Below are positions 1 to 46,302 of a stretch of 46,302 nt of DNA, one piece after another. The first letter of the stretch is position 1. Every line of letters begins with the position of its first letter. Source of the DNA: Rariglobus sp. (GTDB taxonomy: Bacteria > Verrucomicrobiota > Verrucomicrobiia > Opitutales > Opitutaceae). A program made the position numbers and the translations under genes. The stretch is from contig JAQSWS010000031.1 in NCBI GenBank assembly GCA_029266495.1, positions 1 to 46,302 on the forward strand, read 5' to 3'. Under the pieces are notes generated by a model. The model saw only the letters and a program-made list of their open reading frames with translations, did no database searches and was not told the origin of the DNA.

Positions 1-1647
1 AACACGCCCGACCAAATCACCGAACCCGCCAACGTCGTCGCGCTCGACAGCTTCCAACCGTTTCAAGTCATCCGGCATCTTAACGGTTCGGCCGACGTCC
101 GGTTCACCGGCTTCGACCATGGCACCGGCGCGGCCGACCTCGAAATCCGTTTCCTCGATGTGGAGCACGCGACTTCGACTCCGTGGCAAATTCTGACCCG
201 CGGTTCGACCGGAGGAGGCGCGGCCGTTCGTGCGACGATCCCCGTGCCGAAGGGTTATTGGAAAACCATCGAGGTGCGGCGGGTGAATTCTGCGGGTGCG
301 ATCGGCAACAGCAATCGCCCCAACCGCACCTGGTCCCGCTGGGCGGTGGGAGAGGTCGTGGCGATCTGGGGCGACAGTATTCAGGGCCACCTTCAGTCCA
401 ACGCCCGGTTCGGCATCGTCGCGCCCAATGGCTTCACCGCAAAATATCCAACCAGCTCGGTGTCCAAACTCGCCAGCGACACGAATCCGCTCTCCGCCGG
501 CATGTGGAACCTGCTTCGCGGCGGAGGCGAAGGCGGCGGTTCGCAAGGCGAGAACGAGTTGGTGAACAACCTGTCGGCGGCCTCGCAGTGCTGCGTCGGT
601 TATATGGTGTATTGGGCGGGCGCGACGCAGCTTTCCGGCTGGAAGGAAGGCACGGGCGCAAACCTCACCCGTTACGACCAGGCGAAGGCGTTCTGCATGG
701 CGAACGACGGCCTCAACAAGCCGAACCTCTTCACGTGGGTGGGGAATCTCGCGAGCGCGAAAGCCGGCGAGGATTTCTACGCAAACCTGAATGATTTCCG
801 CAGTCTGATCGACAAAGATTTCGGCGCAGGCGCGTGGCGGCTGCTGCTCGCGCCCGTGCCGATCATTTATTCCACCGAGGTAAGCCCGGTGCGTTTGCAC
901 ACGCTCCGTGATGCGTGCCGCCGGTGGGTCGAAGACAATCCCCGGACCGCGTCCTTCGCGGGCGTATTCATCGACCACGAGACCTATGACGGCGTTCACC
1001 CCGACAACCCCGCCTACCAGCGGATCGGTCCGCGCTGGGGAAACGCTGCTGCCTATCTGCGCGATCAGACCCGCTACGTCGATCCCCGCGGTGGCGAAAT
1101 CACCCGTTTTTACCGCTCCGGTTCCGACCTCATCGTTCAAGTCAAACTCCACGGCGGCACCGCGCTGAGCCTGAAAAATCCAGCGGCGAATATCTCCGGC
1201 TTCACGGTGTCGGCCGACAATTTCACCACGACGATCCCCATCTCCTCGGCGGTGGTGATCAACCACACAACCATCCGCCTTACGCCGGCCTCGTTGCCGT
1301 CGGGTGCGCTGAAACTGCGTTACGCCTACGGACGTCCCGGTGAGTCCGGGGCGACGCTTGCGGGCATCGGGATGGACAACCTCCTTTATGTGAACGCCGG
1401 CCCGACCAACCTCATTGCTGTTCAGCCGATCTGGGGGACCGCAGCCAACAACTGGTCACTGGAGGAAGGGAGTAGCAACCACGTGATCGCCGCTCACAGG
1501 CTATGGCGCCAGCAGCGTGAACGACGCCCACAGTTCACCGCGAGCCTGACGCGCTTCGCGCACGCCTGCGCGTGCCGGCCCATGCCAGTGCGCCCATCGA
1601 CGCAAGCAGCGCATAACTGGACGGCTCAGGAATCACGGTCGCCGTGA
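1..1647 (+). CDS. SGNH/GDSL-type esterase, 5' partial
   Basis: The reading frame is open from base 1, so the true start lies outside the window; 548 residues are visible. A block I motif (W-G-D-S-I-Q, serine at visible residue 126) and a block V motif (D-G-V-H-P, Asp330 and His333) give the catalytic residues of an SGNH hydrolase, the superfamily that includes sialate and acetylxylan O-acetylesterases. A beta-sandwich-like tail follows (about residues 345-450). A deacetylating role on secreted or imported glycans is likely but the substrate is unknown. The last 38 codons run antisense through the end of the facing PEP-CTERM gene and look like non-protein sequence (many Arg, Pro and Cys), so the natural C-terminus was probably near base 1500 and has been altered by a frameshift or lost stop. 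Confidence 0.7.
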   Translation, partial: NTPDQITEPANVVALDSFQPFQVIRHLNGSADVRFTGFDHGTGAADLEIRFLDVEHATSTPWQILTRGSTGGGAAVRATIPVPKGYWKTIEVRRVNSAGAIGNSNRPNRTWSRWAVGEVVAIWGDSIQGHLQSNARFGIVAPNGFTAKYPTSSVSKLASDTNPLSAGMWNLLRGGGEGGGSQGENELVNNLSAASQCCVGYMVYWAGATQLSGWKEGTGANLTRYDQAKAFCMANDGLNKPNLFTWVGNLASAKAGEDFYANLNDFRSLIDKDFGAGAWRLLLAPVPIIYSTEVSPVRLHTLRDACRRWVEDNPRTASFAGVFIDHETYDGVHPDNPAYQRIGPRWGNAAAYLRDQTRYVDPRGGEITRFYRSGSDLIVQVKLHGGTALSLKNPAANISGFTVSADNFTTTIPISSAVVINHTTIRLTPASLPSGALKLRYAYGRPGESGATLAGIGMDNLLYVNAGPTNLIAVQPIWGTAANNWSLEEGSSNHVIAAHRLWRQQRERRPQFTASLTRFAHACACRPMPVRPSTQAAHNWTAQESRSP

Positions 1648-2260
1648 CGCCTGTCAGCGTGACCGTATCCACTCGCAGATAGGATGCCGCGTTGACGTTG
1701 CTTCCATCGTTCAGAAAAATTCGAAACGAAATCGTGCTCAGGTTTTGAAACGCACTGTCCGTCAGGGTGACGCTGGCGTTCGACCAGGTGATGGCGTTCA
1801 CAGCTCCCACGCTCGCCGTTAACGTCGCGAGCGAAGTGCCATAGTTATCAATGCTCGAACGGACGCTGAACGTAGCCGGAGTCGTCGGCGCGGTGCCTCC
1901 ATTATACGAATACGCGTAGGCAAAACTCAGATTCGCCAAGTCCAACTCGGAACCCGAGTTCGCGCTGACCGTGAATCCCATCCAGTCGTCGCTGCTCGGA
2001 GCGATCGCCTGGTTCACAAGATCGCCCGTCACATAGAGCGACCGCGGCGTGGGATTGCCAATGCTGGACAACACCAGGGTCACGCCGCCCCCCGACGTAA
2101 ACGTCCCCGCAGTGACGTTTGTCCCCGTCGTGGTCGGATTACTCGCAGCCGCCAATGTGTTAGGAGTGAACTCATAATAGGCCAACGTCGCCGCCTGCAC
2201 CGACGTCACGAGCACAAAAAAGCAAAAGCCAACCCGGCTGAAAAACTTGGGGTAAGTCAT
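1535..2260 (-). CDS. PEP-CTERM sorting domain protein
   Basis: A secreted protein of 241 residues. The start is placed at 2260, where MTYPKFFSRVGFCFFVLVTS opens a typical signal peptide ending VQAA; a longer reading to 2377 adds 39 unlikely residues. The middle is Ser/Thr/Asn-rich and looks like an all-beta extracellular domain. The C-terminus has the tripartite PEP-CTERM signal: VIPEPSSYALLA, a hydrophobic stretch (MGALAWAG) and an Arg-rich end. Such proteins are sorted and cleaved by an exosortase, which is not encoded in this window. Function beyond surface or matrix location is unknown. It converges on and overlaps the SGNH esterase gene by 113 bases. Two other PEP-CTERM proteins occur in the window. 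Confidence 0.85.
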   Translation of the reverse strand: MTYPKFFSRVGFCFFVLVTSVQAATLAYYEFTPNTLAAASNPTTTGTNVTAGTFTSGGGVTLVLSSIGNPTPRSLYVTGDLVNQAIAPSSDDWMGFTVSANSGSELDLANLSFAYAYSYNGGTAPTTPATFSVRSSIDNYGTSLATLTASVGAVNAITWSNASVTLTDSAFQNLSTISFRIFLNDGSNVNAASYLRVDTVTLTGVTATVIPEPSSYALLASMGALAWAGTRRRARSASGSR

Positions 2261-2474
2261 GCCCGAATCTTGGCGACGTGAACCCTCGCGCGCAACCAAC
2301 GATCGCGGTTGACGCATTTTTTTACAGCATGCAATTCCACTGCTTTGTCGGGCGGCTCCATGATGAAATCCACCCATCGCCGGTCCCGTCGATCACGACC
2401 AGGTCGATCAGCAGGTGCGCACACCTCGCTACAAAGTATTCGTCATTGAACCGATTAAGCGCCTTTTTCGCGCC

Positions 2475-3485
2475 ATGTCAGGTCGCACCACCATGAGGCA
2501 AATCGCCACCGCTGCGGGCGTCTCCGTCGCCACGGTGAGCATGGCCTTGCGCAATTCCGAAAAAATCACCCCGGAAACCCGCGCCAAGGTCCGTGAAATC
2601 GCCGCCTCCCTGAACTACCAGCCCGACCCGCTCATCGCCGCGCTCGCCGGCCGGCGCCGCGAGCGAACACTCAACCACCTCGACATCATCGCCTACGTCA
2701 CCGCGTATCCGTCGCGCGAGGGCTGGCGCCAGAATCGCTTCTCGCCCGCCGCCTACGAGGGCGCCTGCACCCGGGCCGAACAACGCGGCTACCGCGTCGA
2801 ACACTTCTGGTTGCGCGAGTCAAACATGACGACGCGCCGGCTCGCCCACATTCTTCAGGCACGCGGCATCCTCGGCGTGTGCCTCGCGCCCTTTCCCGAC
2901 GCCGTCCCCCAATTCTCGTTTGCATGGGACGACTTCTGCGTCGCCGCCATCGGCTACTCCATGATGCGCCCCGCCATCCATCGCGCGTGCCCGCATCAAT
3001 ACCAGGGCATGCAACTCGCGCTCACGACCCTGCGTCAACGCGGCCACCAGCGCATCGGCGTCGCCCTCGGCAAACGCGTCAGCAAGATCGTCGCCCAAAA
3101 CTGGATCGCCGCCGTCCTGCTCTTTCAATACACCTACGGACGCAACGCCGCGACCTGCCTCGTCTATGAAGAGTCCGACCGCCTTGAACTGAAGGACTGG
3201 CTCGGCACCCACAAACCCGACGCGATGGTCGTCTCCGATATTTTCCTGATCGAGTGGCTGAAGGAAACCGGCATCCGCATCCCCGAGGACATGGGCGTGC
3301 TGCCGATGGAGCGTCTTCCCGGCTACGCCTGCCTCGACCAAAAGCCCGGCATGGTCGGCGCCGCGGCCATCGATCTCATCATCGGCATGATCCAGCGCAA
3401 CGAAACCGGCCTGCCCGCCGATCCCAAGGTCCTCATGGTCGAGGGCTCCTGGGTGGACGGTCCCTCGGTCCTGCTCAAACGATAG
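2475..3485 (+). CDS. LacI-family transcriptional regulator
   Basis: A sugar-responsive DNA-binding regulator of 336 residues from the ATG at 2475; an upstream ATG at 2415 would add 20 residues before the helix-turn-helix. The HTH starts at once (MRQIATAAGVSVATVSMALR), followed by the hinge region and Y-Q-P-D-P-L-I-A-A-L, a variant also seen in the LacI protein at 18442-19473 (Y-A-P-D-P-M-L-S-A-L). Both share E-H/E-F-W in the sensor domain, so they are paralogues of one lineage-specific group. The periplasmic-binding-protein-like sensor fills residues 60-330. Its target is not evident: the next gene, panB, is housekeeping, so regulation of the upstream glycan genes, or of genes elsewhere, is more plausible. 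Confidence 0.9.
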   Translation: MSGRTTMRQIATAAGVSVATVSMALRNSEKITPETRAKVREIAASLNYQPDPLIAALAGRRRERTLNHLDIIAYVTAYPSREGWRQNRFSPAAYEGACTRAEQRGYRVEHFWLRESNMTTRRLAHILQARGILGVCLAPFPDAVPQFSFAWDDFCVAAIGYSMMRPAIHRACPHQYQGMQLALTTLRQRGHQRIGVALGKRVSKIVAQNWIAAVLLFQYTYGRNAATCLVYEESDRLELKDWLGTHKPDAMVVSDIFLIEWLKETGIRIPEDMGVLPMERLPGYACLDQKPGMVGAAAIDLIIGMIQRNETGLPADPKVLMVEGSWVDGPSVLLKR

Positions 3486-3551
3486 CCGCATGCGCGATGA
3501 CAAAGCCGGGATTGGCTTTTACCCCCGGCTATGCGAGAGTCACGGTCCCGT

Positions 3552-4340
3552 ATGAAGTCCGTCCTCGATTTTAAGGCCCGCAAGGGCAAGGGCCGTATCA
3601 GCATGTCCACCGCATATGCGCACTGGGAGGCCCGCTTCCTCGCCGCCTCGCCCGTCGATTGCGTGCTCGTGGGCGACAGTGTCGCCACCGTCGTCGACGG
3701 CGAAGCCACGACATTCGCCGCCACCCCCGAGATCATCGCGCGCCACACCGCCGCGGTCGCCCGCGGGCTCGCCGGAACCAAATTTCTCATCGCCGACTTC
3801 CCTTACCTCGCCGCGCGCAAAGGCACCACCTCCGCCGTCGAGTGCGCCACGCTCCTGATGCGCGCCGGCGCGCACGCAGTGAAGATCGAGGGCATCGACG
3901 GCCATGAGGACGTCGTCCGTCACCTCGTTCAATCCGGCGTTCCCGTGATCAGCCACCTTGGCCTCACCCCGCAATCGGTCAACGCCCTCGGCGGCTACAA
4001 GGTCCAGGGGAAAACCGAGACCGCCGCCGCCGACCTGCTCCGTCAGGCGCGCGCCACCGAGGCCGCCGGCGCCTCCGGCCTGGTGATCGAATGCATCCCC
4101 TCCGAGGTCGCCCGCGAGATCACCGGGGCGCTCTCAATCCCTGTCATCGGCATCGGCGCCGGCCCGCACACCGACGGCCAGGTGCTGGTGTTTCACGACA
4201 TGCTCGGACTCAACCCGGGCTTCACCGCCAAGTTCGTCCGCCCCTTCGCCGACGGGAATAAAACCGTGACCAGCGGACTCTCCTCCTTCGCCGAGGCGGT
4301 CGCCAACGGCACCTTTCCGAGCAAAAAAGAATCCTACTAA
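3552..4340 (+). CDS. panB: 3-methyl-2-oxobutanoate hydroxymethyltransferase
   Basis: PanB transfers a hydroxymethyl group from 5,10-methylenetetrahydrofolate to 2-oxoisovalerate, giving ketopantoate, the first committed step of pantothenate synthesis, in the cytoplasm. The 262-residue product is normal length. Seen motifs are VLVGDSVA (metal ligand Asp42), the HLGLTPQSV region, VIECIPSEVA (catalytic Glu180) and IGIGAGPHTDGQVLV near the C-terminus. An ATG at 3531 would add seven residues; the ATG at 3552 is preferred because the extension has no counterpart in the family. It is followed by coaC and coaB, so most of the route to phosphopantetheine sits together, apart from panC, panD and panE. 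An intergenic inverted repeat separates it from coaC. Confidence 0.95.
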   Translation: MKSVLDFKARKGKGRISMSTAYAHWEARFLAASPVDCVLVGDSVATVVDGEATTFAATPEIIARHTAAVARGLAGTKFLIADFPYLAARKGTTSAVECATLLMRAGAHAVKIEGIDGHEDVVRHLVQSGVPVISHLGLTPQSVNALGGYKVQGKTETAAADLLRQARATEAAGASGLVIECIPSEVAREITGALSIPVIGIGAGPHTDGQVLVFHDMLGLNPGFTAKFVRPFADGNKTVTSGLSSFAEAVANGTFPSKKESY

Positions 4341-4349
4341 ATCGGATAT

Positions 4350-4457
4350 GTCACAGAGGCCGGAAGAGGATGCACAGAGCGTCACAGAGGCCGGAACAAA
4401 CAACTCCTTCATGTCTTTCTCTGTGAAACTCTGTGCCCCTCTTCCGGCCTCTGTGAC
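4350..4457. repeat. Long inverted repeat of CACAGAG/CTCTGTG type
   Basis: The 20-base arms at 4350-4369 and 4438-4457 are exact reverse complements (left arm begins GTCACAGAGGCCGG). The pairing continues inward with a few mismatches through GCACAGAG and TCACAGAG. A partial direct copy of the left arm lies at 4381-4395. It fills most of the gap between panB and coaC. The CTCTGTG core recurs at 38209-38250, so this is one member of a dispersed intergenic family rather than a simple terminator; it has no T-run. Confidence 0.85.
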
Positions 4458-4481
4458 TAAACTCCGAATCCGTCTTTTCCC

Positions 4482-5045
4482 ATGACCACCGCCCGCAAGC
4501 CCCGTCTGCTCGTCCTGCTCACCGGCTCGATCTCCTGTTACAAAGCGTGCTTCGCCATCTCGCGACTGGTGCAGGCCGGCATCGAGGTGCGCACCGTGGC
4601 CACGCCCGCCGCCCTGCAGTTCATCGGCAAGGCCACGCTCGAAGGCCTCACCGGCCAGCCCGTGGCCAGCGACATGTGGGAGTCGGGCCGTGCGATGGAT
4701 CACATCAATCTCGCCCGCTGGGCCGACCTCGCCTTGGTCGCCCCGGCCACCGCCAACACCCTCAACCGCCTCGCCTCGGGCCTCGCCGATGACCTGGTCG
4801 GAAGCCTGTTCCTTGCCTGGGAAATTCAAAAGAAGCCGTGGTGGGTCGCTCCCGCCATGAACGTCGCCATGCTGGAGCATCCGCTCACACAGGCCTCGTT
4901 GCAAAAACTCTCCGGCCTCGGCGTGCGCGTGCTGCCCACCGGCTCCGGCACTCTCGCCTGCGGTGAGGAAGGCGCGGGGCGCCTGCTCGAGCCCGAACAA
5001 CTCGTCATGCACGTCCTCGCCGAACTCGGCACCAAGATCGCATAA
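4482..5045 (+). CDS. coaC: Phosphopantothenoylcysteine decarboxylase (CoaC)
   Basis: A flavoprotein of 187 residues that decarboxylates 4'-phosphopantothenoylcysteine to 4'-phosphopantetheine in coenzyme A synthesis. The family marks are all present: LTGSISCYKA at the FMN-binding N-terminus, H-I-N-L-A-R-W-A-D with active-site His74, PAMNVAM, and the substrate-clamp loop A-C-G-E-E-G-A-G-R near residue 160. Most bacteria fuse this domain to CoaB in one CoaBC protein; here it ends with its own stop and CoaB is a separate gene 115 bases downstream, with a repeat hairpin in between. Confidence 0.93.
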   Translation: MTTARKPRLLVLLTGSISCYKACFAISRLVQAGIEVRTVATPAALQFIGKATLEGLTGQPVASDMWESGRAMDHINLARWADLALVAPATANTLNRLASGLADDLVGSLFLAWEIQKKPWWVAPAMNVAMLEHPLTQASLQKLSGLGVRVLPTGSGTLACGEEGAGRLLEPEQLVMHVLAELGTKIA

Positions 5046-5068
5046 ATTCCTTCTCTTTGATTCGTTCT

Positions 5069-5138
5069 CGTTCTCTTACTCGTTCCCGAATTCCGCACCG
5101 GCCACCTGCCGGGCAATCCGGGAAGGAGTAAGAGAACG
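5069..5138. repeat. Inverted repeat of GTTCTCGTTCTC type
   Basis: The arms at 5069-5088 (CGTTCTCTTACTCGTTCCCG) and 5119-5138 match in 19 of 20 positions as reverse complements, around a 30-base loop. Further copies of GTTCTCG and CGAGAAC flank each arm (5063-5070 and 5141-5151). The element lies exactly between the CoaC and CoaB coding regions. It resembles the other low-complexity intergenic elements in this window in style but not in sequence. Confidence 0.8.
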
Positions 5139-5160
5139 AAGAACGAGAACGATTTTTAGC

Positions 5161-5799
5161 ATGCGCATCCTCCTCACCTCCGGCGCAACGCGTGAACCCA
5201 TCGATGCGGTGCGCTTCCTCTCCAATGTGAGCACCGGCCGCACCGGTGCGCTCCTGGCCGGCGCCCTCGCGCAACACGATCACGCCGTCACCCTGCTCCA
5301 CGGCGAAGGCGCCGTGCGCCCCGGCTTGATGAACTCCGTTGCCACCGAATCGTTTTCCTCCACCGAAAACCTGGAGGCCCAGCTCCGCCGCCTGCTCGGC
5401 GCGGGCAGCTACGATGCGGTGATCCACTGCGCCGCCGTCTCCGACTACCGTCCGGCCGAGACGCATGCGGCCAAACTCACCTCCTACGCCAGCGAGCTCA
5501 CCCTGCGCCTCGTCCCCACGACCAAGCTTCTCCCCAAACTCAAGCACTACGCGCCCCGTCCGCTCAAGGTGATCGGCTTTAAACTCACCGCCGGCGCCGG
5601 CACGCAAGACCGCGCCCAGGCGGTGGCGAAGCTGTTCGCCGCCGGCACGGTCGACGCCGTCATTCACAATGACATGGACGACCTCGCCACGGGTGACGCC
5701 CGTCCGTTCCATGCCTGGCGCGCCGGCTCCCCCACTCCCGAGTCACTCGCCGGGATCGAAGAGCTGGGCGAATGGCTGAATGCCTTCGTCTGCGCATAA
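5161..5799 (+). CDS. coaB: Phosphopantothenate-cysteine ligase (CoaB)
   Basis: Joins phosphopantothenate and cysteine, using a nucleotide triphosphate, to make the substrate of CoaC. The 212-residue product begins MRILLTSGATREPID, then V-R-F-L-S-N-V-S-T-G, and has A-A-V-S-D-Y-R-P and the G-F-K-L-T strand, all typical of the CoaB domain of CoaBC. The ATG at 5161 is chosen because the family begins within two or three residues of this strand; the in-frame sequence further upstream is the translated intergenic repeat. Being a free-standing CoaB, it must pair with CoaC from the gene upstream rather than act as a fused protein. Confidence 0.92.
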   Translation: MRILLTSGATREPIDAVRFLSNVSTGRTGALLAGALAQHDHAVTLLHGEGAVRPGLMNSVATESFSSTENLEAQLRRLLGAGSYDAVIHCAAVSDYRPAETHAAKLTSYASELTLRLVPTTKLLPKLKHYAPRPLKVIGFKLTAGAGTQDRAQAVAKLFAAGTVDAVIHNDMDDLATGDARPFHAWRAGSPTPESLAGIEELGEWLNAFVCA

Positions 5800-5922
5800 A
5801 AATCCGCTGCTCGAAGGCAGGGCGGGAATCGCGGCCAGTAGGGACGACATGGATTCAAAATAGCAGAAGCCCCGGAGTTCCGCGATGGACAGGGTGGCGG
5901 TTGATTTGGCAAAACCGATGAT

Positions 5923-6792
5923 ATGAAACGTCGGATCATCACCCTTACGGAACGCCTGGTCGCCGGCATGCCCGAACCGGACGATTATTTCCGCGGGTTG
6001 CGACGCCCGGCGGACGCCTTGCCGGACAACGTGCTGCTTTTCGCCCGGCGCGACTCCCGCTCACTCAGGCCGGCCAGCGTCGCCTCGGCCTTTCATCAAC
6101 GCTGGGTGTTGATCGTGGCGCTGGCCGGACGGGGCACGGTGGTGCTGGACCGGAAACCATATCCGCTCCGCCCGGGCGAGGTGCTCCTCGTGCCGCCGCT
6201 GCATCTCCACGCCTACGACAACCTGGATCCGCAGCCCACCTGGTTGTTCACGACCTTCGAGTGGCCGGGCCACACGGCGATGGGTGAAACCTGGCGCGGC
6301 GCACGCCGGCTGGATACGAACGCGCGCACACGCCTCGACGCCCTGATCAAGGCATGGCGCGCCCCCCGGCCGGACGGGCTGCTGGCGGCGGCGCATTTGC
6401 TGGCCTTGTTGCGCCACCTGTTTCCGCGGACAAAAAAAGCCCCGCAAACCTCCCCGGCTGTTCAAGGCGGTTTGATCGCGGCCGTGCGCGCCGCCGCGGA
6501 GGTTGAACCGGCCGGCAAGCTTCGCGCACTCGCCCACCGGATGGGCATAAGCGAGAGCCACCTCCGGGCGCGTTTCAGAGACGAGGCCGGCATCAGCCTC
6601 GGACGCTACCTGCGGGAAGCCCGGCTGAGACAGTCGGCAATCTGGCTGCGCGAGGAAGACATCAGCATCAAAACGGCGGCCGAGCGCGCGGGCTACCCCG
6701 ACATCTACACCTTCAGCCGGGCCTTTCGACGCTCGATGGGAACGCCCCCGTCCCAAGTTCGCGACCAGATCTCCCGCCGACGCGGACGGTGA
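5923..6792 (+). CDS. AraC-family transcriptional regulator
   Basis: A 289-residue regulator with an N-terminal cupin-like ligand domain (L-R-P-G-E-V-L-L-V-P-P-L-H-L-H near residue 85) and a C-terminal double helix-turn-helix at about 195-285, ending in the signature region A-A-E-R-A-G-Y-P-D-I-Y-T-F-S-R-A-F-R-R. AraC proteins of this layout usually sense a sugar and activate catabolic genes. The convergent neighbour, a secreted esterase, is a possible but unproven target. The 123 bases before it, after coaB, hold no recognised element. Confidence 0.9.
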   Translation: MKRRIITLTERLVAGMPEPDDYFRGLRRPADALPDNVLLFARRDSRSLRPASVASAFHQRWVLIVALAGRGTVVLDRKPYPLRPGEVLLVPPLHLHAYDNLDPQPTWLFTTFEWPGHTAMGETWRGARRLDTNARTRLDALIKAWRAPRPDGLLAAAHLLALLRHLFPRTKKAPQTSPAVQGGLIAAVRAAAEVEPAGKLRALAHRMGISESHLRARFRDEAGISLGRYLREARLRQSAIWLREEDISIKTAAERAGYPDIYTFSRAFRRSMGTPPSQVRDQISRRRGR

Positions 6793-6821
6793 GGCAGACC
6801 GTTCACACCCAGCCTCGCCGC

Positions 6822-8156
6822 CTACGGCACCGGCGGCGGCGGCAGGGACTCGCCGGAGAGCACCGCTTTTTTCCACTCCGCTGCGCGGCGGAAATACGCG
6901 GCTTGCGCAGCACCGGTGCCTTGATGATTCGATAATGGCAGGATCAGCGCCTCCTTGGGCCCCTTGAGCGCGTTGATCGCCGCGGCCACCCCCGTGGGAC
7001 GGGAGGTTTCATCCGCGAGTCCGTAGGCCACCAACGCGGGAGTGCGAATGCGTGCGGCGAAGTTGATCCCGTCAAAATAACCCGCCGTCACTTCAACCTT
7101 CTTCATGTCGCGATCGCGCGGCCCCCAGTTGGACAACCAGTAGGGCCAGCCGAAGGCGCGGTTGGCGAGAGGCGCGTAATTGTCACAACCGGCGGGCACG
7201 ACGGCCATCAGCCCGGTGACCTTCGGTGACAGCGCGGCCGTGACCAGCGCCTGCAAACCTCCCTGCGAGGCACCCGTCACGATCAACGTTTCGCCGTCCC
7301 ATTCCGGCCGCGTGGCGAGGTATTCGGCCGCGCGGACACACCCGAGAAACATCCGCAGGAAGTAGGAGGTCTCGCGATCTTCGCTGCCCATATAAACGTA
7401 ATTCTTCAGCGCGCCGTCCTTCTGGTTCTTGTAGAACTCGGGCGACTCGTCGATCGGCAGGTCGTGCGCGCTGATATTCAAAACGAGCCAGCCGGCCTTG
7501 GCATCGTTGATCACCGTCGACTGATCGAGCGCGTAAACCCCGGCATATTGAACCACGAGCAACGCGGGGGATTTTCCTCCGGTCGACGGATGGGCCAGCT
7601 GGCCGCGAACCTTGGTCCCGCGGATGTTGTCGAGCGTCACCTTGTAGTAAGTGACGCCTTCCGTGTTTTTGGCGTCGGGTGTTTTCTCCACCACGGGGTT
7701 CACCGGAACCTGCGCGAGTTCGTCCAGCTTCGCCTTCCAGAACGCGTCGAAGTCCTTGGGCTCGGGCGCGGCGGGCCCGATCTTCCCGGGCGCATAGATC
7801 GCCCCGCCCACCGCCAGCGGCTGCGCGTTTTTCTCGGCGGGCAACACCTGCACGACAAGCGCGCCGGCATCCTCGCGGACGGCCGATAGCGACACCGCGC
7901 CGGCGGAGTAATCCAGCGTGCCTTCCTGGACGACCACCTGACCGTCTTTCTTGATCTTGTAGACCAACTCGGGGGCCGGCGCGCCCGTCTCGGGTTTTAC
8001 TTCGACGCGCCAGGTCGCCTTGTCGCCAGGCGCATACACCCCGGACGGCACTTCCGGCGTGATCATCACCACCGGGGCGGAAACCAGACGAAAGGGAACG
8101 CCGACGACTAACAGGGCCGCGAAAGCCGCGGAGCGGAAATGACAGAATCGTTTCAT
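6822..8156 (-). CDS. Secreted acetylxylan esterase-like hydrolase (AXE1/CE7 type)
   Basis: An alpha/beta hydrolase of 444 residues. The ATG at 8156 is chosen because it starts a signal peptide (M-K-R-F-C-H-F, hydrophobic core, V-S-A); the longer reading to 8330 adds 58 unlikely residues. Residues 30-135 form a beta-rich N-terminal domain; the catalytic domain follows, with G-A-S-Q-G-G (nucleophile Ser297), Asp382 in L-A-D-E-T and His411 in S-N-H-Q-G. This triad and the K-D-F-D-A-F-W-K start of the domain fit the acetylxylan esterase/cephalosporin-C deacetylase family, which removes acetyl groups from xylan and its oligosaccharides. It converges with the AraC gene, 29 bases apart. Confidence 0.88.
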   Translation of the reverse strand: MKRFCHFRSAAFAALLVVGVPFRLVSAPVVMITPEVPSGVYAPGDKATWRVEVKPETGAPAPELVYKIKKDGQVVVQEGTLDYSAGAVSLSAVREDAGALVVQVLPAEKNAQPLAVGGAIYAPGKIGPAAPEPKDFDAFWKAKLDELAQVPVNPVVEKTPDAKNTEGVTYYKVTLDNIRGTKVRGQLAHPSTGGKSPALLVVQYAGVYALDQSTVINDAKAGWLVLNISAHDLPIDESPEFYKNQKDGALKNYVYMGSEDRETSYFLRMFLGCVRAAEYLATRPEWDGETLIVTGASQGGLQALVTAALSPKVTGLMAVVPAGCDNYAPLANRAFGWPYWLSNWGPRDRDMKKVEVTAGYFDGINFAARIRTPALVAYGLADETSRPTGVAAAINALKGPKEALILPLSNHQGTGAAQAAYFRRAAEWKKAVLSGESLPPPPVP

Positions 8157-8197
8157 GACGTGGGGAGGTAAACAAACAGGCGTCCGGACGACCGTGA

Positions 8198-8431
8198 CGC
8201 TTATGGAGCCGTCACCTTGATTGTAATCGCCGCCTCGGCGACCGGATTCTTGAAGTTGATGCGACAACCGTGCCGCTTGGAAGGCACTCAACCCTCGGCC
8301 CGATCGAAGGTGCCCCGAAAGCCCCCGCAACGCCCATTGTCCCGGTGCTCACGCCAGAGCCAGCGGCCGCCTCCGGCTTTTGGCGTGCCCTGGCGGACGA
8401 TCGCTACCTCACAGGGCAGCCCTTGCGATAG
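8198..8431 (+). pseudogene. Possible gene remnant (C-terminal fragment)
   Basis: The 398-base gap between the esterase start and feoA has an open frame without an ATG. Its translation is protein-like over the last 60 codons: G-D-R-I-L-E-V-D-A-T-T-V-P-L, a Pro/Ala linker, then S-G-F-W-R-A-L-A-D-D-R-Y-L and a stop at 8429-8431. No family is recognised. It could be the tail of a decayed gene; chance is not excluded. The 5' side of the same gap must also hold the esterase promoter. Confidence 0.3.
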
Positions 8432-8513
8432 GATCCAGACCAAGCCAAAGCAGAGTTAGTCGCTTAAACTGCAACGGCATGCGGCGCCTACGACCGCCCC
8501 GCCACCCGGCGCG

Positions 8514-8543
8514 TTGACATTGAAACTGAGTCTCAGTCATATT
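8514..8543 (+). promoter_or_regulatory. feo promoter with palindromic operator
   Basis: A TTGACA -35 box at 8514-8519 and a CATATT-like -10 at 8538-8543 are 18 bases apart. The spacer is filled by ACTGAGTCTCAGT (8525-8537), a perfect 13-base palindrome inside TGAAACTGAGTCTCAGTCA. Its place before a ferrous iron operon suggests an iron-responsive repressor of the Fur or DtxR type, which would block polymerase directly. The regulator is inferred, not seen. Confidence 0.6.
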
Positions 8544-8554
8544 TCGGGTCCGCC

Positions 8555-8809
8555 ATGACAATCGACCCGCGCCTCCAGCGTCCGCGCATGACCCTTACCG
8601 AGCTCCCCGCCGGGGCGGCCGGTCGCGTGTGTGCGCTGAATGGCGAAGCCGATGTCTGTCAGCGACTCCGCGAAATGGGTTTCTGCGAGTCGGCGGTCAT
8701 CGAGAAAATCTCCGGCCGCAGCACCCTGCTTTGCCAGGTGTGCGGCATGCGCGTCGCCCTCGGTGAAGGGGTCGCCAAACACATCACGGTGGAATTGATC
8801 CGCGGCTGA
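8555..8809 (+). CDS. feoA: FeoA domain protein, first copy
   Basis: An 84-residue cytoplasmic SH3-like protein of the ferrous iron uptake system. The segment from T-E-L-P-A-G to the end matches FeoA: R-L-R-E-M-G-F-C-E, the V-I-E-K-I strand, and a closing A-L-G-E-G-V-A-K-H-I-T-V with the typical final strands. FeoA is thought to act on the FeoB transporter. A second ATG at 8588 lies closer to the conserved domain and could be the true start. It is followed 39 bases later by a second feoA gene. Confidence 0.88.
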   Translation: MTIDPRLQRPRMTLTELPAGAAGRVCALNGEADVCQRLREMGFCESAVIEKISGRSTLLCQVCGMRVALGEGVAKHITVELIRG

Positions 8810-8848
8810 TCGGGCCGCCCCGCTCCGCTGTTTGCGCTACATTTTATC

Positions 8849-9103
8849 ATGGCTGAGCTCATCACGTTGTCCTCCCTCGCCGTCGGCGCCAGCGCCGTGC
8901 TCCGCGATTTCCCGAAGCAAGGCGTCGCCTTTCTTCGCCTTCGCGAGATGGGTCTCCTGCCCGGCACCTCCGTCACCCTCGTTCGCACCGCTCCGCTGGG
9001 CGACCCGATCGAAATCAAGGTGCGCGGCTACAACCTTACGCTCCGCAAATCCGAAGCCGATCACGTCATGGTCGAGCCGGCGGCCGGCCCGGCCATGAAA
9101 TGA
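8849..9103 (+). CDS. feoA: FeoA domain protein, second copy
   Basis: Also 84 residues, but clearly different in sequence from the first copy. It has L-R-E-M-G-L-L-P-G-T-S-V, L-G-D-P-I-E-I-K-V-R-G-Y and L-R-K-S-E-A-D-H-V-M-V, the classical FeoA pattern (G-Y-x-L-x-L-R-x-x-E-A). It is the better match to FeoA proteins that partner FeoB. Tandem FeoA genes ahead of feoB are known in several phyla. Co-transcribed with its neighbours from the promoter at 8514. Confidence 0.92.
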   Translation: MAELITLSSLAVGASAVLRDFPKQGVAFLRLREMGLLPGTSVTLVRTAPLGDPIEIKVRGYNLTLRKSEADHVMVEPAAGPAMK

Positions 9104-9218
9104 CGAATGCCTAATGTCGAATGACGAATGAGATGAAACCATCAGCTATCCTACATTTTCGCAGTCATCACAGCGCAGTGCCGTTCATTCGTCATTCGTC
9201 ATTCGTCATTCGTCATTC
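9104..9218. repeat. GTCATTC tandem/inverted intergenic repeat
   Basis: Immediately after the second feoA stop comes TGACGAATG with GAATGACGAATGA; near feoB is a run of CATTCGT units (9185-9218, five GTCATTC-like repeats in opposite sense), so the two ends can pair around a 50-base loop. It sits inside the feo operon. Relatives are the CATTGGTCATTGG elements at 35607 and 44525. Confidence 0.85.
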
Positions 9219-9236
9219 CGGCTCCGCCGGCCGCGC

Positions 9237-11360
9237 ATGAATCCTTCGATCGTCAAACCCGCTCCCGTGCGCACGTCCGTCTACGCGCTTGTCGGCAACC
9301 CGAACTGCGGCAAATCCACGCTGTTCAACGCGCTCACCGGCCTGAAGCAGAAGGTGGGCAACTACCCCGGCGTCACCGTCGAGCGCAAAGTCGGCACCGC
9401 CTACACCCAGCACGGACATCCGCTCACGCTGATCGATCTGCCCGGCACCTACTCGCTCGCCGCGCGCTCCCCCGACGAAGCCGTCACCCGCGACGTGCTG
9501 CTCGGCCGCCGCGTCGATACCGCGATGCCCGACCGCATCGTGTGCGTGGTCGACGCCACCAACCTCGAGCGCAACCTCTACCTTGTTCACCAGATCCTCG
9601 ATCTCGGCCGGCCCGTGATCCTGGTGCTTAACATGATGGACGTCGCGGAGCAGGCGGGGCTCACCATCCGCACCGCCCGGCTCGAGCATGAACTCGGCAT
9701 TCCCGTGATCGCCTGCGCAGCCTCGAGCGGCCGCGGCCTCATCGACCTTAAACTTGCCCTCAGCCGCAACGACCTGCCCCTCCCGCGCCATGCCTGGGAC
9801 ATCCCCGTCGCGATCGCCCCCGCGGTCTCGGAGTTGCAGGCCTCGCTTCAGGACAACGACAAAAAGCCTCCGCTTATCGCCCGTGCCGAGGCGCTCCTTT
9901 TGCTGACCGACCAGGACAGCGTGCGCGTCGCCGGTTCGACCCCGCTCTCCGACCGCACGCGGGAAATCCTCGTCTCCTGGGAAAAACGCTGGGCGGCCGA
10001 CGGCACCGACTGGGCCGCCGCGCTGGTCAACGCCCGTTACGACAGCATCGGACGCCTGACCGCCGACATCGTCAGCACCGCGTCCACCGCCCCCGTGGGA
10101 CCGAGTCGCAGCGATCGAATCGACGCCTGGGTGACGCATCCCGTATGGGGCTGGTGCATCTTCGGCGTGCTCATGGCGGTGATGTTCCTGAGCATCTTCA
10201 CCCTTGCCGGCATTCCGATGGGCTGGATCGAAAGCCTCGTCGCCGTCGCCTCGGAATGGGTGTCCGGCCTGATTCCGCCCGGCGATTTGCACGACCTCAT
10301 CATCGACGGAGCCATCGCCGGCGTGGAGGGCGTGATTATTTTTCTTCCGCAGATTTTGATCCTGTTTCTCTTCATCGGCCTGCTTGAGAGCACCGGTTAT
10401 ATGGCCCGCGCGGCCTTCATCATGGATCGGCTGATGAGCAAGGTGGGCCTCAACGGTCGCAGCTTCATTCCGCTGCTCGGCTCCTACGCCTGCGCGATTC
10501 CGGGAATCATGGCGGCGCGCACCATCGAGCAGCCCAAAGACCGTCTTGTCACGATTCTGGTCGCGCCGTTCATGAGTTGTTCGGCGCGCCTTCCGGTTTA
10601 CCTTCTGCTGATCGCGGCGCTCGTGCCCGACGAACAGGTGCCCGTGGGTCTCAAGATCGGCATCATGCTGCTCATGTATGCGCTCGGCACGTTCGGTGCG
10701 TTTGGCTTCGCGTGGCTTTTCAAAAAGACGCTGCTGCGCGGCGCGCCGCCGCTGATGATCATGGAGCTGCCCCCTTACCGTCTGCCGCGCATGCGCGACG
10801 TGTTGCAGCAAATGACGGAGCGGGCGGGCCTTTTCGTGAAGCGCGCCGGCACGATCATCCTCGGGCTTTCCATCGTGCTCTGGTTTCTGGCCAACTACCC
10901 CAAGGTCCCCGAAAACCAGCCCGACACCGACCCGCTCGCCTACAGCATGGCGGGTCGTGCCGGCCATGCGCTTGAGCCGGTGATCGCTCCGCTCGGCTTC
11001 GACTGGCGCATCGGCATCGGCCTGATCCAATCCTTCGCGGCGCGCGAAGTATTCAACAGCTCGATGGGCGTGATCTTCGCGGTCGAGGAAACGGACGACG
11101 AGGAGGAAACCCGCGGCCACCTGCGCGATGCGTTGCGCGCGGCCGAGCGTCCGGATGGCACAAAGCTCTTCACGCCGTTGATCTGTCTCAACCTGATGGT
11201 GTTTTACGTCTTCGCGATGCAGTGCATCAGCACGATCGCGGTGGTGAAGCGCGAGACCAACTCCTGGCGCTGGCCGCTCTTCCAGCTCGGCTACATGACC
11301 GGCTTTGCATGGTTCATCTGTCTGGTGATCTACCAAGTGGGCCGCGCGCTGGGATATTGA
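9237..11360 (+). CDS. feoB: Ferrous iron transporter FeoB
   Basis: A 707-residue inner-membrane Fe(II) transporter. The N-terminal GTPase domain has G1 G-N-P-N-C-G-K-S-T (residues 20-28), the switch region N-Y-P-G-V-T-V-E, G3 D-L-P-G (67-70) and G4 N-M-M-D (132-135). A helical linker domain follows to about residue 280. The membrane part has two gate regions: G-S-Y-A-C-A-I-P-G-I-M-A-A-R with the conserved S-C-S-A-R-L-P-V-Y, and a C-terminal set with A-A-R-E-V-F-N. It is slightly shorter than the roughly 770-residue E. coli protein. It follows two feoA genes and precedes a small Cys-rich protein. The long frame on the opposite strand is a shadow. Confidence 0.97.
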   Translation: MNPSIVKPAPVRTSVYALVGNPNCGKSTLFNALTGLKQKVGNYPGVTVERKVGTAYTQHGHPLTLIDLPGTYSLAARSPDEAVTRDVLLGRRVDTAMPDRIVCVVDATNLERNLYLVHQILDLGRPVILVLNMMDVAEQAGLTIRTARLEHELGIPVIACAASSGRGLIDLKLALSRNDLPLPRHAWDIPVAIAPAVSELQASLQDNDKKPPLIARAEALLLLTDQDSVRVAGSTPLSDRTREILVSWEKRWAADGTDWAAALVNARYDSIGRLTADIVSTASTAPVGPSRSDRIDAWVTHPVWGWCIFGVLMAVMFLSIFTLAGIPMGWIESLVAVASEWVSGLIPPGDLHDLIIDGAIAGVEGVIIFLPQILILFLFIGLLESTGYMARAAFIMDRLMSKVGLNGRSFIPLLGSYACAIPGIMAARTIEQPKDRLVTILVAPFMSCSARLPVYLLLIAALVPDEQVPVGLKIGIMLLMYALGTFGAFGFAWLFKKTLLRGAPPLMIMELPPYRLPRMRDVLQQMTERAGLFVKRAGTIILGLSIVLWFLANYPKVPENQPDTDPLAYSMAGRAGHALEPVIAPLGFDWRIGIGLIQSFAAREVFNSSMGVIFAVEETDDEEETRGHLRDALRAAERPDGTKLFTPLICLNLMVFYVFAMQCISTIAVVKRETNSWRWPLFQLGYMTGFAWFICLVIYQVGRALGY

Positions 11361-11383
11361 GCGATTTGGGGTAGACTGAATCC

Positions 11384-11542
11384 ATGGACAACTGGCAAAC
11401 CCCGCTCGCACTCCTGGTGGTCACCGTCACCGTGGCATTGCTCGTTCGCAGCGTGTGGAAAAAACGCCGCAAGCCCGGCTCCGGCTGCGGCGGCGACTGC
11501 GGTTGCCCGACCACTGATCTCAAAGAGCGACTGAAGAAGTAG
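11384..11542 (+). CDS. FeoB-associated Cys-rich small membrane protein
   Basis: A 52-residue protein, ATG at 11384, starting 23 bases after feoB stops. It has one N-terminal membrane helix (TPLALLVVTVTVALLV), a basic stretch (K-K-R-R-K), then a cysteine cluster G-C-G-G-D-C-G-C-P and a charged tail. This is the layout of the FeoB-associated Cys-rich membrane protein family, found downstream of feoB in many bacteria and proposed to play a FeoC-like or iron-handling role. It is the last gene of the feo operon. Confidence 0.85.
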   Translation: MDNWQTPLALLVVTVTVALLVRSVWKKRRKPGSGCGGDCGCPTTDLKERLKK

Positions 11543-11543
11543 T

Positions 11544-11663
11544 GGTAGCTCCTACCAGCTCAACGGCGACGGTTACGTGATCGGCACCCGTCACCCGGAA
11601 GGATTCTGCCGGCCCGGCCTGCGCGGCGCTGGTCAGGGGCTCCGGAATCGCCCAAGACCGTGA
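11544..11663 (+). pseudogene. Possible fragment of a pectate-lyase-like gene
   Basis: This 133-base gap carries S-S-Y-Q-L-N-G-D-G-Y-V-I-G-T in one frame. The DNA at 11565-11587 matches 22 of 23 bases of the beta-helix protein gene (16119-16141, opposite strand), where the encoded peptide is also G-D-G-Y-V-I-G-T. There is no start codon. It may be what is left of a paralogue; the frame after the match is not convincing. A short inverted repeat TGGTAG-ctc-CTACCA begins the gap at 11543. Confidence 0.25.
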
Positions 11664-11675
11664 GGGAATTTTAAA

Positions 11676-13067
11676 TCACCCCTGCTTCCCGCCGGCCACT
11701 TGCTGCGCAGGTTTTCCGCCAAGGCTCGCCGCGTAGTCCGACGGCGTCATGAACACCGCCTTCTGCTCCGTGAGGAAATCGATGATCTTCACAAACTCGT
11801 CGAACCGCGCACCCGCCCAATGGGTCGGGTGGCCTTGCAGCACGAAATACTCACGGTCCGGATTTTTCGCGTAGCCTTCCACGAACTTTCCGAAATCAGG
11901 GCTCCCCACCCTGCTCTCGAAATTCACCGCCCACACACGGTCCAGGATCGCTACCTTGCCCGCCGCCGCGAGTTTGCGGCCGCTCGCATCGATCGGCGAT
12001 GGATACAGCCACACTTTCATCGCCGGATCCCTTGCCATCACCTGTGCGGTCGCTTCGTCCTGGTGACTGCCGGAACCGCCTCCCGGAGGTCCGAACGTGG
12101 CGAACGCAAATCCCAGCTTCTCGACCGCAAGCTTCTGCGAACGCGCAAACCGGGCGGACTGCTCCTCGACCGTGCGCCCGCCAAACTCGCTCATTTTTTT
12201 CCCCGCCTCGTTCGTCCACACCCCGTGATCCCAGCCGTGAAACCAGAACTCGATCTCGCCGGCGACATGGCGGTCTTTGATCCATTGCACATAGGCTGGA
12301 GTGGCCTCTTCAAGGGTCTGCGTGATCACGCCGAAACTACCCTTGATTTTACGGCTCTTCAAAAACTCCGCGATCTTGATCCACGCACCAGGCACCTTGC
12401 CATCGATCTGACGCAGATCGTCGAGCTTGATGATGATCACCGGCGGCGCCTTGCGTTGCGACAACTCGGGCATCGCCGCCGCCACGGCCTGAACGGCAAC
12501 GTCCGGCTGCACTCCGATGATCGGCTGCGCACCGGCGGATAAACCCGTGACTTCAAAATCATCGAAATCCGCCGTGCCCGTCGCCGACCCCCAGGAATGA
12601 ATCCACACCGCCACCGTCACCGCGCCCTCTGGCACCGTCGCCTTCAGCGCGTAAGGCGTCCACTCGCCGGCTCCTTTCTTCACCCCCACGGAAGGCAGTC
12701 CGCCGGAATGTTTGAACACGTCATTTTTGACCGCCTTGCCCGCCGCATCGTGGAACCAAAAATACACTCCCAAAAAATCGCCCTGCGCCCGGGCGGAAAA
12801 CGTCAGCGTCAGCGCCTGCCCCGCCACGACCGGCAGTTTCGCGCTCGTGAGATCGGAGCCCTTTTTCACATCGGCATCGGTGATCCTTAAACCGGCTTTC
12901 CCCGTGTGCGCGGCTTCGGCCAGCACCTGCGACATCGTATCGCGCGTCACCCAGCCGGTCAGACCCTCCTCAAAACCGGCGTTCGGCAAAACCGAGGCGG
13001 CGATGGCGGCGGAAACCGTCGCGCAAAACAAGACAACGCTGCGAAACAAACGTATTAAACGGGGCAT
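11676..13067 (-). CDS. Secreted polysaccharide deacetylase-like protein with CBM-like domain
   Basis: A 463-residue protein with a signal peptide (about 1-23). Residues 25-175 resemble a family 4/9-type carbohydrate-binding beta-sandwich (L-P-N-A-G-F-E-E-G-L-T-G-W at the start, A-D-F-D-D-F-E-V at the end). Residues 205-445 look like a NodB-type deacetylase fold: I-I-I-K-L-D-D-L (Asp216, Asp217), H-G-W-D-H (His277, His281), and F-G-P-P-G-G. These would be the general base and metal ligands of a family 4 carbohydrate esterase, so removal of N- or O-acetyl groups from a glycan is inferred. Monocistronic, with a CTACATGTAG box 47 bases before the start. Confidence 0.75.
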   Translation of the reverse strand: MPRLIRLFRSVVLFCATVSAAIAASVLPNAGFEEGLTGWVTRDTMSQVLAEAAHTGKAGLRITDADVKKGSDLTSAKLPVVAGQALTLTFSARAQGDFLGVYFWFHDAAGKAVKNDVFKHSGGLPSVGVKKGAGEWTPYALKATVPEGAVTVAVWIHSWGSATGTADFDDFEVTGLSAGAQPIIGVQPDVAVQAVAAAMPELSQRKAPPVIIIKLDDLRQIDGKVPGAWIKIAEFLKSRKIKGSFGVITQTLEEATPAYVQWIKDRHVAGEIEFWFHGWDHGVWTNEAGKKMSEFGGRTVEEQSARFARSQKLAVEKLGFAFATFGPPGGGSGSHQDEATAQVMARDPAMKVWLYPSPIDASGRKLAAAGKVAILDRVWAVNFESRVGSPDFGKFVEGYAKNPDREYFVLQGHPTHWAGARFDEFVKIIDFLTEQKAVFMTPSDYAASLGGKPAQQVAGGKQG

Positions 13068-13114
13068 GCAGCGATTTTCATCACCCTCCCCGCATTGGCC
13101 AGACGGACGTCAGG

Positions 13115-13124
13115 CTACATGTAG
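13115..13124 (-). promoter_or_regulatory. CTACATGTAG palindrome, putative operator 1
   Basis: A perfect 10-base palindrome 47 bases before the deacetylase-like gene. Read on the minus strand it is preceded by GGGATT. It is one of four such boxes before minus-strand transcription units in the 13-18.5 kb region. Confidence 0.55.
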
Positions 13125-13229
13125 AATCCCACGCGCGCACCACGACCCCATCCTCGGCCGGCACGCGCACGGACCGCATCGTCGAAGAGTTCCTCCGGCG
13201 CCGGCGCGTTCGATTGCTTCTCCCCGTCC

Positions 13230-14837
13230 TCAACCGCGCCGGCGGCGAAAACCGGCCGCAAGCACCAGGCCCGCCGCTCCCGCGAGCATCGCATAGGCGG
13301 AAGGCTCGGGGATGGCGGAAGCGATCGCCGTGAGCGTGCCTGCCCCCTCGCTGAAGGTGAGCGTGTAGCCACCCGAGTTCAGCGTCCAGTTGCCCGAACC
13401 CGCGTCGATAAACGTGCCGCTGATGCTGGTTCCGGTCGCGGTGACGCCGCCAAAATGCCCGGTTTCGGCGGTGGAGACCAACACGGTGTAGGACGTCAGC
13501 AACGTCGTTGCCGCACCAAAATCAAAGGCAAGGTTCGCGTTGGTGAACACCGCCTCGGCCGCCTTGATCTGGCCGGCGGAAGTCGCACCCACGCCGAGGG
13601 TGGTCGTCGTTGCGGTGCTGAAGGCATAGGTCGCCCGCGCCTGTGAGTCGAAGGTCGCGCCGGCCCCGACCGTGAGCACCGAGTTGGCGCTGATGGCCCC
13701 GGACGCACCGAGCGCCAGCGTGCCGCCCGTCACCTGTGTCGCACCCGTGTAGGTGTTCGTCCCGTTGAGCGTCAGCGTATGGCCGCCCGCCTTGGTCAGC
13801 GCGATCTTCGCCGTGGCGCCGTCCTGGATGATGCCGCCGAAGGTGGAATCGGCCGGAGCCGCCGCCCCGTCCGGATTGATCGTCAATGTGGCCGTGCCGG
13901 TGCCGGTGCTGCCGTTGGTGACCGTGTTAAAGGCCAGCCGGGAGCCCGTCGTGGACAGGCCCGCCGCCGTCACGTTGTAACTGCCGGCGCCGTTGCCCAG
14001 ATTGAGAGAGGCCGTGCCGGAAGTTCCACTGGCCGAAAGGATCACCGTGGTGGATGCGGACAGGGCGTTGTCGCTGGCCGCCCGCACGACTGCGGCGATA
14101 TTGCTGCCTCCGATCAGCGTGTTGCCCGAGTATGTGTTTGTTCCGCTCAACGTCAGCACCGCCGCGCTGGTTGCCCGGACGTCCGTCACATTGGAACCGA
14201 TGTTTCCCGAGACCACCATGCCCGCCGCGTTGAAACCCGCCGCGGTCAGCGTGCCCGTGTGATTCAGATTGCCCGATACCGTGAAGGCACGGTTGCCATT
14301 CTGGGTGAGGGTGAGATTGCCCGTTCCACTCACGTTGCCACTGATCGAGAAAAACGAACCGCTGAGCGTCGTGTCGGCCGTCCAGGTCTGGCTGGCCTGC
14401 AGGACGATGTTCGAGCTGATGGTGACCGCGGCCCGGTCATTGGTCGCGGTCACCGTGCGGACCGTCGTGATGCCACCCGAGCCGATTTCAAGGATTCCGC
14501 CGCTCATGGTAATCGCGCCCTTGTTCTGGAACGTGATACCCTGCGCCGCCTGCGTCCCGCTCACAGTCACCGTGTAGGCGCCTGTGCCGGTATTCGGACC
14601 CGCCGAAAAATACAGGGCGTCGGTGGATGTGGTCGCGGCCGTGAACGAGCCGGCCGCCGCCCCCGTCGCGTCGCTGTTCCAAAAATTGTCCGAACCCCAC
14701 GTGCCCGACGGCACGGCTCCGGCGCCGGCCGTGGTGCCGTCGGCGTCCCAATACAACGAGGTCGCATCAAGGCGAACCACGGAAAACACCGCCAGCAGGG
14801 CGGCCGGGGCAACTGCGCGTAACAATGAGGTATTCAT
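13230..14837 (-). CDS. Autotransporter-associated beta-strand repeat protein with PEP-CTERM
   Basis: A 535-residue secreted protein. The start at 14837 gives MNTSLLRAVAPAALLAVFSV, a clear signal peptide; an upstream in-frame start at 14885 is less likely. Repeats of the form L-T-L-S-G-T-N-T-Y-S-G-N-T and L-T-L-N-G-T-N-T-Y-T-G-A-T-Q-V-T-G-G-T-L are passenger-associated transport repeats, which build a beta-helix. There is no autotransporter barrel; instead the protein ends A-I-P-E-P-S-A-Y-A-M-L-A, a hydrophobic helix and R-R-R-R, the exosortase sorting signal. Likely a surface or matrix protein. A CTACCTGTAG box lies 80 bases upstream. Confidence 0.9.
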   Translation of the reverse strand: MNTSLLRAVAPAALLAVFSVVRLDATSLYWDADGTTAGAGAVPSGTWGSDNFWNSDATGAAAGSFTAATTSTDALYFSAGPNTGTGAYTVTVSGTQAAQGITFQNKGAITMSGGILEIGSGGITTVRTVTATNDRAAVTISSNIVLQASQTWTADTTLSGSFFSISGNVSGTGNLTLTQNGNRAFTVSGNLNHTGTLTAAGFNAAGMVVSGNIGSNVTDVRATSAAVLTLSGTNTYSGNTLIGGSNIAAVVRAASDNALSASTTVILSASGTSGTASLNLGNGAGSYNVTAAGLSTTGSRLAFNTVTNGSTGTGTATLTINPDGAAAPADSTFGGIIQDGATAKIALTKAGGHTLTLNGTNTYTGATQVTGGTLALGASGAISANSVLTVGAGATFDSQARATYAFSTATTTTLGVGATSAGQIKAAEAVFTNANLAFDFGAATTLLTSYTVLVSTAETGHFGGVTATGTSISGTFIDAGSGNWTLNSGGYTLTFSEGAGTLTAIASAIPEPSAYAMLAGAAGLVLAAGFRRRRG

Positions 14838-14917
14838 GGGGGTATAAGCGATGGGCTGAATGTGAAACTGGCCGCACCCTTGCACGCTTCCACCTCGCTG
14901 CCAAAACCCCCGCCATA

Positions 14918-14927
14918 CTACCTGTAG
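14918..14927 (-). promoter_or_regulatory. CTACCTGTAG box, putative operator 2
   Basis: Lies between the dehydrogenase stop and the beta-strand-repeat gene, 80 bases before its start. It is the core of a 26-base sequence (14915-14940) repeated without mismatch at 18425-18450 (operator 4). Confidence 0.55.
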
Positions 14928-14948
14928 CGCATCAACCCGCCGCGACCT

Positions 14949-15998
14949 TCAGGTCATGCGGTCGAATGCCTCGAGCGTCACCTCGCCGCTCAACGGTTCT
15001 CCCGCCAGGTAGCGACGCAGGTTCTCCACCGCATGGCCACCGCAGAGGGGATAGGTCTCCAGCGTGGGCCCGGCGATGTGCGGCGACAGCATGACGCCCG
15101 GCGCCGTGCGCAGCGGATAATCCGCCGGCAGCGGCTCGCGGTGGAACACGTCGAGCCCGATGCGCAGCCGTCCCGTCGCGGCCTCGGCCAGCAACGCGGC
15201 TTCGTCCACGATCTGCCCCCGGCCGACGTTCACAAAGACGGAGTCGTCGGCCAGCCGGCCGAGGATGCGCGCGTCAACGGAGCCGCGATTTTCCGCCGTG
15301 AGACTTTCGCAGCAGATCAAAACTTCGCTCGCGCCATACAACTCCTCCAGGCTCGCGCACGGCTCCACGCCCCGGTCCGCCATGAACGCCGGCGGCACGC
15401 CGTGTGAATACGAGCGGATGCACGCCGGCTTGAAGGGCGCGAGCATCGTCGCGATTTCGCGCGCAATGGCCCCGAAGCCGTGCAACCCCACGCTCCGGCC
15501 GCGCAGCGCCTTCGTGCGCAACCGCCGCACCTGGTCGACCGTCCAGCCGCCCTTTTCCATCGCACCGGGCCAGCCGCCGGCCCCGCGCAGCAGCGCCAGC
15601 GTCAGCAGCACCGCGTGCTCGGCGATCGTATGGTTGATCGAACAACCCCAGTTCGTCGCCCGCACGCCGCGCAGGAACGGCTCGCGCGTCAGCAGCGACT
15701 TCAACGAACCGGTCACGTGGCACACGTATTTAAGGGAAAACTCCGGCGACGCCACCCAGTCCGGCGGAAGGCGTTTCGCACTCCACGCCGTCACGATGAC
15801 CGTCGGACGCCATTCGCGCAGAATACGCTCCCAGCCCGCGGTTCCGGCGGCATCCGTGTCGATATACGCATGCGGATGCTCCGCGAACTCCTCCATCCGC
15901 AAACCGGGAAGAAAAAGGGCCTGCTCCTTGGGCGTGAAGGCGAAAAGAATGCGCTCCGTCGCAACGGGGGGCGGACAGGTTTCGGCGGGCGGCTTCAT
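14949..15998 (-). CDS. D-isomer-specific 2-hydroxyacid dehydrogenase
   Basis: An NAD(P)-dependent cytoplasmic oxidoreductase of 349 residues that interconverts a 2-hydroxyacid and a 2-oxoacid. The cofactor loop is V-G-L-H-G-F-G-A-I-A-R-E-I-A (about 170-183); the catalytic set is Arg260 in N-V-G-R-G-Q, Glu288 in F-H-R-E-P and His307 in S-P-H-I-A-G. The N-terminal A-T-N-W-G segment and the H-x(7)-T region fit the family. It overlaps the stop of the pectate-lyase-like gene by four bases (ATGA), so the two are translated from one message, and it may process an acid released from the glycan. The natural substrate is unknown. Confidence 0.88.
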   Translation of the reverse strand: MKPPAETCPPPVATERILFAFTPKEQALFLPGLRMEEFAEHPHAYIDTDAAGTAGWERILREWRPTVIVTAWSAKRLPPDWVASPEFSLKYVCHVTGSLKSLLTREPFLRGVRATNWGCSINHTIAEHAVLLTLALLRGAGGWPGAMEKGGWTVDQVRRLRTKALRGRSVGLHGFGAIAREIATMLAPFKPACIRSYSHGVPPAFMADRGVEPCASLEELYGASEVLICCESLTAENRGSVDARILGRLADDSVFVNVGRGQIVDEAALLAEAATGRLRIGLDVFHREPLPADYPLRTAPGVMLSPHIAGPTLETYPLCGGHAVENLRRYLAGEPLSGEVTLEAFDRMT

Positions 15999-17623
15999 GG
16001 CTTTGCGGCAAGACGCCGTTTGAGTTGATCGAAATACAGCGAGCGCGGCACGAGGCCTTCGCCGCGGCCCTCACCCTCGACGAAGTCGCTGGAATCCACC
16101 TTCGCCGCCGGCCCGCTCGTGCCGATCACGTAGCCGTCGCCGAACTGGTGCGAATACACCAGCACCGGCCGCTCCAGCGAATAACGCAGGCCCTTTGTAT
16201 TCCAAAAAACCGACTGCGTGGTCGTCACGCCATGCATCGGGTTCCCGCCCCACGGACGCAGCGCGCGCGCCTCGATAAAGTCGCCCTCGCACGTGAGATT
16301 GTCCACGAGGTTGGCCAGCGAAAGAAACATGTGGAAGTCCGAGCCGAGCTTTCCATCCCTCGCGAGGCAGTCCACGATCACGTTGCCGCTAGCCGACATC
16401 GTGCCGAAGTCGTAGTTGTGCCGCGCACCTTCAACGCGGCAGTCACGGATGAGGTTGTCCTGGGCGTTGATCACGAACCCGTAGCCGTTGCCGCCGCCGC
16501 CGCGATACTGGGGAAACTTGAAATCACAGTCCGCCACGGTGACGAGCCGCGTGCGCCAGAGTTTGAGCACGTTGGAAAGCACATGCACCTTCGGGTCGTT
16601 GCCCGCGGGCGCGTAGGTGTGCACGCGGCGCACCCAGCAGTTCTCGGCAAACGACAGCGCGATGGCCGCGGAACCATGCGCACCCTGGCCCACCGTTCCC
16701 GGCTTCGACCAGTCCTCCTCGGCGAGGCCTTCACCCGGATGCTGCCTCATGCCGATGGAAAAATCCTCCAGCCCCGCCTCGCTGATCATGCGGCCGGAAA
16801 CTTTCAGGACCTGCGCGTTGTCCGCCGTGTGGAGAAATCCGCGCAGCGGGATGTCCACCGTGACAACGTTGTCGATCGCATCGATCGCGGTGATGCGGCG
16901 GCAGTAGGCGAGCGTCCGATTCTGCGACTGCCCAGGCGTCCATTTGCCGTTCATGCCGACGAGGTCGATGAAGTGCTGCGTGAGGTCGTTGCGCACCACG
17001 ACCAGGTCGCCGACCGCGAACTCCGCCACGTCGTTGAGCGGGATGCGCTGCGCGGGCTGCGGCAGGTCCTCGCGGAGCTTCACGCCGTCGGCCGCCTTGC
17101 CGTCGGCGTTCCACGACACCGCGCCGCGCGGCTTGAGTTCGATCACATTTTTGCCGGCCATTGCGGTCGCATCATTAAAGAGAAACGTCCTCCCCGCGCC
17201 CGCGCCGCGCAGCACCACGCCGTCGCCGCGCACGGCCAGCGCCGCCTTCGCTCCGTCGGGCGGAACGACGCGGTAGGTGCCGGCCGGCAGGAACACCACC
17301 CCGCCGCCTGCGTCTGCTGCCGCATCGAGCGCGCGCTGGATCGCCGCCGTGGCATCGAGTTTACCCGAAGCATCGGCCGCATAGGGTGCTCGAGTGACGT
17401 CAATCAGGTTGTCCGCGCGATCCGGAACCGGCGCCTCGCCCCGACGATAACCGGCGTGGGAAAAATCGTGCAAAAACCGCCCGGATGCATCCGCGCGTCC
17501 CGGGCGCCAGTCTTCGGGATACAGGGAGGATCGCCAGGACCCGGCGGAGAGCCGGCCTGCCGCCAGAAGGACGGCGCACATCGGGACAGCCAGCCGGAGG
17601 AAACGACAGAAGCCTGGGGACAT
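15995..17623 (-). CDS. Secreted right-handed beta-helix protein, pectate lyase superfamily
   Basis: A 542-residue protein. The ATG at 17623 is used because it opens a signal peptide (M-S-P-G-F-C-R-F-L, hydrophobic core, L-S-A-G); a GTG at 17632 adds three residues. From about residue 80 the pectate-lyase-3 pattern is clear: D-A-T-A-A-I-Q-R-A-L-D-A-A, G-G-G-V-V-F-L-P-A-G-T-Y-R-V, then R-G-D-G-V-V-L-R-G. A run of short beta-strand turns (N-C-W-V-R-R-V-H-T; N-L-I-R-D-C-R-V-E-G) continues to residue 460. Such proteins cleave or bind polysaccharides; no specific catalytic residues can be assigned. First gene of an operon with the dehydrogenase, with a CTACCTGTAG box 60 bases upstream. Confidence 0.85.
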   Translation of the reverse strand: MSPGFCRFLRLAVPMCAVLLAAGRLSAGSWRSSLYPEDWRPGRADASGRFLHDFSHAGYRRGEAPVPDRADNLIDVTRAPYAADASGKLDATAAIQRALDAAADAGGGVVFLPAGTYRVVPPDGAKAALAVRGDGVVLRGAGAGRTFLFNDATAMAGKNVIELKPRGAVSWNADGKAADGVKLREDLPQPAQRIPLNDVAEFAVGDLVVVRNDLTQHFIDLVGMNGKWTPGQSQNRTLAYCRRITAIDAIDNVVTVDIPLRGFLHTADNAQVLKVSGRMISEAGLEDFSIGMRQHPGEGLAEEDWSKPGTVGQGAHGSAAIALSFAENCWVRRVHTYAPAGNDPKVHVLSNVLKLWRTRLVTVADCDFKFPQYRGGGGNGYGFVINAQDNLIRDCRVEGARHNYDFGTMSASGNVIVDCLARDGKLGSDFHMFLSLANLVDNLTCEGDFIEARALRPWGGNPMHGVTTTQSVFWNTKGLRYSLERPVLVYSHQFGDGYVIGTSGPAAKVDSSDFVEGEGRGEGLVPRSLYFDQLKRRLAAKP

Positions 17624-17683
17624 GACGCACACGTTAGCCGCCGGTCCGCACCACCGTAAATCCGGCAGGCGAGTTGATTAATC

Positions 17684-17693
17684 CTACCTGTAG
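17684..17693 (-). promoter_or_regulatory. CTACCTGTAG box, putative operator 3
   Basis: Lies 60 bases before the beta-helix protein gene. On the minus strand it reads GGGTTCTACAGGTAGGATTA, closely like operator 1 (GGGATTCTACATGTAG). Confidence 0.55.
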
Positions 17694-17734
17694 AACCCGG
17701 AATGCCCGGCCGCGGATCCGCTCAACACTCGCGA

Positions 17735-18379
17735 TCACTGCGCGTAGGGATCACGATTGAATGCCTTCGCGGCATCGGTGATCCCCAGGCCCTCCAGATG
17801 CCCATCCGCGAAAAGATAATTGGCCCGGCCGCGGTGCCGGTCGGGATCCGAGGTCAGCAAGTCTCCGGTCGGGTCTCCAATCCAGACCGAGAGCACATGC
17901 GATTGGGAATCACCCGCCAGGATCGTCCTGGACGGCTGACCGACGGTCGCACGCGGAGTCTGGAAGTAATAGTTGAATTTCCCGTTCATGCCGGTCAGCC
18001 CGTCCGGACAAATGGCGAAGGGATTTCCTTCGATGCCTCCGATGGTCTTGATGTCGACCCCGATGTAGGGCTTCAACTCGAGCCACCAGTGGGCCTTGTT
18101 GGGATTCACCCGGCCATTGAGCTGACTCGTATTGTAGGTGACCGCCGGATAATAACCGCGATAGTCCGCCGCGAACTGGTTGAATGCCCCTCCGATTGAG
18201 CGAAGGTTCGACGCACATTTCGCCATGCGTGCGTTGGCCCTCATGGGCCCGAGGGTGGCCAGAATCAACGCGGCCAGCACACCGACGATCGCAACAACCG
18301 CCAGCAGCTCGATCAGCGTAAAGCCACGGGACGACTTCGCGGAAAAAAGGACGGGGATCACCCTGGGGCGGGGGTTCAT
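17735..18379 (-). CDS. Type II secretion-like pseudopilin (H-X9-DG type)
   Basis: A 214-residue protein with a class III prepilin leader: G-F-T-L-I-E-L-L-A-V-V-A-I-V-G-V-L-A-A-L around residue 20, where a prepilin peptidase would cut before Phe. The C-terminal part carries C-A-S-N-L-R-S-I-G-G-A and H-R-G-R-A-N-Y-L-F-A-D-G-H, the H-X9-DG signature common in planctomycetes and verrucomicrobia. No other secretion-system gene is near, as is usual for this group; a role in a surface fibre or in sugar uptake is speculative. Two ATGs (18388, 18379) are possible. A CTACCTGTAG box lies 48 bases upstream. Confidence 0.9.
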   Translation of the reverse strand: MNPRPRVIPVLFSAKSSRGFTLIELLAVVAIVGVLAALILATLGPMRANARMAKCASNLRSIGGAFNQFAADYRGYYPAVTYNTSQLNGRVNPNKAHWWLELKPYIGVDIKTIGGIEGNPFAICPDGLTGMNGKFNYYFQTPRATVGQPSRTILAGDSQSHVLSVWIGDPTGDLLTSDPDRHRGRANYLFADGHLEGLGITDAAKAFNRDPYAQ

Positions 18380-18427
18380 GCCGCCCATATTCGCCGGTAT
18401 CCTTCGTCCGGCAACGCAACCGTGATA

Positions 18428-18437
18428 CTACCTGTAG
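18428..18437 (-). promoter_or_regulatory. CTACCTGTAG box, putative operator 4
   Basis: Sits between the end of the LacI gene and the pseudopilin gene. The surrounding 26 bases (18425-18450) are identical to 14915-14940 and run into the last codons and stop of the LacI gene. Confidence 0.55.
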
Positions 18438-18441
18438 CGCA

Positions 18442-19473
18442 TCAACCCGCAACCGCCGCCCTTTGACGGCGCAAGGTCTTGCCGGGGACCCACACGCCAT
18501 CCACCAGCAGGTGCATGGGCATGTCCGGAACCCCGCGCTCCCCCCGATGCAGCATGTCCACCAGGACATCCACCGCCTTGCGGCCGATGTGCAGGCTGCT
18601 CTGGCTGATGCCCGACACCTCCGGCGAGGTGCTCGGCACGCTGAGGTTGGCGAAGCCCAGGTCGCGCGGCATTTTAACTCCGAGGTCCAGCAGTTGCTCG
18701 TAAAACTGGCGGTGGGAGACAACCGCGTCGGGCTTCTCCGCCTTGAGCCACGCCCGCACGTCCTCGCGGCCGAAAAGACGCACGGGCAGGATTTCCATGC
18801 CCGAGGTGATCAGCTCCTTCGCCGTGAGCACCCCGCCAAACCAGCCGTGCCCGACCTTTTCGCTCCAGCTCTTGTGCACGGCGAGTGCGATCCGGCGATA
18901 TCCCAATTCGTCGAGGTGCCGCATCATCAGCAGCATCGAGCGAAAGTGGTGGTTCGTCACCACATGCAGCCCGGGCCGTTTTAAACTGTAGCTCAGCGAG
19001 ATCGCCGAAAAATCACTGCAATCGAAGTCGATCTCCGTGTGCGGCTCGGGCTGGGGCGCAAAGATCAGCCCCTGGATATTGCGGGCCTTCAGTATCCTCC
19101 CGAGCTTCGGAAAGGAGAGGTCCTTCCCCTGCATCCAGAATTCCTCCACCCCGTAGCCAAGTTCGGCCGCGCGGGCCTTCAACCCGTCGTGGTAATCGCG
19201 AAAATCGTCGTTACTGCGCAAAAAACCGCGGTCGGGCCAGTTGTTGATCCATGCGAGCGTGGCCTGGTAGTGGGGACGCCGCCGCGTCTGCCGGTAGGCG
19301 TTGAGCGCCGAGAGCATCGGATCGGGCGCATAACCCATTTTTGTCGCCAGTTTTTGAATACTCTTTCGCGTCGTCTCGCTGAGGCGCGGACTGTTGCGCA
19401 GGGCCAGCGCCACCGTGGTGAAGTGCACGCCGGCCTTCGCGGCGATGTCCCGTATGGTGACTCGGTTGCTCAT
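18442..19473 (-). CDS. LacI-family transcriptional regulator
   Basis: A 343-residue regulator: HTH V-T-I-R-D-I-A-A-K-A-G-V-H-F-T-T-V-A-L-A at residues 5-24, hinge G-Y-A-P-D-P-M-L-S-A-L, then a periplasmic-binding-protein-like sensor to the end. Note H-F-T-T-V in the recognition helix where S-x-x-T-V is usual. It is a paralogue of the regulator at 2475. It lies between the GH38 gene and the pseudopilin gene and directly upstream of operator 4, so it is the first candidate for the protein that binds the CTACCTGTAG boxes. This link is inference from position. No such box precedes the regulator gene itself. Confidence 0.92.
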   Translation of the reverse strand: MSNRVTIRDIAAKAGVHFTTVALALRNSPRLSETTRKSIQKLATKMGYAPDPMLSALNAYRQTRRRPHYQATLAWINNWPDRGFLRSNDDFRDYHDGLKARAAELGYGVEEFWMQGKDLSFPKLGRILKARNIQGLIFAPQPEPHTEIDFDCSDFSAISLSYSLKRPGLHVVTNHHFRSMLLMMRHLDELGYRRIALAVHKSWSEKVGHGWFGGVLTAKELITSGMEILPVRLFGREDVRAWLKAEKPDAVVSHRQFYEQLLDLGVKMPRDLGFANLSVPSTSPEVSGISQSSLHIGRKAVDVLVDMLHRGERGVPDMPMHLLVDGVWVPGKTLRRQRAAVAG

Positions 19474-19531
19474 GGGGGTTCGCCGGAAGCTAGAACAGCA
19501 ACCGGACGAACCGCCAAGCCCGAACCAGGCC

Positions 19532-22500
19532 TCAGCGCGTGAACTTCACCGACCTCACCTGATAGGGCGTGACCGCCAGCGCGACTTCGCCGTCCGCCGC
19601 CTTCGTGCCGTCCAGCGGCTGATTGAGCAGATCGACCGGCCTGCCTTTTGCACCCGAAGCCAGCGTCATCTTCAGCGACCCGCGACGTCCGAGCGTCTCG
19701 TGCAGGCGCAACACCCAGCCGCCTTCGACCGGCTCGGCCCATGCGGGCACCGCCGAGCTCACGCCTTCGATCCGTTCCAGTCCTGCCGACACCTGCTCGC
19801 CCGCATACGGCACGCAGGGTGTGAACAACGTGTCCGCCAGCGCCGCCGGCTGCTCGTGCACCGGCAGGTCCGGCGCATAACGCGTGAGCGCCAGGTCGAT
19901 CGTATGCCGGCCCAGATCAGAATGCACCGGGCGGTTTGGCGTCGGCCGGATCTTCGGATGATCCCCCGCCTCCGTGACCAGCGCACTGCGCAACAGGCTC
20001 ACCCCCACCGTGCCGTCGCGGGTGGTGAAGCCGTATTTCGCCTCGGTGATGATCGCGAGCCCTTCGCTCTGCGCGTCGTCGGACACCGCCATCCAGCGGC
20101 TGCCCGGCACTTCCCACTGCGCCTCTTCGCGCGGATAACCCGACCACTGCCCGCGCAACACGCTGCCAAAGGGAGCGCCGTAGCGCGCCTTCCGTCCGCG
20201 GTAGTCGCTGCAAAAAATACCTTTCAGCCAGTGCAGCGGATCCTGCCAGTCCACCTCGTAACGCACCCGCAGCGCATTCTCTCCGGCACGCAACGTATAG
20301 ATCACCGTCACGCGGCTCTTCTTCACGATCTCGTAAGCGAACGCCACCGAAGCGACGAGTCCGTCGTTCGTCACGACCGGCTTGCCCGTGATCCGCGCAT
20401 CGTGGCCGCTTACCATGTTGGCGCGGTCCACATCCCACGCGTCGAACGCTGCCGGCTGGTCGGGGTAGGCGCACAACTTGTGCGCGATGACGGCCACTTC
20501 ACTGCCATCAACGGTGAGCCCCGTCAGCGAACCGCCGGCGTCGAACGTCGCCCGCACGCGTTCGCTTTCGAGCGAGGTCGCGGTGGCCTTCGGTGCCGTG
20601 GTTTTTTTGACGGAGAGCGCCGGCGCCGGTCCGCCGCCGAGCGGAGGCAGTTGATAACACACGCCGCCGTCGATCCAGGTGCGCGCCAACGGAAGCGGGT
20701 TGAACCAGCCTTTGTTTTTTCCGCCGCCCAGCACTCGATCGGCCTCGGCCAGCGCTTTTGCGGCAAGCCCCTGCAACTCCGGAATCGCCTCCGCATACAC
20801 CTCCCAAATGGAACTGCCGGGGATGTAGTCATGAAAATGCGAGAAGCTCGCGCGCTTCCAATAGTGCCGGTCGATCGGTCCGAGTCCGCGCACGACATGC
20901 GCCGCCTCCAGGATTTGCAACGCCCGCTCCAAGGCGCGAAACGCCGATTTCAACGTGCAGTGCGTGGTGAACACCCCGCGGTGCAGTTCCAGCATGAGCT
21001 CGCCCGTCACCACGGGAAGTTCGGCCTTCACTTCGGCAAGGCGGTCGAAGAACGGCTCGATGTTGCCCCACTCCACGCGCGGCATGCCGGCTAGGTTGGA
21101 CACGCGACGCGCACGCTCGAGCATCTCCTCGGTAGGTCCGCCGCCGCCATCGCCGTAACCGGTCGGCTGGAGGAACTCCGGGTGCACCGCCGACTGCTGA
21201 TGATGGAACACGTCCTCACGGAGACGCTTCACATCGACCCACTCGTTGTAGTCATGAATCAATACGACATGCGCGTTGATTTCCGCGCCGTCCGGGCCCT
21301 GCCAGCGGAAGCTGGAATGCGGGAACCGGTTCACCGTGCTCCACGAAAGCTTGCTGGTGAAGAACCCCTTCACCCCCACGCCGGCCAGCAGTTGCGGCAT
21401 GCAGCCGCTGTAGCCGAACACGTCGGGCAGCCAGAACACGTCGCTGGGCGAACCGCGCAGCGCCTTGAACTCCTCCTGACCGATGCGCAGGCAGCGCAGG
21501 ATCGCCTCGCCGCAGGGCATCTGGGTGTCGCCCTCAACGTAGGCCGCGCCGATTGCGTCCCATTTCTTTTCGGCGATGAGTCCCTTCACCTTTTGCAGCA
21601 GCTCGGGCGAATGTTTGCCCACCGCCTCGTAGCTGGCGGGCTGTGAGTAGCCGAATTTGAACTCGGGATATTCCTTCAGCAGGCGCGTCTGCGTCGACCA
21701 GGAATGCATCGCCTTGAACTCGCCCACGCGCTCCGACCAGAGCCACACCAGATCGATGTGCGCATGTCCGGTGAGCACGGCCTTGATCGCATCCGGCGAG
21801 GCGGGAAACTCGGCGTAAACTTTCTTGAGCTCCTTCGCGAAAGGGGCGATCCCCTCCCGGTCATACACGTCGATCGCGCGGTCCAGCCGGTCGCACAGGC
21901 GGCGGAACAGCGGACTCGCGCGGAACGCCGGCATGCTATGGCGGACCGGATCCGTGAACGGCTTGGGCAGGCCGGAAACCGCCGGCTGGTATTCGCGATA
22001 CTCGGCTTCAAGCAGCTCAAGCAGCACCTTCAAATCATGATAAACGGTCCACGCGGTGTCGTCGCGCGCCATAAAAACCGGCGGCAGATACAGGCTGCCC
22101 TCCTGCTCCAGCCGCGCAGCTTCACCCGCCAGCCAGATGCCCGAGCGAATGCAGACCGATTCAATCCATACTTCGCGCACGCCGGCCGGCAATGGGATCT
22201 GCTGGTGCGCGATGTCCAGGCCGGAATACGGCACGCCATCGATGTAAGCGGTCGCCTCGGCCTGGTCCTCCCAGCGCAGGTAGCGCGTTTCACTCACCGT
22301 CGCCTCGGGCAGCGTCAGGCGGAACCAGCTCTGCGCATATTTCGGCCCCCAGTGAAACGGCGTCTCCGGCACCGGCTTGAAATCGGTCCCCGCGATTTCC
22401 TTCACGGTGCGGAAGACGAGCGTCGGCGCCGTCTGCTCGACGCGGATGTCCCCGGGGAGCGGACGCCAGATGCGGCCTTGGGCGCGGCGCATGGCCTCGG

Positions 22501-22546
22501 CGACACGGGCGGGAATAAGCTGGGTGAGAAACGTGCGGGGAAGCAT
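19532..22546 (-). CDS. Alpha-mannosidase, glycoside hydrolase family 38
   Basis: A 1004-residue retaining, zinc-dependent exo-alpha-mannosidase without a signal peptide, so it acts in the cytoplasm on imported mannosides. An N-terminal beta-sandwich-like region (about 30-180) precedes the catalytic domain: G-H-A-H-I-D-L-V-W-L-W with zinc ligands His263 and Asp265, and W-L-P-D-V-F-G-Y-S-G with the nucleophile Asp375. The helical mid-domain and large C-terminal beta domain (660-1004) complete the GH38 architecture; length is normal for bacterial members. Followed 58 bases later by the LacI gene and preceded by a strong inverted repeat and a GntR gene, so it is probably controlled by one of these. 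Confidence 0.95.
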   Translation of the reverse strand: MLPRTFLTQLIPARVAEAMRRAQGRIWRPLPGDIRVEQTAPTLVFRTVKEIAGTDFKPVPETPFHWGPKYAQSWFRLTLPEATVSETRYLRWEDQAEATAYIDGVPYSGLDIAHQQIPLPAGVREVWIESVCIRSGIWLAGEAARLEQEGSLYLPPVFMARDDTAWTVYHDLKVLLELLEAEYREYQPAVSGLPKPFTDPVRHSMPAFRASPLFRRLCDRLDRAIDVYDREGIAPFAKELKKVYAEFPASPDAIKAVLTGHAHIDLVWLWSERVGEFKAMHSWSTQTRLLKEYPEFKFGYSQPASYEAVGKHSPELLQKVKGLIAEKKWDAIGAAYVEGDTQMPCGEAILRCLRIGQEEFKALRGSPSDVFWLPDVFGYSGCMPQLLAGVGVKGFFTSKLSWSTVNRFPHSSFRWQGPDGAEINAHVVLIHDYNEWVDVKRLREDVFHHQQSAVHPEFLQPTGYGDGGGGPTEEMLERARRVSNLAGMPRVEWGNIEPFFDRLAEVKAELPVVTGELMLELHRGVFTTHCTLKSAFRALERALQILEAAHVVRGLGPIDRHYWKRASFSHFHDYIPGSSIWEVYAEAIPELQGLAAKALAEADRVLGGGKNKGWFNPLPLARTWIDGGVCYQLPPLGGGPAPALSVKKTTAPKATATSLESERVRATFDAGGSLTGLTVDGSEVAVIAHKLCAYPDQPAAFDAWDVDRANMVSGHDARITGKPVVTNDGLVASVAFAYEIVKKSRVTVIYTLRAGENALRVRYEVDWQDPLHWLKGIFCSDYRGRKARYGAPFGSVLRGQWSGYPREEAQWEVPGSRWMAVSDDAQSEGLAIITEAKYGFTTRDGTVGVSLLRSALVTEAGDHPKIRPTPNRPVHSDLGRHTIDLALTRYAPDLPVHEQPAALADTLFTPCVPYAGEQVSAGLERIEGVSSAVPAWAEPVEGGWVLRLHETLGRRGSLKMTLASGAKGRPVDLLNQPLDGTKAADGEVALAVTPYQVRSVKFTR

Positions 22547-22564
22547 CGAGGGAGAGGGAGGGTT

Positions 22565-22592
22565 ATTTAATGACCATTTCTGGTCATTAAAT
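22565..22592 (-). promoter_or_regulatory. 28-base inverted repeat before GH38, putative operator
   Basis: Arms ATTTAATGACCA (22565-22576) and TGGTCATTAAAT (22581-22592) are perfect reverse complements around TTTC. It ends 18 bases before the GH38 start and begins 13 bases after the GntR stop. AT-rich arms and no T-run argue for an operator over a terminator, though a weak terminator of the GntR transcript is possible. Confidence 0.6.
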
Positions 22593-22605
22593 TAAAAGTT
22601 CAAGT

Positions 22606-23664
22606 TCATTTGGGGGCCGGTCCGGTGGACTCGCCGATAAACAGCGGCGCCTCCCTGGGTTGCTCCAGCGAAGGAACCGGCCAGCCGGCCTTGCCCGTCA
22701 TCCAGTTCACGGCCTTGCGCAGGTAACGGGCGCGCGGCGGGGTTTGCAGGGAGGTGAGCGAGGGCACGAGATAGGGTCCGAGACCCTCGTCGTTGACCGC
22801 GCACACCGACACATCGCGACCGATACGCCGGCCCGCCTCATGCAGCGCCCGCATCGCGCCGATCGCCGCGTGCACGGTGGTGCCATACAGCGCCGGAGCA
22901 ACGGGTTTTCCGCTCTTGAGCCGGGACGCCATCCACTTGTAGGCGGAGCCGAGGGAACCGTCCGCGGGCCTGGCCAGCAGTTCCCCGGCGAGCCCGTGCC
23001 GTTCGATGAACGCGCGCCAGCCGGCGATGCGCGCCTCGATCACGGAATTGCTCGCATGGACGTTGAGGCAATCGATGCGCCGGTGTCCGAGCGCCTGCAG
23101 GTGGGTGAGGAGCTTGTCGCCCGACGAGAAGGGGAACACGATGACCGAACGCAACCCGGCCGCGCTTTCATCCCGGTCCAGCACGACGACGCGCGCCCGG
23201 CCCGAGGTCATGCGCCGCACCAGCGTGGACGGGAGTTTTTCATCAGTCAGCTGCAAGAGGAACACGCCATCGAACCCCTCCAGCGCCGCACTGATGGCGG
23301 CATCGCCGTAATGCGCATAACCCAGCGAACGCACCACCGCGCCGCATTCCTCGGCAGCGGTATAGACTCCGTCGCGCCAGAGCGCGCTTTCACCCGCGAT
23401 CTGTCCCGGATGAAGAAAAGCGATCAACGGAGCGCGCTTCCCGGAGGCGGCGGCCGCCACGGTCAGCCGTCCGGTGGGACCGCGTGCGAGCAGCCCTTCG
23501 TCCGCGAGCTGCCGGACGGCCTTGCGGACGGTGGGGCGGCTCAAGCCGAGCTCGATCGCCAGCTGACGTTCGCCGGGCAGAGGAGATGCCGGGTGGTCGC
23601 CATGCTGGAGCCGCTTGCGAATCATCTCCACAGCGAGTCGGGTCTGGGTGTCGGGACGGGCCAT
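22606..23664 (-). CDS. GntR/LacI-hybrid transcriptional regulator
   Basis: A 352-residue regulator. Residues 5-72 are a GntR winged helix (L-P-G-E-R-Q-L-A-I-E-L-G-L-S-R-P-T-V-R-K-A-V-R-Q-L, A-R-G-P-T-G wing), and residues 78-345 are a LacI-type periplasmic-binding sensor (L-G-H-R-R-I-D-C-L-N-V, V-S-V-C-A-V-N-D-E-G). This combination is that of AraR-type sugar repressors. The GH38 gene starts 59 bases after its stop and the inverted repeat between them is a natural target. The 205 bases upstream, up to the next gene, hold nothing recognised. Confidence 0.88.
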   Translation of the reverse strand: MARPDTQTRLAVEMIRKRLQHGDHPASPLPGERQLAIELGLSRPTVRKAVRQLADEGLLARGPTGRLTVAAAASGKRAPLIAFLHPGQIAGESALWRDGVYTAAEECGAVVRSLGYAHYGDAAISAALEGFDGVFLLQLTDEKLPSTLVRRMTSGRARVVVLDRDESAAGLRSVIVFPFSSGDKLLTHLQALGHRRIDCLNVHASNSVIEARIAGWRAFIERHGLAGELLARPADGSLGSAYKWMASRLKSGKPVAPALYGTTVHAAIGAMRALHEAGRRIGRDVSVCAVNDEGLGPYLVPSLTSLQTPPRARYLRKAVNWMTGKAGWPVPSLEQPREAPLFIGESTGPAPK

Positions 23665-23869
23665 GCGGTGTTATGAATGAGCGGCGCGCGCCGGCGCAAG
23701 GTGTTCGCCGCAGTTGCTCCGGGGAGACTCCTCGCGCTGCCAGCACCGCGTGCGGACCATCGGCAAAAAACGGCGTTTCACTCGAAACACCTCCACGGCA
23801 CACGGTCCGTCAGGCAACGCGTTTCAGTCATGGGCGGGGCGCGACTTATCCGGCGGAAGAGCGGCCGGA

Positions 23870-24493
23870 TTATTTGGCGGTGGCCTGCGGAATCGTCGCG
23901 GGATCGATCGCCTCGAGGACAAGATTATCGATGTCGAACGTGCCCGCGGCCACCTGCGTGAGCGAGGGCATGATCTCCAGGGTCGTCGCGCCCTCGGGCA
24001 CCAGGAAACTCGCGGTGCGGTCAACCCACTCGGTGTTTTTCCGAAAAACCAGGGACTTGGCCCCTTTGACCTTGGCGCCCGAGGCATTTTTAAAATCCGC
24101 CATGATGCGTGCGTCGAACCAAGGCTGCGAACCCGGGACGAGATCACTCACACGGGCGCGCACGCTCAGGGTCACCGCCTTCGTTCCCGCAGGCAGGTGC
24201 ACCAGACGATGGATCAGTAACGTCTGGCTCGGCTCGGTGGAGCGCAGGCGGACAAAATGATTACCCTCTTCAAGCTCCCAGGTGGCCTCGCCGGTCTTCG
24301 GCCGCAACCAGCCGTCGGGCCAGGACGGGTCGTTGCCGGCGATCTCGAAAGTTCCGTTGATAATAAGCGATTCCGCGGAGGCAGGAGCCGCCAGACACGC
24401 CGCAACGAACAAACCTGCTGCAATCAGAAATGAGCCGGGCAGGCGGATGAGGGATCCGGTGGAGGGAGGGGTGGGGGTATTAGGGGAGGTCAT
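23870..24493 (-). CDS. Secreted stand-alone CBM-like module protein
   Basis: A 207-residue protein with a signal peptide or lipoprotein-like leader (hydrophobic L-I-A-A-G-L-F-V-A-A-C-L near residue 30) and a single beta-sandwich-like domain: I-I-N-G-T-F-E-I, W-P-D-G-W, H-F-V-R-L-R-S, W-F-D-A-R-I-M-A-D-F, G-T-F-D-I-D-N-L-V-L. The same module, with the same landmark residues, occurs twice in the GH5 protein at 31529 and once in that at 33887. Family 4/9-like glycan binding is inferred; no catalytic domain is attached. It starts 29 bases after the GntR gene ends and is probably co-transcribed with it. Confidence 0.75.
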   Translation of the reverse strand: MTSPNTPTPPSTGSLIRLPGSFLIAAGLFVAACLAAPASAESLIINGTFEIAGNDPSWPDGWLRPKTGEATWELEEGNHFVRLRSTEPSQTLLIHRLVHLPAGTKAVTLSVRARVSDLVPGSQPWFDARIMADFKNASGAKVKGAKSLVFRKNTEWVDRTASFLVPEGATTLEIMPSLTQVAAGTFDIDNLVLEAIDPATIPQATAK

Positions 24494-24522
24494 AAAAACG
24501 GAAAAGCCGGCGGCAACGCCGC

Positions 24523-25740
24523 TCAGGCGGAGTGCGCGGCGGAGGGGTCGGTGGCGATATCCGCCGCCAGGAGGATGTCCAGATTCGGCAGCCCGGCGCG
24601 AAAGGCATCGTCGATCCGCTCACGTCCGCCACAGGTCGCGCGCACCAGCATCTGCGGCCGCGGAAGCGAGGTGGATTGATCCTGTTCGCCGCGCGCCAGG
24701 GCGAGTGCGCTCTTCAGCAGCCAGTGTCCGATGTAATCGAAGTTCTGGCGGATCGTGCTGAGCGGCGGATCGCTGTATTCGCTGGCCTCGGTGTCATTGT
24801 AACCGACGATCTGGAAATCCCCCGGCGCACTGAGGCCGATCTTGTGCATCGCGGTCATGAAACGCAGCGCGTGCTCATCGTCGTAGCTGATCACCGCGAG
24901 GTCTCCGCGGTAGGTCTTCCAACGCTCCGCGAGCTGGTCCATCGCCTGCGCGCCCGGACGCACAAGACCGCAGAAGTTCGGCAGGTTTTCACGCGAGGTG
25001 TAGCACGCGTAGGCACTGAGTTCTTTTTGCAGCACGACATCGTTCGCCGAGTCAGGCCCCAGCAGGGCGATGCGACGATGCCCGAGGGCATGAAAATATC
25101 CGCACAACGCCTCCGTCGCCACCTGCAGGCTGTTGCCGAAAATCTCCTGTTGCTCGAAGCTGTTTTTCTCCAGGCCCGGGATCACCATCGGCAGGCTGAC
25201 CGGCAGCGGGCACATGCGCACGAAGGTGCGCACCTCGTCCACCCGGTCATGCGGAAACCACGGCAACGTCAGCGCGACGCAGCCTTCCTGCTCGAGGAGC
25301 CTGGCCTGGGTCAGCCCGTCCTCGCAGAAATCCCGCACCCAGCTTGACCGAAGTTCGGCCTGCTGCTCCAGACCGGCATGGGCGACGGCCTGCAACACCC
25401 GATAGGCATACGCACTGCCACCTTGGTAGACGAGCATGCCCACGCGCTTCATGGACCGGCGCGTTGAGCCGTTACCATCCACATGCCGGGCCACAAACGT
25501 TCCGCTGCCGATCCGGCGCACGACGCTGCCGTCACCCACCAGTTCCTTCAGTGCACGGCGCACCGTCAGAAAATTACACCCATACGTGAGCGCGAGGCTG
25601 CGCTCGGCAGGCAGGCGCGCCCCCAAGGGCAGCGTGCGCGCCAGTTGGCGGATTTCGGCTTCTACTTGCTTATGCTTAAATTGAGGGGGCTTCACGGAAA
25701 ACGCTTTAGGGGGAAGACAACCAGACTGCGGCAAGAACAA
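24523..25740 (-). CDS. GntR/LacI-hybrid transcriptional regulator
   Basis: A 405-residue regulator with a GntR winged helix (L-P-A-E-R-S-L-A-L-T-Y-G-C-N-F-L-T-V-R-R-A-L-K-E-L, then I-G-S-G-T-F-V-A wing) and a LacI-type sensor with L-G-H-R-R-I-A-L-L-G and I-V-G-Y-N-D-T-E-A-S-E-Y. A GTG start at 25695 (V-K-P-P-Q-F-K-H-K) would fit the domain better than the ATG at 25740. It is divergent from the pseudopilin and the hydrolase cluster across an AT-rich gap, so regulation of that cluster is plausible. Not closely similar to the other GntR in the window. Confidence 0.85.
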   Translation of the reverse strand: MFLPQSGCLPPKAFSVKPPQFKHKQVEAEIRQLARTLPLGARLPAERSLALTYGCNFLTVRRALKELVGDGSVVRRIGSGTFVARHVDGNGSTRRSMKRVGMLVYQGGSAYAYRVLQAVAHAGLEQQAELRSSWVRDFCEDGLTQARLLEQEGCVALTLPWFPHDRVDEVRTFVRMCPLPVSLPMVIPGLEKNSFEQQEIFGNSLQVATEALCGYFHALGHRRIALLGPDSANDVVLQKELSAYACYTSRENLPNFCGLVRPGAQAMDQLAERWKTYRGDLAVISYDDEHALRFMTAMHKIGLSAPGDFQIVGYNDTEASEYSDPPLSTIRQNFDYIGHWLLKSALALARGEQDQSTSLPRPQMLVRATCGGRERIDDAFRAGLPNLDILLAADIATDPSAAHSA

Positions 25741-26006
25741 CCTCGACCACGCCCGGAAGCAATAAAATAAAGCACAATGCTATATTTATATGAGACACCC
25801 AACATTCACTTCATTTTACGTTAATAATAAGTTAGTTATGAAATTATAAAAATACCAATCACATGAATAACCATCACTCACCCCCATTCACGACCACAGC
25901 ATAATAAAGTGCTTGCATAGCGATGCATCTTGGCCCAAATAAAAGCTCACCCAGCCCTCGCCCCTGCTTTCTCCCCAACCTTCGGAAACCCCCTTCCCCT
26001 CCGAAA
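25741..26006. promoter_or_regulatory. AT-rich divergent intergenic region
   Basis: Bases 25760-25915 are strikingly AT-rich against GC-rich neighbours, with runs such as TTAATAATAAG and GAAATTATAAAAAT. Candidate sites are AGCACAATGCT (25773-25783) and TGCAT-agcg-ATGCA (about 25915-25928), both on AATAAAG flanks. It probably holds the divergent promoters for the GntR gene and the plus-strand cluster. An alternative upstream ATG for the pseudopilin (25923) lies here but is unlikely. Confidence 0.5.
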
Positions 26007-26684
26007 ATGAACCCCATGCCCCTACCCCAATTGTCGACCGGTCGCCGCCTGAGCACCCGCCCAGAGCTAGGCTTTACCTTGATCGAGCTGCTGACCGTCA
26101 TCGCCATTATCGGCGTATTGGCGGCTATTTCGGTTCCAATAGTCAAAAGTTCGCGCACCAAAGCCCAGGATAGCCGCTGCGTGGGCAACCTGCGCCAGAT
26201 AGGCGTGGCGCTTCTAAATTATGCCGCCGACCACAAAGGCCAGCTTCCCGCTGTAGGCCACTTCTCATCATCGGCCTATTTTAATCGGGACCCCCGCTAC
26301 CTCCAGTCGTCTCTTGTGCCCTATCTCAACGTGCACAATGCCGCCAATTGGTCGACCAACAGCACGGACGCGACCTACAGTCCGATTTTCGACTGTCCGG
26401 GCTACAAGGGCGAAAATGCCAACAAATTCGCCAATACCTGCTACCGGATGAACGCATCATTCACCGGGAAAGACGGGGTTCTTTATCGACCCTTTGGCAA
26501 TATGACCAATGCCCAAGGCAGCACGAATCTGACTCCCCAAAAAATCGCGGTCGTCCCAATGGATGCTTGGGCCGTTCGCGACAACGACCTTTCGGATGCC
26601 GCGACGAATCACGGCGCCTACCGCAACGCCGTGTTTTTCGATGGCCGCGTCGGACGCCTCAATTTGAACAATACTCCCCTTTGA
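26007..26684 (+). CDS. Type II secretion-like pseudopilin (H-X9-DG type)
   Basis: A 225-residue protein from the ATG at 26007. The leader ends in G-F-T-L-I-E-L-L-T-V-I-A-I-I-G-V-L-A-A-I, a class III prepilin site near residue 22. After it come C-V-G-N-L-R-Q-I-G-V-A-L-L-N-Y and the C-terminal H-G-A-Y-R-N-A-V-F-F-D-G-R, the H-X9-DG signature with Arg after DG. Only weakly similar to the pseudopilin at 17735. It heads the hydrolase cluster, separated from the PEP-CTERM gene by a remnant of a second pseudopilin. Confidence 0.9.
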   Translation: MNPMPLPQLSTGRRLSTRPELGFTLIELLTVIAIIGVLAAISVPIVKSSRTKAQDSRCVGNLRQIGVALLNYAADHKGQLPAVGHFSSSAYFNRDPRYLQSSLVPYLNVHNAANWSTNSTDATYSPIFDCPGYKGENANKFANTCYRMNASFTGKDGVLYRPFGNMTNAQGSTNLTPQKIAVVPMDAWAVRDNDLSDAATNHGAYRNAVFFDGRVGRLNLNNTPL

Positions 26685-26731
26685 GTTCCCGCCTGCAAAG
26701 GAGGGTCCAGTTCCCAACCGCCAAACGGCCC

Positions 26732-26863
26732 ATGAAACACTCGCTCACGTCAAGCAACTCCGTGGCTCTCAGCGACCGCATTGCAGCAACACCAACCACC
26801 AAGGCCACCCAGAACGCCCTCTACTTCGACTGGCACGTCGCCCCCGTCGCCGTGAGCAACTGA
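26732..26863 (+). pseudogene. C-terminal remnant of a pseudopilin
   Basis: A 43-residue frame starting with ATG and ending N-A-L-Y-F-D-W-H-V-A-P-V-A-V-S-N. It looks like the H-X9-DG tail of a pseudopilin (N-V-L-Y-F-D-G-H-V in intact members) with the key Gly changed to Trp and no prepilin leader. Most likely the end of a duplicated or rearranged copy of the gene just upstream. Remaining bases of the 26685-26925 gap show no promoter or terminator that I can identify. Confidence 0.55.
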
Positions 26864-26925
26864 GCCTCCGCACTCCGCCAGCTTTCTAGTCCACCCCTTC
26901 AACACGACCCCGACCCCATTAGATT

Positions 26926-29900
26926 ATGAAAATCGCCCCCACCCCAAGACCCTCCCGCCTCGCCGCCGTATTGCTGGCGGCGATGACCTCCGCCCTGCCT
27001 TCCGCCCATGCGACGGACGGCGTCTGGTTGCTTAACAACAACGGACTCTGGAGTGCATCCGCCAATTGGACCGGCTCTTTCATCGCCGACGGAACCGGAT
27101 CGATCGCCGACTTCTCCCAGCTCAACCTCACCGCCAGCCGCACCGTCACCATCGATACGACCCCGCGCACGGTGGGCACGCTCCTTTTTGGCGACAGCAC
27201 GGCAGCCCCTTCTTTTTCCAATTACACCATCGCCGCTTCCGGCGGTGGCACGCTCACGTTTAACAACAGCGGTTCCGCCGCCATCATCACCCAGGGAGCC
27301 AATTCCGGCGCCAACACCATCTCCGCTCCGGTGTCCCTGGCCGACAGCCTGAATATCAACAACAACTCCGCCAGCAGCCTCACCGTCTCCGGCACCGTTT
27401 CCGCCTCCACCGCCGGCACCAAGACCATCACCAACGCCGGCTCCGGTGCCGGCGGCGTCACAGTCAGCGGTATCATCAGCAATGGCACGGGCTCCGTCGC
27501 CGTCGTGCAGAACAGCGCCACCTCGACGCTCACCCTCGGTGGCGCCAACACCTTCGACACCGGCGTGCAAATCAAGCAAGGCACCCTTCTCGTCAATAAC
27601 ACCACCGCCCTCGGCACCGGCACCGTGCTCCTCGGCGATACTTCCGGGAGCGCCGACGCCACCCTCGCCATCAATAGCTTTACGCCCGCCAACAACATCA
27701 CCGTTCAAGCTGGCAGCAGTGGCACGCTCTCCATCTCCAACAACGGCACCTCGGCCGCCCGACCCGCCGGCAATATCCTCCTCAATAACGATCTCACGAT
27801 CACTGCCGACGGTGCCCGCACCGGCAGCAACGCAGGCGCCATGATCTCCACCTCCGGCACGATCAGCGGCACCGGCGATCTCAACCTCAATGTTACCGGC
27901 AATCTCTCGACCTCCAATAACACTGGCAGCCCCCAGATGGACAATTTGTCCGTGGCCGGCGCGGTGACCACAACCGGTGACATCAACAACATCGGCGCCG
28001 GTGCCGGTCGCGCCCTCATTAGCGGCAACATCTCGGCCGCCAGCAGCGTGAACCAAAACAGCGCCACCTCCATGCTGACGCTGAGCGGCACCAACACCTA
28101 CACCGGTGCGACCAACGTCAATGCAGGCATCCTTCGCATTGGCGCCAACACTTCCCTGCCTACTTCCAGCGTCACCACGGTCGCTTCCGGAGCCACCCTT
28201 CAATTCGGCACCTCCGTAACCCTGAGCGCCAACCAAGCCCTCACCATCTCCGGCCACGGCACGTCCTACAGCAGCGGCGCTCTCGAATCCACGAACAATG
28301 CCACCTATTCCAGCGATATCGTGCTCGCCGGCGACTCCACCGTCAGCTCCACGCTCGCCAACACCATCTTCACCCTCGCCGGCCCCATCACCGGATCGGG
28401 CAACACCCTCACCGCCACCGGCGTGGGTAACCATGCTATCTCCGGCGTCATCGGCACCGGCACCGGCGGCCTGATCAAGGAAGGCACCGGCACCACCACC
28501 CTCTCAGGCGCCAACACCTACACCGGCCTCACCCAGATCAACAACGGCGCGCTCCTCGTCTCCAGCGCCGGTGCCCTCGGCGGCGGCGGCAACATCACCT
28601 TTGACGGTGGCTCCCTCCGCCACTCCGCAACCAACGAACTCGACTATGGCAACCGGATCGTAAACAGCACCGGCCCCGTCGCCATCGACACCAATTCCCG
28701 CAACGTCACTTATTCCAACATCGCCGGCAGCAACACCGGCGGTCTCGCCAAGCTCGGCGCCGGTCGCCTCACCCTTTCGGGCACCAACACCTTCACCGGC
28801 CCCATCGCGGTAAACACCGGCGTGCTCGCCGTCAGCGCCACCAGCGCCCTTCCCTCCATCGGAACCGGTCAAATCTTCATCGACGACAGCGGTGCCCTGA
28901 ACACCGGCGGTGCCTACGGCAGCATCCAGGCCTGGCTCGACAGCGATAATATCTCCACCGCCTCGACCGGTGCCATCGCCCTCATCGCCGGCAGCTCCGA
29001 AAACATCAACTTCACCGGCTACGACACCCTCAGCCTCGGCGCTTCCACCAGCTCCACTTACACGGGCACTATTACGTCCGCCTCCGGCGGCTACCGCCTC
29101 GGCGGCGGCGGCGCCACCCTCACCCTCAGCGGCACCAACGCCCTCACGGGTGCCAACGCCCTCACCGTTGCAAACGGCGCCGTCACCCTCACGGGCGCCA
29201 ACAATCTCACAGGCGCAACCACGGTTGCCTCCAACACCCTGTCCCTCTCCGGTGCAGCCGGCAGCCTTGCCAGCTCCGCCGTCACGGTCAGCCCGGGCGC
29301 CACGCTGGCCATCGTTTCCAATACAGCCATCGGGTCCGTCACCCGTGCCTCGAGCGTCACCTTGAACCGCGGCACACTCACGGTTCAGGGCAATGCGACC
29401 GCCAACACCACCGATGCCATTGCCAACGCCCTCACTATCGGCTCGGGAGGCAACTCGATCGTCACGCTCACGGCCAACGCCGGTAAAAACGTGTCGCTCA
29501 ATGTCGGCAGCCTCACCCGCACCGCCGGTGGCACCGCCCTCATTCGCGGCGCTGATCTTGGCGTCAGTGCCATCGCCTCGACCGTCGCCGGCGATACCAA
29601 TCTCTTCTTCACCACACCCAATCTCGTCGGTAACGGCGGCACCGGCACGGATCGCAGCATTTTTGTCGGCGTCGTCGGCGATACATCCGCCAGCGGCACC
29701 GGCTTCGGCGCCACGGGTGGCTTGCTCACCCAGGATGCCACCAACGGCGTCCGCCGCATGACGGGCTCCGACTACAAGGCGTCCCTTACCGACGGCCAGA
29801 CCGACCTCGACAACGTCCAGCTCACCAGCACCGGCACCACGACAACCGCCACGATCAACTCCGCCACCACCATCAACTCCCTCTCGCTGAACTCCACCAC

Positions 29901-31332
29901 CGCGACCGGAGCCAATGTCCAGGTCGGCGGCACCGGAACCCTCACCCTGAACAGCGGTGTGATCTACGCCAACTCGGTCACGGCCACCACCGCCAGCGGC
30001 ATCAGCAACACGATCGATTTCAACCAACGCGAAGGCATCATTCTCGCGGGTGGCACGGCCAGCCTCACCCTCTCCGGCGTCTTGAGTAACACCAATAACA
30101 AAGGCCTGACCATCTACGCACCCAGCCGCACCGTCACCCTCTCCGGTGCGGATGCCAACACCTACACCGGCACCACCACCGTCAACGGCGGCACGCTGGC
30201 CCTCAACAAGACCGCGGGCATCAACGCGATTACCGGCGATATGGTCATCAACTCCGGCGGCAGCGTCTCTCAATCCACATCCAACCAGATCGCGGACGCC
30301 GCCAATGTCACCGTGAACGGCGGCAGCCTCACGCTGACCACCGAGACCTTCAACGACCTCAACCTGAACAGCGGAACCGCCGCCACCGGCGCCGCGGTCA
30401 GCCTGACCGGGAATCTCTCGATCGCAGGCAATGCGTCACTCACCACCAACATCGTCGGCACCCTCAATGTCGCCGGTTCGACCAATCTGAGCGACGGCGG
30501 CACGATCACTCTCGTCCGTAGCCAGAACACCACCGGCAATTATGACAGCATCACCACCCTCGGAGCCCTCAACATCACCAACCGCTCCAGCGGCGCCTAC
30601 ACCGCCATCACCATCAATCATGGCTCCAGTCTAGGCCAGAGCGGCGGCAAACTCGTCCTCAACGGCGATGTCACCTTCACCGGCAACTCAACCAACACCA
30701 ACACCGTCCTCATCGACGCCATCAAGGGCACCGGCCGCCAGGGTGTGGTCGAGCTCACCGCCGCCACCGGCGACCGCACCTTCAACGTCGGCAACGGCGC
30801 CGCCGCCACCGACCTGAAGATCACCGCCGCCCTCCTCGACGGCTCCGGCGCCAGCGGCCTCGTCAAGACCGGCCTCGGCACCCTCGCCCTCTCCGGTGCC
30901 AACACCTACTCCGGCAACACCACCGTCTCCGCCGGCGGACTCACCCTCGCTGACGGTGGCTCCCTCACCTTCTACATCGGCGCCAATGGCGTGAACAACA
31001 GCGTCACCGGCACCGGAGCCGCGAACTTCTCCGGTTCCTTCAACTTCGATCTCAGCGGCGCCAATACCACCGGTGGCAACAGCTGGACCATCGTCAATGT
31101 CGCCACGCTCAACGAGAGCTTCACCGGCACCTTCCTCGTGGACGGCTTCACCGAGACCGGAGTCAACTCAGGCATCTGGACCCTCGGCCAATACACCTTC
31201 ACCGAGGCGACCGGTATCCTCGCCTACGGCATCGCCATTCCCGAACCCTCCACTTACGCGCTGTTCGTCGGCGCCGGCCTCCTTCTCTTCACCGTCATCC
31301 GTCGCAAAACCCGCGCTTCTTCCTCCGCCTGA
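26926..31332 (+). CDS. Large autotransporter-associated beta-strand repeat protein with PEP-CTERM
   Basis: A 1468-residue secreted protein with signal peptide (R-L-A-A-V-L-L-A-A-M-T-S-A-L-P-S-A-H-A). At least eight passenger-associated repeats are recognisable, for example L-T-L-S-G-T-N-T-Y-T-G-A-T-N-V near residue 385, T-T-L-S-G-A-N-T-Y-T-G-L-T-Q-I, V-T-L-S-G-A-D-A-N-T-Y-T-G-T-T and L-A-L-S-G-A-N-T-Y-S-G-N-T-T-V. The rest is Gly/Ser/Thr/Asn-rich and should form a long beta-helix. The end is A-I-P-E-P-S-T-Y-A-L-F, a membrane helix and R-R-K-T-R. There is no barrel, so surface delivery depends on an exosortase. Codons are strongly biased to C at third position. A terminator follows. Confidence 0.92.
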   Translation: MKIAPTPRPSRLAAVLLAAMTSALPSAHATDGVWLLNNNGLWSASANWTGSFIADGTGSIADFSQLNLTASRTVTIDTTPRTVGTLLFGDSTAAPSFSNYTIAASGGGTLTFNNSGSAAIITQGANSGANTISAPVSLADSLNINNNSASSLTVSGTVSASTAGTKTITNAGSGAGGVTVSGIISNGTGSVAVVQNSATSTLTLGGANTFDTGVQIKQGTLLVNNTTALGTGTVLLGDTSGSADATLAINSFTPANNITVQAGSSGTLSISNNGTSAARPAGNILLNNDLTITADGARTGSNAGAMISTSGTISGTGDLNLNVTGNLSTSNNTGSPQMDNLSVAGAVTTTGDINNIGAGAGRALISGNISAASSVNQNSATSMLTLSGTNTYTGATNVNAGILRIGANTSLPTSSVTTVASGATLQFGTSVTLSANQALTISGHGTSYSSGALESTNNATYSSDIVLAGDSTVSSTLANTIFTLAGPITGSGNTLTATGVGNHAISGVIGTGTGGLIKEGTGTTTLSGANTYTGLTQINNGALLVSSAGALGGGGNITFDGGSLRHSATNELDYGNRIVNSTGPVAIDTNSRNVTYSNIAGSNTGGLAKLGAGRLTLSGTNTFTGPIAVNTGVLAVSATSALPSIGTGQIFIDDSGALNTGGAYGSIQAWLDSDNISTASTGAIALIAGSSENINFTGYDTLSLGASTSSTYTGTITSASGGYRLGGGGATLTLSGTNALTGANALTVANGAVTLTGANNLTGATTVASNTLSLSGAAGSLASSAVTVSPGATLAIVSNTAIGSVTRASSVTLNRGTLTVQGNATANTTDAIANALTIGSGGNSIVTLTANAGKNVSLNVGSLTRTAGGTALIRGADLGVSAIASTVAGDTNLFFTTPNLVGNGGTGTDRSIFVGVVGDTSASGTGFGATGGLLTQDATNGVRRMTGSDYKASLTDGQTDLDNVQLTSTGTTTTATINSATTINSLSLNSTTATGANVQVGGTGTLTLNSGVIYANSVTATTASGISNTIDFNQREGIILAGGTASLTLSGVLSNTNNKGLTIYAPSRTVTLSGADANTYTGTTTVNGGTLALNKTAGINAITGDMVINSGGSVSQSTSNQIADAANVTVNGGSLTLTTETFNDLNLNSGTAATGAAVSLTGNLSIAGNASLTTNIVGTLNVAGSTNLSDGGTITLVRSQNTTGNYDSITTLGALNITNRSSGAYTAITINHGSSLGQSGGKLVLNGDVTFTGNSTNTNTVLIDAIKGTGRQGVVELTAATGDRTFNVGNGAAATDLKITAALLDGSGASGLVKTGLGTLALSGANTYSGNTTVSAGGLTLADGGSLTFYIGANGVNNSVTGTGAANFSGSFNFDLSGANTTGGNSWTIVNVATLNESFTGTFLVDGFTETGVNSGIWTLGQYTFTEATGILAYGIAIPEPSTYALFVGAGLLLFTVIRRKTRASSSA

Positions 31333-31409
31333 AAAACTCCACGTCGTAGGGGACGGCCTGCTCCGTCCGTCCGTTTTCCGACACGGATACTGAGTTAAAC
31401 GACTCCCGC

Positions 31410-31437
31410 TCACCGCCCCCTCAAGGGCGGTGATTTT
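31410..31437 (+). terminator. Rho-independent terminator
   Basis: TCACCGCCC, a six-base loop, GGGCGGTGA, then TTTT. A perfect 9-bp stem 77 bases after the large PEP-CTERM gene. The rest of the 196-base gap before the first GH5 gene shows no clear promoter. Confidence 0.8.
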
Positions 31438-31528
31438 GGCTACTGCCTTCCCTTTTCACCACCATCAACACGCCGCTACGACGCCGACGCCCATCCTCAT
31501 CTAATTCCGCCGCCCGCTCCCTTTCGCC

Positions 31529-33763
31529 ATGCTCAATCCTCGTCTCCTCCTCCTCCGCCTCGCCGCTTCGCTCGCGGTCCTGTCGGCGCCCCTCGTCGCC
31601 CAAGACACCGCCGCGCCCCTCATCGCCAACTCCGGCATGGAGACCGATGCGGATGCCGACAACTGGCCTGACGGCTGGCCCAAGCTCAAAGACGGCGGCT
31701 CCTGGCAAAACGAAGACGGCAACCGCTTCATCCGCATGACCAGCCCCTCCCCGGGCGCCATGGTCATGCTCTACACCGAAATCCGTATCCCCGAAGGCAC
31801 TACCGCCCTCGAACTCACCTGGCGTCAGCGCGTCACCGGCCTCAAACGCGGCAAACAATCCTGGTTCGACGCCCGCATCATGATGGAGTTCATGGACGCC
31901 GCCCGCGGCAAGCTCGGCTCCGCCCCCAAACCCGCCGCGACCGGCAAGGACACCGACGGCTGGGTGACCCGCTCGGCCTCGTTCCTCGTCCCCGAGGGCG
32001 CGGCCTTCCTCAAGTTCATGCCCGCCCTCTTCAACGTGCAGGCCGGCACCTTCGACCTCGACGACATTGCCCTCAAACCCGTCGACCCCGCACCGATCAA
32101 GGAAGCCGAAGACGCCGCCGCCAAGGCCCGCGCCGAAAAACTCGCCGCGCAATCCGCCGCCGCCCAAGCCAGGATCGCCGCCAAGCTCGACGCAGGCGAA
32201 GCCCTCGTTTCCAACGGCAACTTCGAAACTCCCAACAAGAGCGGCGACGCTCCCGCCGACTGGGGCAACGGTCTCACCTGGGGCAAAGACGAGGACACCG
32301 GCAACCGCTTTCTCCGTCTCACCAGCACCGAGCCGGGCAAGACCGTGATGGCCTTCCGCTCCATCACCCTTCCCGCCGGCGTCCAAGCATTCGAGCTCTC
32401 CCTCCGCTGGCGTATCACCGGACTCAAGCCCGGCGAAATGCCCTGGCACGACGCCCGCATCATGCTCAAAATCAAGGACGCCGCCGGCAAAGAACTCGCG
32501 CCCGCTCCCGCCCCGCTCTACTCGCGCAACAACACCAAGGACGGTGCCTGGGTCGAACGCACCGGCACCTTCATCGTTCCCGAGGGCGGCATCACCCTCG
32601 ATATCATGCCGTCCCTCTTCGATGTGAAAGCCGGCACGTTCGACCTCGACGACATCGTCCTGAAACCCACCGACGCCACCGCGATTATTGCCAAGCAAAA
32701 AGCCCGCGAAGAAGCCGCCGCCAAGGCCCGCGTCCCCGTCGAAACCGACGACAAATCCAAGTGGCCCGTCCCCATCAAAGCCAAAGGCAACCGCCTCGTC
32801 ACCGTTGATGGCGAAAAGGAGGTCTGGCTCCAGGGCGTCAACGTCCCGTCCCTCGAGTGGAGCAACACCGGCGAACAGGTCCACAAGTCCGTCGTCGTCG
32901 GCATCGACGAATGGAAAAGCAATGTCATCCGCATCCCCGTCAGCCACGAGCGTTGGTTCGGCCGCAAGGGCCAGACCGACGGCGGCGCCGGCTACCGCAA
33001 GATCGTCGACCAATGCATCACCCTCGCCGCCAACCGCGGCGCCTATGTCGTCCTCGACCTCCACACCTACCGCGCTCCCAAGGATGAATATCTCGAGTTC
33101 TGGACCGACGCCGCCACGCGCTACAAAAACCATCCCGCGCTCATCTTCGATCTCATGAACGAGCCCCACGGCATCTCATGGGAGATCTGGCGTGACGGCG
33201 GCTTCGTGGGCGAAAAAACCGACCGCGATGAAGCCGCGTTCCTCACCGCCGAAGAACGCGCCAAAGCCCAGGGCTTCCAGTCCCCCGGCATGCAGAAGAT
33301 GCTCGATACCGTCCGCGCCACCGGTGCCAGGAACATGGTCCTCGTCGGCGGCCTCGACTACGCCTACCGCCTCGACGGCATCGTCAACGGCTTCGGTCTC
33401 AAAGACGCCACCGGACAAGGCATCATCTATGCGTGCCACATCTACCCGTGGAAGAGCCAGTGGCAGAAGATGCTCCTCGATGCCGCCGCCAAATACCCGA
33501 TCCTCCTCGGCGAGGTCGGCGCCGACGCCAAGAAGATGACCTTCATGCCCCTCGAGCAGCAGGAAAATTGGGAAACCTGGACCCCCGCCATCCTCGGCCT
33601 CATCCAGCAGCACAAGCTCAACTGGACCGCGTGGTGTTTCCACCCCGGCGCCAGCCCGCGCATGCTCCTGGACTGGGATTACACGCCCACGCCGTTCTGG
33701 GGCCAGCAGGCCAAGGACGCCATCGGCGGCAAACAATTCCCGCCCCCCGACCGCCTTCGCTGA
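31529..33763 (+). CDS. GH5 family glycoside hydrolase with two N-terminal accessory modules
   Basis: A 744-residue secreted protein. After the signal peptide (about 1-25) come two copies of the CBM-like module (27-185 and 218-375), each opening N-S/N-x-x-E-T/F-E-T and holding W-F/H-D-A-R-I-M and G-T-F-D-L-D-D-I. An Ala/Lys/Glu-rich, probably helical linker joins them. The GH5 domain (about 415-740) has E-V-W-L-Q-G-V-N-V-P-S-L, D-L-M-N-E-P-H-G with acid/base Glu545 and L-L-G-E-V-G with nucleophile Glu662. Family 5 enzymes cleave beta-glucans, mannans or related chains; specificity is not evident. First of three tandem paralogues. Confidence 0.9.
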   Translation: MLNPRLLLLRLAASLAVLSAPLVAQDTAAPLIANSGMETDADADNWPDGWPKLKDGGSWQNEDGNRFIRMTSPSPGAMVMLYTEIRIPEGTTALELTWRQRVTGLKRGKQSWFDARIMMEFMDAARGKLGSAPKPAATGKDTDGWVTRSASFLVPEGAAFLKFMPALFNVQAGTFDLDDIALKPVDPAPIKEAEDAAAKARAEKLAAQSAAAQARIAAKLDAGEALVSNGNFETPNKSGDAPADWGNGLTWGKDEDTGNRFLRLTSTEPGKTVMAFRSITLPAGVQAFELSLRWRITGLKPGEMPWHDARIMLKIKDAAGKELAPAPAPLYSRNNTKDGAWVERTGTFIVPEGGITLDIMPSLFDVKAGTFDLDDIVLKPTDATAIIAKQKAREEAAAKARVPVETDDKSKWPVPIKAKGNRLVTVDGEKEVWLQGVNVPSLEWSNTGEQVHKSVVVGIDEWKSNVIRIPVSHERWFGRKGQTDGGAGYRKIVDQCITLAANRGAYVVLDLHTYRAPKDEYLEFWTDAATRYKNHPALIFDLMNEPHGISWEIWRDGGFVGEKTDRDEAAFLTAEERAKAQGFQSPGMQKMLDTVRATGARNMVLVGGLDYAYRLDGIVNGFGLKDATGQGIIYACHIYPWKSQWQKMLLDAAAKYPILLGEVGADAKKMTFMPLEQQENWETWTPAILGLIQQHKLNWTAWCFHPGASPRMLLDWDYTPTPFWGQQAKDAIGGKQFPPPDRLR

Positions 33764-33765
33764 CC

Positions 33766-33793
33766 AGGCGGGGCGGGAACTCCGTCCCCGCCT
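33766..33793 (+). terminator. GC-rich hairpin after first GH5
   Basis: AGGCGGGG and CCCCGCCT are 8-bp arms around a 12-base loop, two bases after the stop, followed by TCCTTTC. A near relative (GGCGGGGACTCCG) follows the third GH5 gene. Either a weak terminator or a dispersed repeat. Confidence 0.5.
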
Positions 33794-33886
33794 TCCTTTC
33801 GTAGTCAAAACGCGGATACGCACCGATCGTTCCGCGTCTTTTCTTTTTCGTCCTCCGTCCCTCCCGCCCTTCCCGTCCAGCCCGCC

Positions 33887-35560
33887 ATGCTCCGTTTTCG
33901 CCTCTCCCTCCTCCTGCTCGCCACGGCTCTCCCCGGCTTCGTATCGGCCCAAACGCCTCCCTCGCTGGTCGAAAACTCCGCGATGGAAACCGACGTCAAT
34001 GGCGATGGCTGGCCCGACGGCTGGGCCCGGCCCAGCTCCGGCGGCACCTGGGAGTCCGAGAACGGCAATCGCTACATCCGCCTCACCTCTCCGCACACCG
34101 GCGGCTCGGTCATGCTGCACAACGAAATCCGCCTTCCCGAAGGCGCCGCCTCCATCGAACTCCGCTGGCGCCAGCGCATCAGCAACCTCGTCACCGGTTC
34201 CCAGCCCGGTCTCGACGCACGCATCCCGATGGAGTTCCTCGACTCCTCCCAAGCCAGCCTCACCCCCGACCTGCGCTTCCCTTCCTACCGCCAGAACAGC
34301 GCCGGCTGGGAACCCAAGTTCGCCCGCCTCCCCGTCCCCGCAAACGCCCGCGCCTTCACGTTCACCCCCACGCTCCTCCGCGTGAAAAGCGGCGTCTACG
34401 ACCTCGATGACGTCGTGATCTCCGCCGCCTCCGCTCCAGCCGCGCCCGCCGCCGCCATTCCCCCTTCGTCCGCCCCGGCCTCCATGCCGCCGGAACCCGC
34501 CGCCGCCGCCCCGGAGCCCCCGCTCGCCCCCGGCGTCGGCGCCCCGCCGGAGCTCCGGGTCCAGGGAAACCGCCTCGTCACCGTCAAGGGCGGCAAAGAG
34601 GTCTGGCTCCAGGGCGTCAACGTCCCCTCCCTCGAATGGAGCGTCAAAGGCGAACGCATCCTCAAATCCGTCGGCATCGCCATCGACGAATGGAAGGCCA
34701 ACGTCATCCGGCTCCCCGTCAAAGCCGAGCACTGGTTCGGCAAGGGCACCAAGCACAACGTGCAGAACGACGGCGGCGCGGCCTACCGCGACCTCATCGA
34801 CCAGGCCGTCGCCCTTGCCGCCTCCAAAGGCGCCTACCTCGTGCTCGACCTCCACCACTACCGCGCGCCCCGGCCCGAATACCTCGAATTCTGGACCGAT
34901 GCCGCCACCCGTTACAAAAACCACCCCGCCGTCCTCTTCGATCTCCTCAACGAACCCCACGGCACCACGTGGGAAATCTGGCGCGACGGCGGCTTCCTCG
35001 AGGAAAAGAAAAAAGACGGCGACGAAGACACCTTCCTCACTCCCGAGGAAAAACTTCACAACAAGCGCGGCTACGTCTCCCCCGGCATGCAGAAGATGCT
35101 CGATACCGTCCGCGCCACCGGCGCGAAGAACATCGTGGTCATCGGCGGACTCGACTACGCCTACGATCTCTCCGGCATCGTCAACGGCTTCGCCCTCACC
35201 GACAAATCCGGCAACGGCATCATGTATGCCTCCCACGTCTACCCGTGGAAAAAAGGCTGGCAGAAGAAGCTCCTCGATGCCGCCGCCAGACACCCGATCC
35301 TCCTCGGCGAGGTCGGCGGTGACGCCAAGAAAATGGCCTTCATCCCGGCCAATCACCAGGAAAACGTCGAGACGTGGGTCCCCGCCATGCTCGGCCTCAT
35401 CCAAAAACACCGCCTCAACTGGACCGGCTGGTGTTTCCACCCCAGCGCGAGCCCCCGCATGTTGTCCGACCTCAACTACACCCCGACTCCCTTCTGGGGC
35501 CAGCCCGCCAAAGACGCCCTCTCCGGTAAAAAATTCCCCGAGCCCGCCAAACTCCGCTAA
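33887..35560 (+). CDS. GH5 family glycoside hydrolase with one accessory module
   Basis: A 557-residue secreted paralogue of the previous enzyme. Signal peptide about 1-24; one CBM-like module (27-185; N-S-A-M-E-T, W-P-D-G-W, G-L-D-A-R-I-P, G-V-Y-D-L-D-D-V); then a Pro/Ala linker of about 35 residues; GH5 domain from about 225. Catalytic residues are Glu356 in L-L-N-E-P-H-G and Glu475 in L-L-G-E-V-G. The conserved E-V-W-L-Q-G-V-N-V-P-S-L-E-W-S and K-N-H-P-A-V-L-F-D stretches show a recent duplication with the first gene. Starts 124 bases after it. Confidence 0.9.
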   Translation: MLRFRLSLLLLATALPGFVSAQTPPSLVENSAMETDVNGDGWPDGWARPSSGGTWESENGNRYIRLTSPHTGGSVMLHNEIRLPEGAASIELRWRQRISNLVTGSQPGLDARIPMEFLDSSQASLTPDLRFPSYRQNSAGWEPKFARLPVPANARAFTFTPTLLRVKSGVYDLDDVVISAASAPAAPAAAIPPSSAPASMPPEPAAAAPEPPLAPGVGAPPELRVQGNRLVTVKGGKEVWLQGVNVPSLEWSVKGERILKSVGIAIDEWKANVIRLPVKAEHWFGKGTKHNVQNDGGAAYRDLIDQAVALAASKGAYLVLDLHHYRAPRPEYLEFWTDAATRYKNHPAVLFDLLNEPHGTTWEIWRDGGFLEEKKKDGDEDTFLTPEEKLHNKRGYVSPGMQKMLDTVRATGAKNIVVIGGLDYAYDLSGIVNGFALTDKSGNGIMYASHVYPWKKGWQKKLLDAAARHPILLGEVGGDAKKMAFIPANHQENVETWVPAMLGLIQKHRLNWTGWCFHPSASPRMLSDLNYTPTPFWGQPAKDALSGKKFPEPAKLR

Positions 35561-35588
35561 CCGTCGGCTCCACCAATCCTCCACCGCC

Positions 35589-36764
35589 ATGAAACTCTCC
35601 CTCCGCCATTGGACATTGGTCATTGGTCATTGGTCATTTGCCCTCGGCCTTCTGGCCCAGGGCACCCCCGACCCCACCCGCACCGGCAGCCACGCCTACC
35701 CCGACGACCCGCCCGCGGAAACCCCCAACCCCTCCAAGTGGCCCGCCGAGCTCAAAGTCTCCGGCAACCGTCTCGTTGATCCGCAAGGCCGCGAAGTCTG
35801 GCTCCAGGGCGTGGCCATCCCCGGTCTCGAAATCCGCCCCGAAGGCCACGGTGCCGTCCGCTCCACCATCGAGGGCATCGACAACTGGAACGCCAACTGC
35901 GTCCGTCTCGCGGTGCGCGACGACTACTGGCGCGGCGAAGGCAAACCCGGCAAGGAAACCGCCGGCCAGTCCGACGGCGGCGCCGCCTACCGCGCCACCA
36001 TCGACGCCACCGTCAACGCCGCCGCCAACCGCGGCGCCTATCTCGTCATCGACCTGCACGTCTACCGCGCCATCCGCGACGAGCACCTCGCCTTCTGGAC
36101 CGACGTCGCCACCCAATACAAAAACCACCCCGCCGTCCTCTTCGACCTCATCAACGAGCCGCACGGCATCAGTTGGGAAGTCTGGCGCAACGGCGGTTTT
36201 GTCGCCGAGAAAAACAAAAAAGCCATCGACGAATCCGCCTTCCTCAGCGAAGCGGAAAAGAAAAAGAACGAAGGCTTCACGACTCCCGGCATGCAGAAAG
36301 CCGTCGAACACATCCGTGCCCTCGGCGCCCGCAACATCCTCATCGCCGGCGCACTCGACTGGGCCTACGACCTCTCCGGCATCGTGGACGGTTTCGAACT
36401 CAAGGACACCGCCGAAGGCAACGGCATCATGTATTCGTCCCACATTTATCCGTGGAAGAGCGACTGGGCCGGCAAGGTCCTGCGAGCCGCCGAGAAACAC
36501 CCGATCTTCCTCGGCGAAGTCGGCGTGGACGTGAAGAAAATGGAATTCCTCCCGCTCGACCGGCAGGAAGACCCGTCCACCTGGGCGCCCGACATGCTCG
36601 GCCTCATTCAGAAATACCGGCTCAACTGGACCGGCTGGTCCTTCCACACCTGGGCCACCCCCGTGATGCTCGCCGACTGGAATTACAAGCCCACGCCCTT
36701 CTGGGGCCAGCCCGCCAAGGACGCCCTCTCCGGAAAGCAGTTCGAACTCAAAAAACTCCGGTAG
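35589..36764 (+). CDS. GH5 family glycoside hydrolase without accessory module
   Basis: The third paralogue, 391 residues, 29 bases after the second. The frame is open much further upstream, but the ATG at 35589 is right because it follows the previous stop and opens a signal peptide (M-K-L-S-L-R-H, core W-T-L-V-I-G-H-W-S-F-A-L-G-L-L, cut after A-Q). This hydrophobic core is encoded by an intergenic-type CATTGGTCATTGG repeat. No CBM-like module; the GH5 domain starts at about residue 55. Catalytic Glu190 (L-I-N-E-P-H-G) and Glu310 (F-L-G-E-V-G). The catalytic region is less like the other two than they are to each other. Confidence 0.9.
   Translation: MKLSLRHWTLVIGHWSFALGLLAQGTPDPTRTGSHAYPDDPPAETPNPSKWPAELKVSGNRLVDPQGREVWLQGVAIPGLEIRPEGHGAVRSTIEGIDNWNANCVRLAVRDDYWRGEGKPGKETAGQSDGGAAYRATIDATVNAAANRGAYLVIDLHVYRAIRDEHLAFWTDVATQYKNHPAVLFDLINEPHGISWEVWRNGGFVAEKNKKAIDESAFLSEAEKKKNEGFTTPGMQKAVEHIRALGARNILIAGALDWAYDLSGIVDGFELKDTAEGNGIMYSSHIYPWKSDWAGKVLRAAEKHPIFLGEVGVDVKKMEFLPLDRQEDPSTWAPDMLGLIQKYRLNWTGWSFHTWATPVMLADWNYKPTPFWGQPAKDALSGKQFELKKLR
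35607..35638 (+). repeat. CATTGGTCATTGG repeat inside a signal peptide
   Basis: Consecutive units CATTGGACATTGG and TCATTGGTCATTGGTCATT. The same unit occurs at 44525 before coaX and, as GTCATTC, at 9185. Here it is translated as H-W-T-L-V-I-G-H-W-S-F. Confidence 0.85.
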
Positions 36765-36786
36765 GGCGGGGACTCCGCTCCCCGCC
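36765..36786 (+). terminator. GC-rich hairpin after third GH5
   Basis: GGCGGGGA-ctccgc-TCCCCGCC, an exact 8-bp stem directly after the stop codon. No T-run follows, so its efficiency as a terminator is doubtful; it resembles 33766-33793. Confidence 0.5.
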
Positions 36787-36834
36787 TCCGTCCTCCGTCT
36801 CCGTCTTCCCGTTTCCGTCTTCCGTCCTCCGTCC
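36787..36834 (+). repeat. CCGTCTTCCGTC low-complexity tract
   Basis: Degenerate tandem copies of TCCGTC and CCGTCTTC fill the 48 bases up to the GH125 start; no ribosome binding site is apparent in it. Confidence 0.6.
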
Positions 36835-38187
36835 ATGTCCTCCTTCGTCTCCCAACGCCCGCCCGCCAAAGATCGCCGCTTCTCGAGCGCCGCCGTCGAA
36901 TCCTTGATCGGCTCCGTTTCCGCCCGCATCGCCGACCCCGAGCTGGCCTGGCTCTTCGCCAATTGCCTGCCCAACACCCTCGACACCACGGTCGACCACC
37001 GCATCGGGGCGGACGGACGCCCCGACACCTACGTCATCACCGGCGACATCGACGCCATGTGGCTGCGCGATTCCGCCGCCCAGGTCTGGCCCTGCCTTCC
37101 CCTCGCCCGCACCGATGAAGCCCTCCGTCGCATGCTCGCCGGCGTCGTCAACCGGCAGGCCCGGTGCATCCTCCTCGATCCCTACGCCAACGCCTTCTAC
37201 CGCGACCCCGTCCTCGGCTACTGGCAGTCCGACCTCACCGAGATGCGCCCCGGCGTCCACGAGCGCAAATGGGAGATCGACTCCCTCGCCTACTTCCTCC
37301 GGCTCTCGCACGCCTACTGGACCGCCACCGGCGACACCTCGCCCTTCGACGCGACCTGGCAGGCCGCCGTCCGCGCCGTCTTCGCCACCATCCGCACCGA
37401 GCAAACCGTCGGCGCCGATCCCTCCCGCTCCCCCTATACGTTTGAACGCGCCGCCGGCCAGCACCTCCCCAGCCATGCCTGCCGGGTAAAAAGCCCCGAC
37501 TGCGGTCTCGTCCGCTGCAGCTTCCGCCCGTCCGACGACATGGTAAAACTCCCCTTCCTCGTCCCGGCCAACGCCATGCTCGCCGTCGCCCTCCGCGACG
37601 CCTCCACCCTGCTCGCCGCCCTCCATCTCGACGACCTCGCCGCCGCGGCCCACACCCAGTCCGAAACCATCACCCACGCCCTCGAAACCCACGCCGTCGT
37701 CAGTCACCCGGTGCATGGCGAAATCTGGGCGTATGAGGTCGATGGATACGGTGACGCCCTCCTCATGGACGACGCCAACGCCCCCTCGCTCCTTTCGCTG
37801 CCCTACCTTGGCTTCTGCCCGCCCGACGATCCCCGCTACCGGCGCACCCGCGCCTTCGTCCTGAGCTCCGACAACCCTCACCACGTCACCGGCCGTGCCG
37901 CCACCGGCGTCGGCAGCCCGCACACCGGCCCCGGGACCATCTGGCCGATGGCGCTCACCCTCCAGGCCCTCACCTCCACCGACGACACCGAGATCCTCCG
38001 TTGCCTGGCGCAACTGAAGTCCACCCACGCCGGCACCGGCTTCATGCACGAGTCGTTCGACGCCGGCAACCCCGCCAGCTTCACCCGCCCCTGGTTCGCC
38101 TGGGCCAACACCTTGTTCGGAGAGCTCATCGTCACCCTCCATCAACAGCGCCCCCACCTCCTTCACGCTCTTTCCCCTTCCGCCTAA
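36835..38187 (+). CDS. GH125 exo-alpha-1,6-mannosidase
   Basis: A 450-residue metal-independent alpha-mannosidase (formerly DUF1237). The family landmarks are L-P-N-T-L-D-T-T-V near residue 46, G-D-I-D-A-M-W-L-R-D-S-A-A-Q (70-83), H-E-R-K-W-E-I-D-S-L, M-D-D-A-N-A-P-S-L-L-S-L-P-Y and G-T-I-W-P-M-A-L. There is no signal peptide, so it trims imported oligosaccharides in the cytoplasm. With the GH38 enzyme it points to an alpha-mannose-containing substrate. Usual length for the family. Confidence 0.93.
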   Translation: MSSFVSQRPPAKDRRFSSAAVESLIGSVSARIADPELAWLFANCLPNTLDTTVDHRIGADGRPDTYVITGDIDAMWLRDSAAQVWPCLPLARTDEALRRMLAGVVNRQARCILLDPYANAFYRDPVLGYWQSDLTEMRPGVHERKWEIDSLAYFLRLSHAYWTATGDTSPFDATWQAAVRAVFATIRTEQTVGADPSRSPYTFERAAGQHLPSHACRVKSPDCGLVRCSFRPSDDMVKLPFLVPANAMLAVALRDASTLLAALHLDDLAAAAHTQSETITHALETHAVVSHPVHGEIWAYEVDGYGDALLMDDANAPSLLSLPYLGFCPPDDPRYRRTRAFVLSSDNPHHVTGRAATGVGSPHTGPGTIWPMALTLQALTSTDDTEILRCLAQLKSTHAGTGFMHESFDAGNPASFTRPWFAWANTLFGELIVTLHQQRPHLLHALSPSA

Positions 38188-38208
38188 TCTCTCTCATTCC
38201 GCCTCCTT

Positions 38209-38324
38209 CCTCTGTGGCGCTCCGTGCCTCCTCCCGTGCTCTCTGTGACAAAAACCCCGACTCCGATTCGTCCGGGCGCCTCCGTCCTCTTCGCGCCCCT
38301 TCGCAACCTTCGCGGTTAAAAAAA
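38209..38324 (+). repeat. CTCTGTG/CCTTCGCGGTT intergenic repeat
   Basis: Starts CCTCTGTGGCGCTCCGTGCC, has another CTCTGTGA (38241-38248), then a second element CTCTTCGCGCCCCTTCGCAA with CCTTCGCGGTTAA. The first half is a relative of the inverted repeat at 4350-4457. It fills the gap between the GH125 gene and the broken esterase gene. Confidence 0.7.
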
Positions 38325-38336
38325 TCCGTCTCCCCC

Positions 38337-39778
38337 GTGATCAACTCCCTCTTCAGCCGTCCCCGACTTCTCTGCTTCGCCTCTGTAGTTGTTTTTCCGT
38401 TACAGGCGTCCGCTGCCGTCACCCTCGCTGGAAGGTGACGTTCAACCCTTTGATCGCCTCGGACTCCCCTCGCGACCTCGTGGTCAAAGGCGTCAACACC
38501 CTCACCGTCCGCGACGTCGTCGTCGGCGAGGTCTGGCTCGCCTCCGGCCAGTCCAACATGGAATGGATCCTCTCCTACGTCGCCTCCAAACCCGAGATCG
38601 CCTCCACCAGCTTCCCCCTCATCCGCCAGTTCAAAACCGCCAAAACCCCCGCCAACGACCCGGCTTTCACCGTCGAAGGCGCCTGGGCTCCCGCGCTCCC
38701 CGCCACCGCCGGCCAGTTCAGCGCCGTCGCCTACTACTTCGCTCTCGACCTTCATCGCCGGCTGAAGGTCCCCGTCGGCATTCTCAACAGCTCCTGGGGC
38801 GGCTCCGGCATCGATCCGTGGATCGCAACCGACGCCTGCCGCACGACGCCCGAACTCGCCCGTGCCTTTGCCAATCACGAAAAATTCCCCCGCCCCACCG
38901 CCGGGGAAAAAGCCGCCTACGAAGCCCTCCTCCAAACGTGGGAAAAAGCCCGCGACGCCGCCAAGGCCGCCAGACAGCCCTTCAACGAACCCGCCCCCAA
39001 GGCCCCCCGCGGCACCGCCAGCTACCGCACGATCACCGCGCTCAACAACGGCATGATCGCCCCGCTCGCCCCCTACGCCCTCCGTGGCGCGATCTGGTAT
39101 CAGGGCGAATCCAACACCTCTCAGGCCTCCGGCTACGCCCTCCGCCTCACCGCCCTCGTCAACGGCTTTCGCGCCCAGTTCGACCAACCCCACCTGCCCG
39201 TTTACTGGGTCCAGCTCCCCAACTTCGACCACGGTAACCGAAATTCGGATACGTGGCACTGGGCCGAGCTCCGTGAAGCCCAGACCAAGGCCCTCGCCAC
39301 GCCCCACACCGGCCAGGCTGTCACCATCGACGTCGGCGAGCCCAAGGGCCTCCACCCCAAAAACAAAAAACCGGTCGGCGAACGCCTCGCCCTCCTCGCC
39401 CTCGCCCGCACCTACGCGATGAAGGGCGTGATCGACTCCGGCCCCGTGTTCAAGTCCGCGACCCGCGAGGGCAGCGCCTACCGCGTCGCCTACGAACCCT
39501 CGCCGTCGTCCCTTCAAGCCGCCCCGGCCGGTCTCAGCGGTTTCGAACTCGCCGGCGCCGACCAGGTGTTCCATCCCGCCACTGCGCGCATCGACGGAGC
39601 CACCGTCGTGGTCACCAGCCCCGCCGTCACCTCCCCCGTCGCCGTGCGTTACGCCTATCGCAACGCCCCCGTCGCCGGCCTGTTTAACGCCGCCGGCCTT
39701 CCCGCCGCCCCGTTCCGCACCGACACCTGGCCGGCGCCCGCACCCGCCAAGGTTTCCCCGCCGCTCCCCGAGGCATGA
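38337..39778 (+). pseudogene. Sialate O-acetylesterase, internally deleted and frameshifted
   Basis: A GTG at 38337 opens a 33-residue frame with a signal peptide (L-L-C-F-A-S-V-V-V-F-P-L-Q-A-S-A-A-V-T-L-A), stopped by TGA at 38436. The second frame takes over at once (W-K-V-T-F-N-P-L) and runs 447 residues to 39778 with an intact SGNH core: W-L-A-S-G-Q-S-N-M-E-W (nucleophile Ser), I-W-Y-Q-G-E-S-N and G-x-x-K-G-L-H-P-K-N-K. Family members have about 70 residues of N-terminal beta domain (starting V-F-x-D-x-M-V-L-Q) between the two parts, missing here. The second frame has no ATG near its start, only GTG at 38435 without a spaced ribosome site. Deletion plus frameshift is inferred; a sequencing error cannot explain the missing residues. 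Confidence 0.75.
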
Positions 39779-40938
39779 GCCGTTCCGTTCGCATGCACTC
39801 GCCCGAATCCTCCCGTCTCTTCACCCGCTGGACCCATCCCGCCACCGGTGTTGAAAGCCTGGTCCTCACCGAACGCGCCGCGCCCGTGCAGCAATCGTTC
39901 TACTACACGCACCCGAGCTTCTCCGACGACGGTCGTTTTCTCTGGCTCGGCTGCGGCTTTCCGCCCCCGGGAGGTCGCCACGCCCAGCAGGTCCTCGGCG
40001 TCGTCGATTTTGAAACCAACGAACTTCGTGTGTATCCGGAAACCCAGCACGCGCTCTCCCGCCCGTGGATCGATCACGCCACCGGCGAGGCCTGCTGGGG
40101 CAACCACCTCGATTTCTGGAAACGCGGCCCCCTCGCCTCCGACCGCGCCGTCCGCATCGGCTCCTTCCCCGCCTCGCTCGCCAAAGGCCTTCGCCCCCTC
40201 TGCCTCTCCACCCACCCCACTTTCTCCGCCGGTGGAAAATCCTTCAACATCGACACCCGCTTCCTGAAGCCCGACGGCACCCCCGTTTCCCACATCGGCG
40301 ACATGCCGCTCGACGGCTCGCCGTTCCGTCTATGGCAAACCATCGAGGATCGTTTCCACGACCACGGCCTCTTCAGCCCTGTCGATCCCGACCTCCAGAT
40401 GTTCGCCCACGAGTTCTGGCAGGACGGCGAACGCACCGGGAAATCCTTCGATCACTCCCTCCCCTACCACCGCATCTGGCTCATCCGCCGGGGTGAACAA
40501 GCCGCTCCCCTCCTCAAGGCGCCCGTCTCCCACATCGGCCACGAATGGTGGGACGCCGGCGGACGTCACATCTGGTATCTCCACTACGGCGTCGGTGTGA
40601 AAAAAGTGAACCTCGCCACGCGCGAGGAAACCCTCGTCTGGCCCGGGGCGTTGTCCCACGCGCACGCCTCGCGCGACGGCCGCTATCTGGTCGCCGACCG
40701 CATGGACGACCCCGGCAATCCCGACTGCCACGTCATCTTCCGCGATACCGTCACCGGCAAACAGGTCGAGATCGTCAACCGCGGCCCGCTCGCGCCCCAC
40801 CTCACCCAATGCGTCCACCTCCACCCGCATCCTCAATTCTGCCTCCACGACCGCTACATCTGCTACACCACGACGGTGCATGACCGCGTCGATGTCGCCC
40901 TCGTCCCGACCCAGAGCCTCATCCAGCGCACCGCCTGA
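39775..40938 (+). CDS. Beta-propeller protein, oligogalacturonate lyase (PL22)-like
   Basis: A 387-residue cytoplasmic protein (no signal peptide), starting in a four-base overlap with the esterase stop. Repeated S-x-D-G-R-F/Y-L motifs (T-H-P-S-F-S-D-D-G-R-F-L-W; S-H-A-H-A-S-R-D-G-R-Y-L) form a propeller. H-I-G-H-E-W-W and Q-C-V-H-L-H-P-H-P-Q-F match the places where PL22 oligogalacturonate lyases bind manganese through His and Gln. It may cleave short uronate oligosaccharides; a non-enzymatic propeller is the alternative. The family link rests on these motifs alone. Confidence 0.6.
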   Translation: MSRSVRMHSPESSRLFTRWTHPATGVESLVLTERAAPVQQSFYYTHPSFSDDGRFLWLGCGFPPPGGRHAQQVLGVVDFETNELRVYPETQHALSRPWIDHATGEACWGNHLDFWKRGPLASDRAVRIGSFPASLAKGLRPLCLSTHPTFSAGGKSFNIDTRFLKPDGTPVSHIGDMPLDGSPFRLWQTIEDRFHDHGLFSPVDPDLQMFAHEFWQDGERTGKSFDHSLPYHRIWLIRRGEQAAPLLKAPVSHIGHEWWDAGGRHIWYLHYGVGVKKVNLATREETLVWPGALSHAHASRDGRYLVADRMDDPGNPDCHVIFRDTVTGKQVEIVNRGPLAPHLTQCVHLHPHPQFCLHDRYICYTTTVHDRVDVALVPTQSLIQRTA

Positions 40939-40951
40939 CCCGCTTTAACCA

Positions 40952-42415
40952 ATGACCTCCCCCCGCCCTAATTTATACCGCCGCCTGACCGCAAGCGTTC
41001 CCCTGCTGGTGACGGTGATCATCCACGTCGTGCTGGTGGCGATCGCAGGTTATTTCGTGACCGAGCAAGTCCTCGGAAAAAAGAAAACCTTCTCGGCCGC
41101 GGCTGCGGCCGACCCGTCCGTCGCCCAAAAACAGGTTGAACACCGCCTGCAGGTCGCCCGCAAAGGCGGCGGCTCCGCCAGTTCGTCGCCGGTCTCGGCC
41201 TCGCGTATCTTCTCGACCGCCGAAAACGCCCTCCAAATGCCCGCCATGCCCGACCTCCCCTCCGTCGGCGCCAGTTCGCTGAGCGGCATGGGCTTCGGCA
41301 AAGGCATGGGCGCGGCCGGCACCGGCACGGGCTACAGCACCGGCCTGGGCTCCACCGGCGGCCTCGGCCGCGGCTTCATGAGCATGAGCTTTCTCGGCGT
41401 CACCAACCAGCGCTCCAGCAAGGTCGTCTTCGCCGTCGACATCAGCCCCTCGCTCATGGACATCCGCAAGGGCGGCTTCCGCGCGTTCGAGATTCTCCGG
41501 CACGAGATCTCACGCCTCGTCAGCACCCTGCCCCCGGCCCACTCGTTCAACGTCGTGCTCTTTGACGGTGGCAATATCCGGCTCTTCGCCAGCGAACTTA
41601 AACCTGCGAACGTCGCGAACAAGACCGAGTTCTTCGACTGGATCAAACCCATCAACGCCAGCCTCTCCTCCCTCGGCGGCAGTTCCATTCCCTCCTCCTC
41701 CCCCCGCTGGACTTTCAAACGTGACGAAGCCCTCAAGCTTGATCCCGAATTCGGCCCGTCCTCCTGGGTTCACGCGATCCACGCCGCCCTGGAGCAAAAG
41801 CCCGACACGATTTTCCTGATCACCGGTTCGGGCGGCGCCGGACAGACCCGCTACAGCCAGGAAACCATCGACCGGCGCAAACGCGCCCGCGCGGAACAAC
41901 TCGCCGAGCTGAAAGCCCAGGGCGTGGACTTTGCCGCCATCAACACGGCCCGCAGCAAGGCCTTTTCCAAACTCCGTGCCGAGTTCGACGAAATCAACCG
42001 CCAGCTCGTCGCCAAAAAGAAGGATCCGTTCGTCATCACCCACACCCAGCGCATCCTCGACGCCGACATGCAGGCCGCCATCCGCAAGGCCGGCTTCACC
42101 CCGCCCAAACTCGACTACACCGGCTGGACCAACAAAAAGGGGGAACCCATCTGGGACGACTTCAGCGGCAACGTCGGCACCAGCCACAACGCCGAATTCA
42201 CCGATGTGATCAGTCACGTCTCAAAACTCCAATACGGCCTCCTCTCCGAACGCGCCGCGCTCAACATCTTCCTCTTCGTCGGCCCCGACGAAAAACCCGA
42301 GGCCACCCAGAAAAACCTCTCCGCCCTCACCGGCCGCAACGGCGGCAAATTCACCCTCCTCACCACCAAGCGCCTCGAGGAACTCTCCAAGCGCGCGGAA
42401 AACGAGGCCCCGTAA
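40952..42415 (+). CDS. Membrane-anchored von Willebrand factor A domain protein
   Basis: A 487-residue protein. One N-terminal membrane helix (V-P-L-L-V-T-V-I-I-H-V-V-L-V-A-I-A-G-Y, about 16-35) is followed by a Ser-rich stretch and a Gly-rich spacer (105-145). The vWA domain starts at about 155 with MIDAS motif D-I-S-P-S (Asp163, Ser165, Ser167). A charged insertion of about 110 residues (from about 305) interrupts it before the last strands (L-N-I-F-L-F-V-G-P). No partner gene of the usual ATPase or ExbD kinds is nearby. Function unknown; a metal-dependent protein-binding role at the periplasmic face is typical for the fold. Confidence 0.8.
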   Translation: MTSPRPNLYRRLTASVPLLVTVIIHVVLVAIAGYFVTEQVLGKKKTFSAAAAADPSVAQKQVEHRLQVARKGGGSASSSPVSASRIFSTAENALQMPAMPDLPSVGASSLSGMGFGKGMGAAGTGTGYSTGLGSTGGLGRGFMSMSFLGVTNQRSSKVVFAVDISPSLMDIRKGGFRAFEILRHEISRLVSTLPPAHSFNVVLFDGGNIRLFASELKPANVANKTEFFDWIKPINASLSSLGGSSIPSSSPRWTFKRDEALKLDPEFGPSSWVHAIHAALEQKPDTIFLITGSGGAGQTRYSQETIDRRKRARAEQLAELKAQGVDFAAINTARSKAFSKLRAEFDEINRQLVAKKKDPFVITHTQRILDADMQAAIRKAGFTPPKLDYTGWTNKKGEPIWDDFSGNVGTSHNAEFTDVISHVSKLQYGLLSERAALNIFLFVGPDEKPEATQKNLSALTGRNGGKFTLLTTKRLEELSKRAENEAP

Positions 42416-42525
42416 GGTTCCGCTGCAGGCGCACGGTGGTCTCCGATGCGGGCGCCGGTCCGGGCCCGCGCGAAACCGCACTTGGACATTGAACGTTCCC
42501 CGCCAAGCAGGGAAAGTCGGCCGTC

Positions 42526-43443
42526 ATGCCTGTTCTCGCCGACACTTTGCTCAAGCGTCTTTCCTGGGAAGACCTCGACCTCGCCTCGCTGCGCAAACTC
42601 ATCGAACTCGCCCGCGACGAAGACCTCTCCGGGCTCGGCCTGCGCATCAAACCCCGCGTCACCGGCGACCGCTCGACCGCCGCGCTCGCCACCGCTCCGC
42701 GCCAGGGTTCCGCCGACCTCGTCGCCCGTGAATCGCTGACCGTCTGCGGACTTCCGCTCATCCCCCTCATTCTTTCGACCTATGGCGGCAACGCCTCCGT
42801 CCAGCTCCGCGCCCGCGACGGCCGCGCCCTCCAGAAAGGCGACGTCCTCGCCACCCTCACCGGCGATCCGCGCACCCTCCTCACCGCCGAGCGCGTGATC
42901 CTCAACTTCGTCCAGCGCCTCTCCGGCATCGCCACCCAGACGCACACCTACGCCGCCGCGCTCGGCAACGGCCGCACCCGCCTCCTCGACACCCGCAAAA
43001 CCACCCCCGGCTGGCGCATGCTCGAAAAATACGCCGTGGCCTGCGGCGGCGGCTGGAATCACCGCCTCGGCCTCTTCGATCGCGTGATGCTCAAGGACAA
43101 CCACCTCGCCCTCCTCGGCTCCACCGACGACCTCGCCACCGCCGTCGCCCGCGCGAAGAAGGCCGCCCCCGACCTCCCCGTCGAGGTCGAGGTCGACGAC
43201 CTCGCGCAGATCCCCCCCGTGCTCGCCGCCGGGGCCGACGTCATCCTCCTCGACAACTTCACCCCCGCACGTATCAAGAAAGCGGTTACGCTCATCGCCG
43301 GACGCGCCTTCACCGAGGCGAGCGGCGGCATCACCTTGAAAACCCTGCCTCGCTTCGCCGATCTCGGCCTCGACTTCGTCTCCACCGGCGCGCTCGTCCA
43401 CCAAAGCGTGTGGGTCGACGTCGGCCTCGACTGGCGCCCATGA
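42526..43443 (+). CDS. nadC: Nicotinate-nucleotide pyrophosphorylase (carboxylating)
   Basis: Converts quinolinate and PRPP to nicotinate mononucleotide in NAD synthesis. The 305-residue protein has A-L-A-T-A-P near the N-terminus, R-L-S-G-I-A-T-Q-T, L-D-T-R-K-T-T-P-G-W-R, G-G-G-W-N-H-R-L-G-L, M-L-K-D-N-H, V-E-V-E-V-D-D and I-L-L-D-N-F, all standard for NadC. A short element CTTGGACATTGAACGTT just upstream (42481) resembles the other intergenic repeats. The stop overlaps the birA start by four bases. Confidence 0.95.
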   Translation: MPVLADTLLKRLSWEDLDLASLRKLIELARDEDLSGLGLRIKPRVTGDRSTAALATAPRQGSADLVARESLTVCGLPLIPLILSTYGGNASVQLRARDGRALQKGDVLATLTGDPRTLLTAERVILNFVQRLSGIATQTHTYAAALGNGRTRLLDTRKTTPGWRMLEKYAVACGGGWNHRLGLFDRVMLKDNHLALLGSTDDLATAVARAKKAAPDLPVEVEVDDLAQIPPVLAAGADVILLDNFTPARIKKAVTLIAGRAFTEASGGITLKTLPRFADLGLDFVSTGALVHQSVWVDVGLDWRP

Positions 43444-44453
43444 AAAAACCCGCCCCCGCCTCCCCGCCCGAAACGGTCATCCTCACCGAACTGATCGCCG
43501 CCGAGCCCGCGTTTGTCTCCGGCAGCACGCTCGCCAAAAAACTCGGCATGAGCCGCGTCGCCATCTGGCAATACATGGAGAAGCTCCGTGAACAGGGCTT
43601 CGCCTTCGAGGCCGTCCGCGCCCGCGGCTACCGCCTCACCGAGCGTCCCTCCGGCCTCAACGCCTCCCTCGTCCAGGCCTACCGCCGCGACCGGGCCGGC
43701 GACTTCCCCCTGCAACTGCTCGCCGAGGTCGACAGCACCAACGACGAGGCCGCCCGCCAGCTTGCCGCCGGCAAGGCCGCCCCTTTCGCAATCATCGCCC
43801 AACGCCAGACCAAGGGCCGCGGACGCTTCGGTCGCGCCTGGCACAGCGAGGCCAACGGCAATCTCTACGCGAGCTTCGCCTTCCGCCCCCGCCTCGAACC
43901 CGCCCGCATGCAGATGTTCACCCTCTGGATGGGCGCCAACGTCTGCGAGCTCGTCGGAAAGTTTTGCCGCACCGCCCCCGGACTCAAGTGGCCCAACGAC
44001 CTTCTCTTTGACGGACGCAAGGCCGGCGGGATGCTGACCGAGGCGCGCATGGATGCCGACCAGATCCGCGATCTCGTCTTCGGTCTCGGCCTCAACATCA
44101 ACAGCCCCTCCGAAGGCTGGCCCGAGGACCTCGCCGGCCGCGCCGTGTCGCTCGCCGAACACACCCGCCAGCCCCTCGATCTGAACAAGTTCACCGCCGC
44201 GCTCATCGGACGCGTATTGCAGGCCTACGACCGTTTCGTCGACGGCAGCTATTCAAAGACATTCGCCGATCTCTGGAACCGTTACGACGTCCTCCGCGAC
44301 CGCCCGGTCGCCGTGCTCACGCCCACGCAACGCGTCGCCGGCACCGCCCTGGGTATCGACGACGAGGGCTGCTTCGTGGTGCGCACCGACAAAAACCGCA
44401 CCGAGCGTTTCCGCGCCGGCGAGGTCACGCTGGAGAAACCGGCCAGAAGTTGA
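43440..44453 (+). CDS. birA: Bifunctional biotin ligase/repressor BirA
   Basis: Attaches biotin to the carrier protein of acetyl-CoA carboxylase and, in proteins with an N-terminal DNA-binding domain, represses biotin genes. The 337-residue product has the HTH (G-S-T-L-A-K-K-L-G-M-S-R-V-A-I-W, 28-43) and the ligase domain: V-D-S-T-N-D-E-A, G-R-G-R-F-G-R-A-W at about 126, L-K-W-P-N-D-L-L, and the C-terminal SH3-like part. The ATG at 43440 overlaps the nadC stop (ATGA), so the genes are translationally coupled. A GTG at 43410 is inside nadC and unlikely. Its stop codon lies in a GGTTGAAGGTTGAGAGTTGA repeat. Confidence 0.94.
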   Translation: MKKPAPASPPETVILTELIAAEPAFVSGSTLAKKLGMSRVAIWQYMEKLREQGFAFEAVRARGYRLTERPSGLNASLVQAYRRDRAGDFPLQLLAEVDSTNDEAARQLAAGKAAPFAIIAQRQTKGRGRFGRAWHSEANGNLYASFAFRPRLEPARMQMFTLWMGANVCELVGKFCRTAPGLKWPNDLLFDGRKAGGMLTEARMDADQIRDLVFGLGLNINSPSEGWPEDLAGRAVSLAEHTRQPLDLNKFTAALIGRVLQAYDRFVDGSYSKTFADLWNRYDVLRDRPVAVLTPTQRVAGTALGIDDEGCFVVRTDKNRTERFRAGEVTLEKPARS

Positions 44454-44480
44454 GGGTTGAAGGTTGAGAGTTGAGAGTCA
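44450..44480 (+). repeat. GGTTGAAGGTTGAGAGTTGA repeat
   Basis: Tandem degenerate units GTTGAGG, GTTGAAG, GTTGAGA, GTTGAGAGTC. It begins with the last bases and stop of birA and ends before coaX, next to the different repeat at 44525. Confidence 0.75.
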
Positions 44481-44507
44481 GAAAGACCCTTTCCCCTCTC
44501 ATTATCG

Positions 44508-45350
44508 ATGTCTGCCGCAGCTCTCATTGGTCATTCGTCATTGGTCATTGGTCATTCAGCGGCGTCTGCGCCGCCGCCCCTCCTCTGCATCGACATTGGC
44601 AACACCCACACGCACTACGGCGTCGTCGGTCCAGCCGGCGTCACCGGCCAGGGCACCGCCGTCACGCCGTTGCTCGATGATCCGCAGGAAGGTCTCCCGC
44701 CCCGCCTCGCTGCGTTGCTCCGCTCGCACCCGGAACTCGAAGGCATCGCGTTTTGCTCCGTCGTCCCCGCCATCAACTGGCGCCTCCGTGACGTGCTCGC
44801 GGTCGCTTCAAAACTCCCGGTCTTCCAGCTCACCCACGAGTGCAAACTCGGCGTGCCCCTCACGTATCCCAAGCCGTCCGAGATCGGCCAGGACCGCCTC
44901 GCCAACACCGCCGCCGCCCATGCGCTCGGCGGCAGCCCGGCGGTCGTCATCGACTCCGGCACCGCGGTGACGTTCGACATCATCACGCAAAAGGGCGGCT
45001 ACGAAGGCGGCATCATCGCCCCCGGAATCGAGGTCACCCGCCGCTACCTCCACGAGCGCACCGCCCAGCTTCCGTTGCTCGACGACTCGCTTGAGATCAA
45101 GGGCATGATCGGCCAGTCCACCTCCGAAGCCATGCGCATCGGCACCGTGGTCGGGTTTCCGGGGCTGATCCAGGCGCTCCTCGACGGCGTGCTCGCCGAG
45201 CTCTCCGCCCGGGGCGAACCGCCCGCCCATCTTTTTATCACCGGGGGCAACGCCGCCTTTCTCGAAACCCGCCTGCGCCAGGCCGTGCGCGTGGTGCCCG
45301 ATCTCACGCTCCTGGGCCTCGCCGCCGCCTGGCGCTTGAACACCAATTGA
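44508..45350 (+). CDS. coaX: Type III pantothenate kinase (CoaX)
   Basis: Phosphorylates pantothenate, the entry step of coenzyme A synthesis. The ASKHA-fold marks are L-L-C-I-D-I-G-N-T-H-T-H-Y-G (Asp29), G-Q-D-R-L-A-N-T, V-I-D-S-G-T-A-V-T-F-D and G-G-I-I-A-P-G-I near residue 170. The 280-residue length includes about 24 extra residues before the first strand; CoaX proteins normally start within a few residues of it. This extension (G-H-S-S-L-V-I-G-H-S) is read from a CATTGGTCATTCG repeat; the only in-frame ATG before the core is at 44508. Together with panB and coaC/coaB at 3.5-5.8 kb the window encodes four CoA-pathway steps. Confidence 0.93.
   Translation: MSAAALIGHSSLVIGHSAASAPPPLLCIDIGNTHTHYGVVGPAGVTGQGTAVTPLLDDPQEGLPPRLAALLRSHPELEGIAFCSVVPAINWRLRDVLAVASKLPVFQLTHECKLGVPLTYPKPSEIGQDRLANTAAAHALGGSPAVVIDSGTAVTFDIITQKGGYEGGIIAPGIEVTRRYLHERTAQLPLLDDSLEIKGMIGQSTSEAMRIGTVVGFPGLIQALLDGVLAELSARGEPPAHLFITGGNAAFLETRLRQAVRVVPDLTLLGLAAAWRLNTN
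44525..44557 (+). repeat. CATTGGTCATTCG repeat in the coaX N-terminus
   Basis: Units CATTGGTCATTCGTCATTGG and TCATTGGTCATTC. Same family as 35607-35638 and 9185-9218. It is translated in the coaX frame. Confidence 0.85.
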
Positions 45351-45385
45351 TCCGCCTTTTCACGGCCTCAACTCCGCCCGCTCCC

Positions 45386-46302
45386 ATGATCCGGTTGCTC
45401 CTCTTCTTGATTGCCGTGCCGGCTTGGGCGCAAGCCACCGGCCTCCCGTCCGCACCTGTCCGCGACGTCGCGGAAACCCACTACGGAGTGACCGTCCATG
45501 ATCCCTACCGCTACATGGAAGAGCCGGACAATCCGGAGGCTCAAACCTGGGCCCGCGAACAGGCGGCTTTGGTCGCCGCCCGGCTGGAAGCCCTGCCCGC
45601 ACGAAAAGCCATCTACGAGCGGGCCCGGGTTCTCGAAGCGGAGCAGGGCGCCGAGGTATCCAATATTCTCCGGGTCTCCCTGGATCGCTTCTTCTATCAA
45701 AAACGGGAACCGGGCCGGTCGCCCGCACGGCTCTACGAACGGGTTTCCGGGCAGGAACGCCTGGTGCTCGATCCGGAAACATTCGCCGGCAAAAGCGGCG
45801 GGCCGGCCTTGATCGACCACTACAGCGTGTCTCCCGACGGACATTACCTGGCTTGCGGCATCTCCCTCGGCGGCTCCGAAAATGCCGCCCTGTATGTGAT
45901 CGAACTGGCTTCCGGAAAACAAAACGGCTTCCGCATCGAGCGGGTCCGCTGGGGTCCCGTCAACTGGCTGCCGGACAGCTCCGGGTTCTTCTACAACCAG
46001 CTGCAACCGCTCGCCCCCGGCGCCAGTCGTCAGGACGTTTTTCAACGCAGCCGCGTCTTCCTTCACCGCGTGGACGAAAGAGCCGGCGATCCCGACCAGG
46101 CCGTCTTTGGATCGGACCTCAACGAAGCGGTGAACATCCGGGCCTCGGAGCTTCCCTTCGTCATGACCTACAAAGGCTGCGACCAGGCGTTCGGCTATGT
46201 GACCACGGGGGTTTCCGGCGACTACGCCGTTTATACCTGCCCCTTGGCTCGCATCAACGGAGCGCGCACGCCTTGGGTAAAAATCGCGGACATGAGCGAC
46301 CA
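45386..46302 (+). CDS. Prolyl oligopeptidase family (S9A) protein, 3' partial
   Basis: Open from the ATG at 45386 to the end of the window (305 residues). A signal peptide (M-I-R-L-L-L-F-L-I-A-V-P-A-W-A-Q-A) precedes G-V-T-V-H-D-P-Y-R-Y-M-E-E-P-D-N-P-E, the characteristic start of S9A peptidases, then the propeller (S-V-S-P-D-G-H-Y-L-A; V-R-W-G-P-V-N-W-L-P-D-S-S-G-F-F-Y). The catalytic domain with Ser, Asp and His would lie past the end. Likely a periplasmic endopeptidase that cleaves short peptides after proline. Confidence 0.9.
   Translation, partial: MIRLLLFLIAVPAWAQATGLPSAPVRDVAETHYGVTVHDPYRYMEEPDNPEAQTWAREQAALVAARLEALPARKAIYERARVLEAEQGAEVSNILRVSLDRFFYQKREPGRSPARLYERVSGQERLVLDPETFAGKSGGPALIDHYSVSPDGHYLACGISLGGSENAALYVIELASGKQNGFRIERVRWGPVNWLPDSSGFFYNQLQPLAPGASRQDVFQRSRVFLHRVDERAGDPDQAVFGSDLNEAVNIRASELPFVMTYKGCDQAFGYVTTGVSGDYAVYTCPLARINGARTPWVKIADMSD

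Follow-up and report, generated by a model that had tools for sequence, protein, structure and literature searches.

The window, by which we mean the whole stretch of 46,302 nucleotides of Rariglobus sp. analyzed here, holds a group of minus-strand genes for surface and glycan-related proteins that share a short palindromic box in their upstream regions (Table 1). Next to them lies the gene of a LacI-family regulator. This protein combines an N-terminal helix-turn-helix (PF00356, 40.7 bits against a cutoff of 27) with a C-terminal periplasmic-binding-protein-like sensor domain (Peripla_BP_3, 39.6 bits against a cutoff of 26.5), and it scores only 20.6 bits against the CcpA model NCBIfam TIGR01481, where the cutoff is 442.35. 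Domain matches agree with the labels that an earlier note on this DNA had given to the beta-helix operon (pectate-lyase-like plus 2-hydroxyacid dehydrogenase) and to the pseudopilin (N-methyl/DUF1559). Two other labels stand in part. The deacetylase-like gene does match DUF2334 (E 3.2e-5), at 24.1 bits and thus below the Pfam cutoff of 26; its counterpart in genome G117 (L040:13204-14664) has both CBM_4_9 and DUF2334 above cutoff. The supposed PEP-CTERM protein is a PATR protein whose tail looks PEP-CTERM-like by eye, and neither Pfam nor NCBIfam reports such a motif in the 13230-14885 product at E 0.001. No recognizable box precedes lacI itself or the GH38 gene.

Table 1. Boxes, genes and putative promoters at the locus (positions in the window)
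Feature	Position	Strand	Remarks
Putative operator box 1, CTACATGTAG	13115..13124	-	5' of DUF2334/deacetylase-like gene
Putative operator box 2, coding strand CTACAGGTAG (forward CTACCTGTAG)	14918..14927	-	5' of PATR/PEP-CTERM-like gene
Putative operator box 3, coding strand CTACAGGTAG (forward CTACCTGTAG)	17684..17693	-	5' of beta-helix/dehydrogenase operon
Putative operator box 4, coding strand CTACAGGTAG (forward CTACCTGTAG)	18428..18437	-	5' of pseudopilin gene
LacI-family regulator, recognition helix HFTTVALALR	18442..19473	-	Proposed box reader; profile and sequence comparison
Pseudopilin (N_methyl, DUF1559, H-X9-DG)	17735..18379	-	Predicted target; domain matches
Pectate-lyase-like beta-helix protein	15995..17623	-	Predicted target; domain matches
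D-2-hydroxyacid dehydrogenase	14949..15998	-	Gene 2 of beta-helix operon; domain match
PATR beta-strand-repeat protein with PEP-CTERM-like tail	13230..14837 (label on 13230-14885)	-	Predicted target; tail by eye
DUF2334/polysaccharide-deacetylase-like protein	11676..13067	-	Predicted target; Pfam match under cutoff
GH38 alpha-mannosidase	19532..22546	-	Directly upstream of lacI; without recognizable box
GntR-type regulators with LacI-like sensor domain	22606-23664 and 24523-25740		
Putative pseudopilin promoter	18387..18414	-	-35 TTGCCG (18414-18409), -10 GAATAT (18392-18387), 7 nt before ATG 18379
Putative deacetylase-like promoter	13074..13101	-	-35 TGGCCA (13101-13096), -10 GAAAAT (13079-13074), 6 nt before ATG 13067
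Putative beta-helix operon promoter	17631..17660	-	-35 TTTACG (17660-17655), -10 TAACGT (17636-17631), 7 nt before ATG 17623
Putative PATR/PEP-CTERM-like promoter	14876..14904	-	-35 TTGGCA (14904-14899), -10 AAGGGT (14881-14876), ATG 14837 38 nt after -10

A motif scan of the window finds CTACMTGTAG four times (at 13115, 14918, 17684 and 18428) and nowhere else, against a mean of 0.00 in 100 dinucleotide shuffles, which bears out the earlier note both on the sites and on their absence from other upstream regions. Its distances to the start codons, namely 47, 80, 60 and 48 bases (ATGs 13067, 14837, 17623 and 18379), are likewise correct; their evenness is real and compatible with a fixed promoter geometry. 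The single orientation that it stressed means little, because the box is nearly palindromic. Across the 4.89-Mb genome, CTACNNGTAG occurs just 8 times compared with 161 copies of the reversed word: four in the window, two at C53:103057/103094 and two within genes, so that six of the eight stand 5' of module genes. The C53 pair precedes a deacetylase-like paralogue, 37% identical to the protein of the window. For four of eight randomly placed sites to fall within this 5.3 kb has a chance of P = 1e-10 (the region having been picked post hoc). With its core CTACNNGTAG and its extended form TTCTACNNGTAGAA, the box is an even palindrome of the kind expected of LacI/GalR operators, which this LacI would bind. 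The core covers 10 bp (as set by the selection of boxes), with weaker positions reaching to about 14-16 bp, where the family norm is 16-22 bp.

The boxes also follow the regulator from species to species. Their presence in relatives tracks orthologues of the LacI protein (83, 75, 54 and 52-53% identical) and not the GntR neighbor; between-species comparison reveals conserved islands around the boxes, with box 4 lying inside a 21-nt block that is invariant across three species. Within the genus, a LacI orthologue (E <= 1e-80) is found in 3 of 13 genomes and box clusters in the same three, while one of the ten others (G156) holds a pair of CTACTAGTAG words. Of the 20 exact boxes at the five LacI-orthologue loci that contain any (the own genome, G041, G117, G035 and G005), every one lies in an intergenic region ahead of a gene. 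Copies next to the LacI orthologue make up 6/11 of those in G041, 4/7 in G117, 4/11 in G035 and 2/8 in G005. Among the outcomes that would speak against it according to the earlier note, two concern where the motif occurs: a motif as common inside genes as upstream of them, which is not what these 20 boxes show, and orthologous loci without the motif, which applies at most to G053 (54% LacI orthologue), where variants are the only boxes, as other orthologous and more distant loci do carry them. Its idea of a local regulon under this LacI thus agrees with the distribution of the boxes and with the recognition helix (see below), yet boxes also stand before genes elsewhere, such as the C53 paralogue, a G117 sugar transporter gene and a G005 pseudopilin gene. 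The predicted regulon is small and mostly, not purely, local.

Two other origins of the boxes can be weighed at this point. Their reader could be a GntR-type regulator of the window, as both genes lie less than 13 kb away and the orthologue of the first (22606-23664) adjoins GH38 in the boxed G035 locus. That same orthologue, however, is on another contig in G117, is remote from the G005 boxes and is present in G097, G150 and G053 without CTACNNGTAG clusters; as box presence moreover co-varies with the LacI recognition helix, we hold this reading to be very improbable. Mobile repeats, structural RNA or plain chance seem more improbable still. The genome does contain REP-like palindromes, but their flanks differ from those of the boxes, of which there are only eight genomic copies. 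With a stem of 4 bp and a loop of 2 nt, the box is judged unlikely to fold, and the intergenic, gene-upstream position of the 20 copies near LacI, the conserved islands and the fixed spacing (discussed below) all point away from repeats or chance.

The link to the recognition helix comes from a comparison of 80 LacI relatives, in which 8 of the 17 loci with an HFTTV helix have an exact box between genes, as against none of the 63 others (6/14 versus 0/63 when three loci known beforehand are left out). Exact boxes are thus absent at nine HFTTV loci. A box motif trained on 24 boxes from five genomes is found at 11 of 14 HFTTV loci and 6 of 63 others at a threshold of 13 bits, and at 13/14 and 21/63, respectively, at 9 bits. 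One variant, TTCAACGTGTAGAA, stands in three intergenic copies around the gene of a second HFTTV LacI of the own genome (C7). Because the species compared share ancestry (loci L173 and L174 are even nearly identical), p-values overstate their independence. Taken together, the tracking of LacI orthologues and this helix contrast argue that the box is very probably the docking site (operator) of the neighboring LacI and its clade in Verrucomicrobiota.

What the operator might do can be read from its distance to a candidate promoter, a feature that the earlier note does not mention. Reading 31 intergenic exact boxes in both directions, we find TTG exactly 13 bp past the box (+23) in 20 of 62 readings, where the next-best offset reaches 4 and the mean is 1.1 per offset. 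For 32 variant boxes, the two top offsets are +23 (12/64 readings) and +33 (5), with a mean of 1.3. This count is the unselected version of the hand-assembled, gene-oriented list, in which TTG at +23 is seen for 12 of 21 boxes in the five main genomes and 7 of 11 in other lineages; three of the nine target boxes missing it fit at +33. At 16-18 nt beyond the TTG, nAnnnT follows in 14 of 19 cases, compared with 0-6 at 13 control shifts. The joint fit of a -35-like element, a -10 element and a start codon, again on a hand-assembled list (omitting the upstream one of the C53 boxes and, for the most part, the lacI-ward directions and the weaker motif matches), succeeds at +23 in 13 of 35 box directions and at +33 in 3, whereas random anchors give 2 and 6 of 1260; it fails for 19 of the 35. 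Two of the +23 fits run opposite to the listed direction, and a box between two divergent G005 genes, listed both ways, fits both ways. At the beta-helix genes the -35 lies ten bases (one helical turn) further from the box, a layout that returns in G041 and G035. The spaced hexamers would be the promoter of the target genes, although they are weak in the high-GC genomes, and a sigma-70 consensus scan of 12900-18700 yields no promoter. An early reading of the box as a -10 element, with TAGTAT following it, was rejected because TAGNNT is confined to some boxes and TTG at +23 is common across lineages. Boxes read toward lacI, on the other hand, are without the TTG element and stand 5-89 bp before its start codon, which suggests autorepression in several relatives.

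We consider it likely that the explanation holds as a whole, namely an operator of this LacI clade at a fixed promoter spacing, probably serving activation of a recurring target module. A LacI dimer on the box would occupy a constant position ahead of a weak promoter of the sigma-70 type, with the operator center 18 bp ahead of the first -35 base and about -53.5 from the putative transcription start, or, for the beta-helix genes, 28 bp ahead and about -63.5. With its sensor domain in the right ligand state, where the signal may be a glycan-derived sugar, bound LacI would most likely recruit RNA polymerase; many of the target mRNAs would be leaderless. A box near the regulator's own start codon could let LacI limit its own synthesis. 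The predicted module comprises the pseudopilin, the deacetylase-like protein, the beta-helix protein and a PEP-CTERM or beta-strand-repeat surface protein, joined in some relatives by a sugar transporter or a Gfo/Idh enzyme.

LacI-family proteins are most often repressors, and the same pair of protein and operator might work classically, binding beside or over the RNA polymerase site until a sugar releases it. In line with this, the boxes just before lacI genes (L042 9360, L173/L174 9970 and L127 14452; 9, 12, 12 and 5 bp from the ATG) are placed as for a repressor, its members are in the main portrayed as regulating sugar genes locally (PMC4052901), and an upstream cre also accompanies repression at the lev operon (within the account given in PMC3463425). 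The target operators, by contrast, lie wholly upstream of the putative -35, their two positions differing by ten bases, ahead of weak -35/-10 elements, and their placement is that of activating cre boxes in the same account (PMC3463425). We regard classical repression of the targets as unlikely; the data suggest that the regulator switches its target genes on, a matter on which the earlier note took no side.

For such activation, CcpA offers the closest precedent. Activation by CcpA goes with cre boxes upstream of the -35, and at Bacillus subtilis ackA, pta and ilvB (as covered in PMC3463425) CcpA shares with the present case the family, the site and the dependence on helix face: the fixed TTG spacing would put the operator near -53.5 or -63.5, upstream of the putative -35 on a preferred face, as at ackA. 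CcpA is, however, a global regulator with the CG-centered operator WTGNNARCGNWWWCAW (PMC3463425), unlike a small, mostly local regulon whose box centers vary and whose spacing recurs with several other palindromes. Cra/FruR of Escherichia coli, another LacI-family member, is a dual regulator, repressing the genes of glycolysis and activating those of gluconeogenesis (PMC4052901), but it is again global. In its even palindrome, its few operons near the regulator and the distance of its sites from the start codon (mostly 30-140 bp), the box regulon resembles the local sugar regulons of Ravcheev et al. (2014, PMC4052901). Their even LacI motifs have a central CG in 1173 of 1251 cases (49 have different and 29 degenerate centers), whereas the box has AG, AT, AC, GG, GT or AA; "Verrucomicrob" does not occur in the main text of that paper. 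Among open-licence PMC papers, those listed for LacI or leaderless mRNAs in Opitutaceae/Verrucomicrobia, or for LacI together with DUF1559, showed nothing on the box regulon by their titles.

In some Verrucomicrobiota, LacI regulators number in the dozens and genes of the pseudopilin and PEP-CTERM-like kinds are numerous; one LacI clade can now be tied to a defined operator and a recurring gene module, with activation predicted. The own genome counts 52 PF00356 matches. In a permutation test on 4+2+4 palindromes (49 LacI genes, 43 groups), 29 same-neighborhood pairs were found versus 11.1 permuted, or 21 versus 10.0 without the group of the window, a result inflated by REP-like repeats. Inverted repeats of this kind at L136 and L159 were not counted as operators because of their common flanks (TAGGGC...GCCTT). 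With CTAC boxes excluded, TTG 18 bp from the palindrome center is enriched in the own genome: 14 versus a mean of 5.97 per offset for 4-bp halves, 12 versus 2.43 for 5-bp, 10 versus 1.45 for 6-bp and 7 versus 0.69 for 7-bp. In other genomes the signal is weaker or absent (26 versus 24.95, 20 versus 10.74 and second to another offset, 10 versus 3.79, and 3 versus 1.71, respectively). Twenty random G041 segments gave 6 versus 4.74, 2 versus 1.83, 2 versus 0.79 (22 palindromes only) and 0 versus 0.28, a small control that is compatible with ratios such as those in the other genomes. The repeated palindromes of L133 and L148 lack TTG at +18 toward the gene. Part of the data suggests that some palindromes of other LacI paralogues share the spacing of the box. 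If it is common to them, the targets of many of these regulators could be found from sequence, and the way in which their recognition helices select DNA could be studied. A broader reading, on which our judgment is evenly divided, is that much of the LacI family in Opitutaceae and related Verrucomicrobiota consists of parallel activators, each with private palindromes, the 18-bp spacing (or one turn more), partly leaderless mRNAs and its own module of pseudopilin, PEP-CTERM and glycan-enzyme genes; it would offer the pairing of recognition helix and operator across many natural examples. Some of the own-genome matches with 6-bp halves (e.g., L142 and L150) may be due to chance; nine of the ten precede the start of a gene in the same direction, and the remaining one has no gene start on its contig.

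The earlier note had reported four boxes, 10-bp candidate operators with the core CTACNNGTAG, and all four were re-located in the window at exactly those positions (see the table). The core occurs 8 times in the 4.89-Mb genome, of which the window is one entire contig (C144), versus 161 times for the reversed word. Part of this scarcity is expected, because the word includes TAG and the rare codon CTA. Given how scarce the core is genome-wide, the four-box cluster is striking. Outside the window, two sites lie within genes and two, spaced 37 bp apart, precede a gene on contig C53 whose deacetylase-like product is 37% identical to that of the window. Genes were predicted with a basic script that scores codon usage learned from the window, so some start codons may be wrong.

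Candidate operators, associated genes and side features
Feature	Location	Position	Strand	Remark
Exact boxes	window	13115, 14918, 17684, 18428		
LacI gene	window	18442-19473	-	HFTTV helix
GH38 mannosidase, LacI, (box) pseudopilin, (box) beta-helix protein + dehydrogenase, (box) PATR/PEP-CTERM-like protein, (box) deacetylase-like protein	window	gene order	-	apparent run
GntR gene	window	22606-23664		
Long ORF	window	9213-11411	-	
707-aa gene	window	9237-11360	+	
TTCAACGTGTAGAA variant boxes, three, intergenic, flanking second HFTTV lacI	L127 (own genome, C7)	13346, 14452, 16420		
CTGAACNNGTTCAG, four, around two nearby LacI paralogues	L154 (own genome, C154)	819, 6818, 10634, 11753		
CTACGTGTAG, three	L091 (G035, C16)	1715, 1815, 1915		

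The boxes follow orthologues of the window's LacI. Such orthologues are present in the same genus in G041 (83% identity) and G117 (75%); G035 has a further one (54%) and G005 a pair (53 and 52%). Exact boxes number four at the own locus, six in G041, four each in G117 and G035, and two in G005, and 20/20 of them are intergenic and 5' of genes, although sites in related species share ancestry and hence are not independent. Within the genus, the orthologue is present in 3 of 13 genomes and box clusters in the same three; among the ten without it, one carries a pair of CTACTAGTAG words. The exact box was not found at the orthologue's locus in Geminisphaera colitermitum TAV2 (G053, 54%; L165), where the variant TTCTAACTGTAGAA flanks lacI with one copy on each side. 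Another eight LacI loci, retrieved likewise (L044-L048, L050-L052; 43-51% identical), also gave no exact box; the G005 member among them has a boxed pseudopilin gene 15 kb away (L097). The occurrence of the neighbouring GntR gene does not track the boxes across the compared genomes.

A wider set, the best 80 of 104 LacI relatives, was divided by recognition helix, with the HFTTV class defined as HFTTV[ASG][LM][AC]L. Here, an exact intergenic box is found at 8/17 HFTTV loci versus 0/63 loci with other helices, and at 6/14 versus 0/63 once three records already seen are removed. Among the newly found boxed loci are those of Opitutia UBA4506, Spartobacteria LR76, and two Cerasicoccus strains. At the UBA4506 locus and both Cerasicoccus loci, the box lies 5' of genes belonging to the same module, which Pfam identifies as N_methyl pseudopilins and as DUF2334 or CBM proteins, with some matches falling below the cut-off; their beta-helix proteins matched no Pfam family and were named by eye. 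A 14-bp motif, for which 24 boxes from five genomes served as training set, also picks up intergenic variants such as CTAACTGTAG and CTAATTGTAG. It occurs at 11/14 new HFTTV loci versus 6/63 others at 13 bits, 11/14 versus 9/63 at 11 bits, and 13/14 versus 21/63 at 9 bits. Restricting the 9-bit hits to those within 400 bp of lacI gives 7/14 and 8/63, compared with means of 1.0/14 (largest 5) and 3.7/63 for permuted motifs. At L206, L216, L200, L232, and L240, whose LacI proteins are related but have other helices (HVTTV, SKMTV), CTAACTGTAG-like or TTTTACCNGTACAA words lie 55-155 bp 5' of the lacI match. The sole other HFTTV member in the own genome's LacI list, on contig C7, is flanked by the three TTCAACGTGTAGAA boxes of the table, of which one is 5' of a pseudopilin gene and one separates lacI from a Gfo/Idh-type gene. 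The ATG of this lacI lies 5 bp beyond one of these copies.

When boxes are aligned on the gene, a second element appears, namely a TTG starting exactly 13 bp beyond the box (+23, or 18 bp from the box centre). Among 31 intergenic exact boxes read in both directions, TTG stands at +23 in 20/62 (next offset 4, mean 1.1). The 32 variant boxes of HFTTV loci, none in the motif training set, have it at +23 in 12/64 and at +33 in 5/64, the top two of 58 offsets (mean 1.3). The element is a perfect TTGACA twice (UBA4506 and one Cerasicoccus). For the gene-oriented counts and fits that follow, box lists were assembled by hand. A hexamer nAnnnT follows 16-18 bp beyond TTG in 14/19 cases, versus 0-6 at 13 control shifts. 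A full promoter fit (-35 as TT.... or T.G..., nAnnnT hexamer, start codon 4-10 nt after it) is found in 35 chosen box directions 13 times at +23 and three times at +33, with leaders of 6-8 nt, versus 2 and 6 for 1260 random anchors. All three +33 fits belong to beta-helix genes, each from a different genome; their TTTACG is conserved, and they also fit one base along (+34). Single fits occur at +22 and at +76. Reading the boxes the other way gives fits at +18 and +23 (two at each offset) and at +38 and +66 (one at each). Since ten bases are about one helical turn, a shift of the -35 from +23 to +33 leaves the operator on its DNA face. In the window, boxes 18428 and 13115 complete the box/-35/-10/start arrangement at +23 and 17684 at +33, whereas 14918 has both hexamers and a longer leader. 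This arrangement, complete for three of four boxes, accounts for the even distances to start codons remarked on in the earlier note.

Taking the hexamers as the promoter would place the centre of the operator at about -53.5 or -63.5, on the upstream side of polymerase. For CcpA, PMC3463425 associates cre boxes upstream of the polymerase position with activation. Read towards HFTTV lacI genes, boxes lie 5, 9, 12, 12, 25, 50, and 89 bp ahead of the ATG (at L198 counted to the third ATG, the gene caller's choice), and show no TTG at 13 bp when read that way, the element being absent in 6/6 hand-listed lacI-ward boxes; together, this fits autorepression. We infer binding, the sign of control, a ligand, transcription starts, and leaderless transcription from such sequence patterns.

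The own genome has 52 LacI-family matches, 49 over the Pfam cut-off, and several of the genes inspected adjoin pseudopilin, PATR/PEP-CTERM-like, and glycan genes. Other LacI neighbourhoods carry palindromes of their own: CTGAACNNGTTCAG at L154, CGTTACNNGTAACG twice at L131, and TTACNNGTAA three times at L124, one called within a gene end. At each locus two copies have a gene-ward TTG 18 bp from the centre. In a motif-free test (palindromes with 6-bp halves, CTAC boxes excluded; REP-like elements, not counted as operators, yet still included here and in the palindrome permutation), TTG at centre+18 was the top offset in own LacI neighbourhoods (10 versus a mean of 1.45), and weaker in other genomes (10 versus 3.79); random segments showed no significant excess (2 versus 0.79; 22 palindromes). 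Judging from few loci, the spacing may extend to paralogues outside the box clade. REP-like inverted elements that share the flanks TAGGGC...GCCTT recur in the own genome and are present at L136 and L159.

Within the window, a long minus-strand ORF without a Pfam match has a coding score below that of the overlapping plus-strand 707-aa gene, which is FeoB-like by eye. Finally, the CTACGTGTAG triplet at L091, with an exact 100-bp period and identical flanks, probably represents a tandem repeat that has no relation to the operator.
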